From Flavobacteriaceae bacterium PS02337 (GTDB lineage: Bacteria; Bacteroidota; Bacteroidia; Flavobacteriales; Flavobacteriaceae), in NCBI GenBank assembly GCA_029959285.1, contig JASCOE010000007.1, forward strand, positions 124,001-188,000: 64,000 nucleotides of DNA. The letters run 5' to 3'. This document shows, one piece after another, positions 1 to 64,000 of this stretch. The notes below the pieces were generated by a model. That model was given only the letters and a program-made list of their open reading frames with translations, had not been told where the DNA came from and did not search any database. Within the stretch, counting starts at the first letter, position 1; each line of letters starts with the position of its first letter. Both the position numbers and the translations under genes were made by a program.

Positions 1-438
1 ATAGAATCGAATATTTATTTTATAAAAAAAGGATTGGTAAGAGCTTTTGTAGAAAGAGATAATGAAGTGACTTTTTGGTTTGGAAAAGAAGGCGAAACCG
101 TAATTTCTATGAAAAGTTACGTAGAAGACCAACCTGGTTATGAAAATATAGAGCTTCTTGAAGATTGTGAATTGTACGAACTCAAAACAGAAAACCTTAG
201 AAAGCTTTTCAGTAAAGATGTTCATATTGCGAATTGGGGACGAAAATTTGCCGAAAAAGAATTGATTAAAACTGAAGAACGTTTGATTTCCAGACAGTTC
301 AAAAACGCTTCAGAACGTTATCTGGAATTGATGAAAGATCATCCAGAAATCATAAAAAGAGTACAATTAGGACATATTGCTTCCTATTTGGGAATTACAC
401 AAGTGAGTTTAAGCAGAATTCGTGCAGAATTAAAATAA
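1..438 (+). CDS. Crp/Fnr-family transcriptional regulator, 5' truncated by window edge
   Basis: The reading frame is open from the first base, so the gene begins outside the window. A TTG at 34 is only an internal codon. The visible 145 residues hold the end of a cyclic-nucleotide-binding beta-roll (the run IYFIKKGLVRAF is typical of its middle strands). A linking helix and a short C-terminal helix-turn-helix follow (HIASYLGITQVSLSRIRAEL). In Bacteroidota such proteins usually sense a small ligand or redox state and control nearby stress or transport genes. The next gene, an SMR exporter, lies 73 bases downstream in the same direction and could be a target; that is inference. The ligand is unknown. 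Confidence 0.85.
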   Translation: MESNIYFIKKGLVRAFVERDNEVTFWFGKEGETVISMKSYVEDQPGYENIELLEDCELYELKTENLRKLFSKDVHIANWGRKFAEKELIKTEERLISRQFKNASERYLELMKDHPEIIKRVQLGHIASYLGITQVSLSRIRAELK

Positions 439-484
439 TCTGATTTTTTATCATTTGTTAATTTTTTTCCGAATTCGATAAAAG

Positions 485-498
485 AACTTTGCACCACA
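485..498 (+). promoter_or_regulatory. Probable promoter of the SMR exporter
   Basis: The stretch GAACTTTGCACC resembles the Flavobacterium -7 box and start region (TAnnTTTG followed by CACC), although the leading TA is not conserved. It lies about 20 bases upstream of the exporter ATG, a normal leader length in this phylum. Confidence 0.4.
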
Positions 499-511
499 AA
501 ATTTTAACTAT

Positions 512-838
512 ATGAACTGGATTATTTTAATCATCGCTGGCTTATTTGAAGTAGCCTTTGCATCATGTCTTGGAAAAGCAAAAGCAACAACTGGAACTGA
601 AATGTATTATTGGTATATTGGATTCTTTATTTCTCTAACCGTAAGTATGCTTTTATTAATGAAAGCAACAGAAACACTTCCGCTAGGAACAGCTTACGCA
701 GTTTGGACAGGAATTGGTGCTGTTGGAACAGTTTTAGTCGGTATTTTTGTTTTTAAAGAACCAGCAGCTTTTTGGAGATTGTTTTTCTTAGCAACATTGG
801 TTGGTTCTATTGTTGGTTTAAAAGCGGTTTCTCATTAA
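512..838 (+). CDS. Small multidrug resistance (SMR) transporter, SugE/Gdx-like
   Basis: A 108-residue protein with four transmembrane helices, the full length of the SMR family. The conserved glutamate in helix 1 (AGLFEVAFA, around residue 13) is the proton/substrate site. The helix 3 motif LPLGTAYAVWTGIGAVG is diagnostic of the SMR family, and the C-terminal IVGLKAVSH closely resembles SugE/Gdx (guanidinium exporter) rather than EmrE. Family members work as dual-topology homodimers in the inner membrane. No guanidine riboswitch is visible in the 73-base upstream gap, so the substrate (guanidinium or a quaternary ammonium compound) is inferred only from resemblance. Confidence 0.85.
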   Translation: MNWIILIIAGLFEVAFASCLGKAKATTGTEMYYWYIGFFISLTVSMLLLMKATETLPLGTAYAVWTGIGAVGTVLVGIFVFKEPAAFWRLFFLATLVGSIVGLKAVSH

Positions 839-863
839 AAAATTTATTACACGAATTGAATAC

Positions 864-900
864 AACTTTGTCAAAGTTTGAAACTTTGACAAAGTTTTTT
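864..900 (+). terminator. Hairpin terminator after the SMR gene, also a dispersed repeat
   Basis: Two perfect 16-base arms (AACTTTGTCAAAGTTT at 864-879 and its complement at 881-896) are separated by one base and followed by T residues. The arms are themselves near-palindromic. Nearly the same hairpin recurs at 61928-61960, so this is both a plausible rho-independent terminator and a member of a repeat family. Confidence 0.7.
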
Positions 901-952
901 TGTTTTTATTTAAATTCGTAATCCAATCTTTCCCTTACTATTTACCACAATC

Positions 953-1083
953 TTGTCATTCTGAGGAACGAAGACACGAGCGATAGCGAACTGGCGAAGC
1001 AATCTCCGCAAGTAGCTCGACACAGATTTACACTCCACTTTGCGGAGTTTTTTGTGAAGATTCTTCGTTCCTCAGAATGACAA
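953..1083. repeat. Long inverted repeat element, copy 1 of a dispersed family
   Basis: Perfect 22-base arms at 953-974 and 1062-1083 begin TTGTCATTCTGAGG and enclose about 87 bases that contain an inner CTCCGCAA...TTGCGGAG pairing. Related copies lie at 44959-45062 and 60471-60576, with a half copy at 43763-43790. There is no coding potential. The element occupies most of the 375-base gap between the SMR gene and the acetyltransferase. Confidence 0.85.
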
Positions 1084-1181
1084 ACTGAACGCTGAACTTT
1101 GACAAAGCTTTTTAAAAACATTAATGCATTTTCAGCATCACATGATAAAAAAATAGCATTTTATATCATTATTCTCTCTTT

Positions 1182-1189
1182 TATCTTTG
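1182..1189 (+). promoter_or_regulatory. -7 promoter box (TATCTTTG) of the ElaA-like gene
   Basis: TATCTTTG matches the Bacteroidota -7 consensus TAnnTTTG exactly and lies 24 bases before the ATG at 1214. No clear -33 TTG is seen at the usual distance. Its TTG could be mistaken for an alternative start codon; transcription starting just downstream would exclude it. Confidence 0.6.
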
Positions 1190-1213
1190 TTAAAAATTAA
1201 AGCAAAAATAAAA

Positions 1214-1660
1214 ATGACATTTAGCCATTCCATTAAATCTTTTGATGAATTAACCAATCACGAATTGTATAATTTACTTCGGTTAAGAAGTGACGTTTTT
1301 GTAGTCGAACAAAACTGTCCGTATCTTGATTTGGATAATAAAGACCAGAAAAGTTTTCATCTTTTATATTATGTTGATAACGAATTGGCAGGCGTAACAC
1401 GTTTATTGCCAGCTGGATTATCTTACAACGAAATTGCTATCGGAAGAGTCGTAATTGCAAGATCGCATCGCGGATTAGGTTTGGGAGTAAAACTAATGGA
1501 AGCCTCAATTGCGGGTTGTGAAGAAAAATTTGGAAAAGCTCCAATTCGAATTAGTGCGCAATATCATTTATCCAAATTCTACCAATCTTTAGGATTTGTA
1601 GAACAAGGCGAAGTTTATGATGAAGATGGAATTCCGCATATTGAAATGTTCCGCGAATAA
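1214..1660 (+). CDS. ElaA-type GNAT N-acetyltransferase
   Basis: 148 residues. The N-terminal block LYNLLRLRSDVFVVEQNCPYLDLD is characteristic of the ElaA branch of GNAT proteins. The acetyl-CoA pyrophosphate loop is seen as SHRGLGLGVKLM, and the C-terminal block FYQSLGFVEQGEVYDEDGIPHIEM matches the ElaA family end almost word for word. The protein should be a cytoplasmic acetyl-CoA-dependent acyltransferase; the substrate of this family is not settled. I chose the ATG at 1214 over the in-frame TTG at 1187 because the TTG is part of the promoter box. The gene appears monocistronic and converges on the LysR gene, with only 4 bases between stop codons. Confidence 0.85.
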   Translation: MTFSHSIKSFDELTNHELYNLLRLRSDVFVVEQNCPYLDLDNKDQKSFHLLYYVDNELAGVTRLLPAGLSYNEIAIGRVVIARSHRGLGLGVKLMEASIAGCEEKFGKAPIRISAQYHLSKFYQSLGFVEQGEVYDEDGIPHIEMFRE

Positions 1661-1664
1661 AAAT

Positions 1665-2528
1665 TTAAGGTGTAATCAATTTTAAAACATTGGCCAAAAC
1701 CGGATTGTGATCTTCTATTCGCCAATTGATATACAAATCGGTTTCTAGTGGAAGTTTGATAAATCGGATTCCAGGAATTTCATGAAAAAGATACGAATCA
1801 GGTAAAATCGCAATTCCAAGTCCTTTTCGAACCAAAGCAATGATAGCAGAACCAAATTCAGAATGAAGGTATACTTCTGGAGCGTTTTCTAAAGAATTGA
1901 ATAATTGTCTGATCAAATCGCTGTAACTGCTTCCTTCGTCATTAGTTGGCAGGATAAACTTTTGAGAAGCAAGCGTTTCTTTGGTTAAATCTTCGGGAGT
2001 TTTATATGGGTGATCTTCCGGAACAACAATCGCTAAATGATCGGTATGGATTTTTTGAGATTCAATATCTTTAGCAGTATTAATATCTCTTGTAATTGCC
2101 AGATCAATTTTATAATTGCGAAGAAAATCCTGTTGATTTTCATAAAGAACTTGAACCAATTTGATTTTTAGTTGCGGATAAGCATCAGAAATACGAGATA
2201 AAATCTCAGGCATAATAGAAGCTGAAATAGAATCGGGATGAGAAATGGTAATCGTACCACTTTCCCCCAACTGAATTTGGCGGGCAGATTGATGAATAAA
2301 TTCGATTTTATTCAATTCAACTTCCCATTTTTCTTTTAGAAATTGGCCCGCAGCGGTAAGTTTGACATTACGTTTGTTTCGTTCAAACAACTGAATTCCA
2401 AGCTGATTCTCTAAAGACTGAATTTGACGACTCAATGCAGATTGGGTAATATTCATTTTTCCGGCAGTATTCCAGAAATGAAGTTCGCGTGATAACGCTA
2501 AAAAATATTTAATTTGCTGTAAATCCAT
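1665..2528 (-). CDS. LysR-family transcriptional regulator
   Basis: 287 residues, normal LysR length. The N-terminal winged helix (MDLQQIKYFLALSRELHFWNTAGKMNITQSALSRQI) is followed by a periplasmic-binding-protein-like effector domain from about residue 90 to the end. It is divergently transcribed from a GNAT-EamA gene pair with a 61-base gap, the classic LysR arrangement, so it probably controls that pair and itself. Two palindromes in the gap are candidate binding sites. The effector cannot be told from the sequence. Confidence 0.88.
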   Translation of the reverse strand: MDLQQIKYFLALSRELHFWNTAGKMNITQSALSRQIQSLENQLGIQLFERNKRNVKLTAAGQFLKEKWEVELNKIEFIHQSARQIQLGESGTITISHPDSISASIMPEILSRISDAYPQLKIKLVQVLYENQQDFLRNYKIDLAITRDINTAKDIESQKIHTDHLAIVVPEDHPYKTPEDLTKETLASQKFILPTNDEGSSYSDLIRQLFNSLENAPEVYLHSEFGSAIIALVRKGLGIAILPDSYLFHEIPGIRFIKLPLETDLYINWRIEDHNPVLANVLKLITP

Positions 2529-2530
2529 TG

Positions 2531-2580
2531 ATGCAATTTACGCATTTATTGAGAACAGAAACAGCTTTTAATGCATTAAA
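2531..2580. promoter_or_regulatory. Candidate LysR operator region
   Basis: The 61-base divergent gap contains the perfect 14-base palindrome TTTAATGCATTAAA (2567-2580) and an interrupted palindrome ATGC-N7-GCAT (about 2531-2545). Both share the ATGCA core. LysR proteins bind paired sites of this kind between divergent genes. Assignment to the adjacent regulator is inference from position. Confidence 0.45.
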
Positions 2581-2589
2581 GAATAAAAA

Positions 2590-3111
2590 ATGAATTCATT
2601 AGAAATAAAAAAAGCAACAATAAGAGATTTAAATGCGCTCCAATTAATTGGAAGACAAACTTTTTCTGAAACATTTGCAGAAGTGAATAGTGAAGAAAAT
2701 ATGAATAAATATTTAAACGAAAGTTTTGCAACTGGTAAATTAACTTCAGAGCTAAACAATCCGAATTCTTATTTTTATTTGGCTGTTTTAGAAGAAAAAG
2801 TAGTCGGTTATCTTAAATTAAATACCAGCGATGCGCAAACTGAAAAAGAAGATTTGAATGCTTTGGAAATAGAACGTATTTATGTTGCCAAAGAATTTCA
2901 CGGAAAAAAAGTCGCGCAAGCACTTTATGCACAAGCGGAACAAACTGCAAAAGAATTAAAAGCCTCTTATATGTGGCTTGGCGTTTGGGAAAAGAATTTC
3001 AGAGCCGTTAGTTTCTACACTAAAAATGGTTTTACGCAATTTGACACACACATTTTTAGATTAGGTGATGATGAACAAACGGATTTAATGATGAAAAAAG
3101 TACTTATTTAA
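2590..3111 (+). CDS. GNAT-family N-acetyltransferase
   Basis: 173 residues forming a full single GNAT domain. It begins with the family-typical IKKATIRDLNALQLIGRQTFSETF, has the strand-4/acetyl-CoA loop IERIYVAKEFHGKKVAQALY, and ends with WEKNFRAVSFYTKNGF. The resemblance is to PaiA-like polyamine acetyltransferases, but the acceptor is not provable. It is followed after 4 bases by an EamA transporter, so the two are very likely co-transcribed. Both lie opposite a LysR regulator, which suggests detoxification or export of a small amine or amino compound. Confidence 0.82.
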   Translation: MNSLEIKKATIRDLNALQLIGRQTFSETFAEVNSEENMNKYLNESFATGKLTSELNNPNSYFYLAVLEEKVVGYLKLNTSDAQTEKEDLNALEIERIYVAKEFHGKKVAQALYAQAEQTAKELKASYMWLGVWEKNFRAVSFYTKNGFTQFDTHIFRLGDDEQTDLMMKKVLI

Positions 3112-3115
3112 AAAC

Positions 3116-4003
3116 ATGAAAAAAAGACAACTTTTACTGCTTTTACTAATCCTCGGAACTGCTTTTTGGGGAATTTCCTATTCGATTACCAAAATGGCAA
3201 TTGGCGATTATTCGCCCAACACTTTTTTATTCTACCGCTTTTTTCTAGCCGTAATTGTTTTGAGTATTGTCTTTTGGAAATACGTTAAAAATATAAATCT
3301 AGAAGCTATCAAAACTGGTTTTATTCTTGCTGTTCCGATGTTTTTAGGCATTCAATTACAGACATTTGCACTTAAATATACCAGTGCTTCACAATGTTCT
3401 TTTATTGCAGGATTGACAGTAATTATTATTCCGTTAATAAAATTAGCATTTTATAAAACCACAACACCTCTAAAAATCTGGATTGCGGCTTTAACAGCTT
3501 TAACTGGTTTATTTATAATTGCCGTACAAGAAAAATTCACGATAAATTTTGGTGATTTACTAACTATTGCTGGCGCATTTGCTTTTGCCGTTTATTTAAT
3601 TTCGGTTGAAAAACATTCTATAACAAAGAATCTTTTGTATTCCATCGTTCCGATGTTTTCATTTTGTGCTTTGTTTACTTTTTGTCTGGCATTTACAGAT
3701 CAACATGCAGAATGGTTTCCAAAAAGTGATACTTTCTGGCTAGGTGTTGTATATTGTGCGTTGTTTTCTACAGCTTTTATGTATACTGTTTCCAATATTT
3801 CACAACGATATTTATCTGCCGAACGCGTTGCTGTAATTTATTTGTTCGAGCCTGTTTTTGGAGCAATCGGTGCTTTTTTTATTTTAGGAGAAAATCTTAC
3901 GTGGCGTTTGCTTTTGGGTGGAACTTTAATTTTCTCGGCAACAATTATTTCTGAAATCAATTTTAAAAAGTCTAAACTAAAAGTTGTCGCCGATAAAAAT
4001 TAG
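3116..4003 (+). CDS. EamA/DMT-family inner-membrane transporter
   Basis: 295 residues with ten predicted membrane helices in two five-helix EamA repeats. The first begins LLLLLILGTAFWGISYSITKMAI. The second repeat contains FSTAFMYTVSNISQRYLSAERVAVIYLFEPVFGAI, the usual EamA signature. Members export metabolites such as amino acids. The start ATG lies 4 bases after the upstream acetyltransferase stop, so the two form an operon. Substrate unknown. Confidence 0.86.
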   Translation: MKKRQLLLLLLILGTAFWGISYSITKMAIGDYSPNTFLFYRFFLAVIVLSIVFWKYVKNINLEAIKTGFILAVPMFLGIQLQTFALKYTSASQCSFIAGLTVIIIPLIKLAFYKTTTPLKIWIAALTALTGLFIIAVQEKFTINFGDLLTIAGAFAFAVYLISVEKHSITKNLLYSIVPMFSFCALFTFCLAFTDQHAEWFPKSDTFWLGVVYCALFSTAFMYTVSNISQRYLSAERVAVIYLFEPVFGAIGAFFILGENLTWRLLLGGTLIFSATIISEINFKKSKLKVVADKN

Positions 4004-4081
4004 ATATTAGTGTTTCACCCAGATTTAAAAAGATTTTAGCAGATTTATTTGGATTTTATATTCTAAACGAGAATAATATTT

Positions 4082-4214
4082 AACACATAGAAACATAGCT
4101 TATTGTTGTGAATAAAGACGTTTCACTTGTTTAAACAAACATAGTTGACTATGTTTTAGAAACTAGTTTCTTTCAATTACCTCTTTAAAAAAAAAATCTA
4201 TGTTTCTATGTGTT
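4082..4214. repeat. Intergenic element with perfect 17-base terminal inverted repeats
   Basis: AACACATAGAAACATAG at 4082-4098 is exactly complementary to 4198-4214. The interior contains the palindrome GAAACTAGTTTC (4159-4170). The right half of this element (the GAAACTAGTTTC palindrome and the final TTTCTATGTGTT) recurs at 45083-45140, so it is a dispersed element with no coding capacity. It fills most of the 223-base gap between the convergent transporter and phytochrome genes. Confidence 0.75.
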
Positions 4215-4226
4215 GAAAAAAAATAT

Positions 4227-6504
4227 TTACAAAGGCAAAAGCGTATCCTCAGGATCACAAGGGAAATAAATTATAATATCAGTTCCTTCACCTGGTTTTC
4301 CTTCGGCATGAATATCACCGCCGACGGCTTGCATTATTTTTTTGCATAAAGCTAGACCAATGCCCGATCCTGTGTAGTGTTCTTGTGTATGAAGTCTAGT
4401 GAAAATCTTAAAAATAGATTCGGCATAATGCGGTTCAAAACCAATTCCGTTATCTGAGAAACGAACCCAATGACAATATACTTTAAACAAATCATGTATA
4501 ATTACAGGTTCTTGAGAAGCAGTAATTGTAATTTTTGGTGTTCTTTCTTCCGAAGCGTATTTTAGTGAATTCTGAATAACATTTACAAATAACTGCCTCA
4601 TTAAAAAACCAATAGCATGAACTTCTGGCAGTTTTTCAGATTCAATTAATGCATTACTCTCCGAAATAACTTCGCTCATTTCTTTAATTGTCGATTCTAA
4701 AATTTCATTCAGATTTACTTCTTGCAAAGTATCTCTTGTATTTTTAATTCGAGTATATTTTAGAATATCTTCTAATAATCCGCTCATTCTATTGGCAGAT
4801 TTCGAAACTCTTTCCAATGAATTTGAAATAGATTCTGTAGAAATAACATCAATTTCTGATAACATTTTAGAAGTAATTAGCTGAATTTTACGTAAAGGTT
4901 CTTGCAAATCGTGCGTACTAATCCAGTTAATATTTTCAAGCTCAGAATTGGTTTCCTTTAAGATTTCGCTTTGGTTACGATATTTCTCTTCTTCCTCACT
5001 CAACATAATCAAAATAAGCTGATTGTGTAAAGTGTGGGTATATTGAGTTGTAGCATTAATTTCATACTGTTTCCAGTTGCTACTTTGGTTTTTTACAATT
5101 TGTTTGTAAATATTAAATGAGTTTCCAGGATGAAGTCCCGCGCTGTCTTTTAGAATTCTCTTTTCTGGATCACCGCCCCACTTAATTTCCGAAATAGTTT
5201 CTGGTCTAAACCATACTACATGTCCATTGTTACCCAACGGATGGTAAATAATTCCCGCAAAATTGGAGTTTTCATCAAATTCTGGAAAATGATCACTAAT
5301 CTTATTCGTTGAGAAAAAATCGACGATCTCTTTACTTTTAAGTTGTCTGATTAAACTAATAATTTGCTCATCAGAAGGCGTTAAACCATTTTTATAGATT
5401 TTATCTCTCGTGATAATAGATACGCCAGAAGCATTTGCAATTTCTAACAATTGTCGAGCCTGAACAATTTTTTCTATAGATTCCTTTAAAACAGGAAGTT
5501 CAAGACTTGTCAATTGTTCTAACGCCAAATTCGTTTTCTGAGCGCTAATATATTCATCATTAGATTGTCTAATGTCGATTTGAGAAGTAATAAACTGTCC
5601 CTGAAGTTTTGCCGCCAATCTAATTTCAGGAGATATATTTTTCTCAGAATAATGATGACAAGCAATTAATCCCCATAATTTTCCGTGATGAATAAGAGAA
5701 ATTGTCAATGTTGCCCCAACTCCAATATTTTTTAGGTATTCTACGTGAATTGGTGATGTGCTTCTTAAAATAGATAAACTTAAATCAAGATTTTTTCCTT
5801 CTCTATCATCAACTGTATAAATGGGAACAGGCACATAATCAATATCAACAATCAATCTCAATAGATTTTTAATATATAATTCTCTGGCTTGAGCAGGAAT
5901 ATCAGTATGTGGATAATGTAATCCTTAAAAAAGGTTCTAAATCCTCACGGCAATCTTCGGCAAAAACTTCTCCGTTGTATTGTTCATCAAAACGATAAAT
6001 CATTACACGATCATAACCTGTTATTTCGCGTGTTCCCTGTGCTACAAGTGCGCACAAATCTTTAAGCGAAGTAGTTTTATTCATCTGACTTACAAACTGA
6101 ATCGTTTGTTTGTAAGCATCGGCAAGTTTTTCTCTATCAACAAAAAGCAATTCGGCTTCGAGAACGTAAATGCCATCACTTTTATGAATGTTGATTTGAA
6201 AAAATTTCCCCAATAATTCAATTTCTAAAGGAAAAGCATCTCTAAATTCATCTCCGTTAGTGTATGCTAAAATTTCTTCTTCGGCGGTAACACCAAAAAC
6301 TGCCGAAAAATCTTTGCCTAGCATTTCAGTGTGAGAAATACCAAAATAAGAGGCAACATTTTCTGAACAGAAATCTATCTTCCATTGTAGCGTAATGCCA
6401 AGTAAAAAGCCATGTGGCTGTATTTTGCCTGGAATATGTATGGGTTCATGTTCGCAATTGCTTAAGTTAACAAGATCGCGATTAACTATATCCTTAATCT
6501 TCAT
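4227..6504 (-). pseudogene. Bacteriophytochrome sensor histidine kinase, interrupted by a one-base frameshift
   Basis: The two reading frames together give about 758 residues in PAS-GAF-PHY-HisKA-HATPase order, the normal bacteriophytochrome length. The N-terminal chromophore cysteine sits in SNCEHEPIHIPGKIQPHG (Cys17). The GAF domain has YDRVMIYRFDEQYNGEV and, after the break, GLHYPHTDIPAQARELY. The kinase has the phospho-acceptor His in STHDLQEPLRKIQ, the N box NVIQNSLKYA, DNGIGFE and GSGIGLAL. The break is at 5925-5926: one extra base (A in the coding strand of CCTTTTTTAAGG) moves the frame just before GLHYP, producing a stop 10 codons later. The second frame has TAA immediately upstream of GGA, so simple slippage on the T6 tract would not restore it. 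The PHY-tongue motif reads HPGNSF instead of PRxSF. It could be a true mutation or a sequencing error. ATG at 6504 is preferred over the upstream in-frame codons that overlap the heme oxygenase. Confidence 0.85.
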
Positions 6505-6508
6505 TTGC

Positions 6509-7105
6509 CTATCTTCGATCAAAATGCTTATAAATGTTATCAAAAGCAAATATTGCTCCTTCTATAATCTCCTCTCCGCAATTATGCTCTTGTTCGTATT
6601 CTGCTAGAAAATTCAAGAAAGATTTCCAGAAACTTCCTGTTTTATCGCCATAACCATTAAAATACGAAACACCTTTTTCTCCTGAAAGTTCAGGCAGTTT
6701 AGAAACATTTTTCAAAATAAATCTTCCGCCAAGTGTAGAACCTTCAACAACATATAAAATTCCCAACGCAAAAGGAACTGAAATTCCTTTAGTTTGAAAA
6801 ACTTTTTCTGAATTGGTTTTATTCGAATTTAAAAATAAAAGATCATTCTCTATCAGATGTTTCTTTCTTCTTTGTTCTAAATCATCCATTAAATCAGAGA
6901 AAAAAGGAAAAACTAAGCCTTCTGTATCGTTATGAACATCGTGCATTAAACTTAAATAATAGGTATAATCTTCGATTTTCATGTTGGGAGACATTATTGA
7001 CATTGAAACCGGAAGTTCTTCTAATTTCTTATGAGAATCAGAAGTTTGCGTTTTTAAATCAGTAAGAAAATTAGAAGCTATTGTAGAAGTTGAATTTGTA
7101 TTCAT
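6509..7105 (-). CDS. bphO: Biliverdin-producing heme oxygenase
   Basis: 198 residues. The N-terminal helix has the heme-ligand histidine in TSDSHKKLEEL, and the distal-helix motif LGILYVVEGSTLGGRFI is diagnostic of bacterial heme oxygenases of the BphO/HemO type. It cleaves heme to biliverdin, CO and iron, and biliverdin is the chromophore of bacteriophytochromes. The phytochrome gene starts 4 bases after its stop, so the pair is a light-sensing operon with dedicated chromophore supply. The gene itself looks intact. An alternative role in iron scavenging cannot be excluded, but the neighbour argues for chromophore synthesis. Confidence 0.88.
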   Translation of the reverse strand: MNTNSTSTIASNFLTDLKTQTSDSHKKLEELPVSMSIMSPNMKIEDYTYYLSLMHDVHNDTEGLVFPFFSDLMDDLEQRRKKHLIENDLLFLNSNKTNSEKVFQTKGISVPFALGILYVVEGSTLGGRFILKNVSKLPELSGEKGVSYFNGYGDKTGSFWKSFLNFLAEYEQEHNCGEEIIEGAIFAFDNIYKHFDRR

Positions 7106-7154
7106 TATTGATTTTTTCTTTGTTTATAAGAGTCAATTTTCAACTCCTTATTCA

Positions 7155-7162
7155 CAAATTTA
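7155..7162 (-). promoter_or_regulatory. -7 promoter box (TAAATTTG) of the bphO-phytochrome operon
   Basis: On the minus strand TAAATTTG matches TAnnTTTG exactly, about 50 bases before the heme oxygenase ATG. No convincing -33 TTG is seen. It is the only such box in the short gap to the next gene. Confidence 0.45.
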
Positions 7163-7202
7163 AAAAAAAATCTGAGCATTTAAAATCCCTTTTTAAACAT
7201 TT

Positions 7203-8540
7203 TTAATACTCGTCTATCAAACAAATTTCAAAAGTTGTTTTTTCGTTTTTAGTATTGTGAAGAATATAACCGCCGTGTGCTTCAATAATATTTTTAGATA
7301 AAGTCAAACCTATGCCCGTGCCTTCGTTTCTCGTAGTAAAAAACGGAAGAAAAATTTTGTCTTCAATTTCTTTTTCGATTCCTTTTCCGTTGTCTGAAAT
7401 TTTTATAAAAACGCGATTATCTTTGGCTTCCGCCGAAATTGTAATTTGTTTAGAAGTTATATTTTCTAATGCGTTTATAGAATTTGTCATTAAGTTAATC
7501 AACACTTGTTCAATCTGTTGCTGATCTACATTTATAGCATAATTAAGGCTTATCAAATTCTCGATTTCAATATTTTCTTTTCGAAACATCGGATTCATGA
7601 TTTGAAGGCAGTTTTGAATTAAATCCTTCAAATCAATTTTTTCTTTTTTTGGAGAAGGCAACATCGCTAATTTTCGATAACCTTCAATAAATTTTTGCAA
7701 ATGATCGCTTCGTCTGAGCATCGTTTGCACACTGTGTTTTATGTCTTCTAAATCTTCTGTAGAAAGCGAATCTTGTTCTACCAAATCTTCTAAATTTTGA
7801 CAAATAGAGCGAATTGGCGTAATCGAATTTAAAAGTTCATGCGAAATGACTTTCATCAAATTGATCCAAGCGTCTTTCTCTTTTTTCTCGACCACATTCT
7901 GAATTGAATCTAGCAAAACAATAAAATAATCTTGTTCAAAAATCTCAGTTCGAGAAGCTTGCAAAACAAATGTCTGCTTATTTTGTTCGTTGATGCTAAT
8001 TTCTATTGAAGTTTTAATTTCATGAAAATCATCTTTTTCAATAATTTCACACAAAGACGGCAACTGATTTTTAAGATATTTCCATTTCGAAACTTTTGGA
8101 ACATTAAAATGGCGCGAAAAATAATCATTCATCAAAAAAATATTCCAATCTGTTTCTTGTTTTTGAAGAATCACCACTCCAGTTTCGATATTATTTAAAA
8201 TAGAACGATAAATTATATCTTTAGAAATCTGTTCGTTATGTTTATTTTTCAACGTTTCATACAATTGAAATAAATCATCGTAACTTTTATTGAATTTATG
8301 TTTAGAAAAATCCGAAGTAAAATCATTCTGTAATATCGAAGAAATCGTTTTGTTGTAAATTAAAACCAGATTTCGAACATAAAAATACATTTCTCTGCCT
8401 AGTAGAAAAACCATGCAAAGCCCAAATATTCCTGTAAAAAGCAAACCAATTTTAAAGAAATAAATCGACAATTCAATTCCGATTACGATAAAAATTAATC
8501 GCAAAAAAATGAGTTTATAAGTTTGTAACGTTTTAAACAT
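7203..8540 (-). CDS. Membrane sensor histidine kinase of a sigma-54 two-component pair
   Basis: 445 residues. Two hydrophobic helices lie within the first 60 residues with almost no periplasmic loop. A PAS-like region (about 110-220) follows, then a HisKA domain with the phospho-acceptor His in VISHELLNSITPIRSI, and an HATPase domain with NLMTNSINAL, DNGKGIEKE and GTGIGLTLSKNI. The architecture is NtrB/AtoS-like. It starts 1 base after the stop of the sigma-54 activator gene (transcribed right to left), so the two are one operon. With so little extracellular sequence it probably senses a membrane or cytoplasmic signal. The divergent ABC exporter is the likely regulatory target. Confidence 0.88.
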   Translation of the reverse strand: MFKTLQTYKLIFLRLIFIVIGIELSIYFFKIGLLFTGIFGLCMVFLLGREMYFYVRNLVLIYNKTISSILQNDFTSDFSKHKFNKSYDDLFQLYETLKNKHNEQISKDIIYRSILNNIETGVVILQKQETDWNIFLMNDYFSRHFNVPKVSKWKYLKNQLPSLCEIIEKDDFHEIKTSIEISINEQNKQTFVLQASRTEIFEQDYFIVLLDSIQNVVEKKEKDAWINLMKVISHELLNSITPIRSICQNLEDLVEQDSLSTEDLEDIKHSVQTMLRRSDHLQKFIEGYRKLAMLPSPKKEKIDLKDLIQNCLQIMNPMFRKENIEIENLISLNYAINVDQQQIEQVLINLMTNSINALENITSKQITISAEAKDNRVFIKISDNGKGIEKEIEDKIFLPFFTTRNEGTGIGLTLSKNIIEAHGGYILHNTKNEKTTFEICLIDEY

Positions 8541-8541
8541 A

Positions 8542-9891
8542 TTAACTGATATTGATATTGTATTTTTCTAAACGTCTATACAAAGCGCCTCTCGATAAGC
8601 CGAGTTCTGTCGCGGTTTTACTGATATTATTATTATTTTTTAGAAGTGCTTTTTCGACCGTAATTTTTTCTACAGAAGAAAGCTGAATATCATCAATATT
8701 TTCTTCGTAAGGCGTAATAATTTCAAGATCTAAATCGGAAACTGTGATGATATTATTTTCGCAAAGAATAACAGCGCGTTCAATCTTGTTTTCCATTTCG
8801 CGAATATTTCCGTTCCAAGCGTGTTTTTCGATTTGTTCGAGTACTTTTTTGTCAAATGTAATTTCGTCTCGACCGTATTTTTCAATCATTTTATCTAAAA
8901 GATATTCGGCAAGCGGAATCTTATCTTCGTTTCTTTCTCTTAAAGGCGGCAAAACAATTTCCATCGTATTGATGCGATAATATAAATCTTCACGGAAGTT
9001 TTTGTCCGCTACTTCCAATTTCAAATTTAAATTGGTTGCTGTAACAATTCTAACATTTAAAGGTCTTGCTTTTGTTTCTCCCAATCTCGTTATGGTTTTG
9101 GTTTGAATGACCTGCAATAATTTCGATTGCAAATGAAGTGGCACATTTCCGATTTCATCTAAAAAAATGGTTCCGTTTTGCGCCATTTCAAAACGTCCTG
9201 GCGTATCTAGTTTTGCATCTGTAAAAGCGCCTTTTGCATAACCGAACAATTCACTTTCGAAAATATTCGAATTTAAAGAACCTAAATCCACAGCAATAAA
9301 CGGCTGATTTTTTCTCTCCGATTGCAAATGAATATGATGTGCCAAAACAAATTTTCCTGTTCCATTTTCGCCTAAAATCAAAACATTGGCATCGGTTTTG
9401 GCTACTTTATCGGCTAATGAATAGGCTTTTTTTATAATTTCTGAATTTCCTGTAAAGAAGTCATTTCTAATTGCGACTTCTTTTATATTTTTTTGATCTT
9501 TTCTCGATTTATCTACGGCTTGTTTTACCGATTCTAATAGTTTTATATTTTCCCAAGGTTTCAAAATATAATCAAAAGCGCCTGATTTTAAGCCTTCAAC
9601 AGCGGTTTCTACTTTTCCGAAAGCCGTCATTAAAATCACTACAGTTTTTGGCGAAAGCGTTTTTATTTCTTTCAATAAATACAAACCTTCTCTCCCATCT
9701 TCAAAACCAATTCTGTAATTCATGTCCAACAAAACGACATCGATTGTGTTTTTCGACAATAATTCGACAATATTTTTTGGATTATTGAGCGTATAAATAT
9801 TTTCAAAATACTTTTTCAGATAGACTTTTGATGCAAAAAGGATGTCTTCCTGATCGTCGATGATTAAAATTGAAGCGTTGGTCTTTTTCAT
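8542..9891 (-). CDS. Sigma-54-dependent response regulator (NtrC family)
   Basis: 449 residues: receiver domain (1-125, acidic IIDDQED, phospho-Asp in VVLLDMNY near residue 56, Lys in ILKPW), AAA+ domain, and a C-terminal Fis-type helix-turn-helix (NISKTATELGLSRGALYRRLEK). Walker A reads GENGTGKF and Walker B is TIFLDEIGN. The sigma-54 contact loop reads GAFTDA rather than GAFTGA, a variant I recall as frequent in Bacteroidota but a departure from the proteobacterial rule. It should bind enhancer-like sites and activate RNA polymerase with sigma-54. A triple TGGAC/GTCCA repeat 14 bases upstream of its start codon is a strong candidate site for itself and the divergent exporter. Confidence 0.9.
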   Translation of the reverse strand: MKKTNASILIIDDQEDILFASKVYLKKYFENIYTLNNPKNIVELLSKNTIDVVLLDMNYRIGFEDGREGLYLLKEIKTLSPKTVVILMTAFGKVETAVEGLKSGAFDYILKPWENIKLLESVKQAVDKSRKDQKNIKEVAIRNDFFTGNSEIIKKAYSLADKVAKTDANVLILGENGTGKFVLAHHIHLQSERKNQPFIAVDLGSLNSNIFESELFGYAKGAFTDAKLDTPGRFEMAQNGTIFLDEIGNVPLHLQSKLLQVIQTKTITRLGETKARPLNVRIVTATNLNLKLEVADKNFREDLYYRINTMEIVLPPLRERNEDKIPLAEYLLDKMIEKYGRDEITFDKKVLEQIEKHAWNGNIREMENKIERAVILCENNIITVSDLDLEIITPYEENIDDIQLSSVEKITVEKALLKNNNNISKTATELGLSRGALYRRLEKYNINIS

Positions 9892-9904
9892 TGTTGTTCA
9901 GTTT

Positions 9905-9931
9905 TGGACGAAAGGTGTCCATTTGTGGACA
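9905..9931. promoter_or_regulatory. Candidate enhancer/operator: three TGGAC half-sites
   Basis: TGGAC (9905-9909), TGTCCA (9916-9921) and TGGACA (9926-9931) form two overlapping inverted repeats sharing the middle half-site; TGTCCA-TTTG-TGGACA is a perfect palindrome. It lies between the divergent sigma-54 activator gene and the ABC exporter, about 245 bases upstream of the latter, the usual place for an NtrC-type upstream activating sequence. The binding protein is inferred from position. Confidence 0.6.
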
Positions 9932-9992
9932 GTTTAGATTTTTATTTAAAAATAAAACCTTAAAAATAAAGCAGTTACAATGTTTAATTTCT

Positions 9993-10009
9993 TGGCATGA
10001 AAATCACTT
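9993..10009 (+). promoter_or_regulatory. Weak candidate sigma-54 promoter for the ABC exporter
   Basis: TTGGCATG-N4-TCACT has a good -24 half (TTGGCA) but a poor -12 half (TCAC instead of TTGC). It lies about 165 bases before the exporter ATG and 62 bases after the enhancer-like repeat. It is the best -24/-12 match in the gap, but not a strong one. Confidence 0.3.
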
Positions 10010-10175
10010 TATAACTGGTAAATCATTAATAATTAAAGCCTTTCGGGAGTACAAATAACAAAATAAATAGTGATAATTTGAAAATAATTTATCTTATTTT
10101 TCAGACTTGTTTCTGTCATTTCCGAAGGCATAAAAATTTTAAAAGAAAATCAATCAAAAACTAAAACAATCAATT

Positions 10176-10886
10176 ATGATTAGCATTACAAAACTTTCGA
10201 AAGTATTTAGAACTGAGGAATTAGAGACAAAGGCATTAAGCGAAATTTCACTAACTATTAATCAAGGCGATTTTGTCTCTATTATGGGACCGTCTGGAAG
10301 CGGAAAATCGACTTTATTAAACATTATCGGACTTTTAGACAGCGCTTCAGACGGAAGTTATGAACTTCTTGGTCAGGAAATGATTGGTTTAAAAGAAAAA
10401 GCAAAATCGCAAGCAAGAAAAGAAAACATCGGATTCATCTTTCAGAACTTCAATTTAATTGATGAATTGTCGGTTTTTGATAATATCGAATTGCCTTTAA
10501 TCTACAGTAATGTTCCTTCTGCCGAAAGAAAATCACGAGTAAATGAGATTGCAAGAATACTGGGAATTGCGCACAGATTGAAACATTTTCCGCAGCAACT
10601 TTCGGGCGGACAACAACAGCGTGTTGCCGTTGCAAGAGCTTTAATTAATAATCCGAAAATTATTCTGGCCGATGAGCCAACAGGAAATCTGGATAGTAAA
10701 AGCGGAAATGAAGTCATGGAACTTTTAACCGATCTTCATGCCAGCGGTTCGACAATTCTAATGGTAACGCACTCAGATTATGACGCTTCTTTTTCGCAAA
10801 AAACGATTTTGATGAAAGACGGAATGATTCTTTCGGAAAAGTTGAATCATAGAAATGTTGATGTTTTGGTAAACGCTAAAAACTAG
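10176..10886 (+). CDS. ABC transporter ATP-binding protein, MacB/LolD type
   Basis: 236 residues with a complete nucleotide-binding domain: Walker [10 protein letters not shown] at 38-46, Q-loop [22 protein letters not shown], signature [15 protein letters not shown] at 142, Walker [14 protein letters not shown] at 162, and a switch His in MVTHSD. The insertion after the Q-loop is typical of the MacB/LolD/FtsE class, which power extracytoplasmic FtsX-like permeases. It heads a four-gene operon with three permease genes separated by 1-3 bases. It lies opposite a sigma-54 two-component system, which probably controls it. Confidence 0.93.
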
Positions 10887-10889
10887 TTT

Positions 10890-13325
10890 ATGCTAAAGAA
10901 TTGGATCAATATATTTATATATCATATCAAAAATAACAAATTCTTTACGGCTCTAAATATTTTGAGTTTGAGTATTGGAATTGCAGGATTGATTTTTGCC
11001 ATTTTGTACTTGAATGACGAAAAAAGCTATAACGCATGGAATCCTAACAAGGACGTTGTTTTTCAATCTATAAGCCAAGTTAGCGCAGATAATTTTTGGT
11101 CATCAAACGTTTCTTCATTTGAAGATTATTTTAAAACCGATTTTAAGGAAATTGAAAGTTATTGTTATCTAGACCTTTGGTATGCAGACAAAATTCTCTC
11201 ATCTGCAAATAAAAAAGGAATTTTTAAAGTTATTGATGCTCAAAAAACTTTTTTTGAAATGTTTCCTTTTGAGTTTATAAAAGGAAATCTAAAAACAGCA
11301 TTACGAAACAATACTTGTATTGTGATTTCAAAAAAGACTGCCTTAAATCTGTTCGGAACTGTTGATGTACTTGACAAAACAATTACTTTTTACGATAAAA
11401 AATTAATTATTACAGGAGTTTACACCGTTCCTGGAAAATCATCATTGGCACCAGAAGCTATTGTAAATCTTATAGATGAACGTACGCCAACAGAAAAAGA
11501 TAACTGGGGAAATTTTAATTATGGATTACTGATTAAATTGAAAAATCCAGCCGACGCTGATAAAGTGAAGGCTAAAATGGAAAATCTCCTTTTTCAAAAT
11601 CGAACTGTAAAATGGGCAAAACAAGAAGGATTGACAATTAAAGAATGGCAGAAGCAAAATGGAGTTGAGAAAATGAAAATATTTCTCGAACCATTAAAAG
11701 ATGCTAGATTACATTCGATTGTTGATGGTTATGCAGAAGGCAAAGGAAATTATCAGTTTTTAATGATTATGATGTCTTTATCTGTTTTAATTCTCATCTT
11801 GTCGTTATTCAACTACATTAATTCGGCCACCGCAAATGCTATAAAAAGAGCTAAAGAAGTTGGAGTTAGAAAAATTGCTGGTGCAACCAAAAAAGATATC
11901 GTTTTACAATTTCTATTTGAAACTGCTATTATTACCTCTTTTGCTATTCTTTTATCTTTGGTAATAGTAGAATTATCTTTGCCTTTTTACAATAATTTTC
12001 TAGAAAAAAACCTGAGTCTTTCTGGTCAATATTTTTTCTATGAATTAATTATCATTTTCATTATTACGGTTGTAATTGCGGGAATCTTTCCAGCGATTTA
12101 CATTTCAAATTTTGAAACTTTAAAGGTATTAAAAGGAAATTTCAGCAGAAGCAAAAGCGGTATTTGGCTGCGAAATGGAATATTAGTTTTACAATTTGCC
12201 ATCGCATTTTTCTTTATTATAGGATCTTATATTGTTTATGAGCAAGTTCAATTTTTGAATAAAAGAGATTTAGGTTTTAAAGGTGATCAGGTTTTAGAAA
12301 TAAGATATAAAAAACCTTTTTTTGATAATAAAGATCCAAAAGCTAATGAATTTTTATATAAAAGATATGAAACATTAAGGCAAGAAATTTTAAAAATCAA
12401 AGGCGTTTCTCAAGTAAGTACTGGTACATTTTCATTTGCTGAAGGAAGCAGTACTTCATCTACTTTTAGTTATAAAGACAATCAAATTCAAGGTCAAAAT
12501 ATGGCTGTTGATTTTGGTATGTTAGAAATGCTTAAAATTAAATTAACTGATGGACGCTATCTTACAAGTCAAATTGCTTCGGACAGTATTGATGCTGCAT
12601 TGGTAAACGAAACGGCATTAAAACTAATGAAGGAAAAAAATCCGATTGGTAAAATTCTGCAGTGGAACGAGCATAAACTAAAAATTGTTGGAATTGTAAA
12701 AGATTTTAATATCTGGGGACCAAAAGCAAACATCCCGCCAATGATATTTTTTCATCTCAAAACCGTCGATTGGATGAATTATAATGTCAATCAGCTTTTT
12801 GTAAAAGTAAAACCAGACGACATACAAAATACGATTTCTGAACTTGAAAAGTTTTGGCAAAAAAATATCGATTCAGAATATCCTTTTCATTATGATTTTG
12901 TAGATAAAGCTTACGCGAGAAATTACAAAGAATATGTGAATCAGAAAAACCTCTTTTCATTACTAAATGTAGTTGTTATTCTAATTGCTCTTTTCGGACT
13001 TTTCGCTTTGGCATCCTACTCCATTCAAAGCAGAATGAAAGAAATTGCTATTCGCAAAACACTTGGTGCTGAAACTCATGTTTTATTAAAAGAACTCACT
13101 AAACAATATATTCTTTTTTGCGTGGCAGGTTTTCTAATTTCTATATTTCCAGCATATTATCTGCTAAATAAATGGCTTGAAGATTTTGTCTTCAGAATTA
13201 CTATTTCTGCTTATCCATTTGCAATCGGATTCATAGCATTATTGTCTTTAACCTTAATTGTAGTCTTGTCAAGAACTTATCAAGCTACAAAAGTCGATGT
13301 TTTACAATACCTTAAATGCGAATAA
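10890..13325 (+). CDS. FtsX/MacB-like ABC permease, first of three tandem paralogues
   Basis: 811 residues. An N-terminal helix (residues about 18-42) is followed by a periplasmic MacB_PCD-type domain and three helices of the first FtsX domain, with the cytoplasmic motif NAIKRAKEVGVRKIAGATKKDIV. A further helix (about 425) and a second periplasmic domain follow, then a second FtsX domain with SRMKEIAIRKTLGAETHVLLKEL. This is the two-FtsX, eight-helix architecture. It shares the block RDLGFKGDQVLE and many others with the next two genes, so the three arose by tandem duplication. No membrane-fusion protein or TolC gene is adjacent. The substrate is unknown; peptides, lipids or antibiotics are possible from the class. 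Confidence 0.88.
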   Translation: MLKNWINIFIYHIKNNKFFTALNILSLSIGIAGLIFAILYLNDEKSYNAWNPNKDVVFQSISQVSADNFWSSNVSSFEDYFKTDFKEIESYCYLDLWYADKILSSANKKGIFKVIDAQKTFFEMFPFEFIKGNLKTALRNNTCIVISKKTALNLFGTVDVLDKTITFYDKKLIITGVYTVPGKSSLAPEAIVNLIDERTPTEKDNWGNFNYGLLIKLKNPADADKVKAKMENLLFQNRTVKWAKQEGLTIKEWQKQNGVEKMKIFLEPLKDARLHSIVDGYAEGKGNYQFLMIMMSLSVLILILSLFNYINSATANAIKRAKEVGVRKIAGATKKDIVLQFLFETAIITSFAILLSLVIVELSLPFYNNFLEKNLSLSGQYFFYELIIIFIITVVIAGIFPAIYISNFETLKVLKGNFSRSKSGIWLRNGILVLQFAIAFFFIIGSYIVYEQVQFLNKRDLGFKGDQVLEIRYKKPFFDNKDPKANEFLYKRYETLRQEILKIKGVSQVSTGTFSFAEGSSTSSTFSYKDNQIQGQNMAVDFGMLEMLKIKLTDGRYLTSQIASDSIDAALVNETALKLMKEKNPIGKILQWNEHKLKIVGIVKDFNIWGPKANIPPMIFFHLKTVDWMNYNVNQLFVKVKPDDIQNTISELEKFWQKNIDSEYPFHYDFVDKAYARNYKEYVNQKNLFSLLNVVVILIALFGLFALASYSIQSRMKEIAIRKTLGAETHVLLKELTKQYILFCVAGFLISIFPAYYLLNKWLEDFVFRITISAYPFAIGFIALLSLTLIVVLSRTYQATKVDVLQYLKCE

Positions 13326-13326
13326 T

Positions 13327-15738
13327 ATGTTTAAAAACTATATAAATACTTTCATCTATCAAATCAAAAACAACAAACTGTTTTCGATTCTGAATATACT
13401 AGGTTTATCCATAGGTATGGCAACCTTAATTTTTGCCATTCTCTATTGGAACGACGAGCATTCTTACGACCAATGGAATCCCGAAAAAGGCAAAATTTAT
13501 TCTGTTCTAAATGATATTGGACAAAAAAATGTCTGGACATCAAATCCTGCAACAACTGGACCTTTGCTGCAATCTGTTTCTTCAGATTTAGAAAGTTATT
13601 GTTATTTCTATCCTGATTATGCCAAAGATGTGATTATATATAACGGCAAAAAGGAAATGACCAGCAAAATCTTTACCGCGCAAAGTAATTTTTTCTCTTT
13701 TTTTCCTTTTCACTTTATTCATGGAAATGGAAAAACAGCGCTTCAAGATCGAAATAGTATTGCTTTATCAGACGAAACTGCTGTTCGTTTATTTGGAAAT
13801 GAAAATCCGTTAGAAAAATTGGTAAAGTATGACGGTCAGATTTTTACCGTTCGCGGAGTTTATAAAATTACCGAAAAATCATCGGTAATGCCAAATGCCG
13901 TTACAACTATTATTGAAGATGATTTAAAAAGAACAAAAGACCAATGGACTTATCATTACGGACTTATTTTAAAATTTAAGAACCCGAATGCTTCTTCAAG
14001 AATAATACAAACTTTGGATAAACTTTTTTTTGAAAATTGTACTAAACTATACGCCAAACAAGAAGGTTTGACCGTTTCTGAATTTATAAAAAAATATGGA
14101 GAACCTGTAAAATCAAGTTTACTTCCTTTACCTGAAGCGCGATTGTATAAAGGAAATTTTCCTTTTCCAGAAGAAGGCGGAAAACTTCAATATATCCTAA
14201 TTTTAATGGGATTATCCATTTTGATTTTGCTGCTTTCTATTGTAAATTATGTAAATCTAGCAACCGCAAATGCAATAAAAAGAGCGAAAGAAATTGGTGT
14301 TAGAAAAATTACTGGTGCAACAAAAAGACAAATTGTAACGCAATTTATTTTTGAAACCGCTTTGACCACAATTTTTTCAGTTTTAATCGCTTTGGTAATT
14401 GTCGAAATTTCACTGCCTGTTTACAATTCTTTTCTTGATAAAGATTTAATTCTAATAGGTTCTCAATTTTATATTCAACTGATTTTAATTACTTTAATTG
14501 TTATAATTGTTTCTGGAGTTTTGCCTGCTGTTTACGTTTCTAATTTTGAAGCTTTAAAAGTTTTAAAAGGCAATTTCTCAAGAAGTAAAAAAGGAATTTG
14601 GCTTAGAAACGGAATGCTGGTTTTACAATTTGGCATCGCTGCTTTTTTCATCATCGGATCTTTTATCGTCTATAAACAAGTCAACTTTATGGCAGAGAAA
14701 GATTTAGGTTTTAAAGGCGCACAAGTTTTAGATATTACTTTTAAAGCCAAAAAAGATAAAAAACAATATGAGCGATACAAATTAATTAAACAAGAAGCAG
14801 GCAAAATAAAAGGTGTCGAAGGAGTTTCAACTGCATTGTTTGCAATGGGCTCGATGGAAAATTCTTGGTCAAGTGCGAGTTATAAAGACAATAAACCTTT
14901 TTTGATACAAGAAATGGAAATGGATTTTGAAATGCTTGATATGCTTGATATTAAAGTTTTGAAAGGAAGGAAATTGAATTCGGCTTATGCTTCTGATACC
15001 ATTTCATCTGTATTGTTAAATGAAGAAGCGGTAAAATTAATCCCAGAAAAAGACCCGCTAAACAAAACGATTTACTGGAGAGATCAAAAAGTAAAAGTGG
15101 TCGGGGTTGTAAAAGATTTTAATTACTTCGGATTAGAAAGCCGAATTTCTCCGATGATCTTTTTTTATGTTACAAAAATTGATGGTGTACGAGACGATAT
15201 TCGTCACATTTTCATTAAAGTATCGCCAGATAATTTGCAAGAAACTATAAAAGGAATCAATAAATTCTGGATAGAAAAAGTAGATTCAGAATATCCTTTC
15301 GAATATAATTTTGTAGATAAAAACTACGCAAGAACTTTCAAGAAATATGAAAATCAGAGAGATTTATTTGCTTTGCTAAATATAATCGTAATCTTAATTG
15401 CTGTTTTCGGATTATTCTCTTTGGCTTCTTTTTCTATGGAAAGAAGACTTCGTGAAATTGCAATTAGAAAAACACTTGGCGCAGATACAAACATTCTATT
15501 AAAAGAATTATCAAAACAATATGTGGTTTTCTGCATCATCGGTTTCTTAATCGGAATTATTCCAGCTTATTTGTTATTAGAAAAATGGCTTGAAAACTTT
15601 GCTTTTCGCATTTCAATTCCGCCTTTACCCTTTTTTCTCGCTTTTATTTCGCTGTTATTTTTAACGCTGGCGATTGTTTTGGCAAAAGCTTATCAGGTAA
15701 CAAAAGTCGACGTTTTAAAATATTTAAAATACGAATAA
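13327..15738 (+). CDS. FtsX/MacB-like ABC permease, second tandem paralogue
   Basis: About 803 residues from the ATG at 13327, chosen because it aligns with the starts of its paralogues (MFKNYINTFIYQIKNNKLFSILN) and lies 1 base after the previous stop. An upstream in-frame codon at 13297 would overlap the previous gene. The architecture is the same as its neighbours: NAIKRAKEIGVRKITGATKRQIV in the first FtsX domain and RRLREIAIRKTLGADTNILLKEL in the second. Periplasmic parts differ more than the membrane parts, as expected if the paralogues diverged in substrate or partner contact. Confidence 0.88.
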   Translation: MFKNYINTFIYQIKNNKLFSILNILGLSIGMATLIFAILYWNDEHSYDQWNPEKGKIYSVLNDIGQKNVWTSNPATTGPLLQSVSSDLESYCYFYPDYAKDVIIYNGKKEMTSKIFTAQSNFFSFFPFHFIHGNGKTALQDRNSIALSDETAVRLFGNENPLEKLVKYDGQIFTVRGVYKITEKSSVMPNAVTTIIEDDLKRTKDQWTYHYGLILKFKNPNASSRIIQTLDKLFFENCTKLYAKQEGLTVSEFIKKYGEPVKSSLLPLPEARLYKGNFPFPEEGGKLQYILILMGLSILILLLSIVNYVNLATANAIKRAKEIGVRKITGATKRQIVTQFIFETALTTIFSVLIALVIVEISLPVYNSFLDKDLILIGSQFYIQLILITLIVIIVSGVLPAVYVSNFEALKVLKGNFSRSKKGIWLRNGMLVLQFGIAAFFIIGSFIVYKQVNFMAEKDLGFKGAQVLDITFKAKKDKKQYERYKLIKQEAGKIKGVEGVSTALFAMGSMENSWSSASYKDNKPFLIQEMEMDFEMLDMLDIKVLKGRKLNSAYASDTISSVLLNEEAVKLIPEKDPLNKTIYWRDQKVKVVGVVKDFNYFGLESRISPMIFFYVTKIDGVRDDIRHIFIKVSPDNLQETIKGINKFWIEKVDSEYPFEYNFVDKNYARTFKKYENQRDLFALLNIIVILIAVFGLFSLASFSMERRLREIAIRKTLGADTNILLKELSKQYVVFCIIGFLIGIIPAYLLLEKWLENFAFRISIPPLPFFLAFISLLFLTLAIVLAKAYQVTKVDVLKYLKYE

Positions 15739-15739
15739 G

Positions 15740-18157
15740 ATGCTAAGAAACTGGATCAATATATTTATATATCAAATAAAGAGCAGTAAACTTTTTACTG
15801 CTCTCAATGTTCTCGGATTATCAATAGGAATTTCAGGTTTGATTTTCGCGCTTTTGTATTGGAATGACGAACAAAGTTACAACGCCTGGAATCCTGAAAA
15901 AGAAAATGTATACCAGGTTTTAGTTCAACTAAGCGATATGGACGCCATGTCAGATTGTGCCTTATTTCTGAAACCTGCTTTAGACCAAGATCCAAATGTT
16001 AAATCTATACTATATGCTGATAGCTGGTATCAAAAGGATAAAATTATTTACAAAGGAAAAAAGGAGTTTGTAGATAAAATTATCAATGTCGAACAAAATT
16101 TCTTTTCTTTTTTTCCTTTCGAAATTATTAAGGGTGATGCAATTTCAGCTATAAAATATGATTCCAGCATTGCTATTTCAGACATTACGGCTAAAAGGAT
16201 TTTTGGAAATGAAAACCCCATCGGAAAACAAATAAAATGCTTTGACCAGCTGTTTTCTGTAAGGGCCGTGTACCATATTCCCGGAAATTCTTCGATTGCG
16301 CCAAATGTCATCATCAATAAAATGAAACAATATACAACTTCTGGATTGACGGGTCCGTTTGTTTTAAAGTTGTTATTAAAACTAAAAGATCCGTCAAAAG
16401 TTGAACTTACAAGACAGAAACTCGAAAGAATTTACAACCACGATTTTATTGCGATAATTGCCAAAGAAGCAGGTTTTACAGTCGAAGTTATGACTAAAAA
16501 AGTGGGGCATTTTACAGTTATTCTTGAACCTTTATCAAAAGCTAGATTACATTCGATAATAGATGGTTATCCTGAAACACGAGGAAATTATCAGTTTTTA
16601 ATAATCATGATGGGGCTGTCTCTTTTGATTCTCGTTTTGTCGATTGTTAATTACATCAATCTTGCAACTGCAAATGCTGTAAAGCGTGCGAAAGAAGTTG
16701 GAGTACGTAAAATTTCAGGTGCATCAAAAGGCGATATTGTTAGTCAGTTTCTCTTTGAAACAGTTTTAATCACGACTTTTTCTATTTTACTAGCGTTAGT
16801 AATTGTAGAGTTGACTTTGCCCTATTACAACAACTTTTTAAACAAAAACATTGTACTTCTTGCCAGTCAGTTTTACATACAATTGATATTTATTTTTATC
16901 ATTACAATTTTGGCAGCAGGATTATTTCCAGCCATTTATATATCCAATTTTGAAACTTTTAAAGTTTTGAAAGGAAATTTAGAAAGAAGCAAAAATGGTA
17001 TCTGGTTGCGCAACGGAATGCTTATTTTTCAGTTTGCTATTGCTGCATTTTTTATTATTGGCTCAAATATCGTGTACCAGCAAATTAAATTTTTACAGAA
17101 TAAAGATCTGGGTTTTAAGGGGGATCAGGTAATTTCGGTTTCTTTAAATTTCCCATCGGTTGATTATCAGGGTAAAAATGCAGACCAAAACATTTACAAC
17201 AAATATGACGTCATAAAACAGCAACTCAGCAAAATTAAAGGCATCGAAGAAATCTCCACGGGTCTTATTGCTTTTGACGGTTCAGACAATTCTTTAGCAG
17301 GAGTTTTATACAATGATGAACTTTTTAAACAACGCGTTATTCCTTTAGATTTTGGCATGTTCGAAATGTTGAACATCAAAATAATTAAGGGAAGAAATTT
17401 TGACAAAAAACTGGCTTCAGATACTATAAATTCTGTGATCATAAATGAAAGCGCCTTAAAATTAATGAAGCTTAAAGATCCACTTGGAAAGGAACTTGTA
17501 ATTCGGGAACACAAATTAAAAATAATTGGTATTAGTCAAGATTTCAACTTATTAAGCCCTGAATTAAAGGTTCCGCCAATTGCTTTTTACAATATTAAAA
17601 TGTTTGGAATGTCACAAAACATTAACAAAGTTTATGCAAAACTAAAACGGGATGATATGGAAAATACGATTGCCAATATCGAAAAATTATGGTCTAAAGT
17701 CAATCCCGAATATCCATTTCAATACGACTTTGTAGACAAGCAATATGCAAGAACCTACGAAGCTTACGTAAAACAAAAGAGTCTTTTTTCGCTGCTAAAT
17801 GTAATCGTGATTATTATCGCTTTGTTTGGATTGTTTGCATTGGCATCTTATTCGATTCAGAGAAGAATGAAAGAAATTGCTATTCGAAAAACTTTGGGAG
17901 CAGAAACCAATATTTTATTGAAAGAATTATCAAAACAATATGTTTTCTATTGTGCAATTGGATTTATAATTGCCATTTTTCCGGCTTATTTTTTATTGCA
18001 AAAATGGCTTAACAATTTCGCTTTTAGAATCGAAATTCCAGTATTGCCTTTTGTACTTTCTTTTTTCTTTCTTTTGTTTTTAACTTTAATTATTGTTTTA
18101 ACAAAAGCCTATCAAGCTACAAAAGTCGACGTTTTAAAATATTTAAAATACGAATAA
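15740..18157 (+). CDS. FtsX/MacB-like ABC permease, third tandem paralogue
   Basis: 805 residues, starting 1 base after the second permease. The N-terminus is nearly the same as that of the first paralogue (MLRNWINIFIYQIKSSKLFTALNVLGLSIGISG). It carries NAVKRAKEVGVRKISGASKGDIV and RRMKEIAIRKTLGAETNILLKEL in the two FtsX domains and the shared KDLGFKGDQVIS. It is the last gene of the exporter operon and is followed by a clear terminator. Three full-length permeases with one ATPase imply alternative homo- or heterodimers powered by the same ATPase. Confidence 0.88.
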   Translation: MLRNWINIFIYQIKSSKLFTALNVLGLSIGISGLIFALLYWNDEQSYNAWNPEKENVYQVLVQLSDMDAMSDCALFLKPALDQDPNVKSILYADSWYQKDKIIYKGKKEFVDKIINVEQNFFSFFPFEIIKGDAISAIKYDSSIAISDITAKRIFGNENPIGKQIKCFDQLFSVRAVYHIPGNSSIAPNVIINKMKQYTTSGLTGPFVLKLLLKLKDPSKVELTRQKLERIYNHDFIAIIAKEAGFTVEVMTKKVGHFTVILEPLSKARLHSIIDGYPETRGNYQFLIIMMGLSLLILVLSIVNYINLATANAVKRAKEVGVRKISGASKGDIVSQFLFETVLITTFSILLALVIVELTLPYYNNFLNKNIVLLASQFYIQLIFIFIITILAAGLFPAIYISNFETFKVLKGNLERSKNGIWLRNGMLIFQFAIAAFFIIGSNIVYQQIKFLQNKDLGFKGDQVISVSLNFPSVDYQGKNADQNIYNKYDVIKQQLSKIKGIEEISTGLIAFDGSDNSLAGVLYNDELFKQRVIPLDFGMFEMLNIKIIKGRNFDKKLASDTINSVIINESALKLMKLKDPLGKELVIREHKLKIIGISQDFNLLSPELKVPPIAFYNIKMFGMSQNINKVYAKLKRDDMENTIANIEKLWSKVNPEYPFQYDFVDKQYARTYEAYVKQKSLFSLLNVIVIIIALFGLFALASYSIQRRMKEIAIRKTLGAETNILLKELSKQYVFYCAIGFIIAIFPAYFLLQKWLNNFAFRIEIPVLPFVLSFFFLLFLTLIIVLTKAYQATKVDVLKYLKYE

Positions 18158-18206
18158 AACACATCATACTTTCACTAAAAAATAGATAATCAAATACTTA
18201 AAAAAA

Positions 18207-18238
18207 AGCTAAATCAAAATTGATTTGGCTTTTTTTAT
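18207..18238 (+). terminator. Terminator of the ABC exporter operon
   Basis: A ten-base-pair stem (AGCTAAATCA with TGATTTGGCT, one G-U pair) with a four-base loop is followed directly by seven T residues, about 50 bases after the last permease stop. Confidence 0.8.
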
Positions 18239-18296
18239 TTTTTTTTAATATATTTATAAAATAAAGCTCAAAACTATCCACCTTAAATTATTAAAA

Positions 18297-18470
18297 ATGG
18301 AAAAAATAACATCCAAAAAATCGCTGATGCTGCTATCCGTTGGAATTTTCATTATCGCAGCTTCATTAATTATTCCACACTTTGTAAATATTTCTGATTT
18401 ATCTAGAGGATTAATTGTTGGAATGGGACTTGGTATGTTATTATTGGCTCTTACTCCTAAAAGAGTTTAA
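18297..18470 (+). CDS. Small two-helix membrane protein, 57 residues
   Basis: The ATG at 18297 opens a 57-codon frame ending in TAA at 18468-18470. The product is mostly hydrophobic: LMLLSVGIFIIAASLIIPHF and GLIVGMGLGMLLLAL would form two helices joined by a short polar turn (VNISDLSRG), with lysines at the N-terminus (MEKITSKK). It lies after the exporter terminator and converges on the glycosyltransferase gene. I do not recognise the family; the composition and clean frame support a real gene. It could help a membrane complex nearby, but there is no direct evidence. Confidence 0.6.
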   Translation: MEKITSKKSLMLLSVGIFIIAASLIIPHFVNISDLSRGLIVGMGLGMLLLALTPKRV

Positions 18471-18493
18471 AGAATTTAAATTGAATTAGAATT

Positions 18494-19924
18494 TTACTTC
18501 TTTGTAAATCCTTTTCTAGTCATTTCGCCCCAGCCTTTAGTTCCCATAATTTTTTCTTTATAACCAATTAAAGCCGAATACACTGTAAGTGGATGAAAAT
18601 AAATTGGTTCTATAAACGCGGCCATTAAAAGCTTAAAGAAATCGATTTGTTTTGGATATTTATGATAGGTTCTTTCTTCACTATATAGAGCAATAACCGA
18701 AAAGAAAACGGCGAAAGAATAGACAAACAAAAGCAATAAGAAAAAGAAGTGCCAGTTTAATAATCCGAAAATTATAAAAATGACGGTTATTACAAGTCCA
18801 ACAAATTCTATTCCCGGAGCTAGAAATTCAAACAATGTCCAATACGGAACACTCAGCATTCCTAAAAGTTTATATTTTGGATTTAGGAACATTTTTTTGT
18901 GAAAACTAAGTGTTTCAATTGTTCCTCGCATCCAGCGGCTTCTTTGTTTTTTAAATATCGTAAAATCTTCTGGAGCTTCTGTCCAACAAAGCGGATCTGG
19001 AATGTAACTTACCGCGTAAGGTAATTTGTTTTCGAGCATATAACGACGCATTCTTACAATCAATTCCATGTCTTCTCCGACTGTTTTCGTGCTGTAACCG
19101 CCAGACAAAATCGCAATTTCTTTATCGAAAGCACCAAAAGCACCGCTGATTAATAAAAGTCCGTCTAGCCTTCCCCACGCCATTCTTCCTAAAAGAAAAG
19201 CTCTCAAATATTCTAAAACTTGAATTCTTGGCAGCATTACATCAGGAATATTTACCTCAACCAAACGACCATTTTTAATCACACATTGGTTGGCAATTCT
19301 AACTACTCCGCCCGTTGCAATAATTCTTTTTCCTTGAGATTCTAAAAATGGTTTTGCCAATTTTAAAAGCGAATCTTTATCAAGAATACAATCGACATCA
19401 ATGCAAACCACATACGGATTTTGTGCAATATTTAATCCAACATTTAAAGCATCAGCTTTACCTCCATTTTCTTTGTCTACCACTATTAATTTTTTAAAAG
19501 CGGCGTTTCTAGAAGTGTAAATTCCTTTTATTTTTTTGGTTTCAATTTTAGAATGAATATCAAAATCTGTCAAAACAAGATCGTAGGTTTTGGTTAAGAT
19601 TTCCATCGAATTGTCTTTACTTCCGTCATTTACAACAATAACCTGATAATTATTATAATTTAATGAAAGTAAAGATTTTACATTTTCTTCAATCGTTAAA
19701 CCTTCATTATATGCGGGCGCAATCAAAGAAAGTTTTGGAGCAAATTCGCTTGTCAGAAGTACTTCATAATCTACAAAGCTGTTTTTCTTTAGATAACTTC
19801 TTAATTCTTTTTGCGAAAGGTAAGCCAATATCAAATAAGACGACATGATAAGTATTGCATACCCTAATATAAGAAGTATGTACACATCTAAAAGCCAAGT
19901 TATTTCAGTATTAAAAAAAGTCAT
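18494..19924 (-). CDS. Processive family-2 glycosyltransferase (membrane polysaccharide synthase)
   Basis: 476 residues. N-terminal helix 11-35, GT-A domain 60-340, then three or more helices (about 350-425). Catalytic features of processive GT2 enzymes are all present: VVND (Asp100), DVD at 176-178, GED at 283-285 as the base, and QRSRW at 327-331. The layout resembles PgaC, NfrB and YaiP, which extrude a beta-linked polymer while synthesising it. It is the last gene of a tight operon with a TPR/beta-barrel outer-membrane protein. The sugar is unknown. Confidence 0.88.
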   Translation of the reverse strand: MTFFNTEITWLLDVYILLILGYAILIMSSYLILAYLSQKELRSYLKKNSFVDYEVLLTSEFAPKLSLIAPAYNEGLTIEENVKSLLSLNYNNYQVIVVNDGSKDNSMEILTKTYDLVLTDFDIHSKIETKKIKGIYTSRNAAFKKLIVVDKENGGKADALNVGLNIAQNPYVVCIDVDCILDKDSLLKLAKPFLESQGKRIIATGGVVRIANQCVIKNGRLVEVNIPDVMLPRIQVLEYLRAFLLGRMAWGRLDGLLLISGAFGAFDKEIAILSGGYSTKTVGEDMELIVRMRRYMLENKLPYAVSYIPDPLCWTEAPEDFTIFKKQRSRWMRGTIETLSFHKKMFLNPKYKLLGMLSVPYWTLFEFLAPGIEFVGLVITVIFIIFGLLNWHFFFLLLLFVYSFAVFFSVIALYSEERTYHKYPKQIDFFKLLMAAFIEPIYFHPLTVYSALIGYKEKIMGTKGWGEMTRKGFTKK

Positions 19925-19935
19925 TCTATTCTTAA

Positions 19936-20757
19936 TTATGCCGTTAATGCCTGTAAGACACTTTGCGCTTCATATTTGATAATTGTGTTCGGAGCATTTG
20001 CAGTCAATTCTGCTACAAAAGGAACTTTTTGTGTCAATTTCAGCTCTTTTATAAGTTTCAACCCCAGAGAAACTACTGTTGTATTTTGTGATTCTAATAA
20101 AAGTTCAACACCTTTTGTATCTCCAATATCGTGCTTTTTGAAAGCGCTGATAATATTTACCTGCGTCCATTCGTCAATAATATCAGCATGTTCCGTTAAA
20201 TGCACAATTCCTTTAGTTCCTTCCAATTTTATTCCGGCATTTATCGCTGTAATTTTCAAAGTTTTGTTTCGTGCTTTCGCGCAAGCGATAATTTGGTCGA
20301 AAGCTTCCTTGATATTAAATTCGGATAATTCAGTGATTCCTTTGCATTTAATTTCCCATTTAAAGTTTTTAAGCTTTTTAAATGAATCTTTTATTAAACC
20401 TGAATCTTTATAAAATTGTTCCAGTTTCTGTGCATAAACGCCTTCATAATTTTTATGAAGATTGATAATCGTTTCTATTAAAACTGCTCTGAAAAAACTG
20501 GTATCAAAAAGTACCATGAAGTTTTTATCATTTTTAATTTCAGCATAAAGTAAATCTTCAAAAATTATGGAAGACATTACTTTTTCAATCAAAACATTGT
20601 ATTCAACTCTGAGTTTTTCTCTTTTAATGTTTCTGTTTCTACTTGCAACAATTATTAAATAAAAAATAAATGAAGCAGATACAAACAAATAAATTGAAAA
20701 CGTCAGAAAAGGAATTTCCCATTGCCCGTTTTTATATAGTTCCCAAAGGTTTTCCAT
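19936..20757 (-). CDS. Membrane-anchored HEAT-like repeat protein of the polysaccharide operon
   Basis: 273 residues. One N-terminal transmembrane helix (about 15-38) is followed by a basic stretch (RNRNIKREKLR) and an all-helical domain. The last 120 residues look like degenerate HEAT repeats: paired amphipathic helices such as KGVELLLESQNTTVVSLGLKLIKEL and NTIIKYEAQSVLQAL. It sits between the barrel gene (1-base gap) and the synthase gene (11-base gap). The helix-anchored scaffold may link synthase and regulator on the cytoplasmic side; that is inference. I do not recognise a named family. Confidence 0.72.
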   Translation of the reverse strand: MENLWELYKNGQWEIPFLTFSIYLFVSASFIFYLIIVASRNRNIKREKLRVEYNVLIEKVMSSIIFEDLLYAEIKNDKNFMVLFDTSFFRAVLIETIINLHKNYEGVYAQKLEQFYKDSGLIKDSFKKLKNFKWEIKCKGITELSEFNIKEAFDQIIACAKARNKTLKITAINAGIKLEGTKGIVHLTEHADIIDEWTQVNIISAFKKHDIGDTKGVELLLESQNTTVVSLGLKLIKELKLTQKVPFVAELTANAPNTIIKYEAQSVLQALTA

Positions 20758-20758
20758 A

Positions 20759-21973
20759 TTAAAAACGTTTCGTTACAATTAGCTGTACATTAAATCTATT
20801 TCTATATTGTCCGGGAATATATTCTTCGTCTTCATAAAGAAAAATGGGACGAACAAAAAAAGATTCACCAATTCGATGTTGGTATTGAATTCCGATTCTA
20901 TACGCTTTTAAAGGCTGTGTAAAATTGTTATATAGATATAAATAAGGCACATTTCCATATTGAAGTTCTAATCTGATAATTCGTTCTTTTTCTTCATTTG
21001 TTCTTTGAATACTTAAAACATGAGAAAATAATTCGTTTGAAGTATCGTAATACGGTCTGTATGCAAAAGAATAAATTCCTGGATTATACGACAATTGTCC
21101 TGTTACCAAAGTAATATCGTCGGTATCAAAATGCATAAATCGTCCTCCTATAGAATATTCAAATTTTTTATAAGGTTTAAAATAATATTCTAATCCAGCT
21201 TTTGCGACAGGAAAAATTGTTTCTCCTGTTGAAATTCCTGCATTTGCGTACAAGTAACTTTTATTTGAAAAGGTTTGATAAAAATCGGTTTCGAATAGCA
21301 TTTGCGTTTCATTGCTTACGTTTCCGATGTTTGCTCTTCCAACAATAGCAGATTTGCTGAATTTATGTGAATATTCTGCATATCCATAATGAAATGGAGA
21401 TTGCCCCGGATCTGAAGTTGAGATATTCAAATAAGAAACAGAAACGGCATTTTTTGCCTTACGCCCAATTAATGTTCGAATTCCTTTAAATGCTTGTGTG
21501 CTATTATCTGCAAAAGAGGCTTTTTCTATTAATTCTAAAGCTTCAGAATCACGATTTAGTTTTTCTAGACAAGTTGCTTTTATCTTTATAATTTCTACCG
21601 ATTTTGGATCAATAACTAAATATTTGTCGCAGTAGAAATTACATTTTTCATAATTCTCAGACCAGAAATAAACATTGATAATAGCTTGCAACGCTTCTTG
21701 ATTTGGATTAACTCGGTCTGTTAATGGAGACAAAACTTTTATTGCTGTTTTATAATCTTTTTTCCAACTATAAATTCGTCCTGTATACGTTTGAATATCT
21801 TCGTCTTGCGGATATTTGGCACGCAAAGGATCCATCAACGTCAAAGCTTTTTCGTAGTTTCCTTTTTCTACTTCACGTTTTGCATTGGCTAAAGTTTCTT
21901 CAACATTAATTTCCTGACCAATTGCGATAGAGGAAATAAATAAAAGGCAGATAAAATAATATATGGATTTCAT
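20759..21973 (-). CDS. YaiO-family outer-membrane beta-barrel protein with N-terminal TPRs
   Basis: 404 residues. A signal peptide ends near IAIGQ (residue 20). Three or four TPR-like helix pairs follow (AKREVEKGNYEKALTLMDPLRAKYP is a clear one), and from about residue 170 there is a beta-barrel rich in alternating aromatic strands, ending in VQLIVTKRF with the C-terminal Phe typical of outer-membrane proteins. This TPR-plus-barrel plan is the one used by polysaccharide export porins such as PgaA. Its ATG overlaps the receiver gene stop (TAATG), so the two are translationally coupled. It probably carries the polymer made by the downstream synthase across the outer membrane. Confidence 0.83.
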   Translation of the reverse strand: MKSIYYFICLLFISSIAIGQEINVEETLANAKREVEKGNYEKALTLMDPLRAKYPQDEDIQTYTGRIYSWKKDYKTAIKVLSPLTDRVNPNQEALQAIINVYFWSENYEKCNFYCDKYLVIDPKSVEIIKIKATCLEKLNRDSEALELIEKASFADNSTQAFKGIRTLIGRKAKNAVSVSYLNISTSDPGQSPFHYGYAEYSHKFSKSAIVGRANIGNVSNETQMLFETDFYQTFSNKSYLYANAGISTGETIFPVAKAGLEYYFKPYKKFEYSIGGRFMHFDTDDITLVTGQLSYNPGIYSFAYRPYYDTSNELFSHVLSIQRTNEEKERIIRLELQYGNVPYLYLYNNFTQPLKAYRIGIQYQHRIGESFFVRPIFLYEDEEYIPGQYRNRFNVQLIVTKRF

Positions 21974-22338
21974 TATGCTCTTGTTTTTAGCAGTTTATTG
22001 ATTCTCACTAAGAGCACAGCCGGACTGACTGGTTTTGCAATAAACTCATTGGCGCCAATATCAAACGAATCCAATTCTGTTTGTTCTACACCAGAAGAAG
22101 TCAATATAATAACTGGAATATCAGATTGAAGCGTTTCGCGAACATATTGCGTAATTTCCATTCCGCTTATGCCGGGCATATTAATATCAGTAAGAATCAG
22201 GCTGTAACTATTATTTTTTATAGCATCGAGTGCGTCTTTACCATCAGAAAATTGGTCAACACTAAATCCTTTAGATTCTAAGAAAAAAGATAATGATTTG
22301 CGTAGGATGTCATTATCTTCAGCTAAAATTATTCTCAT
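21973..22338 (-). CDS. Stand-alone response-regulator receiver protein
   Basis: 121 residues, a single CheY-like domain with no output domain. The acidic pair is in IILAEDNDIL, the phospho-Asp in LILTDINMPG, the conserved Thr/Ser in ILTSSG, and the Lys in FIAKPVSP. It is the first gene of the barrel/HEAT/synthase operon and overlaps the barrel gene by one base. The hybrid kinase encoded 76 bases upstream is a likely phosphodonor. It probably controls synthase activity by protein contact rather than by binding DNA. Confidence 0.9.
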   Translation of the reverse strand: MRIILAEDNDILRKSLSFFLESKGFSVDQFSDGKDALDAIKNNSYSLILTDINMPGISGMEITQYVRETLQSDIPVIILTSSGVEQTELDSFDIGANEFIAKPVSPAVLLVRINKLLKTRA

Positions 22339-22414
22339 TTTTTAAAATTTTAAACTTGGGGCAAAATTTAATTATAACGTCAGAATTGTAAAGCTATTGC
22401 TTATTTCTCTTTTA

Positions 22415-24397
22415 TCATAGTTCTTTTAAAACTTTAACTACCTCAGTAATTCCGCAGTGTAAAATATTTATTTTATCTAAAATTTCTGTAGAAAATTGAT
22501 TCTTTGAAGCTTCTTCTTCAATAATAGATGCACAATTGCTCAAATCTTCCAACATAAAAATATCTAAACTAGATTTCATATTATGTGCCAATCGTTTTAC
22601 CGCGTCGTGATCATCATTTTTAAAAGCGGCTTCTAATTCTGCAACTTGATTTGGAATTTTATCTAAGAAAAGGTGAATCATTTCTTTTTTAAATTCTTCG
22701 TCTCCGCAAGCCATTTCATCCAAAAAAGAAAAATCTATTCTTCTTTTTCTTTCCGCTCCAACTTCTTCTCTCATTGCGGTTTTTATAACTTTTAAAAGAA
22801 CAGATTGCTTAAATGGTTTTGGCACATAACCATTCATTCCCACTTTATAGCAGCGCTCTTGTTCTCCAACTAAAGAATGCGCTGTCATGGCAATAATTGG
22901 TATCGAAGAATTCATTTCATTACGAATATATTCTGTGGTTTGGTAGCCATCTTTAATTGGCATTTGAAGATCCATTAAAACCAAATCATATTTATTTTGA
23001 GATAGAAGTTCAATTCCTTCATCTCCATTCGAAGCAACATCCAATTCAAAACCAAAATTATGAATGACACTTTTTACTAATTTCTGATTTAAAACATTAT
23101 CCTCGCAAAGTAATATCTTCAAACTTCCCAAATCATTTTTAGATGCAGATGATACTACCGTTTTTGAAGCATTAGCTTTTTTATATTTAAGGAAAAAGAA
23201 AAATTCAGAACCACGATTTAGTTCACTTTTTACGTGAATTTCTCCTTTATGCAATTCAACCAATTGTTTTACAATATTTAGCCCAAGACCAGTTCCGCCA
23301 AATGTTCTTGTGGTACTTTCTTCACCTTGCGTAAAACGTTCAAAAATAGTTTTAAGTTTATTTTTAGGAATTCCTATTCCGGTGTCTTTAACAGAAAATC
23401 GAAGCGTATAATTATCATTATTTTCCTCAATTTTCTTTACAGAAACCGTTACTTCTCCTTCTTGCGTAAATTTCAGAGAATTTCCAACAAGATTAACTAA
23501 TATCTGATTTAATCTTCCTTGATCGCCAATAACATTATCTGGCATATCGGCATCTAAATAAAGATTAAATTCTACATCTTTCTGAACCTTAACTTTCAAT
23601 AAGCTATAAACATGTTTAAGAGTTCTCTTTAAATTAAAAGGTTCTGATTCGATAGTTAAATTTCCAGATTCAATTTTAGAAAGATCTAGAATATCATTAA
23701 TAATAATAAGCAGATTCTCACCAGCAATCTGCACGCTATCAATATATTCCTGCTGAACCTCATCTAATTCTGTCTGATCTAAAAGATCTGTAAAACCAAT
23801 AATAGCATTTAATGGTGTTCTAATTTCATGACTCATATTAGCCAAGAAATTATCTTTTGCTAAAACGGCACGTTCGGCAATTTTTTTCTGATAATCTAAT
23901 TCTATATTTTTTGTTCCGATTTCCAATTGCGCCATAACGTGTTTGGCAACTATCGAAAGTGCATTTCGCTGGTTATCATTAAGTTCTTTCACCACATGAT
24001 CAACAGCACACAAGGTTCCGATATTAAATCCGTCTGGAGTTGTAATCGGAACTCCAGCATAAAATCTTACGTTAAATCCGCCCGTTACATTTGGATCGTC
24101 TTTAAATCGTTCGCTTAAATGCGTATCGTTGATTTCTACAATTTTTGTATCTAAAATCGTGTAGTTACAAAATGAAATTTCACGCGGAACCTCAGATACT
24201 CCTACTCCAATTTCAGACTTAAACCATTGTCTGTTTTCATCAATAAAAGAAATATGTGCAATGGGAACACCACAGATATAAGAAACCAATTTGGTTGCAT
24301 CATCAAAAGCATGATCTGGAAGTGTATCTAGTATATTATAACGTTTTAAAGCTGCTAAACGTTGTAGTTCATTTTCTGGAATGGGGTAATCTCTCAT
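22415..24397 (-). CDS. Hybrid histidine kinase: GAF-HisKA-HATPase-REC-HPt
   Basis: 660 residues from the ATG at 24397, chosen because TATCTTTG, a perfect -7 box, lies 23 bases upstream inside the longer frame. There are no transmembrane helices. The N-terminal segment RLAALKRYNILDTLPDHAFDDATKL and a GAF domain match the cytoplasmic GAF sensors common in bacteria. The phospho-acceptor is in NMSHEIRTPLNAIIGF. The HATPase has NLVGNSLKF, DTGIGIPK and GTGLGLNI; the receiver has VLMDLQMP; and the HPt domain has RLAHNMKSSLDIF. All phosphorelay residues are present. It lies directly upstream of the receiver/barrel/synthase operon and probably feeds phosphate to that receiver. Confidence 0.9.
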   Translation of the reverse strand: MRDYPIPENELQRLAALKRYNILDTLPDHAFDDATKLVSYICGVPIAHISFIDENRQWFKSEIGVGVSEVPREISFCNYTILDTKIVEINDTHLSERFKDDPNVTGGFNVRFYAGVPITTPDGFNIGTLCAVDHVVKELNDNQRNALSIVAKHVMAQLEIGTKNIELDYQKKIAERAVLAKDNFLANMSHEIRTPLNAIIGFTDLLDQTELDEVQQEYIDSVQIAGENLLIIINDILDLSKIESGNLTIESEPFNLKRTLKHVYSLLKVKVQKDVEFNLYLDADMPDNVIGDQGRLNQILVNLVGNSLKFTQEGEVTVSVKKIEENNDNYTLRFSVKDTGIGIPKNKLKTIFERFTQGEESTTRTFGGTGLGLNIVKQLVELHKGEIHVKSELNRGSEFFFFLKYKKANASKTVVSSASKNDLGSLKILLCEDNVLNQKLVKSVIHNFGFELDVASNGDEGIELLSQNKYDLVLMDLQMPIKDGYQTTEYIRNEMNSSIPIIAMTAHSLVGEQERCYKVGMNGYVPKPFKQSVLLKVIKTAMREEVGAERKRRIDFSFLDEMACGDEEFKKEMIHLFLDKIPNQVAELEAAFKNDDHDAVKRLAHNMKSSLDIFMLEDLSNCASIIEEEASKNQFSTEILDKINILHCGITEVVKVLKEL

Positions 24398-24419
24398 TTT
24401 ATTCAGTAGGTAAAGTGCG

Positions 24420-24427
24420 CAAAGATA
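24420..24427 (-). promoter_or_regulatory. -7 promoter box (TATCTTTG) of the hybrid kinase gene
   Basis: A perfect TAnnTTTG on the minus strand, 23 bases upstream of the ATG at 24397. It followed by GCGCAC, close to the usual start region. It decides the start codon of the kinase. Confidence 0.6.
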
Positions 24428-24664
24428 AGTTAAATTGAACAAAAAAGTCTTATCTAGGACATAAACCTATTTGATTTTCAGAATCGTATTACCAATTTTT
24501 CATTTCATTACAAATTTTTTCGAGGTCATTACAAATTTGAATAGTGGCTATTGGGCGCCAACTGATTTTGTTATAAAATTGCGCAGATTTTGTAAACTAA
24601 TCTTTCACTAAAAGCATTTTTTCTACCAAAATTATGTGCTTAAAAAGATAAAAAAATAAAGTAA

Positions 24665-26947
24665 ATGAAAAACTTAAGAAACAGTATTTTTTACGTCGGA
24701 GTCATTGGAGGATTTTCTCTTTTGATGTATTGGATTATTCTAATCGGAGTAAAACTGGAAGCAGGAAGAAACCTTAAAATACCAACTTCAGATAAAACCC
24801 AATGGAGCGAATTTCTGGATTCTCTTATAAAAAACTTACATCATCCTTTGGCATTGTTATTGGCACAAATTGTTACCATTATTTTTGTTGCCCGTATTTT
24901 TGGATGGATTTGCATTAAAATAAAACAACCTGCCGTTATTGGAGAAATGATCGCCGGTATTGTAATGGGACCTTCTCTAATCGGAATGTATCTTCCTGAA
25001 TTTTCTGCTGCTTTATTTCCAGCTGAATCACTTGGAAATCTTCAATTCTTAAGTCAGATTGGCTTAATTCTGTTTATGTATATCGTGGGAATGGAAATCG
25101 ATATGAAGATTTTAAGAAATAAAGCCCACGACGCTGTAGTAATTAGTCACGCCAGTATTATTATTCCGTTTGTTTTAGGAATGGGATTGGCATACTATAT
25201 ATATAATGAATTTGCCCCCGCAGATGTTCAATTTACATCTTTTGGTCTGTTTGCCGGAATTGCAATGAGTATCACTGCTTTTCCGGTGCTTGCCAGAATT
25301 GTGCAGGAACGCGGTATTCATAAAACAAAATTAGGAACTATCGTAATTACTTGTGCCGCAGCCGATGATATTACGGCTTGGTGTATTTTAGCTGTTGTAA
25401 TTGCAATTGTAAAAGCGGGTTCTTTTGGAAGTGCATTATTTACTGTGCTTTTGGCTTTGGGTTATGTTTTTTTAATGATAAAAGTAGTTCGTCCTTTTCT
25501 TAAAAGAATTGGAGATTTATACGCCACAAGCGAAAAATTAAGCAAACCAATTGTTGCTATCTTTTTCCTGACACTTGTAGTTTCTTCTTATTTAACAGAA
25601 GTTATCGGAATTCACGCTTTGTTCGGTGCTTTTATTGCGGGTGCAATTATGCCTGAAAACATCAGATTTAGAAATCTTTTTATCGAAAAAGTTGAAGATG
25701 TTGCTCTTGTCCTTTTATTGCCATTATTCTTCGTTTTTACAGGTTTGAGAACTCAAATTGGTTTATTGAATGAACCTTATTTATGGAAAATTGCGGGATT
25801 AATTTTTGCAGTTGCCGTTATTGGAAAATTTGTAAGCAGTACGCTTGCCGCGAAATTCGTCGGACAAAACTGGAAAGACAGTTTATCGATCGGAGCGCTT
25901 ATGAATACTAGAGGTTTAACCGAATTAGTGGCTCTGAATATTGGTTACGATTTAGGTGTTTTAAGTCCGGAATTGTTCTCTATGTTTGTAATTATGGCAC
26001 TTGCAACCACTTTTATGACTGGACCAACTTTAGATTTTATCAATTGGTTGTTTAGATCGAGTAAGCAAGAAAGTGAAGAAGATATAGCGCTGAAAAATAA
26101 ATATAGAATTTTATTGTCTTTTGACCGACCAGAATCTGGAAGAGCTTTGCTTAAAGTTGCCGACGGATTAACCAATAAAAGAGCCGAAAGTTCTGAAATT
26201 ACTGCGATGCATTTTCTTCCTACTGAAGAATTACAACATTACAATACAGACATTTATGAAACCGAAAAATTTAAAGACGTTGTAGAAGAATCTGTGGCAT
26301 TAAACAGAAATATCACGACAATGTTTAAAGCGTCTGCAGATATTGATAATGAAATTGTTTCAGTTGCGAATAAAAGCAAACACGATTTATTATTGGTCGG
26401 AATCGGACAATCTATTTATCAAGGAAGTTTATTAGGGCGCGTTCTCGGATTTACAACTCGAATTATTAATCCTGAAAAGATTTTAAATACCGTAACAGGA
26501 AAAGAAAACATTTTAGAATCTGCTCCTTTTGATGACGGAACGAGACAAATTATCTCTAAATCTCAAATTCCTGTTGGAGTTTTAATTGATAAAGATTTGA
26601 CTGATATCAATTCTATTTTTATTCCGCTTTTTAGTTTAAAAGATTGGGATTTGATTCAGAATTATGTGCAGAAATTTATTCAGAATATTGAAGCTTCCAT
26701 TGTGATTTTGGATGTAGAAGGAAAAATAATGTCGGATTTAGATACGAAAGAAAAAATCAGATTAATAGAACAAGCGGCTCCAAGTCTGCTTTCGTTAAGA
26801 AAAGAACAAAATATTGAAAGAGAATTTCTAGAACAGCAAGATTTAATGCTGATTTCTATTGATGGCTGGAAACATTTAATGGACAGTAAAAGTCCGTGGT
26901 TAACCAATATTCCTTCAACATTAATTATTTCTGAAGATAAAAAATAA
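24665..26947 (+). CDS. Cation:proton antiporter of the CPA2 family, CHX-like, with C-terminal domain
   Basis: 760 residues. After one extra N-terminal helix, about twelve helices form a CPA2 fold (residues 60-460). ITAFPVLARIVQERG, the ion-site pair ADDITAWC, and MNTRGLTELVALNIGYDLG match plant CHX and bacterial KefB-type exchangers. The cytoplasmic C-terminal 270 residues resemble the universal-stress-like regulatory tail of CHX proteins (KHDLLLVGIGQSIYQGSLLGRVLGF). It likely exchanges K+ or Na+ for H+ in the inner membrane. It stands alone, divergent from the hybrid kinase gene. Confidence 0.87.
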   Translation: MKNLRNSIFYVGVIGGFSLLMYWIILIGVKLEAGRNLKIPTSDKTQWSEFLDSLIKNLHHPLALLLAQIVTIIFVARIFGWICIKIKQPAVIGEMIAGIVMGPSLIGMYLPEFSAALFPAESLGNLQFLSQIGLILFMYIVGMEIDMKILRNKAHDAVVISHASIIIPFVLGMGLAYYIYNEFAPADVQFTSFGLFAGIAMSITAFPVLARIVQERGIHKTKLGTIVITCAAADDITAWCILAVVIAIVKAGSFGSALFTVLLALGYVFLMIKVVRPFLKRIGDLYATSEKLSKPIVAIFFLTLVVSSYLTEVIGIHALFGAFIAGAIMPENIRFRNLFIEKVEDVALVLLLPLFFVFTGLRTQIGLLNEPYLWKIAGLIFAVAVIGKFVSSTLAAKFVGQNWKDSLSIGALMNTRGLTELVALNIGYDLGVLSPELFSMFVIMALATTFMTGPTLDFINWLFRSSKQESEEDIALKNKYRILLSFDRPESGRALLKVADGLTNKRAESSEITAMHFLPTEELQHYNTDIYETEKFKDVVEESVALNRNITTMFKASADIDNEIVSVANKSKHDLLLVGIGQSIYQGSLLGRVLGFTTRIINPEKILNTVTGKENILESAPFDDGTRQIISKSQIPVGVLIDKDLTDINSIFIPLFSLKDWDLIQNYVQKFIQNIEASIVILDVEGKIMSDLDTKEKIRLIEQAAPSLLSLRKEQNIEREFLEQQDLMLISIDGWKHLMDSKSPWLTNIPSTLIISEDKK

Positions 26948-26970
26948 AGTTTGTTTTCGAATTTTATTTA

Positions 26971-27000
26971 AAGGAACGCCTTCAAAAGAGGCGTTTCTTT
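26971..27000 (+). terminator. Terminator after the CPA2 antiporter
   Basis: AACGCC pairs with GGCGTT around a nine-base loop, extended by A-T pairs and followed by a T-rich run, 24 bases after the stop codon. Confidence 0.7.
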
Positions 27001-27014
27001 TGTTTTTATGAAAT

Positions 27015-27653
27015 TTAAATTTTCAAAATATTATTTAGCTCCAAAGTAAATTTTCCAGTTGAAAATTCTTTTGGTGCTTTTAATAATTTAGTTGCTAAAA
27101 ATGCAGTTGAAATGGGTTTTAATTTTTTAAAAAGACCGATTACATTTAGAGCTTTAATTAGTTTTATAGAAACTTTTTCGCCCCAACGATCTGAACCTAC
27201 ACGAATAAGCGGTCCAGGTCTGAAAATAATATATTGCGGAAAATGAAGACTTTCTATATATTCTTCCAACTTTCCTTTCATCATAGAATAAAAAACACTG
27301 CTTTTTGATGAAGCGCCGTACGAAGAAACCAAAACCAAAGAATTAACGTGATTTTCTTTCGCGGCAGCGGCAAATTGAGCAGGAATATCAAAATCAATTT
27401 TCCATTGATTGTCTTTTGAACCCGCATCTTTTAGAGTTGTTCCTAAACAAGAAAAAAGTACATCGCCAGTAATTAGATTTTTAAACGAATCTATTTCTGA
27501 AAAGTTCACCACATTTTCAGTCAATTTTGAATGAGATTTTCCTGTGGCACGTCTCACAAAAATGGAAATCTCAGCATAATCATTACTTTCTAAAAGCAAA
27601 TTGACTAATTCTTTTCCTGTTGCGCCTGTTGCTCCAATTACCAATGCTTTCAT
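27015..27653 (-). CDS. NAD(P)-binding Rossmann protein, atypical short-chain/TIP30-like
   Basis: About 212 residues from the ATG at 27653; the upstream TTG is less likely. It begins MKALVIGATGATGKELVNLLL, the GxxGxxG dinucleotide motif of atypical SDRs, followed by a conserved FSCLGTTLKDAGSK segment and LVLVSSYGAS-K-SSVFYSMMKGKLE, where Tyr and Lys of the SDR active site could reside. The C-terminal IIFRPGPLIR is typical of the NmrA/HTATIP2-like group. Members act as oxidoreductases or redox sensors. Substrate unknown; no operon partner. Confidence 0.78.
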   Translation of the reverse strand: MKALVIGATGATGKELVNLLLESNDYAEISIFVRRATGKSHSKLTENVVNFSEIDSFKNLITGDVLFSCLGTTLKDAGSKDNQWKIDFDIPAQFAAAAKENHVNSLVLVSSYGASSKSSVFYSMMKGKLEEYIESLHFPQYIIFRPGPLIRVGSDRWGEKVSIKLIKALNVIGLFKKLKPISTAFLATKLLKAPKEFSTGKFTLELNNILKI

Positions 27654-27700
27654 AATAAACAATTTTGAAAGTAAATATAATAATCTTTTTAATTGAAAAA

Positions 27701-27727
27701 CCCCTTTTACTGAATTAGCAAAAGGGG
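27701..27727 (-). terminator. Terminator of the TlpA-like gene
   Basis: Perfect 8-base stem CCCCTTTT/AAAAGGGG with an 11-base loop. Read on the minus strand it is followed by TTTTTC, as expected for termination after the gene ending at 27795. Confidence 0.75.
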
Positions 27728-27794
27728 ATTTATTCTATTGTTTAAAATTTATTTTTTAAAGGTTTATTATAATGAAAAAAAGAAGATTAGAGCG

Positions 27795-29087
27795 CTACAA
27801 ATATTTCTCAATCAAAGTCTGAATCTCAGGCGTAGAAGGTCTTGGCGCATCTTTATGAATAATCTTTCCGTCTTTTCCCAACAAAACATAACGCGGAATT
27901 GTAGTCACATTTATTTGTTTTAATAATTCATCTTTTTCCGATTTTGCTATTAGAACACTATTTTCTTTATTTAAAATATCCTTGTAACCATCCATTGCTT
28001 TTTTCCACGATGTAGCACTTTTATCGATTGAAACAAATACAAAAGCAACATCTTTATATTTATCCATCAATTTCTTCTCGCTCGGAAGTTCTTCTCTGCA
28101 TGGCATGCACCAAGAAGCCCAAAAATCAATCAAAACCAATTTTCCTTCATGTTTTTTTACTATTTCTTTTAAAACTAAAGGCGTTGGCACTGGTTTTAAT
28201 TCTTCTTCAACATTAAAAACAAAAGTTTCATTTTTGCAGTTTTTTCTAAATATTTCTAAGGCTTTAGGATCAAAAGTAGCTTTTTGATCTCGTGCACTTA
28301 AAGGATCGTAAATGGTTACATATAATAGATAGTCTTTAATATTCTGATTCTTGAAATTCTTCGAAATAAAATCCATTTCATTTGAAAGGCTTTTTTTCAA
28401 ACCAAAAACCATCATTCGTTTTTGAACGTAGTTTTGAAGAAGTTCGCGGTATTTATCTACATCGAGCAATGTATCAGCTTGATCAAAACTTTCTTCAATC
28501 GCAGTAAATGTATTTGCATTTATATTTTTTTCTTCTAATTGATTATATAAAGTCAAACTCCAATAAGTAGCATAAAAATAATCGTAGAATTCTTTTGAGA
28601 GCTTATTCTCTTTATAATACATCTCTAATAATTCCTTTTGTTTTATGTAATCTTTATCAAAATAAGTATTCATCTTTTGAGATGCCATAATAACTTTTAA
28701 ATGATTATAGTTTGGAAGATTCTTAATTGAACCATATTTTTCAAAAGAGGCGTTTAAAAATTCAGATTCAGATTTACGAATTGGATTTGAAGCGCAATAA
28801 TAATGTATCAGCCCTTTTGCATCAATATCAAACTCTAAAATTTCGTTATTTGTTGCGTAAATAGAAGTACATCTATAAATATCATTGCAAAATATTGAAG
28901 AATTATTATCGACTATTAATTCTCTATTCTTTGGACTTAGAACCGCTCGATCATAAATATTTTCTCTTGATTCAGACGTTAGATTAATTACAGTTTCATT
29001 ATTACCGACATATTTAATGGTAATATGTTGCGAAAATAAATTGGCTGAAATCAGAAAAAATAAAACAATACTTTTGAGTTTAGACAT
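27795..29087 (-). CDS. Secreted TlpA-like thioredoxin-fold protein
   Basis: 430 residues. A signal peptide (KLKSIVLFFLISANLFSQ) directs it to the envelope. About 270 residues of helical and beta sequence without recognised motifs precede a C-terminal TlpA/ResA-type thioredoxin domain: LVLIDFWASWCMPCREELP carries the CxxC redox pair, and TIPRYVLLGKDGKI contains the cis-proline. Such fusions are frequent in Bacteroidota and reduce or isomerise envelope disulfides or deliver reductant to cytochrome maturation. It stands alone on the minus strand, divergent from the ArsR cluster. The function of the N-terminal part is unknown. Confidence 0.83.
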   Translation of the reverse strand: MSKLKSIVLFFLISANLFSQHITIKYVGNNETVINLTSESRENIYDRAVLSPKNRELIVDNNSSIFCNDIYRCTSIYATNNEILEFDIDAKGLIHYYCASNPIRKSESEFLNASFEKYGSIKNLPNYNHLKVIMASQKMNTYFDKDYIKQKELLEMYYKENKLSKEFYDYFYATYWSLTLYNQLEEKNINANTFTAIEESFDQADTLLDVDKYRELLQNYVQKRMMVFGLKKSLSNEMDFISKNFKNQNIKDYLLYVTIYDPLSARDQKATFDPKALEIFRKNCKNETFVFNVEEELKPVPTPLVLKEIVKKHEGKLVLIDFWASWCMPCREELPSEKKLMDKYKDVAFVFVSIDKSATSWKKAMDGYKDILNKENSVLIAKSEKDELLKQINVTTIPRYVLLGKDGKIIHKDAPRPSTPEIQTLIEKYL

Positions 29088-29258
29088 AGCGATTTTGGTT
29101 GGTTTAGTTAGTAATTTAAAACTTCAAAGTATTTATTTTGAACACTTTAAAAAGTAATCAAAAATAATTACTTTATTTTTATTTACAAGAATATTCTTAG
29201 TTATTTTTCAAACTAAATATTACATAATAAATTATTAATTATTTTGTTCTCTTAATTT

Positions 29259-29280
29259 TATATCGTAATATTGCAATATT
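29259..29280. promoter_or_regulatory. ArsR-type operator 1, upstream of the regulator gene
   Basis: TATATCGTAATATTGCAATA at 29259-29278 contains the perfect palindrome TATTGCAATA, extended to AATATTGCAATATT (29267-29280). It lies 15-35 bases before the ArsR start codon. A nearly identical site occurs at 29640-29659 after the ArsR gene. Confidence 0.7.
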
Positions 29281-29294
29281 AAATTATAATAAAA

Positions 29295-29621
29295 ATGGGA
29301 GCTACTAAAACAGAACATTTTACAGATGCGCAGAATCAAATTGCAACAATAGCGAAAGCTTTAGGTCATCCCGCGAGAATTGCCATTCTAGAATATTTAT
29401 TAAAAGTGAATGAATGTATTTGTGGCGATATTGTAAATGAACTTCCGCTTGCACAGCCAACAGTTTCTCAGCATTTAAAAGAATTGAAAAATGCAGGAAT
29501 TATTAAAGGAAACATTTCAGGAAATTCTATTTGCTATTGCATTGATGAAAAAGCTATCGCAATCTTAAACAATTATTTCCTAAACATTGCTCAAAATCTT
29601 TCAAAATCAAAATGTTGCTAA
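29295..29621 (+). CDS. ArsR/SmtB-family metal(loid)-responsive repressor
   Basis: 108 residues with a winged helix: KALGHPARIAILEYLL, then NELPLAQPTVSQHLKELKNAGIIKG. A cysteine in NECICGDIV (two Cys separated by one residue, at the start of the helix before the recognition helix) and a C-terminal KSKCC could bind arsenite or another thiophilic metal. ECICGD is close to the ELCVCDL type-3 site of ArsR. It leads a cluster of DUF6428-like, small membrane and phosphatase/arsenate-reductase-like genes. Two copies of a palindromic site flank it, consistent with autorepression. Confidence 0.87.
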   Translation: MGATKTEHFTDAQNQIATIAKALGHPARIAILEYLLKVNECICGDIVNELPLAQPTVSQHLKELKNAGIIKGNISGNSICYCIDEKAIAILNNYFLNIAQNLSKSKCC

Positions 29622-29639
29622 AACATTTTTTTGATTAAT

Positions 29640-29659
29640 TATATCGCAATATTGCAATA
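29640..29659. promoter_or_regulatory. ArsR-type operator 2, inside the cluster
   Basis: TATATCGCAATATTGCAATA differs from operator 1 by one base over 20 positions and keeps the perfect TATTGCAATA core. It lies between the repressor stop (29621) and the next gene start (29680), so the downstream genes may have their own repressible promoter. Confidence 0.65.
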
Positions 29660-29679
29660 AACAAATTAAAATAGAAGAG

Positions 29680-30150
29680 ATGAAATTATCAGAAATAAAA
29701 CAGATTTTACCAACATTAGAAAATGTTGAATTTCAATTAGAAAACGGAACTTTTGTTCCCGAACATTTCCACGTAACAGAAGTTGGAATGATCAAAAAGA
29801 ACTTTATAGATTGCGGCGGAGTTATTAGAAATGAAGAAGTTGTAAACTTTCAGCTTTGGAATGCGGATGATTTTGAACATCGTTTAAAACCAAATAAACT
29901 ATTAAATATTATTACACTTTCTGAAGAAAAACTAGGAATTGAAGACTTAGAAATTGAAGTAGAATATCAAAGCGAAACCATCGGAAAATATGATTTAGGT
30001 TTTAATGGTAAAAACTTTGTCCTTAAAAACAAAACGACAGCTTGTCTAGCACAAGATGCATGCGGAATTCCTGTAGAAAAACAAAAAATAATTTTAAGAG
30101 AATCTACAGATAAAGCATCTTCTTGTTCGCCAAATTCGGGATGTTGTTAA
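29680..30150 (+). CDS. DUF6428-like protein of the ArsR cluster
   Basis: 156 residues, cytoplasmic, without signal or membrane helices. It starts MKLSEIKQILPTLENVEFQLENG and contains FVPEHFHVTEVGMIKKNFIDCGG, a segment I associate with DUF6428 proteins linked to arsenic regulators in Bacteroidota. The C-terminus holds many cysteines (ACLAQDACGIP and SSCSPNSGCC), able to bind a thiophilic metal(loid). It follows the second operator by 20 bases. Molecular activity is not known; sequestration or delivery of the metal(loid) is a guess from the cysteines. Confidence 0.72.
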   Translation: MKLSEIKQILPTLENVEFQLENGTFVPEHFHVTEVGMIKKNFIDCGGVIRNEEVVNFQLWNADDFEHRLKPNKLLNIITLSEEKLGIEDLEIEVEYQSETIGKYDLGFNGKNFVLKNKTTACLAQDACGIPVEKQKIILRESTDKASSCSPNSGCC

Positions 30151-30153
30151 GAG

Positions 30154-30279
30154 ATGAAAAGTAAAATCATAAAACATAAAAAACCAATCATTATTACCAC
30201 ATCTGTAATTCTGCTACAGCTTATTTTTGGGTTTGAACCTAAATTTTGCATTATAAATCTGATTTGGTTACTCGTTTAA
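30154..30279 (+). CDS. 41-residue hydrophobic peptide in the ArsR cluster
   Basis: ATG at 30154, three bases after the previous stop, and TAA at 30277-30279, three bases before the next ATG at 30283. The spacing on both sides and the frame make it part of the operon. The product has a basic N-terminus (MKSKIIKHKKP) and then a hydrophobic helix (IIITTSVILLQLIFGF), a cysteine and a second hydrophobic stretch (CIINLIWLLV). No family recognised. It may be a small membrane subunit for metal(loid) efflux or sensing. Confidence 0.62.
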   Translation: MKSKIIKHKKPIIITTSVILLQLIFGFEPKFCIINLIWLLV

Positions 30280-30282
30280 ATT

Positions 30283-30702
30283 ATGGAAAAGAAAATACTA
30301 ATACTTTGTACAGGAAATAGCTGCAGAAGTCAAATTGCTGAAGGTTATTTAAGACATTTTGCAGGAAACAAAGCCGAAGTTTATAGTGCTGGCGTAGAAA
30401 CGCATGGCGTAAATCCGAAAGCAATTTTGATTATGAAAGAAGACGGAATAGATATTTCGAATCATACTTCCAATCATATCGATGAATATGCTAACATCAA
30501 TTTTGATTTTGTGATTACCGTTTGCGATAATGCAAAAGAAAGATGCCCTTTCTTCCCGACAAAAGCTCAAAAATTTCATTGTAATTTTCCCGATCCTGCA
30601 AAAGCAACTGGAACCGATTCTGAAATTGAAACACAATTTAGAATTGTTAGAGATTTAATAAAAGAATATTGCGAGGCTTTTGCCAACAATAATTTAAACT
30701 GA
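30283..30702 (+). CDS. Arsenate reductase / low-molecular-weight phosphatase-like protein
   Basis: 139 residues. The P-loop LCTGNSCRSQIAEGYLR (CxxxxCRS form) is the low-molecular-weight tyrosine phosphatase/thioredoxin-coupled ArsC fold. Further on, FVITVCDNAKERCPFFP matches the ArsC Cys-x6-Cys region (Cys82/Cys89-like), and HCNFPDPAKATGTD contains the general-acid Asp. The three-cysteine set supports reduction of arsenate to arsenite through an intramolecular disulfide. It closes the ArsR cluster. No arsenite pump is adjacent, so either the 41-residue peptide or a distant gene must serve export. Confidence 0.85.
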   Translation: MEKKILILCTGNSCRSQIAEGYLRHFAGNKAEVYSAGVETHGVNPKAILIMKEDGIDISNHTSNHIDEYANINFDFVITVCDNAKERCPFFPTKAQKFHCNFPDPAKATGTDSEIETQFRIVRDLIKEYCEAFANNNLN

Positions 30703-30746
30703 AAAGAGCTATAATAAGTATTTTTTGTAAGCTTCGGAGAAGCGAA

Positions 30747-30886
30747 ATATTTATAGAATAAATATCTACAGTCTAAAGCTCCAGAGGAGCGACATATATT
30801 AAATTGAAAAAAAATATACCGCTCCTCCGGAGCTTTTTTTCTATTTATCTGCTTGTAATTCTATAAATATTTTGCCCCGCTGGGGC
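30747..30886. repeat. Nested inverted-repeat element after the ArsR cluster
   Basis: Outer perfect 13-base arms (ATATTTATAGAAT at 30747-30759 and its complement at 30858-30870) enclose an inner 17-base pair (30775-30791 with 30820-30836, one mismatch, core GCTCC...GGAGC). The inner right arm is followed by seven T residues and can terminate transcription. A further short hairpin GCCCC-GCT-GGGGC with trailing T residues lies at 30874-30886. It separates two convergent genes. Confidence 0.75.
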
Positions 30887-30908
30887 TTTTTGTTTGTAAA
30901 ATATTTAA

Positions 30909-31988
30909 TTAATCATGGTTTGTCATTTTATACTTTTTAACTTCTTTAATTAAATTTTGAATAACAATTTCAGTCGAAACAGCTGGATAACCGTTAATCG
31001 ATTGTCCTACCCAAATGCTTACAAAATCAGAGTTTTTCTGTGATTTAGAGCTTTTTCTCAAATCTGCTGTTAATTTATTTTGATATGGATAAGGGAGAAT
31101 ATATTCTGAATTTTCAATTTCTTCTATAAAACCATTTCTAATTCCGCGCGCGTATCTGCCTGAAAAACTTTTTGTTAAAACGATTTCATTTTCTTTTAAT
31201 TTTCGAAGACGCTGTTTTTCAAAATCCATCAAAGCACTTTCAGGAGTTCCTAAAAACAAACTTCCTATCTGAAAACCATTTGCTCCCAATGTTTTAGATG
31301 CCAGCAAAGTTTTAGCATTATAAATTCCTCCCGCATAAATAATCGGTACATTTATATTATCTGCTACTTGCGAAAGCAGCGATAATCCTCCTATTTGCGG
31401 AATCGTTTCTTCTAAAAAACTTCCACGATGCCCTCCAGCTTCAATTCCTTGCACGCAAATAACATCAATGCCGCTCTTCTCCAAAACAATAGCTTCTTGA
31501 ACAGACGTACAGGTTCCAATAAGAATTACATTGTTTTCTTTTAAAAATGCAATACTTTTTTCATCTAAATTTCCAAAAGTAAAGCTTACAATTTTGCAAT
31601 TTTCGAGTATAATCGCTTCAATCTGATCGTGATAATCTGTAAGTTGAATTTCGTTTATATCTGGAAAATCAGCTATAATTTCGTTCTTCTCTGCAATTTC
31701 TATTAAATGCTTTTTCGTTTGATTATATATTTCTTCTAGTTCTGGTGTAATTGAATCAATTTTATTCACAAAAATATTTACTGCAAAAGGTTTGTCAGTA
31801 AGTTTTTTAGTTTGCTTAATTAATTCGATACATTTTTCTCCTGGAAGATCTCCAAGCGCTAGTGATCCTAAAGCGCCAGCGTTAGAAGCTGCCGCAGTCA
31901 TTTCTGGAGTTGTAACGCCTAACATTGGCGCTTGTATTATCGGATAATCAACTTTAAATAAATCTGTTAGAACATTTTTCCATTCCAT
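30909..31988 (-). CDS. Nitronate monooxygenase (2-nitropropane dioxygenase-like)
   Basis: 359 residues forming an FMN TIM barrel. The N-terminal YPIIQAPMLGVTTPEMTAAASNAGALGSL is the family signature. VQGIEAGGHRGSF carries the catalytic His, and PIIYAGGIYNAKTLLASKTLGANGFQIGSLFL is the phosphate-binding C-terminal segment. It oxidises alkyl nitronates such as propionate-3-nitronate to carbonyl compounds. It appears monocistronic and ends beside the nested hairpin element. Some members are enoyl reductases (FabK), but the conserved AGGHRG favours nitronate oxidation. Confidence 0.87.
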   Translation of the reverse strand: MEWKNVLTDLFKVDYPIIQAPMLGVTTPEMTAAASNAGALGSLALGDLPGEKCIELIKQTKKLTDKPFAVNIFVNKIDSITPELEEIYNQTKKHLIEIAEKNEIIADFPDINEIQLTDYHDQIEAIILENCKIVSFTFGNLDEKSIAFLKENNVILIGTCTSVQEAIVLEKSGIDVICVQGIEAGGHRGSFLEETIPQIGGLSLLSQVADNINVPIIYAGGIYNAKTLLASKTLGANGFQIGSLFLGTPESALMDFEKQRLRKLKENEIVLTKSFSGRYARGIRNGFIEEIENSEYILPYPYQNKLTADLRKSSKSQKNSDFVSIWVGQSINGYPAVSTEIVIQNLIKEVKKYKMTNHD

Positions 31989-32232
31989 AATTGGTTAATT
32001 TTTATTCGAATAAAAAATTAAGTAAAAATCATATTCGCATAATTTCAATAATCCATAAAGATAAGCCACATTCATAATAAAACTTTCAATTTTAATAAAA
32101 ACAGACGTTAATTTTTCGGCAATTAATTCATAACAATGCAATAATTCGTTTTATAAAATGTTTATATATAAAAGATTGTGATGCATCTAATCTTTTAAAA
32201 ATCAATACCCTCAAGATTAATATTATAAAAAC

Positions 32233-32826
32233 ATGAAAAAAATATTTTTGATAATCGCCGTTGCTACTTTTTCATTGCAGGGATTTTCACAAGAATTGAA
32301 TAATAAATTCAAATCAATTCCAACAAAAGACGCTAATAAAAAAGAAGTTATTCCGCCGAAAGAAGAAGCTCCAAAAGAAAATCCGCCTGCGCCAGTAGAA
32401 AAACCTGCGCCATTGCAAGTAAATCCAGATGAACTTTTTAAAGACACCAATCTTTACAAACAAGAATCAAACGTAGAAGGAATTTTCTATAGAAGAAACC
32501 AATTTTTAGGAAACGTTAATACCAATGCAGTTACTTCTACAGTTATGTATCGCGATGCTGCTTTTGTAGACGGCGATAAAGTAAAAGTATATTTAAACGA
32601 CAAAGTTATTGAACCTGAAGTTTCTTTAGATGGCGAATTTAAAAGCGTAAAAATCAACTTGGTAAAAGGAATCAATAAAATTGATATTGAAGCCTTAAAC
32701 GAAGGATTTGCATCTCCAAATACAGCCGAATTTAAAGTTATCGACGACAAAGGTGCTGTTATTTCTGCCAGCGAATGGAATGTTGGTACAGGTTATAAAG
32801 CTGTGATTGTATTAGTTAAAGAATAA
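32233..32826 (+). CDS. Secreted protein with Pro/Lys/Glu-rich linker, unknown function
   Basis: 197 residues. A signal peptide (MKKIFLIIAVATFSLQGFSQ) is followed by a disordered region rich in P, E and K (about 30-60: PPKEEAPKENPPAPVEKPAP). A conserved-looking segment DELFKDTNLYKQESNVEGIFYRRNQFLG comes next, then an all-beta Ig-like domain (about 95-197). The domain could be periplasmic or surface-exposed, with the linker spanning distance. It is not obviously a type IX cargo since the C-terminus lacks the KxxxK end. No family recognised. Confidence 0.7.
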   Translation: MKKIFLIIAVATFSLQGFSQELNNKFKSIPTKDANKKEVIPPKEEAPKENPPAPVEKPAPLQVNPDELFKDTNLYKQESNVEGIFYRRNQFLGNVNTNAVTSTVMYRDAAFVDGDKVKVYLNDKVIEPEVSLDGEFKSVKINLVKGINKIDIEALNEGFASPNTAEFKVIDDKGAVISASEWNVGTGYKAVIVLVKE

Positions 32827-32866
32827 TTTTTGAACAGAGAAATCGTTTGAAATCATAAAAAACACT

Positions 32867-32892
32867 TAAAACTGCTGACTTCGGCAGTTTTT
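32867..32892 (+). terminator. Terminator after the secreted protein gene
   Basis: AAACTGC and GCAGTTT pair around an eight-base loop, followed by T residues, about 45 bases after the stop. Confidence 0.65.
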
Positions 32893-32905
32893 TTCTTGTA
32901 TATAT

Positions 32906-32926
32906 GTAGTTAACTACGTAGTTTTG
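32906..32926 (+). promoter_or_regulatory. Promoter overlapping a palindrome, upstream of the GNAT-MarR operon
   Basis: The perfect 12-base palindrome GTAGTTAACTAC (32906-32917) abuts the exact -7 box TAGTTTTG (32919-32926). A repressor bound to the palindrome would block the promoter. The MarR protein encoded second in the operon is the likely ligand. Confidence 0.6.
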
Positions 32927-32951
32927 TACCTATATTAAATTTTGAACCAAA

Positions 32952-33434
32952 ATGAACATTCAGCCAATACAAAACGAATACGAAAATGAGATCGTAGATT
33001 TGATTTTAAACATTCAACAAAAAGAATTTAACGTTCCAGTTACTTTAGAAGATCAACCGGATTTATTAGATATTCATAATTTTTACTTCAAACCTGGCGG
33101 AACTTTTCTCGGAGCTTTTATAGACGGAAAATTAGTGGGAACAATTGCTTTGGTAAAATTTAATGTTGAAGCCGCAGCCATCAGAAAAATGTTTGTTAAG
33201 AAAGAATACAGAGGAAAAGAATTCCAAATTGCACAACAATTATTAGAGCAGTTAATTGCTTACAGCCAAGAAAACGGAATTAAAGACTTATATTTAGGAA
33301 CAGTTTCTATTCTGCAAGCAGCTTTGCGTTTTTACGAAAAGAACAATTTTGTTACTATTGCAAAAGAAGCGCTTCCAGAAGATTTTCCTTTAATGAAACC
33401 CGATAATGTGTTTTGCCACTTAAAGCTAAACTAA
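32952..33434 (+). CDS. GNAT-family N-acetyltransferase
   Basis: 160 residues. It shows the acetyl-CoA-binding core: LVGTIALVKFNVEAAAIRKMFVKKEYRGKEFQIAQQLLEQL, then LYLGTVSILQAALRFYEKNNF. It ends 5 bases before the MarR regulator start, so the pair is one transcript. The pairing suggests acetylation of a compound that also binds the MarR protein. Acceptor unknown. Confidence 0.83.
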   Translation: MNIQPIQNEYENEIVDLILNIQQKEFNVPVTLEDQPDLLDIHNFYFKPGGTFLGAFIDGKLVGTIALVKFNVEAAAIRKMFVKKEYRGKEFQIAQQLLEQLIAYSQENGIKDLYLGTVSILQAALRFYEKNNFVTIAKEALPEDFPLMKPDNVFCHLKLN

Positions 33435-33439
33435 AAGAT

Positions 33440-33913
33440 ATGAATATAATTGATGAAATAGGCATTTTAGCCATATCAACACGATTACAACGTCTTAGCG
33501 AACAATTACGCAAAGACGGAGCCATGATTTACAAATCTTTTGGTATCGATTTTGAACCAAAATGGTTTCCTGTAATTTACACTTTACATATTAAAGAAAT
33601 GCTTAGTGTTGTTGAAATTGCTAATGAAATTGGTTATAGCCATCCTTCAACGATAAGTTTGTTGAAGGAATTGGAAAAGCAAAAACTCATCAGTTCTAAA
33701 AAAGACAAACAAGACGAGCGAAAAAGACTGATTATTCTAACTTTAAAAGGAAAAGAATTAATCGAAAAAATGCAACCCGTTTGGCATGTTATGAAAAAGG
33801 CTTTAAACGAAATTACCGACAATCAAAATAATCTTTTAAGAGCGATTGAAGAAGCCGAACAAAAACTGACTTCACAAGGATTTTTTCAAAGAATTTCAGA
33901 AAATAAAAGCTAA
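33440..33913 (+). CDS. MarR-family transcriptional regulator
   Basis: 157 residues from the ATG at 33440, chosen since the in-frame codon at 33413 lies inside the upstream gene. The winged helix is IKEMLSVVEIANEIGYSHPSTISLLKELEKQKLISSKKDKQDERKRLIILT, with the wing DERKR typical of MarR. N- and C-terminal helices form the dimer. It is co-transcribed with a GNAT gene and probably represses their shared promoter at the palindrome near 32906. Confidence 0.86.
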   Translation: MNIIDEIGILAISTRLQRLSEQLRKDGAMIYKSFGIDFEPKWFPVIYTLHIKEMLSVVEIANEIGYSHPSTISLLKELEKQKLISSKKDKQDERKRLIILTLKGKELIEKMQPVWHVMKKALNEITDNQNNLLRAIEEAEQKLTSQGFFQRISENKS

Positions 33914-33914
33914 T

Positions 33915-34271
33915 TTATTCTTTCCCTGTAATCTTTTTTCGGTGGTTATAGCCCCATTTTGCAAGAGAATCTATTACTTCTTTTAAGGTGTGTCCGTATT
34001 CTGTTAGTTGATATTCGACAGTTATGGGTTGTGTTTTGAGAACGGTTCTCGTGACAAGCTGATTTTCTTCTAGGTTTTTTAATTCACGGCTTAACATTTT
34101 TCCAGAAATTCCTTCTACTTCACGAAGCAAATCGGTAAAACGCAACGTATTAAAACATAAAGAAGCAATTATAGAAATTTTCCATCTTCCGTTCAAAATA
34201 TACATAGCATCATGTACCGCCAAAATATGTTGCGTACATTTTTTAGGATCGTGTTTTGGCTCTTTTATCAT
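33915..34271 (-). CDS. HxlR-family transcriptional regulator
   Basis: 118 residues from the ATG at 34271. The longer frame to 34334 would start upstream of the promoter box. It has the HxlR signature: AMYILNGRWKISIIASL, then LRFTDLLREVEGISGKMLSRELKNLEENQLVTR, and a wing VEYQLTEYGHTL. A cysteine in KKCTQHIL near the N-terminus could sense redox or electrophiles as in HypR/YodB relatives. It is divergent from a nitroreductase gene, the typical partner, and likely controls it. Confidence 0.87.
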   Translation of the reverse strand: MIKEPKHDPKKCTQHILAVHDAMYILNGRWKISIIASLCFNTLRFTDLLREVEGISGKMLSRELKNLEENQLVTRTVLKTQPITVEYQLTEYGHTLKEVIDSLAKWGYNHRKKITGKE

Positions 34272-34323
34272 ATCTTGTTGATGAGTTACCTCGATGTTAC
34301 AGTTACTTTTGGTAATCAGATGA

Positions 34324-34352
34324 CAAAAATACACTTAAAGTAATTACATTTG
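34324..34352. promoter_or_regulatory. Divergent promoter pair for HxlR and nitroreductase
   Basis: On the minus strand TATTTTTG (34324-34331) and on the plus strand TACATTTG (34345-34352) both match TAnnTTTG and point outward. Nearby TTAC-N5-GTAA (about 34306-34318) is a candidate HxlR half-site pair. The two boxes are 13 bases apart, so bound regulator would affect both. Confidence 0.55.
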
Positions 34353-34379
34353 AATACAATTTTAATCAATTAAATAAAA

Positions 34380-35012
34380 ATGGCCTTAATAGATGCACTA
34401 AAGTGGCGTTATGCTACAAAAAAAATGAACGGACAAGCTGTTCCGCAAGAAAAAGTAGATTATATTCTTGAAGCTGCGAAATTGGCTCCTTCTTCTTCTG
34501 GATTACAACCTTACAAAGTTTTTGTTGTTACCAATCAAGATTTAAAAGAAAAAATTAGAGCCGTAAGTTTTGATCAAAGTCAAGTGACAGATGCTTCTCA
34601 CGTTTTAATTTGGGCAGCTTGGGACGGATACAGTATTGAACAAATCTCTTCGGTATTTGAAAGAACTACCAACGAAAGAGGAATTCCTTCTAGCGCAATG
34701 GACGAATACAAACAAAGACTTTGGGGAATGTACGAACCTCTTGGACAAGAATGGCACGCAAACCACGCGGCAAAACAAGCTTATATTTCTTTCGGTTTAG
34801 CAATTGCAGCCGCTGCAGAACAACAAGTTGACACAACGCCAATGGAAGGTTTCATTCCTGCAGAAGTTGATAAATTATTAGGTTTAAACGAACTTGGCCT
34901 TAAAAGTGTTTTAGTTTTACCTCTTGGCTACAGAGATGAAGCAAACGACTGGTTAGTAAACTTGAAAAAAGTAAGAACTCCTCAAGAAGAATTCATCACA
35001 GAAATCAAATAA
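34380..35012 (+). CDS. NAD(P)H-dependent nitroreductase-family flavoprotein
   Basis: 210 residues. The start (MALIDALKWRYATKKMNGQAVPQEKVDYILEAAKLAPSSSGLQPYKVFVVTN) is the FMN-binding N-terminal of NfsB-like enzymes. SVLVLPLGYRDEANDWLVNLKKVR completes the fold. It uses NAD(P)H to reduce nitro groups, quinones or related electrophiles. Its position opposite an HxlR regulator matches the electrophile-inducible systems described in Bacillus (YodB/HypR type), so induction by quinones or thiol-reactive compounds is plausible. Confidence 0.87.
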   Translation: MALIDALKWRYATKKMNGQAVPQEKVDYILEAAKLAPSSSGLQPYKVFVVTNQDLKEKIRAVSFDQSQVTDASHVLIWAAWDGYSIEQISSVFERTTNERGIPSSAMDEYKQRLWGMYEPLGQEWHANHAAKQAYISFGLAIAAAAEQQVDTTPMEGFIPAEVDKLLGLNELGLKSVLVLPLGYRDEANDWLVNLKKVRTPQEEFITEIK

Positions 35013-35035
35013 GAAAGAATATTTTTTCTTTGTTT

Positions 35036-35083
35036 AAAAGCTTTTGAAATCGTAATTATCACGGTTTCAGAAGCTTTTTTCTT
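35036..35083 (+). terminator. Terminator after the nitroreductase
   Basis: Long imperfect stem between AAAAGCTTTTGAAATCG and GGTTTCAGAAGCTTTT followed by T residues, beginning about 25 bases after the stop. Confidence 0.7.
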
Positions 35084-35221
35084 TTTGATATTTCATTATT
35101 AAAACCTAATATTTTTCAATTCCATAAAAGCATAAAAACGTTGTCAAATACAAGTTTAAATTTTTAACAGTTTCAATAAAAATAGGTACAAATAACGGAT
35201 AATTATATAATATGTTATAAC

Positions 35222-35229
35222 TAATTTTG
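35222..35229 (+). promoter_or_regulatory. -7 promoter box (TAATTTTG) of the roadblock-like gene
   Basis: Exact match to TAnnTTTG, about 50 bases before the ATG at 35280. No clear -33 TTG at standard spacing. Confidence 0.45.
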
Positions 35230-35279
35230 TCCAATCCAAAACAATTCAATCTTAATTACAACACTTAAAATCCTACATT

Positions 35280-35657
35280 ATGTCAGATTTTTTAACTCAA
35301 TTTGGTGAAGACCTAAAGAAAAACGTCCCAGGTTTTATCGCAGTTTCTGTAGCTGAAATCGCAAGCGGAATGTCATATTACTCACAATCAGTTGTTGCAG
35401 ATTTTGATCCTGAATTAGCTTCGGCTTATAATCTTGAAGTGGTTAAAGCAAAAATGAACGCTATAAAGGCTCTAAACCTACAAGGACAAGTTGTAGACAA
35501 TATTATGATTACGCTAAGTTCTCAAATGCACATTATCGATGTATCTGAAAATCAGCAGTATTTTATTTATTTAGCGGTAGACTCAACTAAAGCAAATTTA
35601 GGAATGACAAAATCTATCTTGAATAAATACAAGAAAGAAATCGCAACAAAATTGTAA
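35280..35657 (+). CDS. Roadblock/LC7-like small cytoplasmic protein, orphan
   Basis: 125 residues, no signal or membrane helix. The N-terminal helix (FLTQFGEDLKKNVPGFIAVSVAEIASGMSYY) and the last part (HIIDVSENQQYFIYLAVDSTKANLGMTKSILNKYKKEI) are consistent with the alpha-beta Roadblock/LC7 fold. In that fold the sheet is followed by a helix beginning NLGM. Partners of this fold are usually small GTPases such as MglA, but none is encoded here. The gene sits alone with its own promoter. The family assignment is by appearance and is moderately secure. Confidence 0.55.
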   Translation: MSDFLTQFGEDLKKNVPGFIAVSVAEIASGMSYYSQSVVADFDPELASAYNLEVVKAKMNAIKALNLQGQVVDNIMITLSSQMHIIDVSENQQYFIYLAVDSTKANLGMTKSILNKYKKEIATKL

Positions 35658-35782
35658 TACCTGTAATTTTTTGCCCCTTGAAGAGGAATGTTCTATTTTG
35701 AATGTTTCTCTTTATTTTTTTTATAACGGTTTTAAACTTCACTAAAATTTATATATTTAGAAGTTGAAAAGAAACTGTTTAA

Positions 35783-36244
35783 ATGGAACTACGCGCCTAT
35801 TTTGAAAAATATCACGATGAAGCCACTTGTATTGAAGAACTCAAAAACAAGCGGTTAGAAAATGGCATTATTTGCAAAAAATGTGGACACGACCAACATT
35901 CTTTTAGACGAAACGATTTAAAATTTCAATGCAGAAAATGCGCAAGCAGAATTAGCCTAAGATCAGGAACCGTAATGGAAAATTCCAATTTACCGATTCG
36001 CTATTGGATGATTTGCATCGAATTAATGACATTATCGCACCGAAAAATGTCAATTCTCAAAATACAATATCTTTTAGGGCATAAACGCTACGAACCGATT
36101 TGGTTGATGGTGCAAAAAATACGTTTGGTAATGAAAATAAGAGACGATAAATATAGACTAAGAGCCTATTCTGAATTTGATCCCGAATTTCTTCAAAAAA
36201 TAGACAAACTTGCTTTGCAGAAGAAAAAAGAGGTTGATGATTAA
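35783..36244 (+). CDS. IS1595-type transposase zinc-ribbon domain without catalytic part
   Basis: 153 residues. It begins with the typical MELRAYFEKYHDEATCIEELKNKR and a zinc ribbon (CKKCGH...CRKC). The conserved RISLRSGTVMENSNLPIRYWMICIELM block and a helical HTH-like region follow, as in the N-terminal half of IS1595/ISXO2 transposases. The catalytic DDE (ISXO2) domain is missing: the frame stops about 40 residues after the zinc ribbon and HTH. It may be a remnant or a domesticated DNA-binding protein. No terminal repeats or target duplication were recognised. Confidence 0.68.
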   Translation: MELRAYFEKYHDEATCIEELKNKRLENGIICKKCGHDQHSFRRNDLKFQCRKCASRISLRSGTVMENSNLPIRYWMICIELMTLSHRKMSILKIQYLLGHKRYEPIWLMVQKIRLVMKIRDDKYRLRAYSEFDPEFLQKIDKLALQKKKEVDD

Positions 36245-36315
36245 TTGTTAATTGTTAATTATAAATGGTTAATGGTTGATGGTGAAATACCTTAAAAACT
36301 TATGCATAAAAAAAT

Positions 36316-36373
36316 AGCCGTATATAAAAGATTAAAATGATTTTAAATCAATATTATTCTTTTATATACGGCT
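36316..36373. terminator. Strong hairpin between the zinc-ribbon gene and the KA-rich gene
   Basis: Perfect 16-base arms AGCCGTATATAAAAGA (36316-36331) and its complement (36358-36373) flank a 26-base AT-rich loop. The hairpin lies between two convergent genes and can end both transcripts. It is framed by imperfect repeats of ATTGTTAATTGTTAAT and ATCAACCATTAACC type (36240-36285 and 36430-36493). Confidence 0.7.
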
Positions 36374-36493
36374 TTAAATTTTGGTGAAAAACTTGACGAG
36401 CTTCGACTTCGCTCAGCCTGACAATCAATTGCAATTTATAATTAATAATCAACCGTCAACAATGACAATCAACCATTAACCAGCAACCATCAA

Positions 36494-37045
36494 CTATTTT
36501 TTCTTATTCTTCTTAGCTTTAGATCTTTTCGCTTTCTTTTTAGCGATTTTTTTCGCTTTTGCTTTATCTTTTGCTTTTTTAGCTTTGTCTTTCTTTTTCG
36601 CTTTTGCTTTTAGTTTTGCCTTTTTAGCTTTTTCTTTCTTAGCATCTTTAGCTTTCTCTTTTCTTTTAGCTACAGCTTTTTTCTTTTTCAATTTATCTTT
36701 TTTCTCAGCTAGCTGTTTTTTCTCTTTTTCTTTCATCTTTTTCTTCTTATCGTTTTTAGATTTATCTTCTTTTTCTGTTGCAGTATTTTCTTCTGATGAA
36801 ACTGCTTCTTCAGAAACTACTTCTTCTGCCTTTTCCTCTTCCTTAACTTCTTCTGCAACAACAGCTTCTTTTTGAACTGTTTTTTTAGGAGCCCGTTTCG
36901 GTTTTGGTTTAGATTCTGGAGTTTCAGTTGCAGCTGATTCCGTTTCTTGATTTTGAGCTGTGTTTTGCTCATTTTCATCAGTAGAGATAACTGGATTTGT
37001 ATTTACCTCCTGATCGATTTCATTAGTAAGCACTTCTTCTGCCAT
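36494..37045 (-). CDS. Acidic-N/basic-C low-complexity protein, histone-H1-like tail
   Basis: 183 residues. The first half is acidic and disordered (E, T, N, V rich, such as EEVKEEEKAEEVVSEEAV). The second half, from about residue 95, is nearly all K, A, E and D with repeats of KAKK, ending KKAKRSKAKKNKKK. This lysine/alanine-rich tail resembles bacterial histone-H1-like proteins and could bind DNA or ribosomal RNA. The codon pattern follows the bias of a real gene, and a promoter lies upstream. The antisense frame is an artefact. The precise role is unknown. Confidence 0.75.
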   Translation of the reverse strand: MAEEVLTNEIDQEVNTNPVISTDENEQNTAQNQETESAATETPESKPKPKRAPKKTVQKEAVVAEEVKEEEKAEEVVSEEAVSSEENTATEKEDKSKNDKKKKMKEKEKKQLAEKKDKLKKKKAVAKRKEKAKDAKKEKAKKAKLKAKAKKKDKAKKAKDKAKAKKIAKKKAKRSKAKKNKKK

Positions 37046-37141
37046 TATTGTGTTAATTTTAAGAATATGATTAAATTAATTTTGGTTTTTAATAATTTTC
37101 AATGTTATTAAATCATTAAATTAACATCAAAAAATAATAAA

Positions 37142-37171
37142 CAAAGATAGATTGAAAAACCTATTCGCCAA
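37142..37171 (-). promoter_or_regulatory. Complete promoter of the KA-rich gene
   Basis: On the minus strand TTG (37171-37169), a 19-base spacer, then TATCTTTG (37149-37142) match the Bacteroidota consensus. The leader is about 90 bases. The 339-base gap to the AraC gene also contains a 16-base direct repeat CAATGTTAAGTTTTT (about 37169 and 37230), whose first copy overlaps the -33 TTG, and otherwise shows nothing recognisable. Confidence 0.65.
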
Positions 37172-37384
37172 TGTTAAGTTTTTCATTTCGAAGGAAAACA
37201 CAACATAAAACACTAAAATACAACATATTACCCAATGTTAAGTTTTTACTTCGTAAATTTTCATAAATTAAAATACCATTTGAAGCCATTAGAAGGCATT
37301 TTAATTTCATAGAAATATTCTTCGAATTTTAAAATTTCGACTTAAATTCGTTGAAAAACGCTTCAAAAATCTACTTTTATTAAC

Positions 37385-38143
37385 ATGTACGAAAACTTAG
37401 AATACAAATCAATCCAGCCAAATCAAGGTCTTTCAGCTTTTATGGATAGTTTTTGGTGCATGCTAAATAAATCCGATCAAGCTTTAGAAACCATTGGTTT
37501 ACCTGACGGAAGAATTGATTTATCTTTAATTCAAACCAAAGAAAATCCTTTTGAAATTAGACTTTTAGGTTTAGGAACGAAACAATACGAAAAAGGAATA
37601 ATTCCCGCCAACAGCCTGACTTTTGTAATTAGTTTTAAACTTCCTGCCGTTGAATATGTTTTTCACGAAAGTATTACAGCGCTTTTAAATTCAGGAAAAA
37701 TACTTGAAAATGATTTCTGGAATTTCAATAAAAATGATTTAGAAAATTTTGAATTGTTCTGCGAAAAAGCTTCATTAAAAATTCAATCTTTATTGGTAAA
37801 AGAAATTGATACTCGAAAACAAAAGCTCTTCAAACTCATTTACGAAACAAATGGAGGGCTGACTGTAAAAGAATTTTCAGAACAATCAAATTGGAGCAGC
37901 CGACAAATAAACCGTTATTTTCAGCAGTATTTCGGCATTTCATTAAAAGAATATTGTTCTATTCTTCGTTTTCGCGCTTCACTAGAACATATTGCAAAAG
38001 GTAAATTGTTTCCAGAAGAAAATTTTTCAGATCAAACGCATTTCATTAAAGAAATCAAGAAAATTTCAGGTTCACTTCCGAAAGAATTATTTCAAAACAA
38101 AAATGACCGATTTATACTATTATCGGCGCTTTCATCACAATAA
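37385..38143 (+). CDS. AraC-family regulator with DUF6597 N-terminal domain
   Basis: 252 residues. The N-terminal half (SIQPNQGLSAFMDSFWCM...GLPDGRIDLSLI) is the DUF6597 ligand-binding-like domain. The HTH region is LTVKEFSEQSNWSSRQINRYFQQYFGISLKEYCSILRFRASLEHI. The second HTH is incomplete: after FSDQTHFIKEIKKISGSLPKELFQNKND the usual final motif is degenerate. It lies 31 bases upstream of a TetX-like monooxygenase gene in the same direction and likely regulates it or shares its transcript. Confidence 0.85.
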   Translation: MYENLEYKSIQPNQGLSAFMDSFWCMLNKSDQALETIGLPDGRIDLSLIQTKENPFEIRLLGLGTKQYEKGIIPANSLTFVISFKLPAVEYVFHESITALLNSGKILENDFWNFNKNDLENFELFCEKASLKIQSLLVKEIDTRKQKLFKLIYETNGGLTVKEFSEQSNWSSRQINRYFQQYFGISLKEYCSILRFRASLEHIAKGKLFPEENFSDQTHFIKEIKKISGSLPKELFQNKNDRFILLSALSSQ

Positions 38144-38174
38144 TTTTGTCGCATAGATTTTAAAAACAAAAACT

Positions 38175-39374
38175 ATGCTTTTAGAAAATAAACAAGTTGC
38201 CATAATTGGCGGCGGAATGGGCGGTTTGCTTTTAGCTCGCCTTTTGCAAATGCAAAACGTAAATATAAAAGTTTACGAAAGAGATCAAAACGAAGAAGTT
38301 AGAGTTCAAGGTTCTCCTTTAGATTTACACGAAGATTCTGGTTTAAAAGCCATGAAACAAGCCGATTTATTAAAAGAATTTTACGCTAACGTTCGTCCAA
38401 ATGCGAGTAAAGCCCGAATTGTAAATAAAGATTTTGAATTGAAATTTGACGAACATTCTATTCAAAAAAATGATTTAGAATTAAATTCAAATTCAAACAA
38501 AAATTCACTTCAAGACATTTCAAAACCTCGTCCAGAAATTGATCGTTCAGAACTTCGCAACATTCTAATTCAGTCTCTTTTACCAGAAACTATAATTTGG
38601 GACAGTCATTTTCTTTCTATGGAAAAAGAAAATAATGGCTGGCGAGTGCATTTTAAAGACAGAACTAGTTTTTATGCCGATTTAGCAATTGCGGCCGACG
38701 GAGCAAATTCTAAAGTTCGTTCTTATTTAAATGCCGAAAAGCCAATTTATTCAGGAATTACAATGCTGGAAGGAACAATTTATAATGCAAAAGAAAATGT
38801 TCCTAATCTTTTTGAATTTTCGAAAGGCGGAAAAGTAATGGCTTTTGGAAACGAACAAACTATTATGTACGGCACAAAAGGAGACGGCTCGCTGATGTTT
38901 CTTTTGAGCAGTAAAATTCCCGAAAACTGGATTTCAGAAAGCAATTTAGATTTTAAAAACAACTCAGAAGTTTTCGATTGGTTTAAAGATGTTTACAAAG
39001 AATGGAGTCCAAAATGGGAAGAACTTTTATTGAGTAAGGAATTGTATTTTATTCCGCGTCCTCAATATTATTTTCCATTCAATCAAACTTGGAAAACACA
39101 AGAAAATCTCACCATGATTGGCGACGCCGCACACAGAATGCCTCCGTTTGCTGGAAAAGGCGCTAATCTTGCGATGTGGGATGCTTTGGAACTTTCAGAA
39201 TCTTTAACCGGAAATCAATTTGAAGATTTAAAAACTGCTATTTCTTATTTTGAAAAACGAATGTTAGAAAGAGCTGCAGAAGCAACAAAAGATACTTTGA
39301 GAAATGGAGAACAATTGCATTCTAAAGATGCTTTAGAAAGATTGCTTGCTATTTTCAATTCAAAAGACAAATAA
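38175..39374 (+). CDS. TetX-like FAD-dependent monooxygenase
   Basis: 399 residues. FAD-binding GxGxxG near the N-terminus (VAIIGGGMGGLLLARLLQ), the YERD segment binding the ribose, GSPLDLHEDSG, RPEIDRSELRNILIQSL, the DG motif AADGANSKVRS and the GD motif MIGDAAHRMPPFAGKGANLAMWDALEL all run parallel to tetracycline-inactivating TetX, more so than to generic aromatic hydroxylases. NADPH-dependent hydroxylation of a polycyclic or phenolic substrate is expected. Tetracycline activity cannot be claimed from sequence alone. It is preceded by an AraC regulator. Confidence 0.85.
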   Translation: MLLENKQVAIIGGGMGGLLLARLLQMQNVNIKVYERDQNEEVRVQGSPLDLHEDSGLKAMKQADLLKEFYANVRPNASKARIVNKDFELKFDEHSIQKNDLELNSNSNKNSLQDISKPRPEIDRSELRNILIQSLLPETIIWDSHFLSMEKENNGWRVHFKDRTSFYADLAIAADGANSKVRSYLNAEKPIYSGITMLEGTIYNAKENVPNLFEFSKGGKVMAFGNEQTIMYGTKGDGSLMFLLSSKIPENWISESNLDFKNNSEVFDWFKDVYKEWSPKWEELLLSKELYFIPRPQYYFPFNQTWKTQENLTMIGDAAHRMPPFAGKGANLAMWDALELSESLTGNQFEDLKTAISYFEKRMLERAAEATKDTLRNGEQLHSKDALERLLAIFNSKDK

Positions 39375-39378
39375 AATG

Positions 39379-39837
39379 CTAACCTTTTCTATTCTTAAGC
39401 CAATTATCAATAGGTTCAATAGCTGTATTTATTCCAATAACTAAAAATGTGCAAATCAGGGCTTCAATAAAATAGCCTGAAGCAGCGATACTTCCAATCG
39501 CTGCGCTGCACCAAATTGTGGCGGCAGAATTTAAACCGTGCACATTATCTCCTTCCCTAAAAATAACGCCAGCGCCTAGAAAACCAACTCCCATAACAAC
39601 TTGAGCTGTAATACGCGTCACATCTATATTAGGTTCAGTTTCTCCAACTTTTATAGAAAGTAAAACAAAAGCCGCCGCGCCAATCGCAACCAGTGTATTC
39701 GTTTTTAGTCCCGTTTCTTTATGATGCCATTGTCTTTCAAAACCAATTATTAGTCCAGCAATTGCCGCTACTACAAGACGTGTTAAGAATTCTGTTGTAC
39801 TCAAGTTATAATGTTTTAAATTATTGAAGTTTAACAC
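39379..39837 (-). CDS. MgtC/SapB-family inner-membrane protein
   Basis: 152 residues with four or five helices. The conserved block LVVAAIAGLIIGFERQWHHKETGLKTNTLVAIGAAAF and the GFLGAGVIFREG..VHGLNSAATIWCSAAIGSIAASGYF segment are the MgtC N-terminal domain signature. The C-terminal ACT-like domain of larger members is absent. It starts at GTG 39837 and overlaps the upstream hotdog gene by 17 bases, suggesting coupling. MgtC proteins influence magnesium stress and ATP synthase activity. Confidence 0.86.
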   Translation of the reverse strand: MLNFNNLKHYNLSTTEFLTRLVVAAIAGLIIGFERQWHHKETGLKTNTLVAIGAAAFVLLSIKVGETEPNIDVTRITAQVVMGVGFLGAGVIFREGDNVHGLNSAATIWCSAAIGSIAASGYFIEALICTFLVIGINTAIEPIDNWLKNRKG

Positions 39838-40234
39838 ACAACCATTCGCCTTTTACAATCAATTTATCATCAGAAAAAGCTTCTCCAGATTGTTTGATTA
39901 ATTTTTCGCTTACGCGGATATTTTTCACTACAAATTTGATCATTTTTCCAAATTCAACACCGGCAAAAAATTCAATATTATCAAGACTAACCAAACCAAA
40001 AACACCGTCGGCAAGTCCCAACAATTTTACTCCAGCGCCGCCGCATTGCGCCATTGCTTCTATTAAAATTGTTCCAGGTACAAAATTAAAATCAGGAAAA
40101 CTTCCTTGAAGCCAAGCATCTTCTTGTGTAAAAGTTTTCAATCCGATAATGGTTTCTGTAGTGTAAGATATAATTTCGTCAACAAATAAAAATGGGGCTC
40201 TGTGCGGAATTAAATCTTCTATTTTTTGATTCAT
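39821..40234 (-). CDS. FabZ-like hotdog-fold protein lacking the catalytic histidine
   Basis: 137 residues. It starts IEDLIPHRAPFLFVDEI, the FabZ N-terminal signature, and has VPGTILIEAMAQCGGAG, carrying the FabZ active-site Glu. The catalytic His normally found as GHFP is replaced: the sequence reads QGSFPDFNFVPG, a serine. A normal 3-hydroxyacyl-ACP dehydration is therefore doubtful. It may be a non-catalytic partner, as seen with some dimeric hotdog pairs, or a thioester-binding protein. It is followed by an overlapping MgtC gene. Confidence 0.83.
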   Translation of the reverse strand: MNQKIEDLIPHRAPFLFVDEIISYTTETIIGLKTFTQEDAWLQGSFPDFNFVPGTILIEAMAQCGGAGVKLLGLADGVFGLVSLDNIEFFAGVEFGKMIKFVVKNIRVSEKLIKQSGEAFSDDKLIVKGEWLCVKLQ

Positions 40235-40329
40235 TGCATTTAATTTGCAACAATTTACGAATCTGATTTTACATATACAAAGTTTTAAATTATGTCTCTG
40301 TTAAATAGCACTTTCTTAAACCGCAAAAA

Positions 40330-40355
40330 AAAAGAGATGTCCAAACATCTCTTTT
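40330..40355 (-). terminator. Terminator at the end of the polysaccharide utilisation operon
   Basis: Perfect 11-base stem (AAAAGAGATGT/ACATCTCTTTT) with a four-base loop. On the minus strand it is followed by a run of T, about 27 bases after the last GH43 gene. Confidence 0.85.
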
Positions 40356-40381
40356 CCCGTTATTAACTCTAAAATCATTTT

Positions 40382-41356
40382 TTACTCCTGCAATAGGCTG
40401 AAACTTTTTGCATTTGCTTTGATTTTATTGCCTTCAAAATCGATATCGATTATACCTGCTTTTCGTGGTGAAACTGCACCATTGTTGAAATGTGTATGAA
40501 GTATATATTTCATTTTTCCGTTTTTATCATAAAAAACATCTCCATGTCCAACTCCATTTATTCCAACATCTGCACGACTGATTATTGGACTATCAGTTGC
40601 TTTTTCCCAAGGACCAAGCGGACTTTTAGCCGTTGCATAACCAACTGCATAATCTGGATTTCTAAAATCGTTTGCAGAATAAATCATGTAATACAAACCA
40701 TTATGCTTTAAAACCGTTGGTCCTTCTGTAACTGGCCAGCTCACATTTTCTGTGTTTTCCCAAGGTAAAGTTCCCGAAATACATTCTGTTAAAGTTTCTG
40801 ATTTTATACTTTTAAGATCATCATTTATTTCTGCAACAAAAATTCGGTTTCCATTCGTTAAACGAACATGATATAGATATTTTTTCCCATCTTCATCAAT
40901 AAAAATAAACGGATCAATCTGATTTCCGGTTTTTATAATTGGTTCTTTAGATTCGCTTTTAAATGGTCCTAACGGACTATCACTAACCGCAACTGCAATA
41001 TTTTCATTTGCCGTATAAATCATGTAAAATTTATTGTTGTATGAAAGAACCTGAGGCGCCCAGAAACCTTTATCTCCGAAAGTATCTCCCTTTTTCAGAG
41101 CTAGGCCATTTTGAGCACCGGCAGGACCTTTCCATGCTTTTAAATCAGATGAAGTATACACTTGAAAACCTTCTCCAATTGGAGCATCACCAGTTGTTGT
41201 TCCGTACAAATAATACAATCCGTTGTTGTAAAAAACCGTCGGATCAGCCAATAAAATAGGTTTAGATTTTGATTCTGTGGGCTTATCTGTATTTTTTTCT
41301 TGTGAACATGCCACAAAGACGCACAACAAAGTTGCGATACTTACTATTTTTTTCAT
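40382..41356 (-). CDS. GH43-family glycosidase, lipoprotein (locus member 1)
   Basis: 324 residues. Lipobox VFVAC at the N-terminus predicts lipidation. Five-bladed GH43 propeller: catalytic base Asp in ILLADPTVFYNNGLYYLYGT, modulator Asp in QIDPFIFIDEDGKKYL, and acid Glu in VTEGPTVLKHNGLYYMIYSAN. It likely cleaves terminal or internal arabinofuranosyl or xylosyl links. It overlaps the preceding GH43 gene by 4 bases (ATGA), so the two are coupled. The exact GH43 subfamily was not determined. Confidence 0.85.
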   Translation of the reverse strand: MKKIVSIATLLCVFVACSQEKNTDKPTESKSKPILLADPTVFYNNGLYYLYGTTTGDAPIGEGFQVYTSSDLKAWKGPAGAQNGLALKKGDTFGDKGFWAPQVLSYNNKFYMIYTANENIAVAVSDSPLGPFKSESKEPIIKTGNQIDPFIFIDEDGKKYLYHVRLTNGNRIFVAEINDDLKSIKSETLTECISGTLPWENTENVSWPVTEGPTVLKHNGLYYMIYSANDFRNPDYAVGYATAKSPLGPWEKATDSPIISRADVGINGVGHGDVFYDKNGKMKYILHTHFNNGAVSPRKAGIIDIDFEGNKIKANAKSFSLLQE

Positions 41357-42381
41357 TTTACAATGGGTTTTGAAATTTTTATTGTGGAAGGCGAACCATC
41401 ATTTATAATTGGCCAACCGTTTTTGTATGTTATTTTATCTATCAGAATGATTCTTCCGCTTTTTGGGTTATCTGAATCAATGGCATGATAAACTATCCAT
41501 TCTTGACCTTTATCATCAGTTACAACAGAATTATGTCCCGGTGCAATCCATTTTTTGTTTTTACTTAAAATGACACCGTTTTCTTTTTTGTCTGCTTCCG
41601 CTAAAGTCTCAAAAGGACCTTCTGCGTTTTTAGATCTAGCAATCATTACAGCATAATGCGCTTTGTCTCCGCAGCAATTATCTCCAGAATAATACAGATA
41701 ATAAAACCCATCGTAATACGTAACCCAGCTTCCTTCAACTAAATTTTGGTAATTGGCTGGATCATTATTCGTGATTGGATTAACTAATGTTTTCATTGAA
41801 GTTCCTGCTTTAAAATTTAAACGATCTTCTGAAAGTTCTTGCACTTTTAAACCTTCAAAACCAGAACCCCAATACAGCAATTTCTTTCCCGTTTTTGGAT
41901 CATCAAATGCCATTGGGTCGATATTAATAAAACCATTTCCGCAAAGCAAAGGTTCGCCTTTATCGACAAAAGGTCCTGTTGGAGATTTAGAAACTGCCAC
42001 ACCCAAACATTTTCCTTCTTTCGAATCTGATTCTCCTGAATAATATAAAAAGTACATTTTCAATTTTGCATCATACAAAACATGCGGCGCCCAAAAATCT
42101 TTATCTGCCCATTTTGGTTTTGTCGGAAACGCATCTCCAGCAAAAGTCCAATCGACAAGATTCTTAGATTTTAGAATTTGAATATGAATTTCTTTTCCAG
42201 ACACATTCGTATTTGTCCCGTACGCATAAAAATATCCATCGGCAGCTTTAATGACAGTTGGGTCTGCAAAATCACTTTTGTAAACTGGATTCTGAAAAGT
42301 CGTTTCTTTTCCATTTTGAGCTTTTGAATCACACAAATTAAGAAGAAAAACAAGTAAAAAAAGACTGAAATAGTTTTTCAT
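41353..42381 (-). CDS. GH43-family glycosidase, arabinanase-like (locus member 2)
   Basis: 342 residues, with a signal peptide (NYFSLFLLVFLLNLCDSKAQ). FADPTVIKAADGYFYAYGT holds the base Asp, NIDPMAFDDPKTGKKLLYWG the modulator Asp, and VEGSWVTYYDGFYYLYYSG the acid Glu. APGHNSVVTDDKGQEWIVYHAID, with the histidine near the metal site, is typical of endo-arabinanases and exo-arabinosidases of GH43. It overlaps the next GH43 gene by 4 bases. Confidence 0.85.
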   Translation of the reverse strand: MKNYFSLFLLVFLLNLCDSKAQNGKETTFQNPVYKSDFADPTVIKAADGYFYAYGTNTNVSGKEIHIQILKSKNLVDWTFAGDAFPTKPKWADKDFWAPHVLYDAKLKMYFLYYSGESDSKEGKCLGVAVSKSPTGPFVDKGEPLLCGNGFINIDPMAFDDPKTGKKLLYWGSGFEGLKVQELSEDRLNFKAGTSMKTLVNPITNNDPANYQNLVEGSWVTYYDGFYYLYYSGDNCCGDKAHYAVMIARSKNAEGPFETLAEADKKENGVILSKNKKWIAPGHNSVVTDDKGQEWIVYHAIDSDNPKSGRIILIDKITYKNGWPIINDGSPSTIKISKPIVK

Positions 42382-42578
42382 TTTTATATTAATCTTTTAA
42401 TTTAACTAATGATTCATTTAAATCTAAAAATCAATTACTTAAAAACAAAGTATAGATAAAACTTATAGAAGAAAAACACCAAAAAAAGGTATTAAATCAG
42501 TGCTTTTCTTCTTTTAGAAATTGAATTATAATTTTCCTTTTTGTTTAAAATTTTAGACTGAAATACTTTAAAATTTAA

Positions 42579-43757
42579 TTACTTCTGAACTGAAAATTTA
42601 TACAAAGAAACCGTGTGATACTTCTCACCTTTCTTCAAAGTAATCGGAGCAAATTTTGGCTGATTTGGAGCATCTGGAAAGTGCTGTGTTTCTAAAGCAA
42701 AAGCAGTTCTAAAATCATCCTTTGAACCTGATTTAAAGGTATTTTTACTCCGCATAAAATTTCCACTATAAAACTGTAGTCCAGGTTCTTCTGTGTAAAT
42801 ATCTAAAGTAATTCCTGAAGCATCACCTTTTATAGTTGCTGCATGAATAAAACCATCTTTTTTAGCGCCATTTAAGACATAATTGTGGTCGTAACCTTTA
42901 CCAAATTTCAATTGTTCGTCTTTTGTTTCAATTCTTTCTCCAATAGTATGTTTTGATGTAAAATCAAACGGGGTGTTTTTTACAGCTTTTAATTCTCCAT
43001 TCGGAATCAAACCTTCATCAACAGGAGTAAATTCGTTGGCATAAATCTGTAATTCATGATTTAAAATAGTCCCGCTTCCTTCTCCATTCAAATTAAAAAA
43101 CGCATGATTGGTTAAGTTTACCAAAGTAGTTTTATCTGTTGTTGCCTCATACTCCATTTTTACAGCATTATCATCTGTAAGTGTATAAGTTACTTTTACA
43201 GATAAATTTCCAGGAAAACCTTGTTCACCATCTGGTGAAACACAAGTTAAAACCAACGTTTTTCCGTCTATCTTTTCAGCATTCCAAACTACATCCTGAA
43301 AACCTTTTACACCTCCATGCAAAGCATTTTTACCATTGTTTAATGGAACTTGATATTGTTTCCCTTCTAAAGTAAATTTCCCTTTTCCTATTCTGTTTCC
43401 AACTCTTCCGATTGTGGCTCCAAAATAAGGTTCTGTCGAAGTTTTAAAACCTTTTGCGCTATTCATTCCGACCACAACATCAGTTTGTTTTCCGTTTTTA
43501 TCGGCAACCCAAAGTCCAACTAGTCGTCCTCCGTAATTGGTAAAAGCGGCTTTTATTCCTTTATTTTCAATCCAATATAAAGCGACTTTTTTACCGTCGA
43601 TTATCGTATCAAAATTCTTAGCTTCTAAAATGGTATTTACTGAATCTGTTTTGAATTCTGTATTTTCTTTTGAAACCACTTCTTCTTTTTTGCTGTCTTT
43701 ACAGCTGAATTGAAAAAGCGCTAATAAAACCACTGCTGCGATTTGAATATTTTTCAT
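42579..43757 (-). CDS. Aldose 1-epimerase (galactose mutarotase), lipoprotein
   Basis: 392 residues. Lipobox FQFSC near residue 19. Catalytic and substrate motifs of galactose mutarotase are present: FGATIGRVGNRIG, NGKNALHGGVKGFQD (substrate His), NLTNHAFFNL (catalytic His), and FALETQHFPDAPNQPKF (catalytic Glu). It interconverts alpha and beta anomers of aldohexoses and pentoses and is commonly found in utilisation loci of Bacteroidota, ahead of kinase or isomerase steps. It is placed between two GH43 genes. Confidence 0.88.
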   Translation of the reverse strand: MKNIQIAAVVLLALFQFSCKDSKKEEVVSKENTEFKTDSVNTILEAKNFDTIIDGKKVALYWIENKGIKAAFTNYGGRLVGLWVADKNGKQTDVVVGMNSAKGFKTSTEPYFGATIGRVGNRIGKGKFTLEGKQYQVPLNNGKNALHGGVKGFQDVVWNAEKIDGKTLVLTCVSPDGEQGFPGNLSVKVTYTLTDDNAVKMEYEATTDKTTLVNLTNHAFFNLNGEGSGTILNHELQIYANEFTPVDEGLIPNGELKAVKNTPFDFTSKHTIGERIETKDEQLKFGKGYDHNYVLNGAKKDGFIHAATIKGDASGITLDIYTEEPGLQFYSGNFMRSKNTFKSGSKDDFRTAFALETQHFPDAPNQPKFAPITLKKGEKYHTVSLYKFSVQK

Positions 43758-43762
43758 TTTGA

Positions 43763-43790
43763 TGTCATTGCGAGGAACGAAGCAATCTCA
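43763..43790. repeat. Half copy of the dispersed inverted-repeat family
   Basis: TGTCATTGCGAGGAACGAAG and the following CAATCTC match the left arm and flank of copy 1 (953-974, then CAATCTC at about 1000) with a change of CT to GC. No right arm is present, so this is a remnant. Confidence 0.65.
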
Positions 43791-43806
43791 TCCTCTGGTT
43801 AGTATT

Positions 43807-44829
43807 TTATTTTGATGGAATTGCCAAGATTGTACCTTCACTAACCGGTTCTCCTAAAACTGGAAATCCGTTGGCATCCCAATTAATTTTCTGCATTCTT
43901 GGTGATCTTTTATTTCCGCAACCTTCTCCAGGATTTGAATTGGCATGGTATAAAATCCAATCTTCTTTTCCGTCTGGCGATTTAAAAAATGAATTATGGC
44001 CCGGCGCGTACACTTTGTTTTTGTCTGATTGTTTAAAGATTGGCTCTAGTGACTTTTTCCAAGCTTTTGCATCTAATAAATTAGTATCGCCATTAAACGA
44101 TAATAAACCTAAAGAATAGAAATCGGTCCAACAGCCACTTGCTGAAAATACTATGAAAATTTTACCGTTTCTTTCTAAAAACTGTGGCCCTTCGTTTACA
44201 TTTACTTGCGGCGGATTTACATCATCATGCAATGCTCCGTGCGTTTCCCAATCGTTGGTTGGTGAAGAAAGCAAAACACGTTCACCATCAATTGCTAATG
44301 GATTTTTCATTTTAGCGATGTAAATATTTTGTTGTCCGTTGGTATCGCCTGCCCAACCTGCCCAAATCATGTAAAGCTGTTTTTTGTGTTCAAAAACATT
44401 TCCGTCGATTGCCCATTTATCGGTTTTGGCAGCTATTTTTCCTTTAAATTCAAAATTTCCTTTAAACGGATCTGATGATTTGTTTTCTAAAACATACATT
44501 CTGTGATTTGGATTTTCTCCATTATCTGCTGCAAAATAGCAATACCATTTTCCGTTTATGATATGAAATTCTGGTGCCCAGATTCCAGAAGAGTAATTGG
44601 TGTTTTTTGGAGGTGTCCAAATGACTTTGCTTTCGGCATTTTTTATATCAGATAAGTCTTTTGTTTTCCATAAAACCAATTTGTTTCCGAGCGTGTTCGT
44701 GTAATAATAATACCCTTTGTAATACGTGCTATATGGATCTGCACCCGATGGCAAAATTGGATTTGTGAATGTTTTTTGCTGGGCAAAACTTATGGTTGTG
44801 AACAGCAAAAGAATTAGGAATTTTTTCAT
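43807..44829 (-). CDS. GH43 subfamily 26-like exo-arabinofuranosidase
   Basis: 340 residues, with signal peptide FLILLLFTTISFAQ. The motifs GADPYSTYYKGYYYYTNT (base Asp), WAIDGNVFEHKKQLYMIWAGW (modulator Asp) and VNEGPQFLERNGKIFIVFSASGCWTDFYSLGLLSF (acid Glu) resemble the GH43_26 exo-1,5-alpha-L-arabinofuranosidases closely. YAPGHNSFFKSPDGKEDWILYHA has the metal-site histidines. It should release arabinose from alpha-1,5-arabino-oligosaccharides. This is the best indication that the locus substrate contains arabinan. Confidence 0.86.
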   Translation of the reverse strand: MKKFLILLLFTTISFAQQKTFTNPILPSGADPYSTYYKGYYYYTNTLGNKLVLWKTKDLSDIKNAESKVIWTPPKNTNYSSGIWAPEFHIINGKWYCYFAADNGENPNHRMYVLENKSSDPFKGNFEFKGKIAAKTDKWAIDGNVFEHKKQLYMIWAGWAGDTNGQQNIYIAKMKNPLAIDGERVLLSSPTNDWETHGALHDDVNPPQVNVNEGPQFLERNGKIFIVFSASGCWTDFYSLGLLSFNGDTNLLDAKAWKKSLEPIFKQSDKNKVYAPGHNSFFKSPDGKEDWILYHANSNPGEGCGNKRSPRMQKINWDANGFPVLGEPVSEGTILAIPSK

Positions 44830-45145
44830 TTTTATTTTTTTATTGTTGGGCGTGGTTTTTTAACGCAAAGACGCAAAGGTTTTTCGCAAAGTTCACAAAG
44901 ATTTTTCTCAGCTTTGTCAATTCAAGAAGCTGAAGAGCGCAAAGTAAATCGCCTTTTTTTGTCATTCCGAGGAACGAGGAATCTCCGCAAGAAACTCTAC
45001 AAAGATTGGCGATTCACTATACGGAGTTACTCGTGAAGATTCCTCGTTCCTCGGAATGACAAGATTATGTGAACTTTGTTTTGAAACTAGTTTCTTTTGT
45101 AATCTTTTTCATAATTAAAAAATCTGTGTTTCTATGTGTTTAAAA
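44830..45145. repeat. Repeat-rich gap inside the utilisation locus, including copy 3 of the hairpin family
   Basis: The 316-base gap contains a tandem-like AACGCAAAGACGCAAAG / GCAAAGTTCACAAAG stretch (about 44860-44905). A full hairpin element has perfect 26-base arms 44959-44984 and 45037-45062 starting TTGTCATTCCGAGG. The right half of the 4082 element follows (GAAACTAGTTTC at 45083 and TTTCTATGTGTT to 45140). No gene is present. Confidence 0.85.
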
Positions 45146-46957
45146 TTATTTATTTAAAGTATTAATAACTTCTGTATTGATCTTATTCACTGCTTTAAAA
45201 TCCATTTTGTCAACTTTTCTGTCGTAAGTCATAAAACCGTTTACTTCGCCTTCAACATCGGTTGTTTGTGTGTAAACTGCTGCTGAAAATCCTGTTTTCA
45301 CTAAGTTTTTAAGGATTTCTGCGTATTTTACATACTCAGCAGTAACTTCTGCTTCGTTTTTAAATTTTACATAACCCCAATTGTCGTTTGCTCTCCATAA
45401 ATGACCTTCAAGAGGAAGACCGATTCCGCCGTATTCACCTAAAACAGTAACTCTTCTCGCATCATACAAATACAATTCTGGCGCTGGATATTTGTGTAAA
45501 TCTAAAATATCACCCGTTTGAAAATGATTTCCTCCACTTGATGAATTGATTAAACGGCTTGGATCATAATTTTTGGTCCATTCTGTAATTTCTACGGTTT
45601 TGAATTGTCCCCAAGCTTCGTTAAAAGGAACCCAAACTACGATACTTGGATAAGAATACAGATGATCCATAATTTCTTTCCACTCTTTCTTGTAGATTTC
45701 TTGTGATTTTGGAGTACGCTGTAATTCAGTTCCTTCAAAATACTTTTTATCTTGCCAAATCGGTTGTTCGTCACCGCTTGGCATATCCTGCCAAACGAGA
45801 ATTCCTAATTGGTCGCAATGTGTATACCAACGCTCTGGCTCTACTTTTACGTGTTTACGAATCATATTAAAACCTAATTCTTTCGTTTTAATAATATCAT
45901 ATTTTAAAGCTTCATCTGTTGGCGCTGTGTAAAGTCCTTCTGGCCACCAACCTTGATCTAAAGGTCCGAATTGGAAATAATCTTTGTTATTCAATTGCAT
46001 TCTCATAACACCATTTTCATCTCTTTTTGATGAAATTTTACGCATTGCAAAATAACTTTTCACTTCGTCAACCACTTTATTTTTGCTGATTAAACGAACT
46101 TTTGTCTGATATAAAAACGGACTTTCTGGCGACCATAATTTTGGTGCATTCAAAACAATATCATTGCTTTCGCCTACAACTGCTTTTTCTTTCGCAATTT
46201 CTTTTCCGTTTTCTAAAACTGAAACTTCAACTAAATCTCCTGCTTCTGCTCCTTTTACATCGGCTTTTATACTAATTGTATTTTGATCGATGTTTGGTGT
46301 TGTTTTTAATTCTGAAATATTTTTAGCATTTACAGGCTCAATCCAAACTGTTTGCCAAATTCCAGTAACTGGAGTATACCAAATTCCTTCTGGATTTTTA
46401 ACTTGTTTTCCTCTCGGCTGAGTTCCATCGTTTGAAGGATCCCAAACTTTTACAACCAATTTTTGACTTTTTCCCTTTTGAATAAATGGTGTAATATCAA
46501 ACGAAAATGGCGTATATCCTCCTGTGTGCGAACCTACTTTTACATCATTAATAAAAACTTCTGTTTTCCAGTCAACAGCACCAAAATGCAATAAAATATT
46601 TTTTCCATTCCAGTTTGATTCAATAGAAAAATTGGTTTCGTACCAAAGTTCATTTTTTGAACCCACGTCTTTCATAACGCCAGACAAACTAGATTCTGCC
46701 GCAAAAGGAACCAAAATCTGTCCGTCGTATTTTGAAGGTGCTGTTTTTCCAAATTCTTGGATTTTATAATTCCATAAACCATTCAAGTTTTTCCATTGGC
46801 CACGTTCCATAATTGGACGAGGATATTCTGGTAAAGGCTTTTTAGGATCAACCTGTTCTGCCCATTTTGTTTTGATTTTATCTCCTTGTGGTTTCCACTG
46901 CGCATTAACAGCTAACATAGAGAACAAGGCTAAAAAAAGGATACTTTTTCTTTTCAT
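45146..46957 (-). CDS. GH2-family beta-glycosidase
   Basis: 603 residues, with signal peptide KRKSILFLALFSMLAVNAQ. It has a GH2 sugar-binding jelly roll (about 45-210), an Ig-like domain (about 215-310) and a TIM barrel. The catalytic acid/base Glu is in VPFNEAWGQF and the nucleophile Glu in VTVLGEYGGIG. The length fits compact GH2 enzymes. Galactosidase, glucuronidase or beta-arabinopyranosidase activity is possible. In context it would remove a beta-linked sugar from an arabinan- or arabinogalactan-like polymer. Confidence 0.87.
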   Translation of the reverse strand: MKRKSILFLALFSMLAVNAQWKPQGDKIKTKWAEQVDPKKPLPEYPRPIMERGQWKNLNGLWNYKIQEFGKTAPSKYDGQILVPFAAESSLSGVMKDVGSKNELWYETNFSIESNWNGKNILLHFGAVDWKTEVFINDVKVGSHTGGYTPFSFDITPFIQKGKSQKLVVKVWDPSNDGTQPRGKQVKNPEGIWYTPVTGIWQTVWIEPVNAKNISELKTTPNIDQNTISIKADVKGAEAGDLVEVSVLENGKEIAKEKAVVGESNDIVLNAPKLWSPESPFLYQTKVRLISKNKVVDEVKSYFAMRKISSKRDENGVMRMQLNNKDYFQFGPLDQGWWPEGLYTAPTDEALKYDIIKTKELGFNMIRKHVKVEPERWYTHCDQLGILVWQDMPSGDEQPIWQDKKYFEGTELQRTPKSQEIYKKEWKEIMDHLYSYPSIVVWVPFNEAWGQFKTVEITEWTKNYDPSRLINSSSGGNHFQTGDILDLHKYPAPELYLYDARRVTVLGEYGGIGLPLEGHLWRANDNWGYVKFKNEAEVTAEYVKYAEILKNLVKTGFSAAVYTQTTDVEGEVNGFMTYDRKVDKMDFKAVNKINTEVINTLNK

Positions 46958-47023
46958 ACTTTATATTTATTAGGCATTTATTCTTTAAAATCAATGCCAT
47001 GATGTTTTTCTAAATCAAAATTG

Positions 47024-47059
47024 AATTACCAGGCTCATATCCACATAAGCCTGGTAATT
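47024..47059 (-). terminator. Hairpin between the GH43-like and GH2 genes
   Basis: Perfect 12-base arms (AATTACCAGGCT and its complement) with a 12-base loop. It lies downstream of the GH43-like gene stop on the minus strand and upstream of the GH2 start. The following sequence is only moderately T-rich, so it may attenuate rather than fully terminate. An imperfect TTATGAATTA-type inverted repeat is seen at 47096-47128 and 47188-47224. Confidence 0.6.
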
Positions 47060-47217
47060 ACTTAAACTAAACTAACTTAACTAACCATTTTTTTTGAGTT
47101 ATGAATTAGGAGTTATAAATTATGAGTTGAATGCCGATTGCTATTTTATTCCTCAATAAATAACCATTTAACCAGTACGGCAAAAACACTCATAATTCAT
47201 AAGTTATAATTCATAAC

Positions 47218-48258
47218 TTATAACTTCTTCGTAAGGCCAAATTTCTTCACCAAACTGTCGTATTCTTTTTTAGAGATTGTAATCATGCAGCCGTGGCGTA
47301 CTTTTTCTGGAAGACTGTATTTGTCCCAATCAGAGAAAAAAGTGTAGCCTGAGGCTTGAAACCAAGGTCCGTTTAGATTATCTGCAATTGACAATCCGTA
47401 TGAAACGCCTGGATATTGTTCGTAATACATATACCATATTTTATCATCTGGAGAAGGAATCAGCATTGGAGCTTCTCTAAAGTTTGGACTGATAGATTGC
47501 TGGGGCAAAGAATAAGGTCCTAAAAGTGATTTTGATTTGGCAATTCGAATTGTTTTTCCTGTTGTCCAATACAAAGTTGGATACGTTTCGTCTTTAATAA
47601 CAGCGTAATAAGAATCGCCAACTTTACGAATAAAAACATCAATTGTTCCCATATCCCAATCGAATAAACGATTTGGCGGTCCTTCGAAAGTTTTTAAATC
47701 TTTAGACAAAACATAAAGCGTTCTCTGACTTCTCCAATAACGTTCTCCATCTCCTTTAATTCCTTCTAAATGTGGCGTGTGCCAAGTCATAATGAACTTT
47801 TGAGAATCCTTATCGTAATATAATTTTGGAGCGCCAATTCGCTGTAAAGCGTTTGAATAATCTGGCGTACTTTTTAAATCTGGCGTGTAATCGGAATGTT
47901 TTTTCCAAGTAATTAAATCATCAGAAACCCAAATATTGATTGCTTTTGCATCGTCTCCAGTATTTCCAGCGATGTAATATTTTCCATCTGGACCTTTGCA
48001 GATATCGGGATGTCCTTTATAATCTTCAAAAACTCGTTTTCCGCTGTTAAGATTTTCCCAGTGAAGTCCATCTAAACTTACAGAATAATACAATCTTCCG
48101 TAATCGTTGTGCGTCATATGCGCAAAAAGATAGGCTTCGTTTTTCGGTTTTTCATTTCCTGTAACTTGCCCCGGTGGATCTGGTTGTTGCGCTTTCGCGG
48201 AAAATCCAATCAGAATTACTGCTAGAAAAAAGAGCTGTTTTATTGTATTTTTTTTCAT
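47218..48258 (-). CDS. GH43-like five-bladed propeller glycosidase
   Basis: 346 residues, with signal peptide TIKQLFFLAVILIGFSAKAQ. It begins with a PDPPGQVTGNEKPKNEAYLFAHMTHNDYGRLYYSVSLDG segment like plant-wall arabinosidase relatives. GHPDICKGPDGKYYIAG could carry the base Asp, and the Glu in REAPMLIPSPDDKIWYMYYEQ the acid. GSSPN or classic ADP motifs are absent, so the family is a divergent GH43 or a neighbouring propeller family. It lies between the GH5-like and GH2 genes. Function: probably exo-acting glycosidase. Confidence 0.74.
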   Translation of the reverse strand: MKKNTIKQLFFLAVILIGFSAKAQQPDPPGQVTGNEKPKNEAYLFAHMTHNDYGRLYYSVSLDGLHWENLNSGKRVFEDYKGHPDICKGPDGKYYIAGNTGDDAKAINIWVSDDLITWKKHSDYTPDLKSTPDYSNALQRIGAPKLYYDKDSQKFIMTWHTPHLEGIKGDGERYWRSQRTLYVLSKDLKTFEGPPNRLFDWDMGTIDVFIRKVGDSYYAVIKDETYPTLYWTTGKTIRIAKSKSLLGPYSLPQQSISPNFREAPMLIPSPDDKIWYMYYEQYPGVSYGLSIADNLNGPWFQASGYTFFSDWDKYSLPEKVRHGCMITISKKEYDSLVKKFGLTKKL

Positions 48259-48355
48259 GCTGCTAAAAGTTTTAAAAGTTTTTTCGCCACAAATTCCACT
48301 AATTTTCGCTAATTTTTTTTGCCACTGATTTCACAGATTAAAACGATTTTTTTTC

Positions 48356-48439
48356 AAACATAGCCCAAGGTTTCAACCTTGGGAACACGGAGTGCGGAAA
48401 TTCATTGCGTACCCAAGGTTGAAACCTTGGGCTATGTTT
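48356..48439. repeat. Perfect 28-base inverted repeat with self-palindromic arms
   Basis: AAACATAGCCCAAGG at 48356 begins a 28-base arm (48356-48383) exactly complementary to 48412-48439. Each arm contains CCCAAGGTT and its own complement, so each can also fold alone. The inner spacer is 28 bases. It lies in the 274-base gap between the GH5-like and GH43-like genes. Confidence 0.9.
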
Positions 48440-48532
48440 TAATGTTACAACTAGAAAAAAATCCTTTTCAATCCTTTTAATCTGTGGCCAAAAGCAATTA
48501 TCTAATTATCAAATGACACATTATCTAATTGT

Positions 48533-49693
48533 CTAATTTTTCTTATTCGCCTCAGAAGTCATCTTCTTGATTAAATCTGTTTCGGCTTTTATGTATGGAG
48601 TTCCGTCAGTGTGCAATACATCGTGAAACCATAATTTTGGTTCTGCAGTGTATTTTTTAGTCCAACTATCCCAAGCGTATTTTGTTTGTGTTTTTCCGTC
48701 TACAAATCCCCAGTTAATCATACCCACATTATATTTTCTTGCAAGAGGCAAAAATCCTTCAAAAGTGCTTCCGTTTGGTCTTGCCATATATTCTGTACAG
48801 ATTAATGGTTTTCCGTAACGTTGTAATTCTTTAATTACTTTTTCAAAAACTTGTGGTTTTTCGTAATTATGGAAAGTCACAATATCAGACTGCGCAATCT
48901 GTAACTTATGCATTGGCAACATTTTCTTTGCATCGCTCCAATCGCCAAACCAAACTCCAGAAGTTAATGGTTGTGAAGGATGACTTTCTCTTGCCCATTC
49001 AAAAACATTTTTTAATAATGGTAAAATCAGTGCTACTTTATTTTTAATTTCTACTTTTTCGTAAGATGGTCCCGTCATGTTATCTGGTTCGTTCCAAACG
49101 TCCCAACCTAAAATACGTTTATCATCTTTAAATTTTGCCACCGTTTCTTTTACATATTTCTCTAAACGAGGATATTGTGTTTTATCCTGAAGTACTTTTT
49201 GCCCTGGACTTTGAACCCATCCAGAATTATGCGTATGCGGTTTTGGATCACGTTGTTTGCCTAAAGCAGGAAACGGATCCCAGCAAGAATCGAACAAAAC
49301 AAAAAGTGTTTTAATGTGGTGTTTATCTGCAATTCCTAAGAAAGTATTCATGCGTTTGTAAAGTCCTTCTGGATCTTGCTCATGAAGTAAATCGTGCAAA
49401 TACACACGCATTACATTCATACCTAAACCTTCAGCCCAACCCAATTCCTGATCAATTCTTTTTGGATCAAAAGTATCTTCCTGCCACATCTCTAACTGGT
49501 TAATAGCTGTGCTAGGAGAATAATTTGCTCCAACTAACCAAGGTTGTTCAGCGTACCATTCGTTGGCTTGCTCTTTAGTCCAGATTTCTCTTTTTTCAAC
49601 TATAGCTTCTTCAGAATTATTCTTTTTGTTGTTGCAGCTAAGCAATACCAGTCCTGCTAACATAAATGTCAGACACAATTTTACTTTCTTCAT
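48533..49693 (-). CDS. GH5-like cellulase-fold glycosidase, lipoprotein
   Basis: 386 residues from the ATG at 49693; the frame to 49717 starts with TTG. A lipobox is visible in MLAGLVLLSCNNKKNN. The TIM barrel has WLVGANYSPSTAINQLEMWQ, the acid/base Glu in LGWDVWNEPDNMTG and the nucleophile Glu in KPLICTEYMARP. The organisation resembles clan A enzymes annotated as cellulase or 1,4-beta-xylanase in Bacteroidota. It is the first enzyme gene after SusD. Its exact substrate is not deducible from sequence; it may cut beta-linked backbone or galactan. Confidence 0.8.
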   Translation of the reverse strand: MKKVKLCLTFMLAGLVLLSCNNKKNNSEEAIVEKREIWTKEQANEWYAEQPWLVGANYSPSTAINQLEMWQEDTFDPKRIDQELGWAEGLGMNVMRVYLHDLLHEQDPEGLYKRMNTFLGIADKHHIKTLFVLFDSCWDPFPALGKQRDPKPHTHNSGWVQSPGQKVLQDKTQYPRLEKYVKETVAKFKDDKRILGWDVWNEPDNMTGPSYEKVEIKNKVALILPLLKNVFEWARESHPSQPLTSGVWFGDWSDAKKMLPMHKLQIAQSDIVTFHNYEKPQVFEKVIKELQRYGKPLICTEYMARPNGSTFEGFLPLARKYNVGMINWGFVDGKTQTKYAWDSWTKKYTAEPKLWFHDVLHTDGTPYIKAETDLIKKMTSEANKKN

Positions 49694-49733
49694 TTTCAAT
49701 TTTATTTTTTTGAACAATCGTTCTTTATGATAA

Positions 49734-49761
49734 GGGAATCAGATTAGTACATCTGATTCCC
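49734..49761 (-). terminator. Hairpin between SusD and the enzyme genes
   Basis: Perfect 11-base arms (GGGAATCAGAT/ATCTGATTCCC) with a six-base loop sit 17 bases after the SusD stop and before the GH5 start. In Bacteroidota such a hairpin after susCD commonly lowers expression of downstream enzymes relative to the transporter. Confidence 0.75.
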
Positions 49762-49777
49762 TCAAAAAATTCAGTTT

Positions 49778-51301
49778 TTAATATCCAGTGTTTTGTTCTA
49801 GATTTGGATTATTATCTACATCTACTTGTGGAATTGGCATTCTATGATTTTTACCCACTTTGAAGTTTTTAAAATCTGGATCACGAAGTGCAATTTTATC
49901 AACAGCAGCTTGAGAATCTAAATCTCCCCAACGTTTTAAATCTTCCCAACGAACACTTTCGCCAGCCAATTCTAAAACTCTTTCTGTTTTTAAACGCTCT
50001 AAGAATAAATCATGATTGTTTCCAATTTCAGGATGCGCAACAGCTAAAGTGTTCATATTTACACGAGCTCTCACCATATCAACATATTGGTAAGCTGCAG
50101 CTGTACTTCCTAATTCGTTTAAAACTTCAGCGTAACGCAATAAAATATCACCATAACGAACCAATCTGTAGTTTACTTGGCTGTAGTAGTCTTCATTATC
50201 TCTGTAATAATCACGACTTCCTTTTCTAAACCAAGCTTCGTCATTGTTCCATTCCCAGTTTCTATTATAGGTTTTATCGCCAAAATCAGCTAATAATTGA
50301 GGATAATATAAAGTCCATCTTAAACGAACATCCAGATTACCGTCTTTGTTTTTTTCTTGTTTGAAAGCATTTACTAACCAAATACGTGCTTGTCCATCTG
50401 ACCAGCCGATTCCTCTTGGTGCAAAAAACTGACCGCGATTACTAGAAACAGCAGCATTTTGATCTTCTCCAGTCCCACCTTTTCTTTGATCTCCAAATTG
50501 GATTTCAAAAACAGATTCGCTGTTGTTTTCATTAACATCTGTAAAATTGTCTCTGTAATTAGAAGTCAAACTGTACTTCGCTCCTGCTCCAGTAATTAAA
50601 TATTCTAAAGCCGTTTTTGCTTCAGCCCATTTACGTTGTTGCATGTATAATTTTGCAAGAAAAGCTTTTGCTGCTCCTTTATCTGGTCTTCCAAGTTGAT
50701 CTTGTGTCCAGCTAGCTGGTAAATCTTGGAAAGCTTCATTTAAATCTTTTTCAATTTGAGCGAATATTTCAGTTACCTTTTTTTGCTGTGGTAAATCTGT
50801 TGGAGTTGAAGGCTCTAAAACCAACGGAATATCTTCCCAAATTACAGCTGCATAATAGTAATGTAATGCTCTAAAAAATTTAGCTTGAGCAATAATTTTC
50901 TTTTTATCGTCTTCATTTTGGAATGTGATATTCGGAACATTTGCTAAAACTTGATTACATCTAAAAATAGCTTTATAAGTATCTCTCCATGTTACGGCAT
51001 TTCCTTCCCAAAAATTATAATTGATATAGTTGAATCTTGTCCAATCGGCCAATTCTGTCCACGGACTTACACTATATCCTTCATCAGAAGTCAAATCTAA
51101 ACGGAAATACATCCATCTTGCCCACAGACCATCTTTGTAAAACATAGCATAAATAGAGTTTACTCCTGCTTGTGCATCTGTTTCCGTTTTCCAGTACTGG
51201 TCTGTTGTTATATCATTTGGGCTATTCAAGTCTAACTCATTGTCACAAGCTGTGAAAACAAGACCTAGAAAAGCTGCGGTTATTATTATTATTTTTTTCA
51301 T
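49778..51301 (-). CDS. SusD/RagB-family glycan-binding lipoprotein
   Basis: 507 residues. Lipobox VFTAC. The N-terminal LNSPNDITTDQYWKTETDAQAGVNSIYAMF is the standard SusD start. TPR-like helices follow (RALHYYYAAVIWEDIPLVLEPSTPTD is the usual SusD loop), and the C-terminal LERLKTERVLELAGESVRWEDLKRWGDL and PIPQVDVDNNPNLEQNTGY are RagB/SusD signatures. It sits on the outer surface over the SusC pore and binds the oligosaccharide. It is encoded immediately after SusC. Confidence 0.94.
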   Translation of the reverse strand: MKKIIIITAAFLGLVFTACDNELDLNSPNDITTDQYWKTETDAQAGVNSIYAMFYKDGLWARWMYFRLDLTSDEGYSVSPWTELADWTRFNYINYNFWEGNAVTWRDTYKAIFRCNQVLANVPNITFQNEDDKKKIIAQAKFFRALHYYYAAVIWEDIPLVLEPSTPTDLPQQKKVTEIFAQIEKDLNEAFQDLPASWTQDQLGRPDKGAAKAFLAKLYMQQRKWAEAKTALEYLITGAGAKYSLTSNYRDNFTDVNENNSESVFEIQFGDQRKGGTGEDQNAAVSSNRGQFFAPRGIGWSDGQARIWLVNAFKQEKNKDGNLDVRLRWTLYYPQLLADFGDKTYNRNWEWNNDEAWFRKGSRDYYRDNEDYYSQVNYRLVRYGDILLRYAEVLNELGSTAAAYQYVDMVRARVNMNTLAVAHPEIGNNHDLFLERLKTERVLELAGESVRWEDLKRWGDLDSQAAVDKIALRDPDFKNFKVGKNHRMPIPQVDVDNNPNLEQNTGY

Positions 51302-51319
51302 TACGCTATTTTTTTAAAA

Positions 51320-54300
51320 TTAAAAGCCAAATTCTACACCAAAAGAATACGTTTTAAGATTCGGGAAAGCACCGTTGTCAACACCTCTCTCAAAAATATT
51401 ACCGTTTGTAAATTCAGGATCTAACCCTTTATATTTAGTAATTGTAATAATGTTTTGTGCAGATAATGTTAATCTAGCTCTAGAAATACCTGAGTTTTTC
51501 AAGATTGCTGGTGATAAATTGTATCCAAATCCGATGTATTTAAGTCTGATAAAATCTCCATTTTCTAAGAAACGGTCACTATCTCCTCTTGAATTTAAAG
51601 TTGAACCTTTTGTAATTCTAGGAAAATCAGTATTTGGATTTTCTGGAGTCCAAGGCTGAACACCAGCTCTGTAGTTACTATTGTCATCAAAACGATCCAC
51701 AACACTTCTAAATCCGTTGTACACAGTTGCCCCGTGAGAACCAATCCAGTTCATAGAAAAATCAAAACCTTTGTATTCAGCTCCAGCGTTTAAACCCATT
51801 TCAAATTCTGGCCATGGACTTCCAACAATCGATTTGTCTGTACTTGAAATTTGTCCGTCTCCATTTGTATCTTTAAAACGAATATCTCCTGGAACAGCGC
51901 CTGGCATAATAACTTTTCCGTCAGCACTTTTGTAGTTGTCAATTTCTTGTTGATTTTGAAACAATCCGTCAGTTTGTAAAACATACCACATACCTACTGG
52001 CAAACCAGCTCTTGTAATTGTATTTCCAGAAATGTTTTCATTTTGACCATTTCCTAACGAAACTAATTTGTTGTTAACTTTTGTAAAATTGATCGAAGCA
52101 TTAAATGAGAATTCATTGATTTTTTTGCTGTAAGCCAATTCCAATTCAAAACCTTTATTTTCTACAGTTGCAGCGTTAGAAATTGGATTTCCACCATCAT
52201 TTCCAGTAGTCAATAAAATTGGGAAACCAAATAATACATCTTCTGTACGAGCAATAAAATAATCAGCTGTAAGACGTAAATCATTATTTAAAACACCTAA
52301 ATCTAATCCTAAATTGGTTTGTTTTAATTTTTCCCAACGCAATTGCGCGTTTGATAATTTAACTTGAGTTGCAGATGGATACAAAGTTTGGTCTTTACCT
52401 AAAACGATTTGTCCAAAATTATTCACGAAGCTTTTGTATTCGTAGTTTCCAATGTTACCAGAACCTAGTTCACCATAACTTGCTCTTAATTTTAAATCTT
52501 TTATAAATTCAGATTTAAAGAAAGATTCGTTGCTTACTCTCCAACCTGCAGAAACAGAAGGGAAATTACCCCATTTGTTTTCGTCACTAAATCTTGAAGA
52601 TCCGTCACGTCTCAAAACAGCGTTTAATAAATAACGGTTGTCATAATTGTATTCTATTCTTCCTAAGTAAGATGCCAAAGCAGCTTCATTAATAAAACCT
52701 CCAACTACAGGCGAATTTCCTTGGTTTAAAACATCATAATATTGACCTGTTCCAGAATTTATCGGAAGATTTCTCTTTTGTCCGTAAATTTGGTCGTATT
52801 TGTCTTTTTGAAAAGTCTGACCAACTAAAACTGTAATATCGTGTTTTCCGAATTCTTTCTTGAAAGTCAAAGTGTTTTCAAACAATGTTGTCTGAGATCT
52901 TCCTTTGTTTTGATCTGTAAAAGATGGATCTACTGGCTGATTTAAAGTCCAGTTTCCAACTTTTCTTAAGAATTTATAAGAATCAAAACTAGTTTCATAT
53001 CCAAAATTGAAACGGTATTTCAACCATGGCGTAAATTTTAATTCTGACCAGATGTTTCCTCTAATTCTAAAATTCTCATTTGTAGTATTTGCGAAATCAG
53101 AAATTGCTAATGGATTTGTACCAAAAGTATCCGCAACACCTTGTTTTCCGTAACCGTATCCTCCTAAATTGTTAGGATCGTAAACCGGAATAGTTGGCGT
53201 CATTCTGTATACATCAATAATTGGGTTTCCAGCCATTTCATCTGTTTTCGAATTACTGATCGCTAAGTTTTCTCCAATACTGAAAATTCCTTTTGTTCCG
53301 CTTGAGTTTACACGGAATGAAATTCTGTCAAAATCAGTTCCAACTACAGTTCCTTCATTTCCGAAATAATTTCCAGACATAAAAAATGTTGAGTTTTCAC
53401 TTCCTCCAGAAAAACTAGCGTTGTAGTCTTGCATCATACCTGTTTTAAAAACGGCATCTTGCCAATCTGTATCAACAGCCATGTTTAGATTTTGTCTTGT
53501 AAAACCAGCATTGTCGTACGCCATATTATTCAATCTAGCAAAATCTTCAGTTCCCATTAAGTCGTAACGTGGCATAACTGTAAAACTGCTTTTTGCTGAA
53601 ACTTCAACCTGAAGCGGTCCTTTTTTACCTTTTTTAGTAGTGATGATAATTACACCATTTGCAGCTCTTGAACCGTAGATTGCTGCTGCAGAAGCATCTT
53701 TTAAAACCTGAATCGATTCGATATCATTCGGGTTAAAATCTCTGTTTGCAGAAGTCACCAAACCGTCAATTACATACAATGGATTGGTGTTTTGAAGATT
53801 TTTAAGACCACGAATTTCAACATTTGCTTCTTGTCCCGGACGCCCGCCACCGCGAACTTTAACCCCAGTAACTAAACCTTGCAATCCGTCGGCAACTGTA
53901 GTAATCTGACGTTTTTGAATTTCTTCAGCTTTTACTAAAGAAACTGCTCCTGTAAGATCTTTTTTCTGTTGTGTTCCATAACCTACAACAACTATCTCGT
54001 CTAGTTTCATTGCATCTTCCTGCAAAGTAACATTAATAGAAGTTTGATTGTTGATGGCCATTTCTACCGTTTTGTAGCCTTGCGAGCTAAAAACTAATGT
54101 TTGGTTTCCTGCTGCTGAGATTTTGAAACTTCCGTCAAAATCGGTAGCAGTTCCATTTTGTGTTCCTTTTATTAAAACATTTGCAAAAGGAACCGATTCT
54201 CCTGTTGCGGCTGTAACTTTTCCCGTAATGGTTATTTGTTGGGCAAAAGCCGGCTGCAGTAATAAACTAAAGAAAACTAAGAGGTAATATCTCTTCGTTA

Positions 54301-54325
54301 AAAAGTGAGTGAGCTTTGTTTTCAT
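51320..54325 (-). CDS. SusC/RagA-family TonB-dependent oligosaccharide transporter
   Basis: 1001 residues from the ATG at 54325; the codon at 54337 is also possible. A signal peptide ends near QPAFAQ. The N-terminal carboxypeptidase-like domain is ITGKVTAATGESVPFANVLIKGTQNGTATDFDGSFKI, followed by a TonB box region near LDEIVVVGYGTQ and a plug with ANVEIRGLKNLQNTNPLYVIDGL. A large barrel follows, ending in TYSFGVEFGF with a terminal Phe. It imports glycan fragments captured by SusD. Transcription starts upstream of the divergent HTCS gene. Confidence 0.94.
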   Translation of the reverse strand: MKTKLTHFLTKRYYLLVFFSLLLQPAFAQQITITGKVTAATGESVPFANVLIKGTQNGTATDFDGSFKISAAGNQTLVFSSQGYKTVEMAINNQTSINVTLQEDAMKLDEIVVVGYGTQQKKDLTGAVSLVKAEEIQKRQITTVADGLQGLVTGVKVRGGGRPGQEANVEIRGLKNLQNTNPLYVIDGLVTSANRDFNPNDIESIQVLKDASAAAIYGSRAANGVIIITTKKGKKGPLQVEVSAKSSFTVMPRYDLMGTEDFARLNNMAYDNAGFTRQNLNMAVDTDWQDAVFKTGMMQDYNASFSGGSENSTFFMSGNYFGNEGTVVGTDFDRISFRVNSSGTKGIFSIGENLAISNSKTDEMAGNPIIDVYRMTPTIPVYDPNNLGGYGYGKQGVADTFGTNPLAISDFANTTNENFRIRGNIWSELKFTPWLKYRFNFGYETSFDSYKFLRKVGNWTLNQPVDPSFTDQNKGRSQTTLFENTLTFKKEFGKHDITVLVGQTFQKDKYDQIYGQKRNLPINSGTGQYYDVLNQGNSPVVGGFINEAALASYLGRIEYNYDNRYLLNAVLRRDGSSRFSDENKWGNFPSVSAGWRVSNESFFKSEFIKDLKLRASYGELGSGNIGNYEYKSFVNNFGQIVLGKDQTLYPSATQVKLSNAQLRWEKLKQTNLGLDLGVLNNDLRLTADYFIARTEDVLFGFPILLTTGNDGGNPISNAATVENKGFELELAYSKKINEFSFNASINFTKVNNKLVSLGNGQNENISGNTITRAGLPVGMWYVLQTDGLFQNQQEIDNYKSADGKVIMPGAVPGDIRFKDTNGDGQISSTDKSIVGSPWPEFEMGLNAGAEYKGFDFSMNWIGSHGATVYNGFRSVVDRFDDNSNYRAGVQPWTPENPNTDFPRITKGSTLNSRGDSDRFLENGDFIRLKYIGFGYNLSPAILKNSGISRARLTLSAQNIITITKYKGLDPEFTNGNIFERGVDNGAFPNLKTYSFGVEFGF

Positions 54326-54337
54326 TGAATTTTGCAT

Positions 54338-54715
54338 TTTAGATAGTTTTATTTCTTTTGTGGTTGGTTTACGAAATATTCATTTTTTAATCGTCCGGAA
54401 TGCGAACAAAAAAAGAATCAATATTCTCTTCTAGTAATAAATTGTTCATTTTGTTTCAAAATTATTAATGGTTTGGTTTTTCAAACTTAATTTTATTGAT
54501 AGTATATTTTTAACCTTAAAATTTTATCAATATCATTTATTTGAAAATTCAAAGTAGACGCTTTTTATTCAAAATAAAATGCTTCATTTGTGTCAATATC
54601 TCTTTCAAATGATTCAAATTGCATAAATACGACCAATAAATTCGTGCCTTGCAACATTTTGTAGAAAATTGACACGATTTGAAGAAATCATAATTTTATC
54701 ATAAAAAATACAACT
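54338..54715. promoter_or_regulatory. Divergent control region of the utilisation locus
   Basis: The 378-base gap between SusC and the HTCS regulator is AT-rich and has no gene. On the minus strand TAAGTTTG (54482-54489) is a -7 box for SusC, with a leader of about 150 bases. On the plus strand TTG (54669-54671), a 19-base spacer and TAATTTTA (54691-54698) make a near-consensus promoter for the HTCS gene, 18 bases before its ATG. The HTCS binding site is expected here but cannot be pinpointed. Confidence 0.5.
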
Positions 54716-57700
54716 ATGCGTAAATTCTTTCTTTTTATATCTCTTAGCATTTTTTCGATAAATTTTTCGAATGCTCAAGATTATTATTTCAAACATTTTC
54801 AGGTTGAAGAAGGACTTTCTAACAATACAGTTTTAACGTCAATACAAGATAATGACGGCTTTATGTGGTTTGGAACCAAAGATGGTTTGAACCGTTTTGA
54901 TGGTTATCGTTTTAAAACTTATCGAAGCAATGGCGACCCAATACATAGTTTAGGAAGCAATTATATTCAGTCAATGCATGAATATGATGATACAATTTGG
55001 GTCGGAACAGATAAAGGTTTATACCATTATGATAAAAAACAAGATCGTTTTACGGTTTTAAATGAAGCTATCAATGATCGTATCAATGACATCAATCATG
55101 ACCAAAAAGGCAACATTTGGTTTCTTTCTGGCAACATTTTGTATAAGTATGCACCAAAAAAGAAAGAAACTACGACCTTTAATACCAATAAATACTTTCC
55201 GACAACTTCTATAGCGCGTGATCCGAAAGGCGAAATTTGGGCTTCTTCATACAATAAAATCTATCATTATTCTGAAGAAAACCTTTCTTTCGAGAATTTT
55301 CCATTAAATCCGCCAGCCAATAAAGCTAATTTTAGAATTACAATCATTTTTGTTATTGATAATGTAAATATTGCAATCGGAACGCAAGATCACGGAATTC
55401 TGATTTATAATCGAAAAACTAAAGTCACAAGCGAATTAAAATTTGATGTTAGAGAACCTGTTTTTGTACGTCAGTTTAAGAAAAGAGGAAATGATGAACT
55501 TTGGATTGCCAGTGAATCTGGTGTTTATGTGTATAATCTAAAAACCAAAACGGCTGTCAATCTCATTAAAAATTACAATGATCCGTACGCCATTTCAGAT
55601 AATGCATCTTATTCTATTACAATTGATAAAGAAGACGGAATTTGGATTGGAACTTATTTTGGTGGAATAAATTATCATCAAAAACAATACACACAGTTTA
55701 AGAAATATTTTCCGCAGAAAGGTCAAAACTCCATTAGCGGAAGTGCTGTCAGAGAAATTCATAAAGACGAAAAAGGCGATTTGTGGATTGGAACTGAAGA
55801 TGCGGGCATAAATCGTTTTAATCCGAAAACGAAAAAATTTACTTCTTATTTGCCAAACGGAACCAAAAATGGCGTTTCATACTATAATATTCATGCATTA
55901 TTGCCAAGAAAAGATAAAATTTGGGTTGGAACTTTCGAACATGGTTTAGATGTTTTAGACCGAAATTCTGGCGCAGTTGTCAAACATTACAGCGCAAATG
56001 ACCAAAGAAGCGGGCTTCAGAGTAATTTTATTTTTTCCTTTTATGAAAAGAAAAACGGCGATCTTATTGTGGTTACGACTAGAGGATTATATCAATATAA
56101 TGAACAAGCTGACAACTTCGATATATTGAAATTTTTTCCTGAAACGTATCATTATACCAATTTTAAAGAAGATAGCGACGGTAATCTTTGGGCTGGGAGT
56201 TATCGCGACGGGCTTTTATTTTACAATCCGAAAACGAAGAAAAAAGAGGTTTTTATTTATGATTATAAAAATCCGAAAAGCATTAGCAACAATACCATCA
56301 ACACGATTTTTGAAGACAGTTCTAATAATTTATGGATCGCGACAGAAAATGGTTTAAATCTGGTAGATCGAAAAACACACGCTTTTAAAAAATTTACCAC
56401 CAAAAACGGAATGCCGAGTAATGTTTTCTATTCGATTTTAGAAGATGAAGCTAAAAATCTTTGGATGACTACTTCTAAAGGTTTGGTAAAATTTGGTCCG
56501 GATCATAAAACGATTAAGATTTTTACAACGGCAAATGGTTTATTGAGCGATCAATTTAATTATAATTCTGCTTTTGAAGACACCAACGGCGATATGTATT
56601 TCGGAAATTTGAACGGAATGATCAGTTTTAATCCGAAACATTTCAGTAAAAACAAATACACACCTTTTATTTATATCACTAATCTTCAGATTAATAATAA
56701 GGATATTGAAGTTAACAGCCCCGACTCGCCTATTGAACAATCTATTTCTTTTATTGATGAATTAGAATTAAATAACAGCCAGTCGTCTTTTAATCTCGAA
56801 TTTGCCTCTTTAAACTACACCGCACCCGAATTGACCGAATATTGGTATCAACTTGAAAACGTTAATAATGACTGGGTTTATTTGGGAAGAAACAACAAAG
56901 TTTTCTTTACCGAACTTGCGCCTGGAGATTATGTTTTTAAAGTAAAATCGCTAAACAGTTTTGGCGTTTGGAGTAAAGAAGTGAAACTGAAAATTAGAAT
57001 TCTTCCGCCATTTTATGCCAGTACTTATGCATATTTGCTGTATTTCTTATTAATCTGCGCTGGTTTTTATTACATCATTCGTTATTCTCAAAATCTAACT
57101 CAGATTAAAAATAACCGTAAAATAAAGCATTTAAATGACGAAAAAGAGAAGGAAATCTATCAGGCGAAAATTGACTTTTTTACGAATGTAGCGCACGAAA
57201 TTAGAACGCCTTTAACATTAATTAAAGGTCCGCTAGAAAAACTTTTAGGTTTGAATCATGAATTGGAAGAAGTGCCACAGCATCTTTCTATTATGAAGAA
57301 AAACACTTCTCGATTATTAAAATTGGTGAATGAATTGCTAGATTTTAGAAAATCGGAAATCGGCGGATTGAAATTGACTTTCGTCGAAGCGAATATTTCT
57401 TCTATGGTTCGAAATTTTCATTTGAGATTCAGTCAGTTAATTGAAGAACGCGAATTGGATTTTCAATTGGAATTGGGAGAAAAAGACATTCATGCTTTTG
57501 TAGACAAAGAAGCTTTTAAGAAGATTTTGAGCAATTTGATTAACAATGCCATTAAATATTCAAATAAAAAAGTTTCGATTTCTTTATTTAGAGATGAAAA
57601 GAAACTGACTTTGGTCGTAAAAAATGATGGCAAAGTGATTCCTATTCACTTAAAAAATAAAATTTTCGAACCATTTTTTAGAGTTGATGACAATAGCATT

Positions 57701-58666
57701 GCTTCAGGAACAGGAATCGGACTTTCGCTCGCACATTCTTTGGCGCAATTGCACAACGGAAGTTTAGAATTGGTTGCCGATTCAAATTATAATATTTTCG
57801 AATTGGTGGTTCCTTTACATCAAGAAGAAGAATTTATGTTTTATGCCGATTCTGAAAAAGAGCAAACGGAAAACGAAACGCCAAAAGAACCTGTTGAAAT
57901 TAAAAATGAAAAACCTCAGATTTTAGTTGTTGAAGACAATGAAGATCTTTTAAGCTTCATTACAACTGAATTGGCTTCAACTTATGCCATTCTAAAAGCA
58001 GAAAACGGCGAAGAAGCACTAAAAATTATTCATAACGAAAACATCCAACTCGTTATTTCAGATGTTACAATGCCTGTTATGGACGGAATTACGATGTGTA
58101 AAAAGATTAAAACAAATCTCGAAACCAGTCATATTCCTGTAATTTTATTGACAGCTAAAAACTCTTTAAAATCACAAATTGATGGACTTGAAGTCGGCGC
58201 AGACGCATACGTTGCAAAACCTTTTTCGATGGATTATTTAAAAGTGCAAGCCAATAATTTGATTGAAAACCGAAGACAAATCATGAATTATTATGCGAGT
58301 TCTCCGCTTTCTCATATAAAAAGTATCGCACACAATAAAACAGACGAAAAATTCTTGAAAAAATTAGATGATGAAATTCTTAAAAACATAACCGATCAGG
58401 ATTTAAGCGTAGAATCGTTGGCAGAAATCATGAATATGAGCCGTTCGACTTTATACAGAAAAATTAAAGATATTACGAATCTGAGTCCGAACGAATTGAT
58501 TAACATTGTTCGACTTAAAAGAGCCGCAGAATTGTTATTAAATGAAAACTATAAAATGTACGAAATTGCAGAAATGGTCGGTTATAAATCGCAAACCAGC
58601 TTCGGGCGAAATTTCCAAAAACATTTCAATATGTCGCCGTCGGAGTATATTCAGGCAAACAGGTAA
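54716..58666 (+). CDS. Hybrid two-component system (HTCS) sensor-regulator of the utilisation locus
   Basis: 1316 residues. A signal peptide and an N-terminal two-bladed-repeat sensor (about 30-720, repeats such as DGFMWFGTKDGLNRFDGYRF and NLWIATENGLNLVDRKT) are followed by a Y_Y_Y domain and a transmembrane helix (near 780). The histidine kinase has the acceptor His in NVAHEIRTPLTLIKG (near residue 826), the receiver has Asp in LVISDVTMPVMDG (near 1115), and a C-terminal AraC-type HTH follows (SVESLAEIMNMSRSTLYRKIKDITNLSPNELIN). The complete chain senses oligosaccharide in the periplasm and switches on the divergent susCD and enzyme genes. Confidence 0.95.
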   Translation: MRKFFLFISLSIFSINFSNAQDYYFKHFQVEEGLSNNTVLTSIQDNDGFMWFGTKDGLNRFDGYRFKTYRSNGDPIHSLGSNYIQSMHEYDDTIWVGTDKGLYHYDKKQDRFTVLNEAINDRINDINHDQKGNIWFLSGNILYKYAPKKKETTTFNTNKYFPTTSIARDPKGEIWASSYNKIYHYSEENLSFENFPLNPPANKANFRITIIFVIDNVNIAIGTQDHGILIYNRKTKVTSELKFDVREPVFVRQFKKRGNDELWIASESGVYVYNLKTKTAVNLIKNYNDPYAISDNASYSITIDKEDGIWIGTYFGGINYHQKQYTQFKKYFPQKGQNSISGSAVREIHKDEKGDLWIGTEDAGINRFNPKTKKFTSYLPNGTKNGVSYYNIHALLPRKDKIWVGTFEHGLDVLDRNSGAVVKHYSANDQRSGLQSNFIFSFYEKKNGDLIVVTTRGLYQYNEQADNFDILKFFPETYHYTNFKEDSDGNLWAGSYRDGLLFYNPKTKKKEVFIYDYKNPKSISNNTINTIFEDSSNNLWIATENGLNLVDRKTHAFKKFTTKNGMPSNVFYSILEDEAKNLWMTTSKGLVKFGPDHKTIKIFTTANGLLSDQFNYNSAFEDTNGDMYFGNLNGMISFNPKHFSKNKYTPFIYITNLQINNKDIEVNSPDSPIEQSISFIDELELNNSQSSFNLEFASLNYTAPELTEYWYQLENVNNDWVYLGRNNKVFFTELAPGDYVFKVKSLNSFGVWSKEVKLKIRILPPFYASTYAYLLYFLLICAGFYYIIRYSQNLTQIKNNRKIKHLNDEKEKEIYQAKIDFFTNVAHEIRTPLTLIKGPLEKLLGLNHELEEVPQHLSIMKKNTSRLLKLVNELLDFRKSEIGGLKLTFVEANISSMVRNFHLRFSQLIEERELDFQLELGEKDIHAFVDKEAFKKILSNLINNAIKYSNKKVSISLFRDEKKLTLVVKNDGKVIPIHLKNKIFEPFFRVDDNSIASGTGIGLSLAHSLAQLHNGSLELVADSNYNIFELVVPLHQEEEFMFYADSEKEQTENETPKEPVEIKNEKPQILVVEDNEDLLSFITTELASTYAILKAENGEEALKIIHNENIQLVISDVTMPVMDGITMCKKIKTNLETSHIPVILLTAKNSLKSQIDGLEVGADAYVAKPFSMDYLKVQANNLIENRRQIMNYYASSPLSHIKSIAHNKTDEKFLKKLDDEILKNITDQDLSVESLAEIMNMSRSTLYRKIKDITNLSPNELINIVRLKRAAELLLNENYKMYEIAEMVGYKSQTSFGRNFQKHFNMSPSEYIQANR

Positions 58667-58674
58667 ACTCAAAA

Positions 58675-58708
58675 AAAGGGTTCAAATTAAAAACTTGAAC
58701 CTTTTTTT
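58675..58708 (+). terminator. Terminator after the HTCS gene
   Basis: AAAAGGGTTCAA pairs with TTGAACCTTTTT around a short AT-rich loop and is followed by T residues, about 10 bases after the stop codon. The following CTTAGTAACTTAGTATCTCAG...CTTAGCAACTT is a short repeat-like tract. Confidence 0.75.
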
Positions 58709-58747
58709 ATCTTAGTAACTTAGTATCTCAGAACCTTAGCAACTTAA

Positions 58748-59134
58748 TTAATCCCACTGATTTTTATTAGAAACTGCATATTTACCAGCTCCAGTAAAGA
58801 ACAAAGCAAGAGCACCAAAAAAGTAAAGTCCTAATAATTCTAAAGCATAACCTCCATGTTCACTAATGGTAAAAATTTCTTGAGCGTGAGCTGTAGCAAC
58901 TGCAACAACACAAGTTATAGCAAGAAGAACTGCGGCAATTCTAGTTCTAAATCCGATTAGAATGGCGATTGGTGCTAAAACTTCACCAATGTAAACGGCG
59001 TATCCAAATGCGCCCATGTTGTCTACTAAAAATGAAATTCCGTGAATCAATTTAGAAACACCGTGAAAAAGCATTAATCCGCCAACGCTGATACGCAATA
59101 GCAATAATCCGAGGTCTGTGTTTTTTGAAATCAT
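58748..59134 (-). CDS. DoxX-family membrane protein
   Basis: 128 residues with four helices. It begins LGLLLLRISVGGLMLFHGVSKLIHG and contains GEVLAPIAILIGFRTRIAAVLLAITCVVAVATAHAQEIF, the DoxX signature. The C-terminal half is ELLGLYFFGALALFFTGAGKYAV. DoxX proteins are linked to thiosulfate:quinone oxidoreductase or quinone/oxidative-stress membrane functions. It converges on the HTCS gene. Its partner could be the dehydrogenase gene 145 bases upstream. Confidence 0.86.
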   Translation of the reverse strand: MISKNTDLGLLLLRISVGGLMLFHGVSKLIHGISFLVDNMGAFGYAVYIGEVLAPIAILIGFRTRIAAVLLAITCVVAVATAHAQEIFTISEHGGYALELLGLYFFGALALFFTGAGKYAVSNKNQWD

Positions 59135-59278
59135 AAATAAATGTTTGTTTAGGTTAAAAATTTAAATACAAATTTGGCTTGTAAGACAACTAAAATACAA
59201 AAAATTGTTTTCCTAAAACAATATTATTAAAAATCATTCTAAATAAAACCTTTCTACACTATCCTTTTGATTGCTTCA

Positions 59279-60292
59279 TTAAAACTTTATAGCAATCTTT
59301 CCAATTGTTCTTCCAGATTCTAAGAATTCGTGTGATTTTTTAAGATTTTCTGCTGTTAATCCGTTTAGAGTTGTGTTCAAAGTCGTTTTCAGGATTCCGT
59401 CATCTAACAAATCTGCCACGATATTCAAAATATTATGCTGTTCTACCATATCTTCTGTTTGATACATAGAACGTGTGTACATCAATTCCCATGAAAATGA
59501 AACACTTTTACTTTTCAATTTGTTTAAAACAACTGGTTCACTACTTCCTGTAATCGATGCAATGTGACCTTGCGGTTTAATCAATTCTACCATTATATCC
59601 CAATACGCATTGGTATCTACAAAATCTAAGATAAAATCGACATTTTCGAAACCAGCTTCTCTAACTGAGGCAATCAAATCTTTATGATCTACCACAAAAT
59701 CAGCTCCTTGCTGTTTACACCAATCAATTGTTTCAGGACGCGACGCAGTTGCAATAACATTCAAACCAGCAATTTTCTTAGCCAATTGAATTGCAATCGA
59801 ACCCACTCCACCTGCGCCGCCAATAATTAAAATCGATTTTCCTTTGTCTTTTTCAGCGCTAATTCTAATTCTGTCAAACAAAATTTCCCAAGCCGTTAAA
59901 GCCGTCAACGGAATTACGGCAGCTTCTTCAACGCTTAATGATTTTGGTTTTCTACCGACAATTCTTTCATCAATAATCTGATATTCAGCATTGCTTCCTT
60001 GTTTTGTGATATCTCCAGCGTAATAAACTGAATCTCCAACTTCAAACAAAGTAACATTTTCTCCAACCGATTGTACAATTCCAACGGCATCCCAACCAAT
60101 AATTTTTGGAGTTTCTAAAACGGTATCTTTTGCACCGCTTTGGCGAATTTTAAAATCGACTGGATTTACAGAAATCGCATCAATTTTCACTAATAAATCG
60201 TGTGGTCCAGGTATTGGTTTTACGGCTTCAAATTCGATAAAACTTTCTGGGTTTTCTATAGGTAATGAGGTTTTAAATCCTATTGCTTTCAT
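59279..60292 (-). CDS. Zinc-type alcohol dehydrogenase-like / quinone oxidoreductase
   Basis: 337 residues from the ATG at 60292; the TTG at 60325 is part of the promoter box TATCTTTG. It is an MDR-superfamily protein with N-terminal GroES fold (PGPHDLLVKIDAISVNPVDFKIRQSG), ending GWDAVGIVQSVGENVTLFEVGDSVYYAG. A Rossmann fold follows (ILIIGGAGGVGSIAIQLAKKI). Metal-binding cysteines typical of zinc alcohol dehydrogenases are missing, so it is probably a zinc-independent quinone or enone reductase that uses NADPH. It stands alone upstream of the DoxX gene. Confidence 0.86.
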   Translation of the reverse strand: MKAIGFKTSLPIENPESFIEFEAVKPIPGPHDLLVKIDAISVNPVDFKIRQSGAKDTVLETPKIIGWDAVGIVQSVGENVTLFEVGDSVYYAGDITKQGSNAEYQIIDERIVGRKPKSLSVEEAAVIPLTALTAWEILFDRIRISAEKDKGKSILIIGGAGGVGSIAIQLAKKIAGLNVIATASRPETIDWCKQQGADFVVDHKDLIASVREAGFENVDFILDFVDTNAYWDIMVELIKPQGHIASITGSSEPVVLNKLKSKSVSFSWELMYTRSMYQTEDMVEQHNILNIVADLLDDGILKTTLNTTLNGLTAENLKKSHEFLESGRTIGKIAIKF

Positions 60293-60322
60293 GTTTTTAA
60301 ATTTTGGTTTAAAATATAGTAA

Positions 60323-60330
60323 CAAAGATA
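60323..60330 (-). promoter_or_regulatory. -7 promoter box (TATCTTTG) of the MDR dehydrogenase gene
   Basis: An exact TAnnTTTG match on the minus strand, 31 bases before the ATG at 60292. Its TTG triplet explains an apparent upstream start. Confidence 0.6.
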
Positions 60331-60470
60331 CAAGCTGTTTAAATGTTAGAATTGGTATATTTTGAGTCTATATTTGTATATTTTTTTCAAAGATGCTATC
60401 CCAATAAATATCGAACTAAGTTCCTAAGAGACTAAGATTTTTTTGTTTTGCGCACAATTAGTCCGAACAG

Positions 60471-60576
60471 TTTGTCATCCTGACGAAGGAAGGATCTCCA
60501 CAAGAAACTCAACAAAGATTAGCAATTCACTATGCGGAGCTACTTGCGGAGATCCTTCCTTCGTCAGGATGACAAA
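60471..60576. repeat. Long inverted repeat element, copy 4 of the dispersed family
   Basis: Perfect 29-base arms at 60471-60499 and 60548-60576 begin TTTGTCATCCTGACGAAGG. The spacer CAAGAAACTCAACAAAGATT...CACTATGCGGAG is nearly the same as in copy 3 (44985-45036). The arms differ from those of copies 1 and 3, yet remain fully complementary to each other. It is followed by the perfect palindrome TCCCGAAGCTTCGGGA (60605-60620). Confidence 0.9.
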
Positions 60577-60641
60577 ACTATCGTGCAAGAAAGAGCATAA
60601 ACTATCCCGAAGCTTCGGGATTATGTGTTTAAATAAAACTT

Positions 60642-60649
60642 TAAATTTG
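60642..60649 (+). promoter_or_regulatory. -7 promoter box (TAAATTTG) of the downstream GNAT gene
   Basis: An exact TAnnTTTG match 16 bases before the ATG at 60666, placed just after the repeat element and its palindrome. Confidence 0.5.
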
Positions 60650-60665
60650 CTAAAAACACTTCAAA

Positions 60666-61235
60666 ATGAATATTAGAAAAGCTAAAATATCCGACTCAAA
60701 ATATATTGCTCCTATATTATTATTAGCAATGGAAGACATCATTTACAAATTTATAGCGAAAGAAGATTACGCTTCCGCGAAAGATTTCCTGCTCTATTTC
60801 ATCGAAAGAGAAAACAACCAATATTCGTATCAAAATTGCTTTGTCGCGGAAGAAAATGACGAAATTATCGGAGCAGTAAACATTTATAAAAGTGCAGATA
60901 TTGAAGCATTACGAAATCCGATAATTGAATATGTTAGAAAAAACCATAATCCTGAATTCGATCCAGAGTTTGAAACAAAAGAAGGAGAATTTTATATCGA
61001 TTCTTTGGGTGTAAATCCGAAATATCAAGGAAAAGGAATTGGTTCAAAATTACTTTTATTTCTAATTAATGAATATGTAACTCAAAAAAATGAAACTTTA
61101 GGTTTATTGGTTGAAGAAGATAATCCGTTGGCGAAAAATCTTTATTTAAAACTCGGATTTAATGTTGTAGGAGGAAAAACTTTGGTAGGAAAAAAACTGG
61201 ATCATCTTCAAATAAGTCCGAATAACGAATCATAA
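60666..61235 (+). CDS. GNAT-family N-acetyltransferase
   Basis: 189 residues forming a full GNAT domain: MNIRKAKISDSKYIAPILLLAMEDIIYKF at the start, and EFYIDSLGVNPKYQGKGIGSKLLLFLI as the acetyl-CoA loop. DNPLAKNLYLKLGFNVVG closes the fold. It is a cytoplasmic acetyltransferase; the resemblance is to YhbS/RimI-type enzymes with unknown acceptors. It appears monocistronic, with the promoter box 16 bases upstream. Confidence 0.85.
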   Translation: MNIRKAKISDSKYIAPILLLAMEDIIYKFIAKEDYASAKDFLLYFIERENNQYSYQNCFVAEENDEIIGAVNIYKSADIEALRNPIIEYVRKNHNPEFDPEFETKEGEFYIDSLGVNPKYQGKGIGSKLLLFLINEYVTQKNETLGLLVEEDNPLAKNLYLKLGFNVVGGKTLVGKKLDHLQISPNNES

Positions 61236-61423
61236 AAATATAATTTGAAAGCATTCAAAAAACAGATTAAATAGTTTTTGTCGACTTTTTAAGCATTTTA
61301 TCGATAATTCTAAACAATTTGAAGTTCATTCTGTCGTTATTACAAAATGACCAGACGATTTTCTTTTGCTTTTCAAAAAAAGAAATTTGTTTAATGAAAT
61401 CGAAATAAAAATTAATATTTAGA

Positions 61424-61858
61424 ATGAAAAACATAACCATACTAGAAGCAGGTTTAATTTTAAGAATAGTTTTAGCAATCACAATGCTTTCGGCGGTAGC
61501 AGATCGTTTTGGAATTTGGGGCGCTCCAGGCTCAAACGGAGTTGCTTGGGGAAATTGGGAAAACTTCGTTATTTATACCAATACTTTAAATACTTACGCA
61601 AATAAAGCAACGGCAGAAATTCTAGGCGGAATCGCTACTTTTTTAGAAGTTTTGTTAAGTTTATTACTCTTATTCGGATTTAAAACAAGACTTGCTGCTT
61701 TAGGAACTGCTTTTTTATTGTTCTTTTTTGGCTTTGCAATGGCAGTTTCTGTTTCAGTAAAAGCACCTTTCGATTATTCGGTTTGGACAAGTGCAGCAGC
61801 GGCTTTATTGCTTGCTAATATTGGTAAATCGTCTTTTGCTGTAGATAATAGAATTTAA
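61424..61858 (+). CDS. DoxX-like membrane protein
   Basis: 144 residues with four predicted helices. The N-terminal EAGLILRIVLAITMLSAVADRFGIWG is a DoxX-type start, and EILGGIATFLEVLLSLLLLFGFKTRLAALGTAFLLFFFGFAMAVSV is the central signature. The second half contains a loop with conserved WTSAAAALLLANIG. It is a second DoxX paralogue, distinct from that at 58748. The function is probably redox-linked but not established. No obvious partner gene. Confidence 0.82.
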   Translation: MKNITILEAGLILRIVLAITMLSAVADRFGIWGAPGSNGVAWGNWENFVIYTNTLNTYANKATAEILGGIATFLEVLLSLLLLFGFKTRLAALGTAFLLFFFGFAMAVSVSVKAPFDYSVWTSAAAALLLANIGKSSFAVDNRI

Positions 61859-61863
61859 TTTTT

Positions 61864-62002
61864 AATGGTGAATTGTAAATTGTTAATGGTTGATTGCTTT
61901 AGTTTTGAGTAATTCATTTAGTCGATCAACTTTGTCAAAGTTTAAAACTTTGACAAAGTTCCAGCTGCTAAAAAAAATTAACAATTTACAATTCACCATT
62001 AA
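61864..62002. repeat. Perfect 26-base inverted repeat enclosing a second hairpin
   Basis: TTAATGGTGAATTGTAAATT begins a 26-base arm (61864-61889) exactly complementary to 61977-62002. Between them lies AACTTTGTCAAAGTTT...AACTTTGACAAAGTT (61928-61960), the same hairpin as at 864-896. The outer arms start 6 bases after the DoxX-like stop, so the structure can act as a terminator. Confidence 0.85.
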
Positions 62003-62092
62003 CAATTAATAACCAAATCCATTTTTAAGGTATATTTAAGTTCATGAACAAATTTGTATTCGTAAATTAGCAGATACAAAAACATATCTTAA

Positions 62093-62929
62093 ATGACAAT
62101 ACTTACCTTTACGCTGATTATGATTCTGGGTGCTTTTTTAGCAGGCTTTATCGGTTCATTATCAGGCTTAGGAGGTGGAATTATTATCATTCCGCTTCTT
62201 ACTATTATTCTCGGTGTCGACATTCATTATGCCATTGGAGCCGCTTTAGTCTCCGTTATCGCAACCTCTTCAGGCTCTGCGGCAGCTTATGTAAAAGAAG
62301 GAATTACCAACATGCGAATGGGAATTTTTCTTGAAATCGCCACCACTATCGGAGCCGTTTGCGGTGCGTTACTTTCTACCGTTGCTCCTACTTCATTTAT
62401 CGCCGTTTTATTCGGTTTAACGTTGATTTTTTCGGCTATTAATTCACTTCGAAAAAAAGAAGAACATATTGTTTTAGAATCTAGTCCGCTGGCAAAAAAA
62501 TTAAAATTAGAAGGAACTTATCCAACGCACGATGGCGAAGTAGTAAAATACGGAACTAAAAATGTAATTGGTGGTTTCAGTATGATGGGAATTGCTGGAA
62601 TGATGTCTGGTTTATTAGGAATTGGTTCTGGTGCTTTTAAAGTTATTGCAATGGACAACATTATGAGAGTTCCTTTTAAAGTTTCTACTACTACAAGTAA
62701 TTTTATGATGGGTGTTACAGCAATGGCAAGTTCTGTGATTTACATTCAAAAAGGATATATTGAACCTGGAATCTGTATGCCAGTTGTAATCGGCGTTTTG
62801 TTTGGAGCAATGGCCGGCGCTAAAATCTTAGTGCGAACAAATCCGAAGAAATTGAGAATCTTTTTTGCTTGTTTGATTTTTGTTTTAGCAGTAAATATGA
62901 TTTATAACGGACTAAATGGAAAAATCTAA
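62093..62929 (+). CDS. TauE/SafE-family sulfite/organosulfonate exporter
   Basis: 278 residues with eight helices in two repeats. GGGIIIIPLLTIILGVDIHYAIGAALVSVIATSSGSAAAYV is the first repeat core, and LLGIGSGAFKVIAMDNIMRVPFKVSTTTSNFMMGVTAMASS the second. These are the TauE family signatures. The protein should export small anions such as sulfite, sulfoacetate or related compounds. It ends next to a DUF1634 gene, the usual pairing in Bacteroidota; the two probably form a complex. Confidence 0.88.
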   Translation: MTILTFTLIMILGAFLAGFIGSLSGLGGGIIIIPLLTIILGVDIHYAIGAALVSVIATSSGSAAAYVKEGITNMRMGIFLEIATTIGAVCGALLSTVAPTSFIAVLFGLTLIFSAINSLRKKEEHIVLESSPLAKKLKLEGTYPTHDGEVVKYGTKNVIGGFSMMGIAGMMSGLLGIGSGAFKVIAMDNIMRVPFKVSTTTSNFMMGVTAMASSVIYIQKGYIEPGICMPVVIGVLFGAMAGAKILVRTNPKKLRIFFACLIFVLAVNMIYNGLNGKI

Positions 62930-62930
62930 T

Positions 62931-63323
62931 ATGATACAAGAAGAAAAATTTGGAGAAAAAGATTTTCAAACCATCATCGGAAATTTACTTCGTTATGGTG
63001 TTTGGATTTCGTTATCAGTTGCATTTATTGGCGGAATCGTTTATTTAATGAACCACGGAAGCCAAATTGAAGATTATTCTGTTTTTAAAGAAAACGATCG
63101 TAATATATTTGAAGTAATTGCAAATATTTATGAAGGCGCAATTAAGGGAGATGGAGCATCGTTAATATTCACGGGAATTATTTTATTGTTTTTAACGCCA
63201 GTTTTACGTGTTTTGCTTTCGTTATTTTCTTTTTTATTGGAGAAAGATTATTTGTATGTCGGCATTACTTTAATTGTAATTCTGATTATCATTATTAGTA
63301 TTTCATTCGGATTCTCACATTAA
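62931..63323 (+). CDS. DUF1634 membrane protein, TauE partner
   Basis: About 130 residues from the ATG at 62931; the in-frame ATG at 62916 overlaps the TauE gene and is also possible. Three helices are seen: LRYGVWISLSVAFIGGIVYLMNHG, LIFTGIILLFLTPVLRVLLSLFSFLLEK and LYVGITLIVILIIIISISFG. This is a DUF1634-type arrangement. It is very commonly encoded directly after TauE/SafE in Bacteroidota, so it probably modulates or stabilises that exporter. Confidence 0.83.
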   Translation: MIQEEKFGEKDFQTIIGNLLRYGVWISLSVAFIGGIVYLMNHGSQIEDYSVFKENDRNIFEVIANIYEGAIKGDGASLIFTGIILLFLTPVLRVLLSLFSFLLEKDYLYVGITLIVILIIIISISFGFSH

Positions 63324-63340
63324 ATATTGCTTTAGGCAAT

Positions 63341-63386
63341 AAGCTTTAGGCTTTAGGCTTCCTAAAATGCTTATAGCCTAAAGCTT
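63341..63386 (+). terminator. Hairpin after the TauE-DUF1634 pair
   Basis: AAGCTTTAGGCT (63341-63352) is perfectly complementary to 63375-63386. Further TTTAGGC / GCCTAAA copies around it give alternative stems. It is 17 bases after the stop and 28 bases before the next start. Confidence 0.65.
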
Positions 63387-63413
63387 AATACTTAAAGCAA
63401 AAAATAAAAAAAT

Positions 63414-64000
63414 ATGGAAATAGGAATAGACAGTTTTGCTTCGGCAATGTATGGCGATAACAACACTTTGAGCAGTGTTGATGCTATGGAACAATTATTG
63501 CAAAGAATTGAATTTGCAGATCAAGTTGGTCTTGATGTTTTCGGAATTGGAGAACATCATAAAAAAGAATTTTTAGATTCTGCAACCGCTGTTATTTTGA
63601 GTGCAGCAGCGGCAAGAACCAAAAATATACGATTGGCAAGTGCGGTTTCTGTTTTGAGTGCAGCAGATCCGGTACGAGTTTATCAAAGTTTTGCGACTTT
63701 AGATTTGATTTCGAAAGGAAGAGCAGAAATTGTAGTGGGTCGCGGATCTTCTATTGAAGCTTATCCCCTTTTTGGTTATAATTTGAATGATTATGATGCG
63801 CTTTTCAGCGAAAAATTAGAATTGCTTTTACAGATTCGCGACAATGAATTTGTGACTTGGCAAGGAAAATTTCGTCCAGCGATTAACGATTTGCCAGTTT
63901 ATCCGAGAGCTTTACAGGAAAAAATGCCGATTTGGCTTGGAGTTGGCGGAACACCTGAATCTTTTATCAGAGCAGGCTCGCTTGGACTTCCTTTAATGGT
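63414..64000 (+). CDS. LLM-class flavin-dependent oxidoreductase, 3' truncated by window edge
   Basis: The ATG at 63414 opens a frame that remains open to the end of the window. The visible 195 residues ([16 protein letters not shown]...) carry the bacterial luciferase-like signatures: [69 protein letters not shown], and [12 protein letters not shown]. It should be a FMNH2-dependent monooxygenase with a TIM barrel. The substrate is unknown; oxidation of small alkanes, sulfonates or ketones is typical in the class. Confidence 0.85.

Follow-up and report, generated by a model that had tools for sequence, protein, structure and literature searches.

A candidate phosphorelay-controlled polysaccharide secretion operon with a stand-alone receiver and a HEAT-like membrane protein in Bacteroidota

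The window, as the whole 64,000-nucleotide stretch of DNA analysed is called here, carries an operon which, on balance, is probably a phosphorelay-controlled, synthase-dependent polysaccharide secretion system. The sequence-only reading had put four genes behind a hybrid kinase, for a receiver, a TPR/YaiO barrel, a HEAT-like protein anchored in the membrane and a GT2, and the positions are exactly as it claimed:

22415..24397, minus strand: soluble hybrid histidine kinase with GAF, HisKA (H190), HATPase_c, REC (D476) and HPt (H605)
22339..22414, minus strand: intergenic stretch between kinase (HK) and receiver (REC), with a conserved block inside
21973..22338, minus strand: stand-alone receiver with phospho-acceptor D51, plus T80 and K102
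20759..21973, minus strand: TPR/YaiO exporter with a signal-like N-terminal helix, TPR helices at 24-170 and 14 modelled beta-strands
19936..20757, minus strand: HEAT-like protein with an N-terminal transmembrane segment, a basic stretch and then a helical solenoid
18494..19924, minus strand: membrane GT2 with processive-synthase motifs and transmembrane segments

By its motifs the last gene encodes a membrane-embedded processive GT2, the D, DxD, ED and QxxRW signatures being represented by VNDGS (98), DVDC (176), GEDME (283) and QRSRW (327). Its best NCBIfam model is PgaC/IcaA, with 125.5 bits far below the cut-off of 422.3. The exporter passes the cut-offs of both YaiO families, PF19413 (124.3 against 23.9) and TIGR04390 (165 against 32), and by sequence and model it combines periplasmic TPRs with an outer-membrane beta-barrel. 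A Foldseek search of its model against 350,542 PDB chains placed E. coli BcsC at ranks 1-2, as a weak match (TM 0.40), followed by PelBC at rank 6 and by 4y25 (PgaA) at rank 20; neither BcsC nor PgaA was within the top 50 of VIA-align. Synthesis and export of a polymer by the products of this operon is very probable.

All four residues of a His-Asp-His-Asp phosphorelay are present by motif, namely the HisKA histidine, the REC aspartate, the HPt histidine and the aspartate of the terminal receiver, and no hydrophobic segment of the hybrid kinase rises above the threshold used. An aspartate occupies the column of receiver D51 in 83 of the 90 aligned sequences. The HPt domain is fused to the kinase in the window, and a separate HPt-type gene lies directly 5' of the receiver gene in L038, L044, L140 and L219. 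Phosphotransfer between the kinase, HPt and the stand-alone receiver can be expected with good probability from these sequence features. One candidate was set aside, as the REC domain of the long kinase in L206 sits within the kinase. The block TAGCTTTA at 22389-22396 occurs in 27 of 34 gaps between kinase and receiver genes, the window being among the 34, and is a possible internal promoter or binding site.

The HEAT-like protein has one clear N-terminal transmembrane segment at about 20-38 and a second, borderline one at 80-98, and the solenoid of its model, which is helical, is predicted to lie in the cytosol. With a score of 15.3 it remains below the Pfam HEAT_2 cut-off of 27.7, which is passed by the relatives in L036 (47.3) and L040 (28.4) and not reached by that in L044 (23.0). 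The profile of its family matches designed repeat proteins (9sah, 3.6e-19; alphaRep-7, 3.6e-12) at profile positions 253-346, a region to which the window protein contributes no more than its last 29 residues. The alphaRep match, lying mostly beyond the end of the protein, was dropped as proof of HEAT repeats in it.

Of 40 Flavobacterium loci, 32 carry the complete set of kinase, receiver, YaiO, HEAT and GT2 genes; the genes are similarly spaced among them and the flanks differ. One of these loci is L112, whose HEAT gene (genome G348) contains stop codons; a HEAT frame of 213 aa is still left there, for which reason the locus is scored as having all five genes. In L107 the receiver gene, masked by an antisense ORF, was recovered by tblastn. 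The wide-locus set left out 21 of the 61 best rows and also the short loci L053-L080. Among 80 named loci chosen by their GT2, the HEAT gene lies directly 5' of the GT2 gene in 78, the two misses being L187 (a 5-kb contig in which HEAT was not seen) and L233 (HEAT and GT2 overlapping by 61 bases, more than the threshold). For the receiver the count is 74 of the 80, just upstream either of HEAT or of YaiO-HEAT, the same two loci having been left out of the scoring, and four of the 78 HEAT-GT2 loci (L191, L198, L218 and L228) are without a receiver found just upstream. No fusion of receiver with HEAT or of HEAT with GT2 was present in the loci scanned (L081-L120, L123-L162 and L163-L242; L032-L051 lie outside the scan).

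The distribution of the exporter follows that of the HEAT-like protein. In a family sample of 149 genomes, YaiO was present in all 40 genomes with HEAT and in 2 of the 109 without it; in a phylum sample it accompanied HEAT in 53 of 53 genomes with strong matches, where strong stands for E <= 1e-15, a line drawn after the list had been seen, and of the weaker matches a few, such as G1008 and G1054, are true loci. A second weak match to the HEAT profile in the window genome proved to be a histidine kinase (HisKA_3/HATPase_c) and marks no second system. Co-occurrence of the genes in other genomes had been set beforehand as a refutation test, and it was borne out by synteny and by presence and absence across genomes, which both support a unit of polymer synthesis and export that includes a receiver and a HEAT-like partner of its own. 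This unit is not peculiar to the window, whose operon is a trimmed form of a widespread one, and the synteny in Flavobacterium and in the GT2-chosen loci rules out an isolated oddity.

In the proposed mechanism, phosphate would pass from H190 to D476, then to H605 of the HPt domain and finally to D51 of the stand-alone receiver. This receiver lacks an output domain and has no DNA-binding part, so that direct contact is its most likely mode of action. When phosphorylated (or when unphosphorylated) it would bind the HEAT-like protein, anchored next to the GT2, at its cytosolic solenoid, and that protein would then switch, or assemble, the polymerase. The GT2 would polymerise an activated sugar and push the chain through the inner membrane, and in the periplasm the TPRs would lead it on to the YaiO barrel with its 14 strands, from which it would be released.

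That control acts on the enzyme through HEAT, and not on expression, is the part of this scheme towards which we lean only slightly. The same secretion machine could instead be regulated in amount, the receiver feeding a transcription factor encoded elsewhere, as an intermediate or a sink for phosphate, and HEAT being a constitutive scaffold for the assembly of the GT2. The constancy of the HEAT-GT2 pair, which extends to the four loci without a receiver found just upstream, would suit such a scaffold, and the conserved element between the kinase and receiver genes could be a promoter; but a pure sink need not travel with the enzyme genes, and the receiver is upstream in 74 of the 80 loci, while in the window its stop codon overlaps the next start. 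Regulation of the amount is unlikely, if still a serious competitor. Far less probable is conventional control of the synthase by c-di-GMP, to which the phosphorelay would add a secondary input. In its favour one could cite the single GGDEF protein encoded in the genome and the c-di-GMP control of PgaC, which scores best among the curated synthase families. Against this, no PilZ match was found in the whole window genome, the operon included, in agreement with the absence of a PilZ-type receptor claimed from the sequence; no c-di-GMP-binding family is among the Pfam and NCBIfam matches listed for the operon products, and HEAT and the receiver occupy the place expected for a c-di-GMP partner.

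Scarcely more credible than c-di-GMP control is a GT2 whose product is a glycolipid or a glycosylated protein, with a YaiO barrel that serves some other function and a gene order that is a relic of history. In the tree of close relatives there are about five places where the locus is without YaiO and HK-REC-HEAT-GT2 or REC-HEAT-GT2 stayed, as this explanation would have it; however, every genome tested with such a locus has YaiO elsewhere or nearby (7 of 7 and 15 of 15, in sets sharing one genome, L168 = G396, and with YaiO close by in the case of L177), and the presence and absence of HEAT and YaiO are nearly identical across the 149 genomes. A 406-aa gene following the YaiO-less locus L032 was considered as a diverged barrel and ruled out, being DUF763. 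In G443 the sole HEAT match of the genome lies in a YaiO-less locus, and a second locus has LtaS-like and YaiO genes intact and the GT2 in fragments.

Relatives of the operon also contain an LtaS-like membrane enzyme, found anywhere in the locus in 44 of the 80 GT2-chosen loci and fused to the GT2 in 18. It matches VP1736 and LtaS structures and, weakly, the LtaS and phosphoglycerol transferase I models. The suggestion that, with no deacetylase or hydrolase present, the polymer may be unmodified agrees with the window genome, where the dedicated form is absent (best generic member 135.8 bits, against at least 1154 for dedicated ones). It is incomplete with regard to the 44 related loci, in view of which an unmodified polymer would be a trait of the sub-lineage of the window.

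The phosphorelay-controlled secretion system may, more tentatively, stand for a class of Bacteroidota synthases switched directly by a phosphorelay through receiver and HEAT, in the role of c-di-GMP, with exporter and modifying enzyme as exchangeable modules; some strains with only HK-REC-HEAT-GT2 at one locus would draw on a second locus for YaiO and perhaps, in one case, for the LtaS-like enzyme too. If this is true, a surface-polymer machine with a control logic different from that of the c-di-GMP systems of Proteobacteria is common to Flavobacterium, Chryseobacterium, Sphingobacterium, Pedobacter, Polaribacter, Chitinophaga and other Bacteroidota. It would offer a possible way to influence how biofilms or capsules form in Bacteroidota, a possible natural case of one exporter serving two synthases and a concrete gene set for deletion in Flavobacterium. 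Among the papers listed in the open literature searched, a collection without most subscription papers and bioRxiv, no description of the operon was found, nor was there one in passages of PMC7112194 and PMC12419801, those of the latter being unrelated.

Among known systems, Pga (PgaABCD) likewise pairs a membrane GT2, with PgaC/IcaA as the best NCBIfam model of the window enzyme, with a TPR-barrel exporter. However, the window exporter scores only 17.3 against the PgaA equivalog (cut-off 366.65), the operon has no deacetylase gene (PgaB), and it contains HEAT and a receiver in place of the PgaC-PgaD pair, to which c-di-GMP binds to control the synthase. E. coli Bcs also has a TPR-barrel exporter, BcsC being the top, if weak, fold match, and the phosphotransferase-like membrane enzyme added in the 44 relatives is reminiscent of BcsG; in contrast, the GT2 is far below the CelA/BcsA equivalog cut-off (27.8 bits against 699.1), there is no PilZ match, and the barrel is modelled with 14 strands and not the 16 of BcsC. 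The parallel drawn with the YaiO/YaiP pair of E. coli holds for the barrel family and the GT2, joined in one locus in K-12 (yaiO-yaiX-yaiP-yaiS), E. coli YaiO being, like the window barrel, above the Pfam YaiO cut-off. It is otherwise loose: E. coli YaiO has 257 aa and no TPR match, and its BLAST comparison with the window exporter falls short of significance (E 1.1); YaiP shares 28% identity over 223 aa with the window GT2 and lacks a literal QxxRW, and the partners YaiX and YaiS are not those of the window operon, the yai locus having genes for a deacetylase and for an acyltransferase, the latter interrupted by IS2, and neither receiver nor HEAT. The LtaS and phosphoglycerol transferases, finally, resemble the additional enzyme of the relatives in structure, but the latter is coupled to the GT2 or, in the 18 loci mentioned, fused with it.

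The five reading frames that the sequence-only reading had proposed for the candidate secretion operon, including the kinase placed upstream of it, were all confirmed on the minus strand:

18494–19924, minus strand: glycosyltransferase (GT2), Pfam/NCBIfam GT2 match at 2.6e-23
19936–20757, minus strand: HEAT-like membrane protein, below the HEAT_2 cut-off
20759–21973, minus strand: TPR/barrel protein (YaiO), Pfam YaiO 124.3 bits versus 23.9, TIGR04390 165 versus 32
21973–22338, minus strand: stand-alone receiver (REC), REC match at 5.3e-28
22415–24397, minus strand: hybrid kinase (HK) from an ATG start, with GAF, HisKA, HATPase_c, REC and Hpt (Pfam/NCBIfam)

The GT2 and HEAT frames are separated by 11 bases and the HEAT and barrel frames by 1 base, the barrel and receiver frames overlap by 1 base, and 76 bases lie between receiver and kinase. 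This last gap (22339–22414) carries on the minus strand the block TAGCTTTA at 22389–22396, and nearer to the receiver a looser CCCCAA stretch. Of 34 kinase–receiver gaps, 27 contain the block, which is perhaps an internal promoter similar to the Bacteroidota -7 element, or else a regulator site. The genome measures 5.7 Mb (window at G000:C54:124001-188000). Among the named matches listed for its GT2, from a collection that may omit the window's own record, the Flavobacterium potami enzyme comes closest, at 97% identity, and on this basis the genus is taken as Flavobacterium. Elsewhere in the window, a phytochrome-like kinase (4227–5861) matches PHY and HATPase_c, with just a partial GAF match, and a kinase and sigma-54 response regulator (7203–9891) adjoin a cluster at 10176–18157 in which an ABC ATPase precedes three ORFs of ~810 residues arranged in tandem; the first of the three, the one scanned, matches MacB_PCD/FtsX.

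In a profile search, the HEAT-like protein turned up in 40 of the 149 genomes sampled from the family and in 145 of the 399 sampled from the genus. Among 40 loci (39 genomes) hand-picked from the 61 best rows of the genus search, in which HEAT is present by construction, the order HK-REC-YaiO-HEAT-GT2 occurs on one strand in 32, with changing flanks; the kinase–receiver gap is 71–88 bases in 24 of these and from -4 to 96 in the others. Six of the remaining eight loci are without YaiO, one (L118) has another order, and one (L120) reads REC-HEAT-GT2-sulfatase-YaiO. A further set consists of the 80 named loci that rank highest, out of 587, in GT2 similarity. GT2 follows immediately after HEAT in 78 of them, a receiver lies at most 350 bases upstream in 74, and YaiO stands directly before HEAT in 21 and somewhere in the locus in 69. 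These loci include Flavobacterium, Salegentibacter, Polaribacter, Chryseobacterium, Empedobacter, Sphingobacterium, Pedobacter, Mucilaginibacter, Chitinophaga, Niabella, Pontibacter and Bacteroidales bins, and the window order REC-YaiO-HEAT-GT2 reappears on the GT2 tree in groups well apart from one another, the Bacteroidales bins included. The gene set thus co-occurs across Bacteroidota, which was the check put forward with the original proposal, and its placement of a receiver and a HEAT-like protein inside the operon holds well beyond the window. The GT2s of Litoribacter populi (L176, 78% identical to that of the window) and Lacihabitans (L177, 75%) fall inside the Flavobacterium-like clade despite belonging to other genera, which suggests gene transfer. 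One otherwise complete operon (L112 in G348) has internal stop codons in its HEAT frame, reflecting decay or an assembly error.

The GT2 carries the motifs VNDGS (98), DVDC (176), GEDME (283) and QRSRW (327), whose key residues vary little or not at all across 17 aligned sequences, and has hydrophobic segments close to both termini. The HEAT-like protein has a single clear transmembrane segment at ~20–38, followed by SRNRNIKREK, and a borderline second segment at 80–98; since a basic stretch beside a transmembrane segment faces the cytosol (the positive-inside rule), the remainder is predicted to be cytosolic. The predicted structure (pLDDT 87.4) shows a solenoid of helix pairs set on a long N-terminal helix, and its matches to Armadillo and alphaRep designs are moderate; the family profile also matches designed repeat proteins, but almost wholly at positions past the point where the short protein of the window stops. 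Several family genomes (L034, L036, L040 and similar loci) encode HEAT proteins of ~700–1000 residues that share the N-terminal part and add a long extension. The YaiO model (pLDDT 89.6) comprises a signal-like N-terminal helix, TPR helices at 24–170 and 14 strands. Foldseek against 350,542 chains placed E. coli BcsC at ranks 1 and 2, PelBC at 6 and 4y25, presumably PgaA, at 20, all with low TM scores (BcsC 0.40) and with common porins interspersed; in VIA-align, the FadL/TodX, Omp33, OmpG and CymA barrels received higher Z scores.

How probable the secretion-system reading is rests on the synteny described and on co-occurrence with YaiO. The Pfam YaiO model matched 42 of the 149 family genomes, namely all 40 HEAT genomes and two with long, weak matches (hypergeometric 2.7e-34, with genomes counted as independent, nearly all of different genera, and the same set used for both searches). 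YaiO was likewise present in 53 of 53 phylum-sample genomes (of 395) with a strong HEAT match, defined as E <= 1e-15 by a line drawn after the results were known; at E <= 0.001 the count was 65 of 99. Of the 46 weak matches, the majority span just part of the profile. YaiO occurs in 93 genomes of this sample and therefore also serves other systems. Within the Flavobacterium-like clade, YaiO-less loci appear in some five separate positions, as read off a midpoint-rooted FastTree GT2 tree without formal reconstruction. Each of the seven genomes with such a locus, among 42, has exactly one YaiO elsewhere, adjoining a second HEAT match in six, and more than one YaiO was found in 5 of the other 35, including G492 with two complete loci (YaiO outside the locus, 7/7 versus 5/35, Fisher 2.9e-5, genomes counted as independent). 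A second set, chosen for a YaiO-less locus, had YaiO in 15 of 15 genomes; in one of them (L177) it lies nearby, and another (L168) is identical with G396. From these sequence comparisons, we infer that the YaiO barrel is a constant partner of the HEAT-containing system.

In one genome, G443, the sole HEAT match in the profile search sits in a YaiO-less locus, and the only YaiO lies in a second locus (L153 3845-8650) beside an intact 788-residue LtaS-like gene; no HEAT was seen there, and GT2 is left as fragments only (a 19-residue C-terminal piece at 68%). Because both genes are intact after their own synthase decayed, they most likely serve the other locus, and this single genome supports a shared function with the barrel working in trans.

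The LtaS-like gene, which lies between GT2 and YaiO in many relatives, encodes a sulfatase-superfamily membrane protein present in 44 of the 80 named loci and fused to GT2 in 18. It matches VP1736 and LtaS structures, its matches to the LtaS and phosphoglycerol transferase I models are far under the cut-off, and GR(T/S)F and GDHR stretches are conserved in nine sequences, which we take to fit a phosphotransferase and not a classical sulfatase. The dedicated form scores at least 1154 bits in 6 of 42 genomes. It was not found in the window genome, which has generic members only (best 135.8 bits), and the window system is thus without it; the suggestion of an unmodified polymer stands to that extent, but a generic member could act in its place. 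In L195, the LtaS-like gene and YaiO flank a gene (11438-12604) for a ~388-residue protein that matched nothing in Pfam or NCBIfam and is a possible further subunit; L188, L192, L201 and L203 have genes that correspond to it in length and position.

As had been proposed, PilZ-type control appears to be absent, PilZ having no match in the whole window genome, where GGDEF is found in one protein (G000:C56:6629-7099; loci L122 and L124). The relay residues are intact: H190, D476 and H605 in the kinase, which bears its own HPt, and D8, D51, T80 and K102 in the stand-alone receiver, in which no output domain was found. A separate Hpt-type gene directly precedes the receiver in L038, L044, L219 and L140, the last with a match of 22.5 bits, below the 24.6 cut-off. 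That HPt, receiver, HEAT and GT2 lie side by side in many genera speaks for a relay that would end at the receiver and act on the HEAT-GT2 pair. Judging from the protein families, the GT2 would polymerise sugar and translocate the chain, which YaiO would export; from gene order, the receiver would take phosphate from HPt and act via the HEAT-like protein.

Among the papers listed in a literature search, no earlier description of the HK-REC-YaiO-HEAT-GT2 operon was found. The parallel drawn with E. coli YaiO/YaiP holds for the barrel family; the GT2 is a remote relative, and nothing else is common to the yai locus and the window operon. The window proteins fail the curated scores of Pga and Bcs and the system lacks a PilZ part, but by analogy it would work in a similar way to both.
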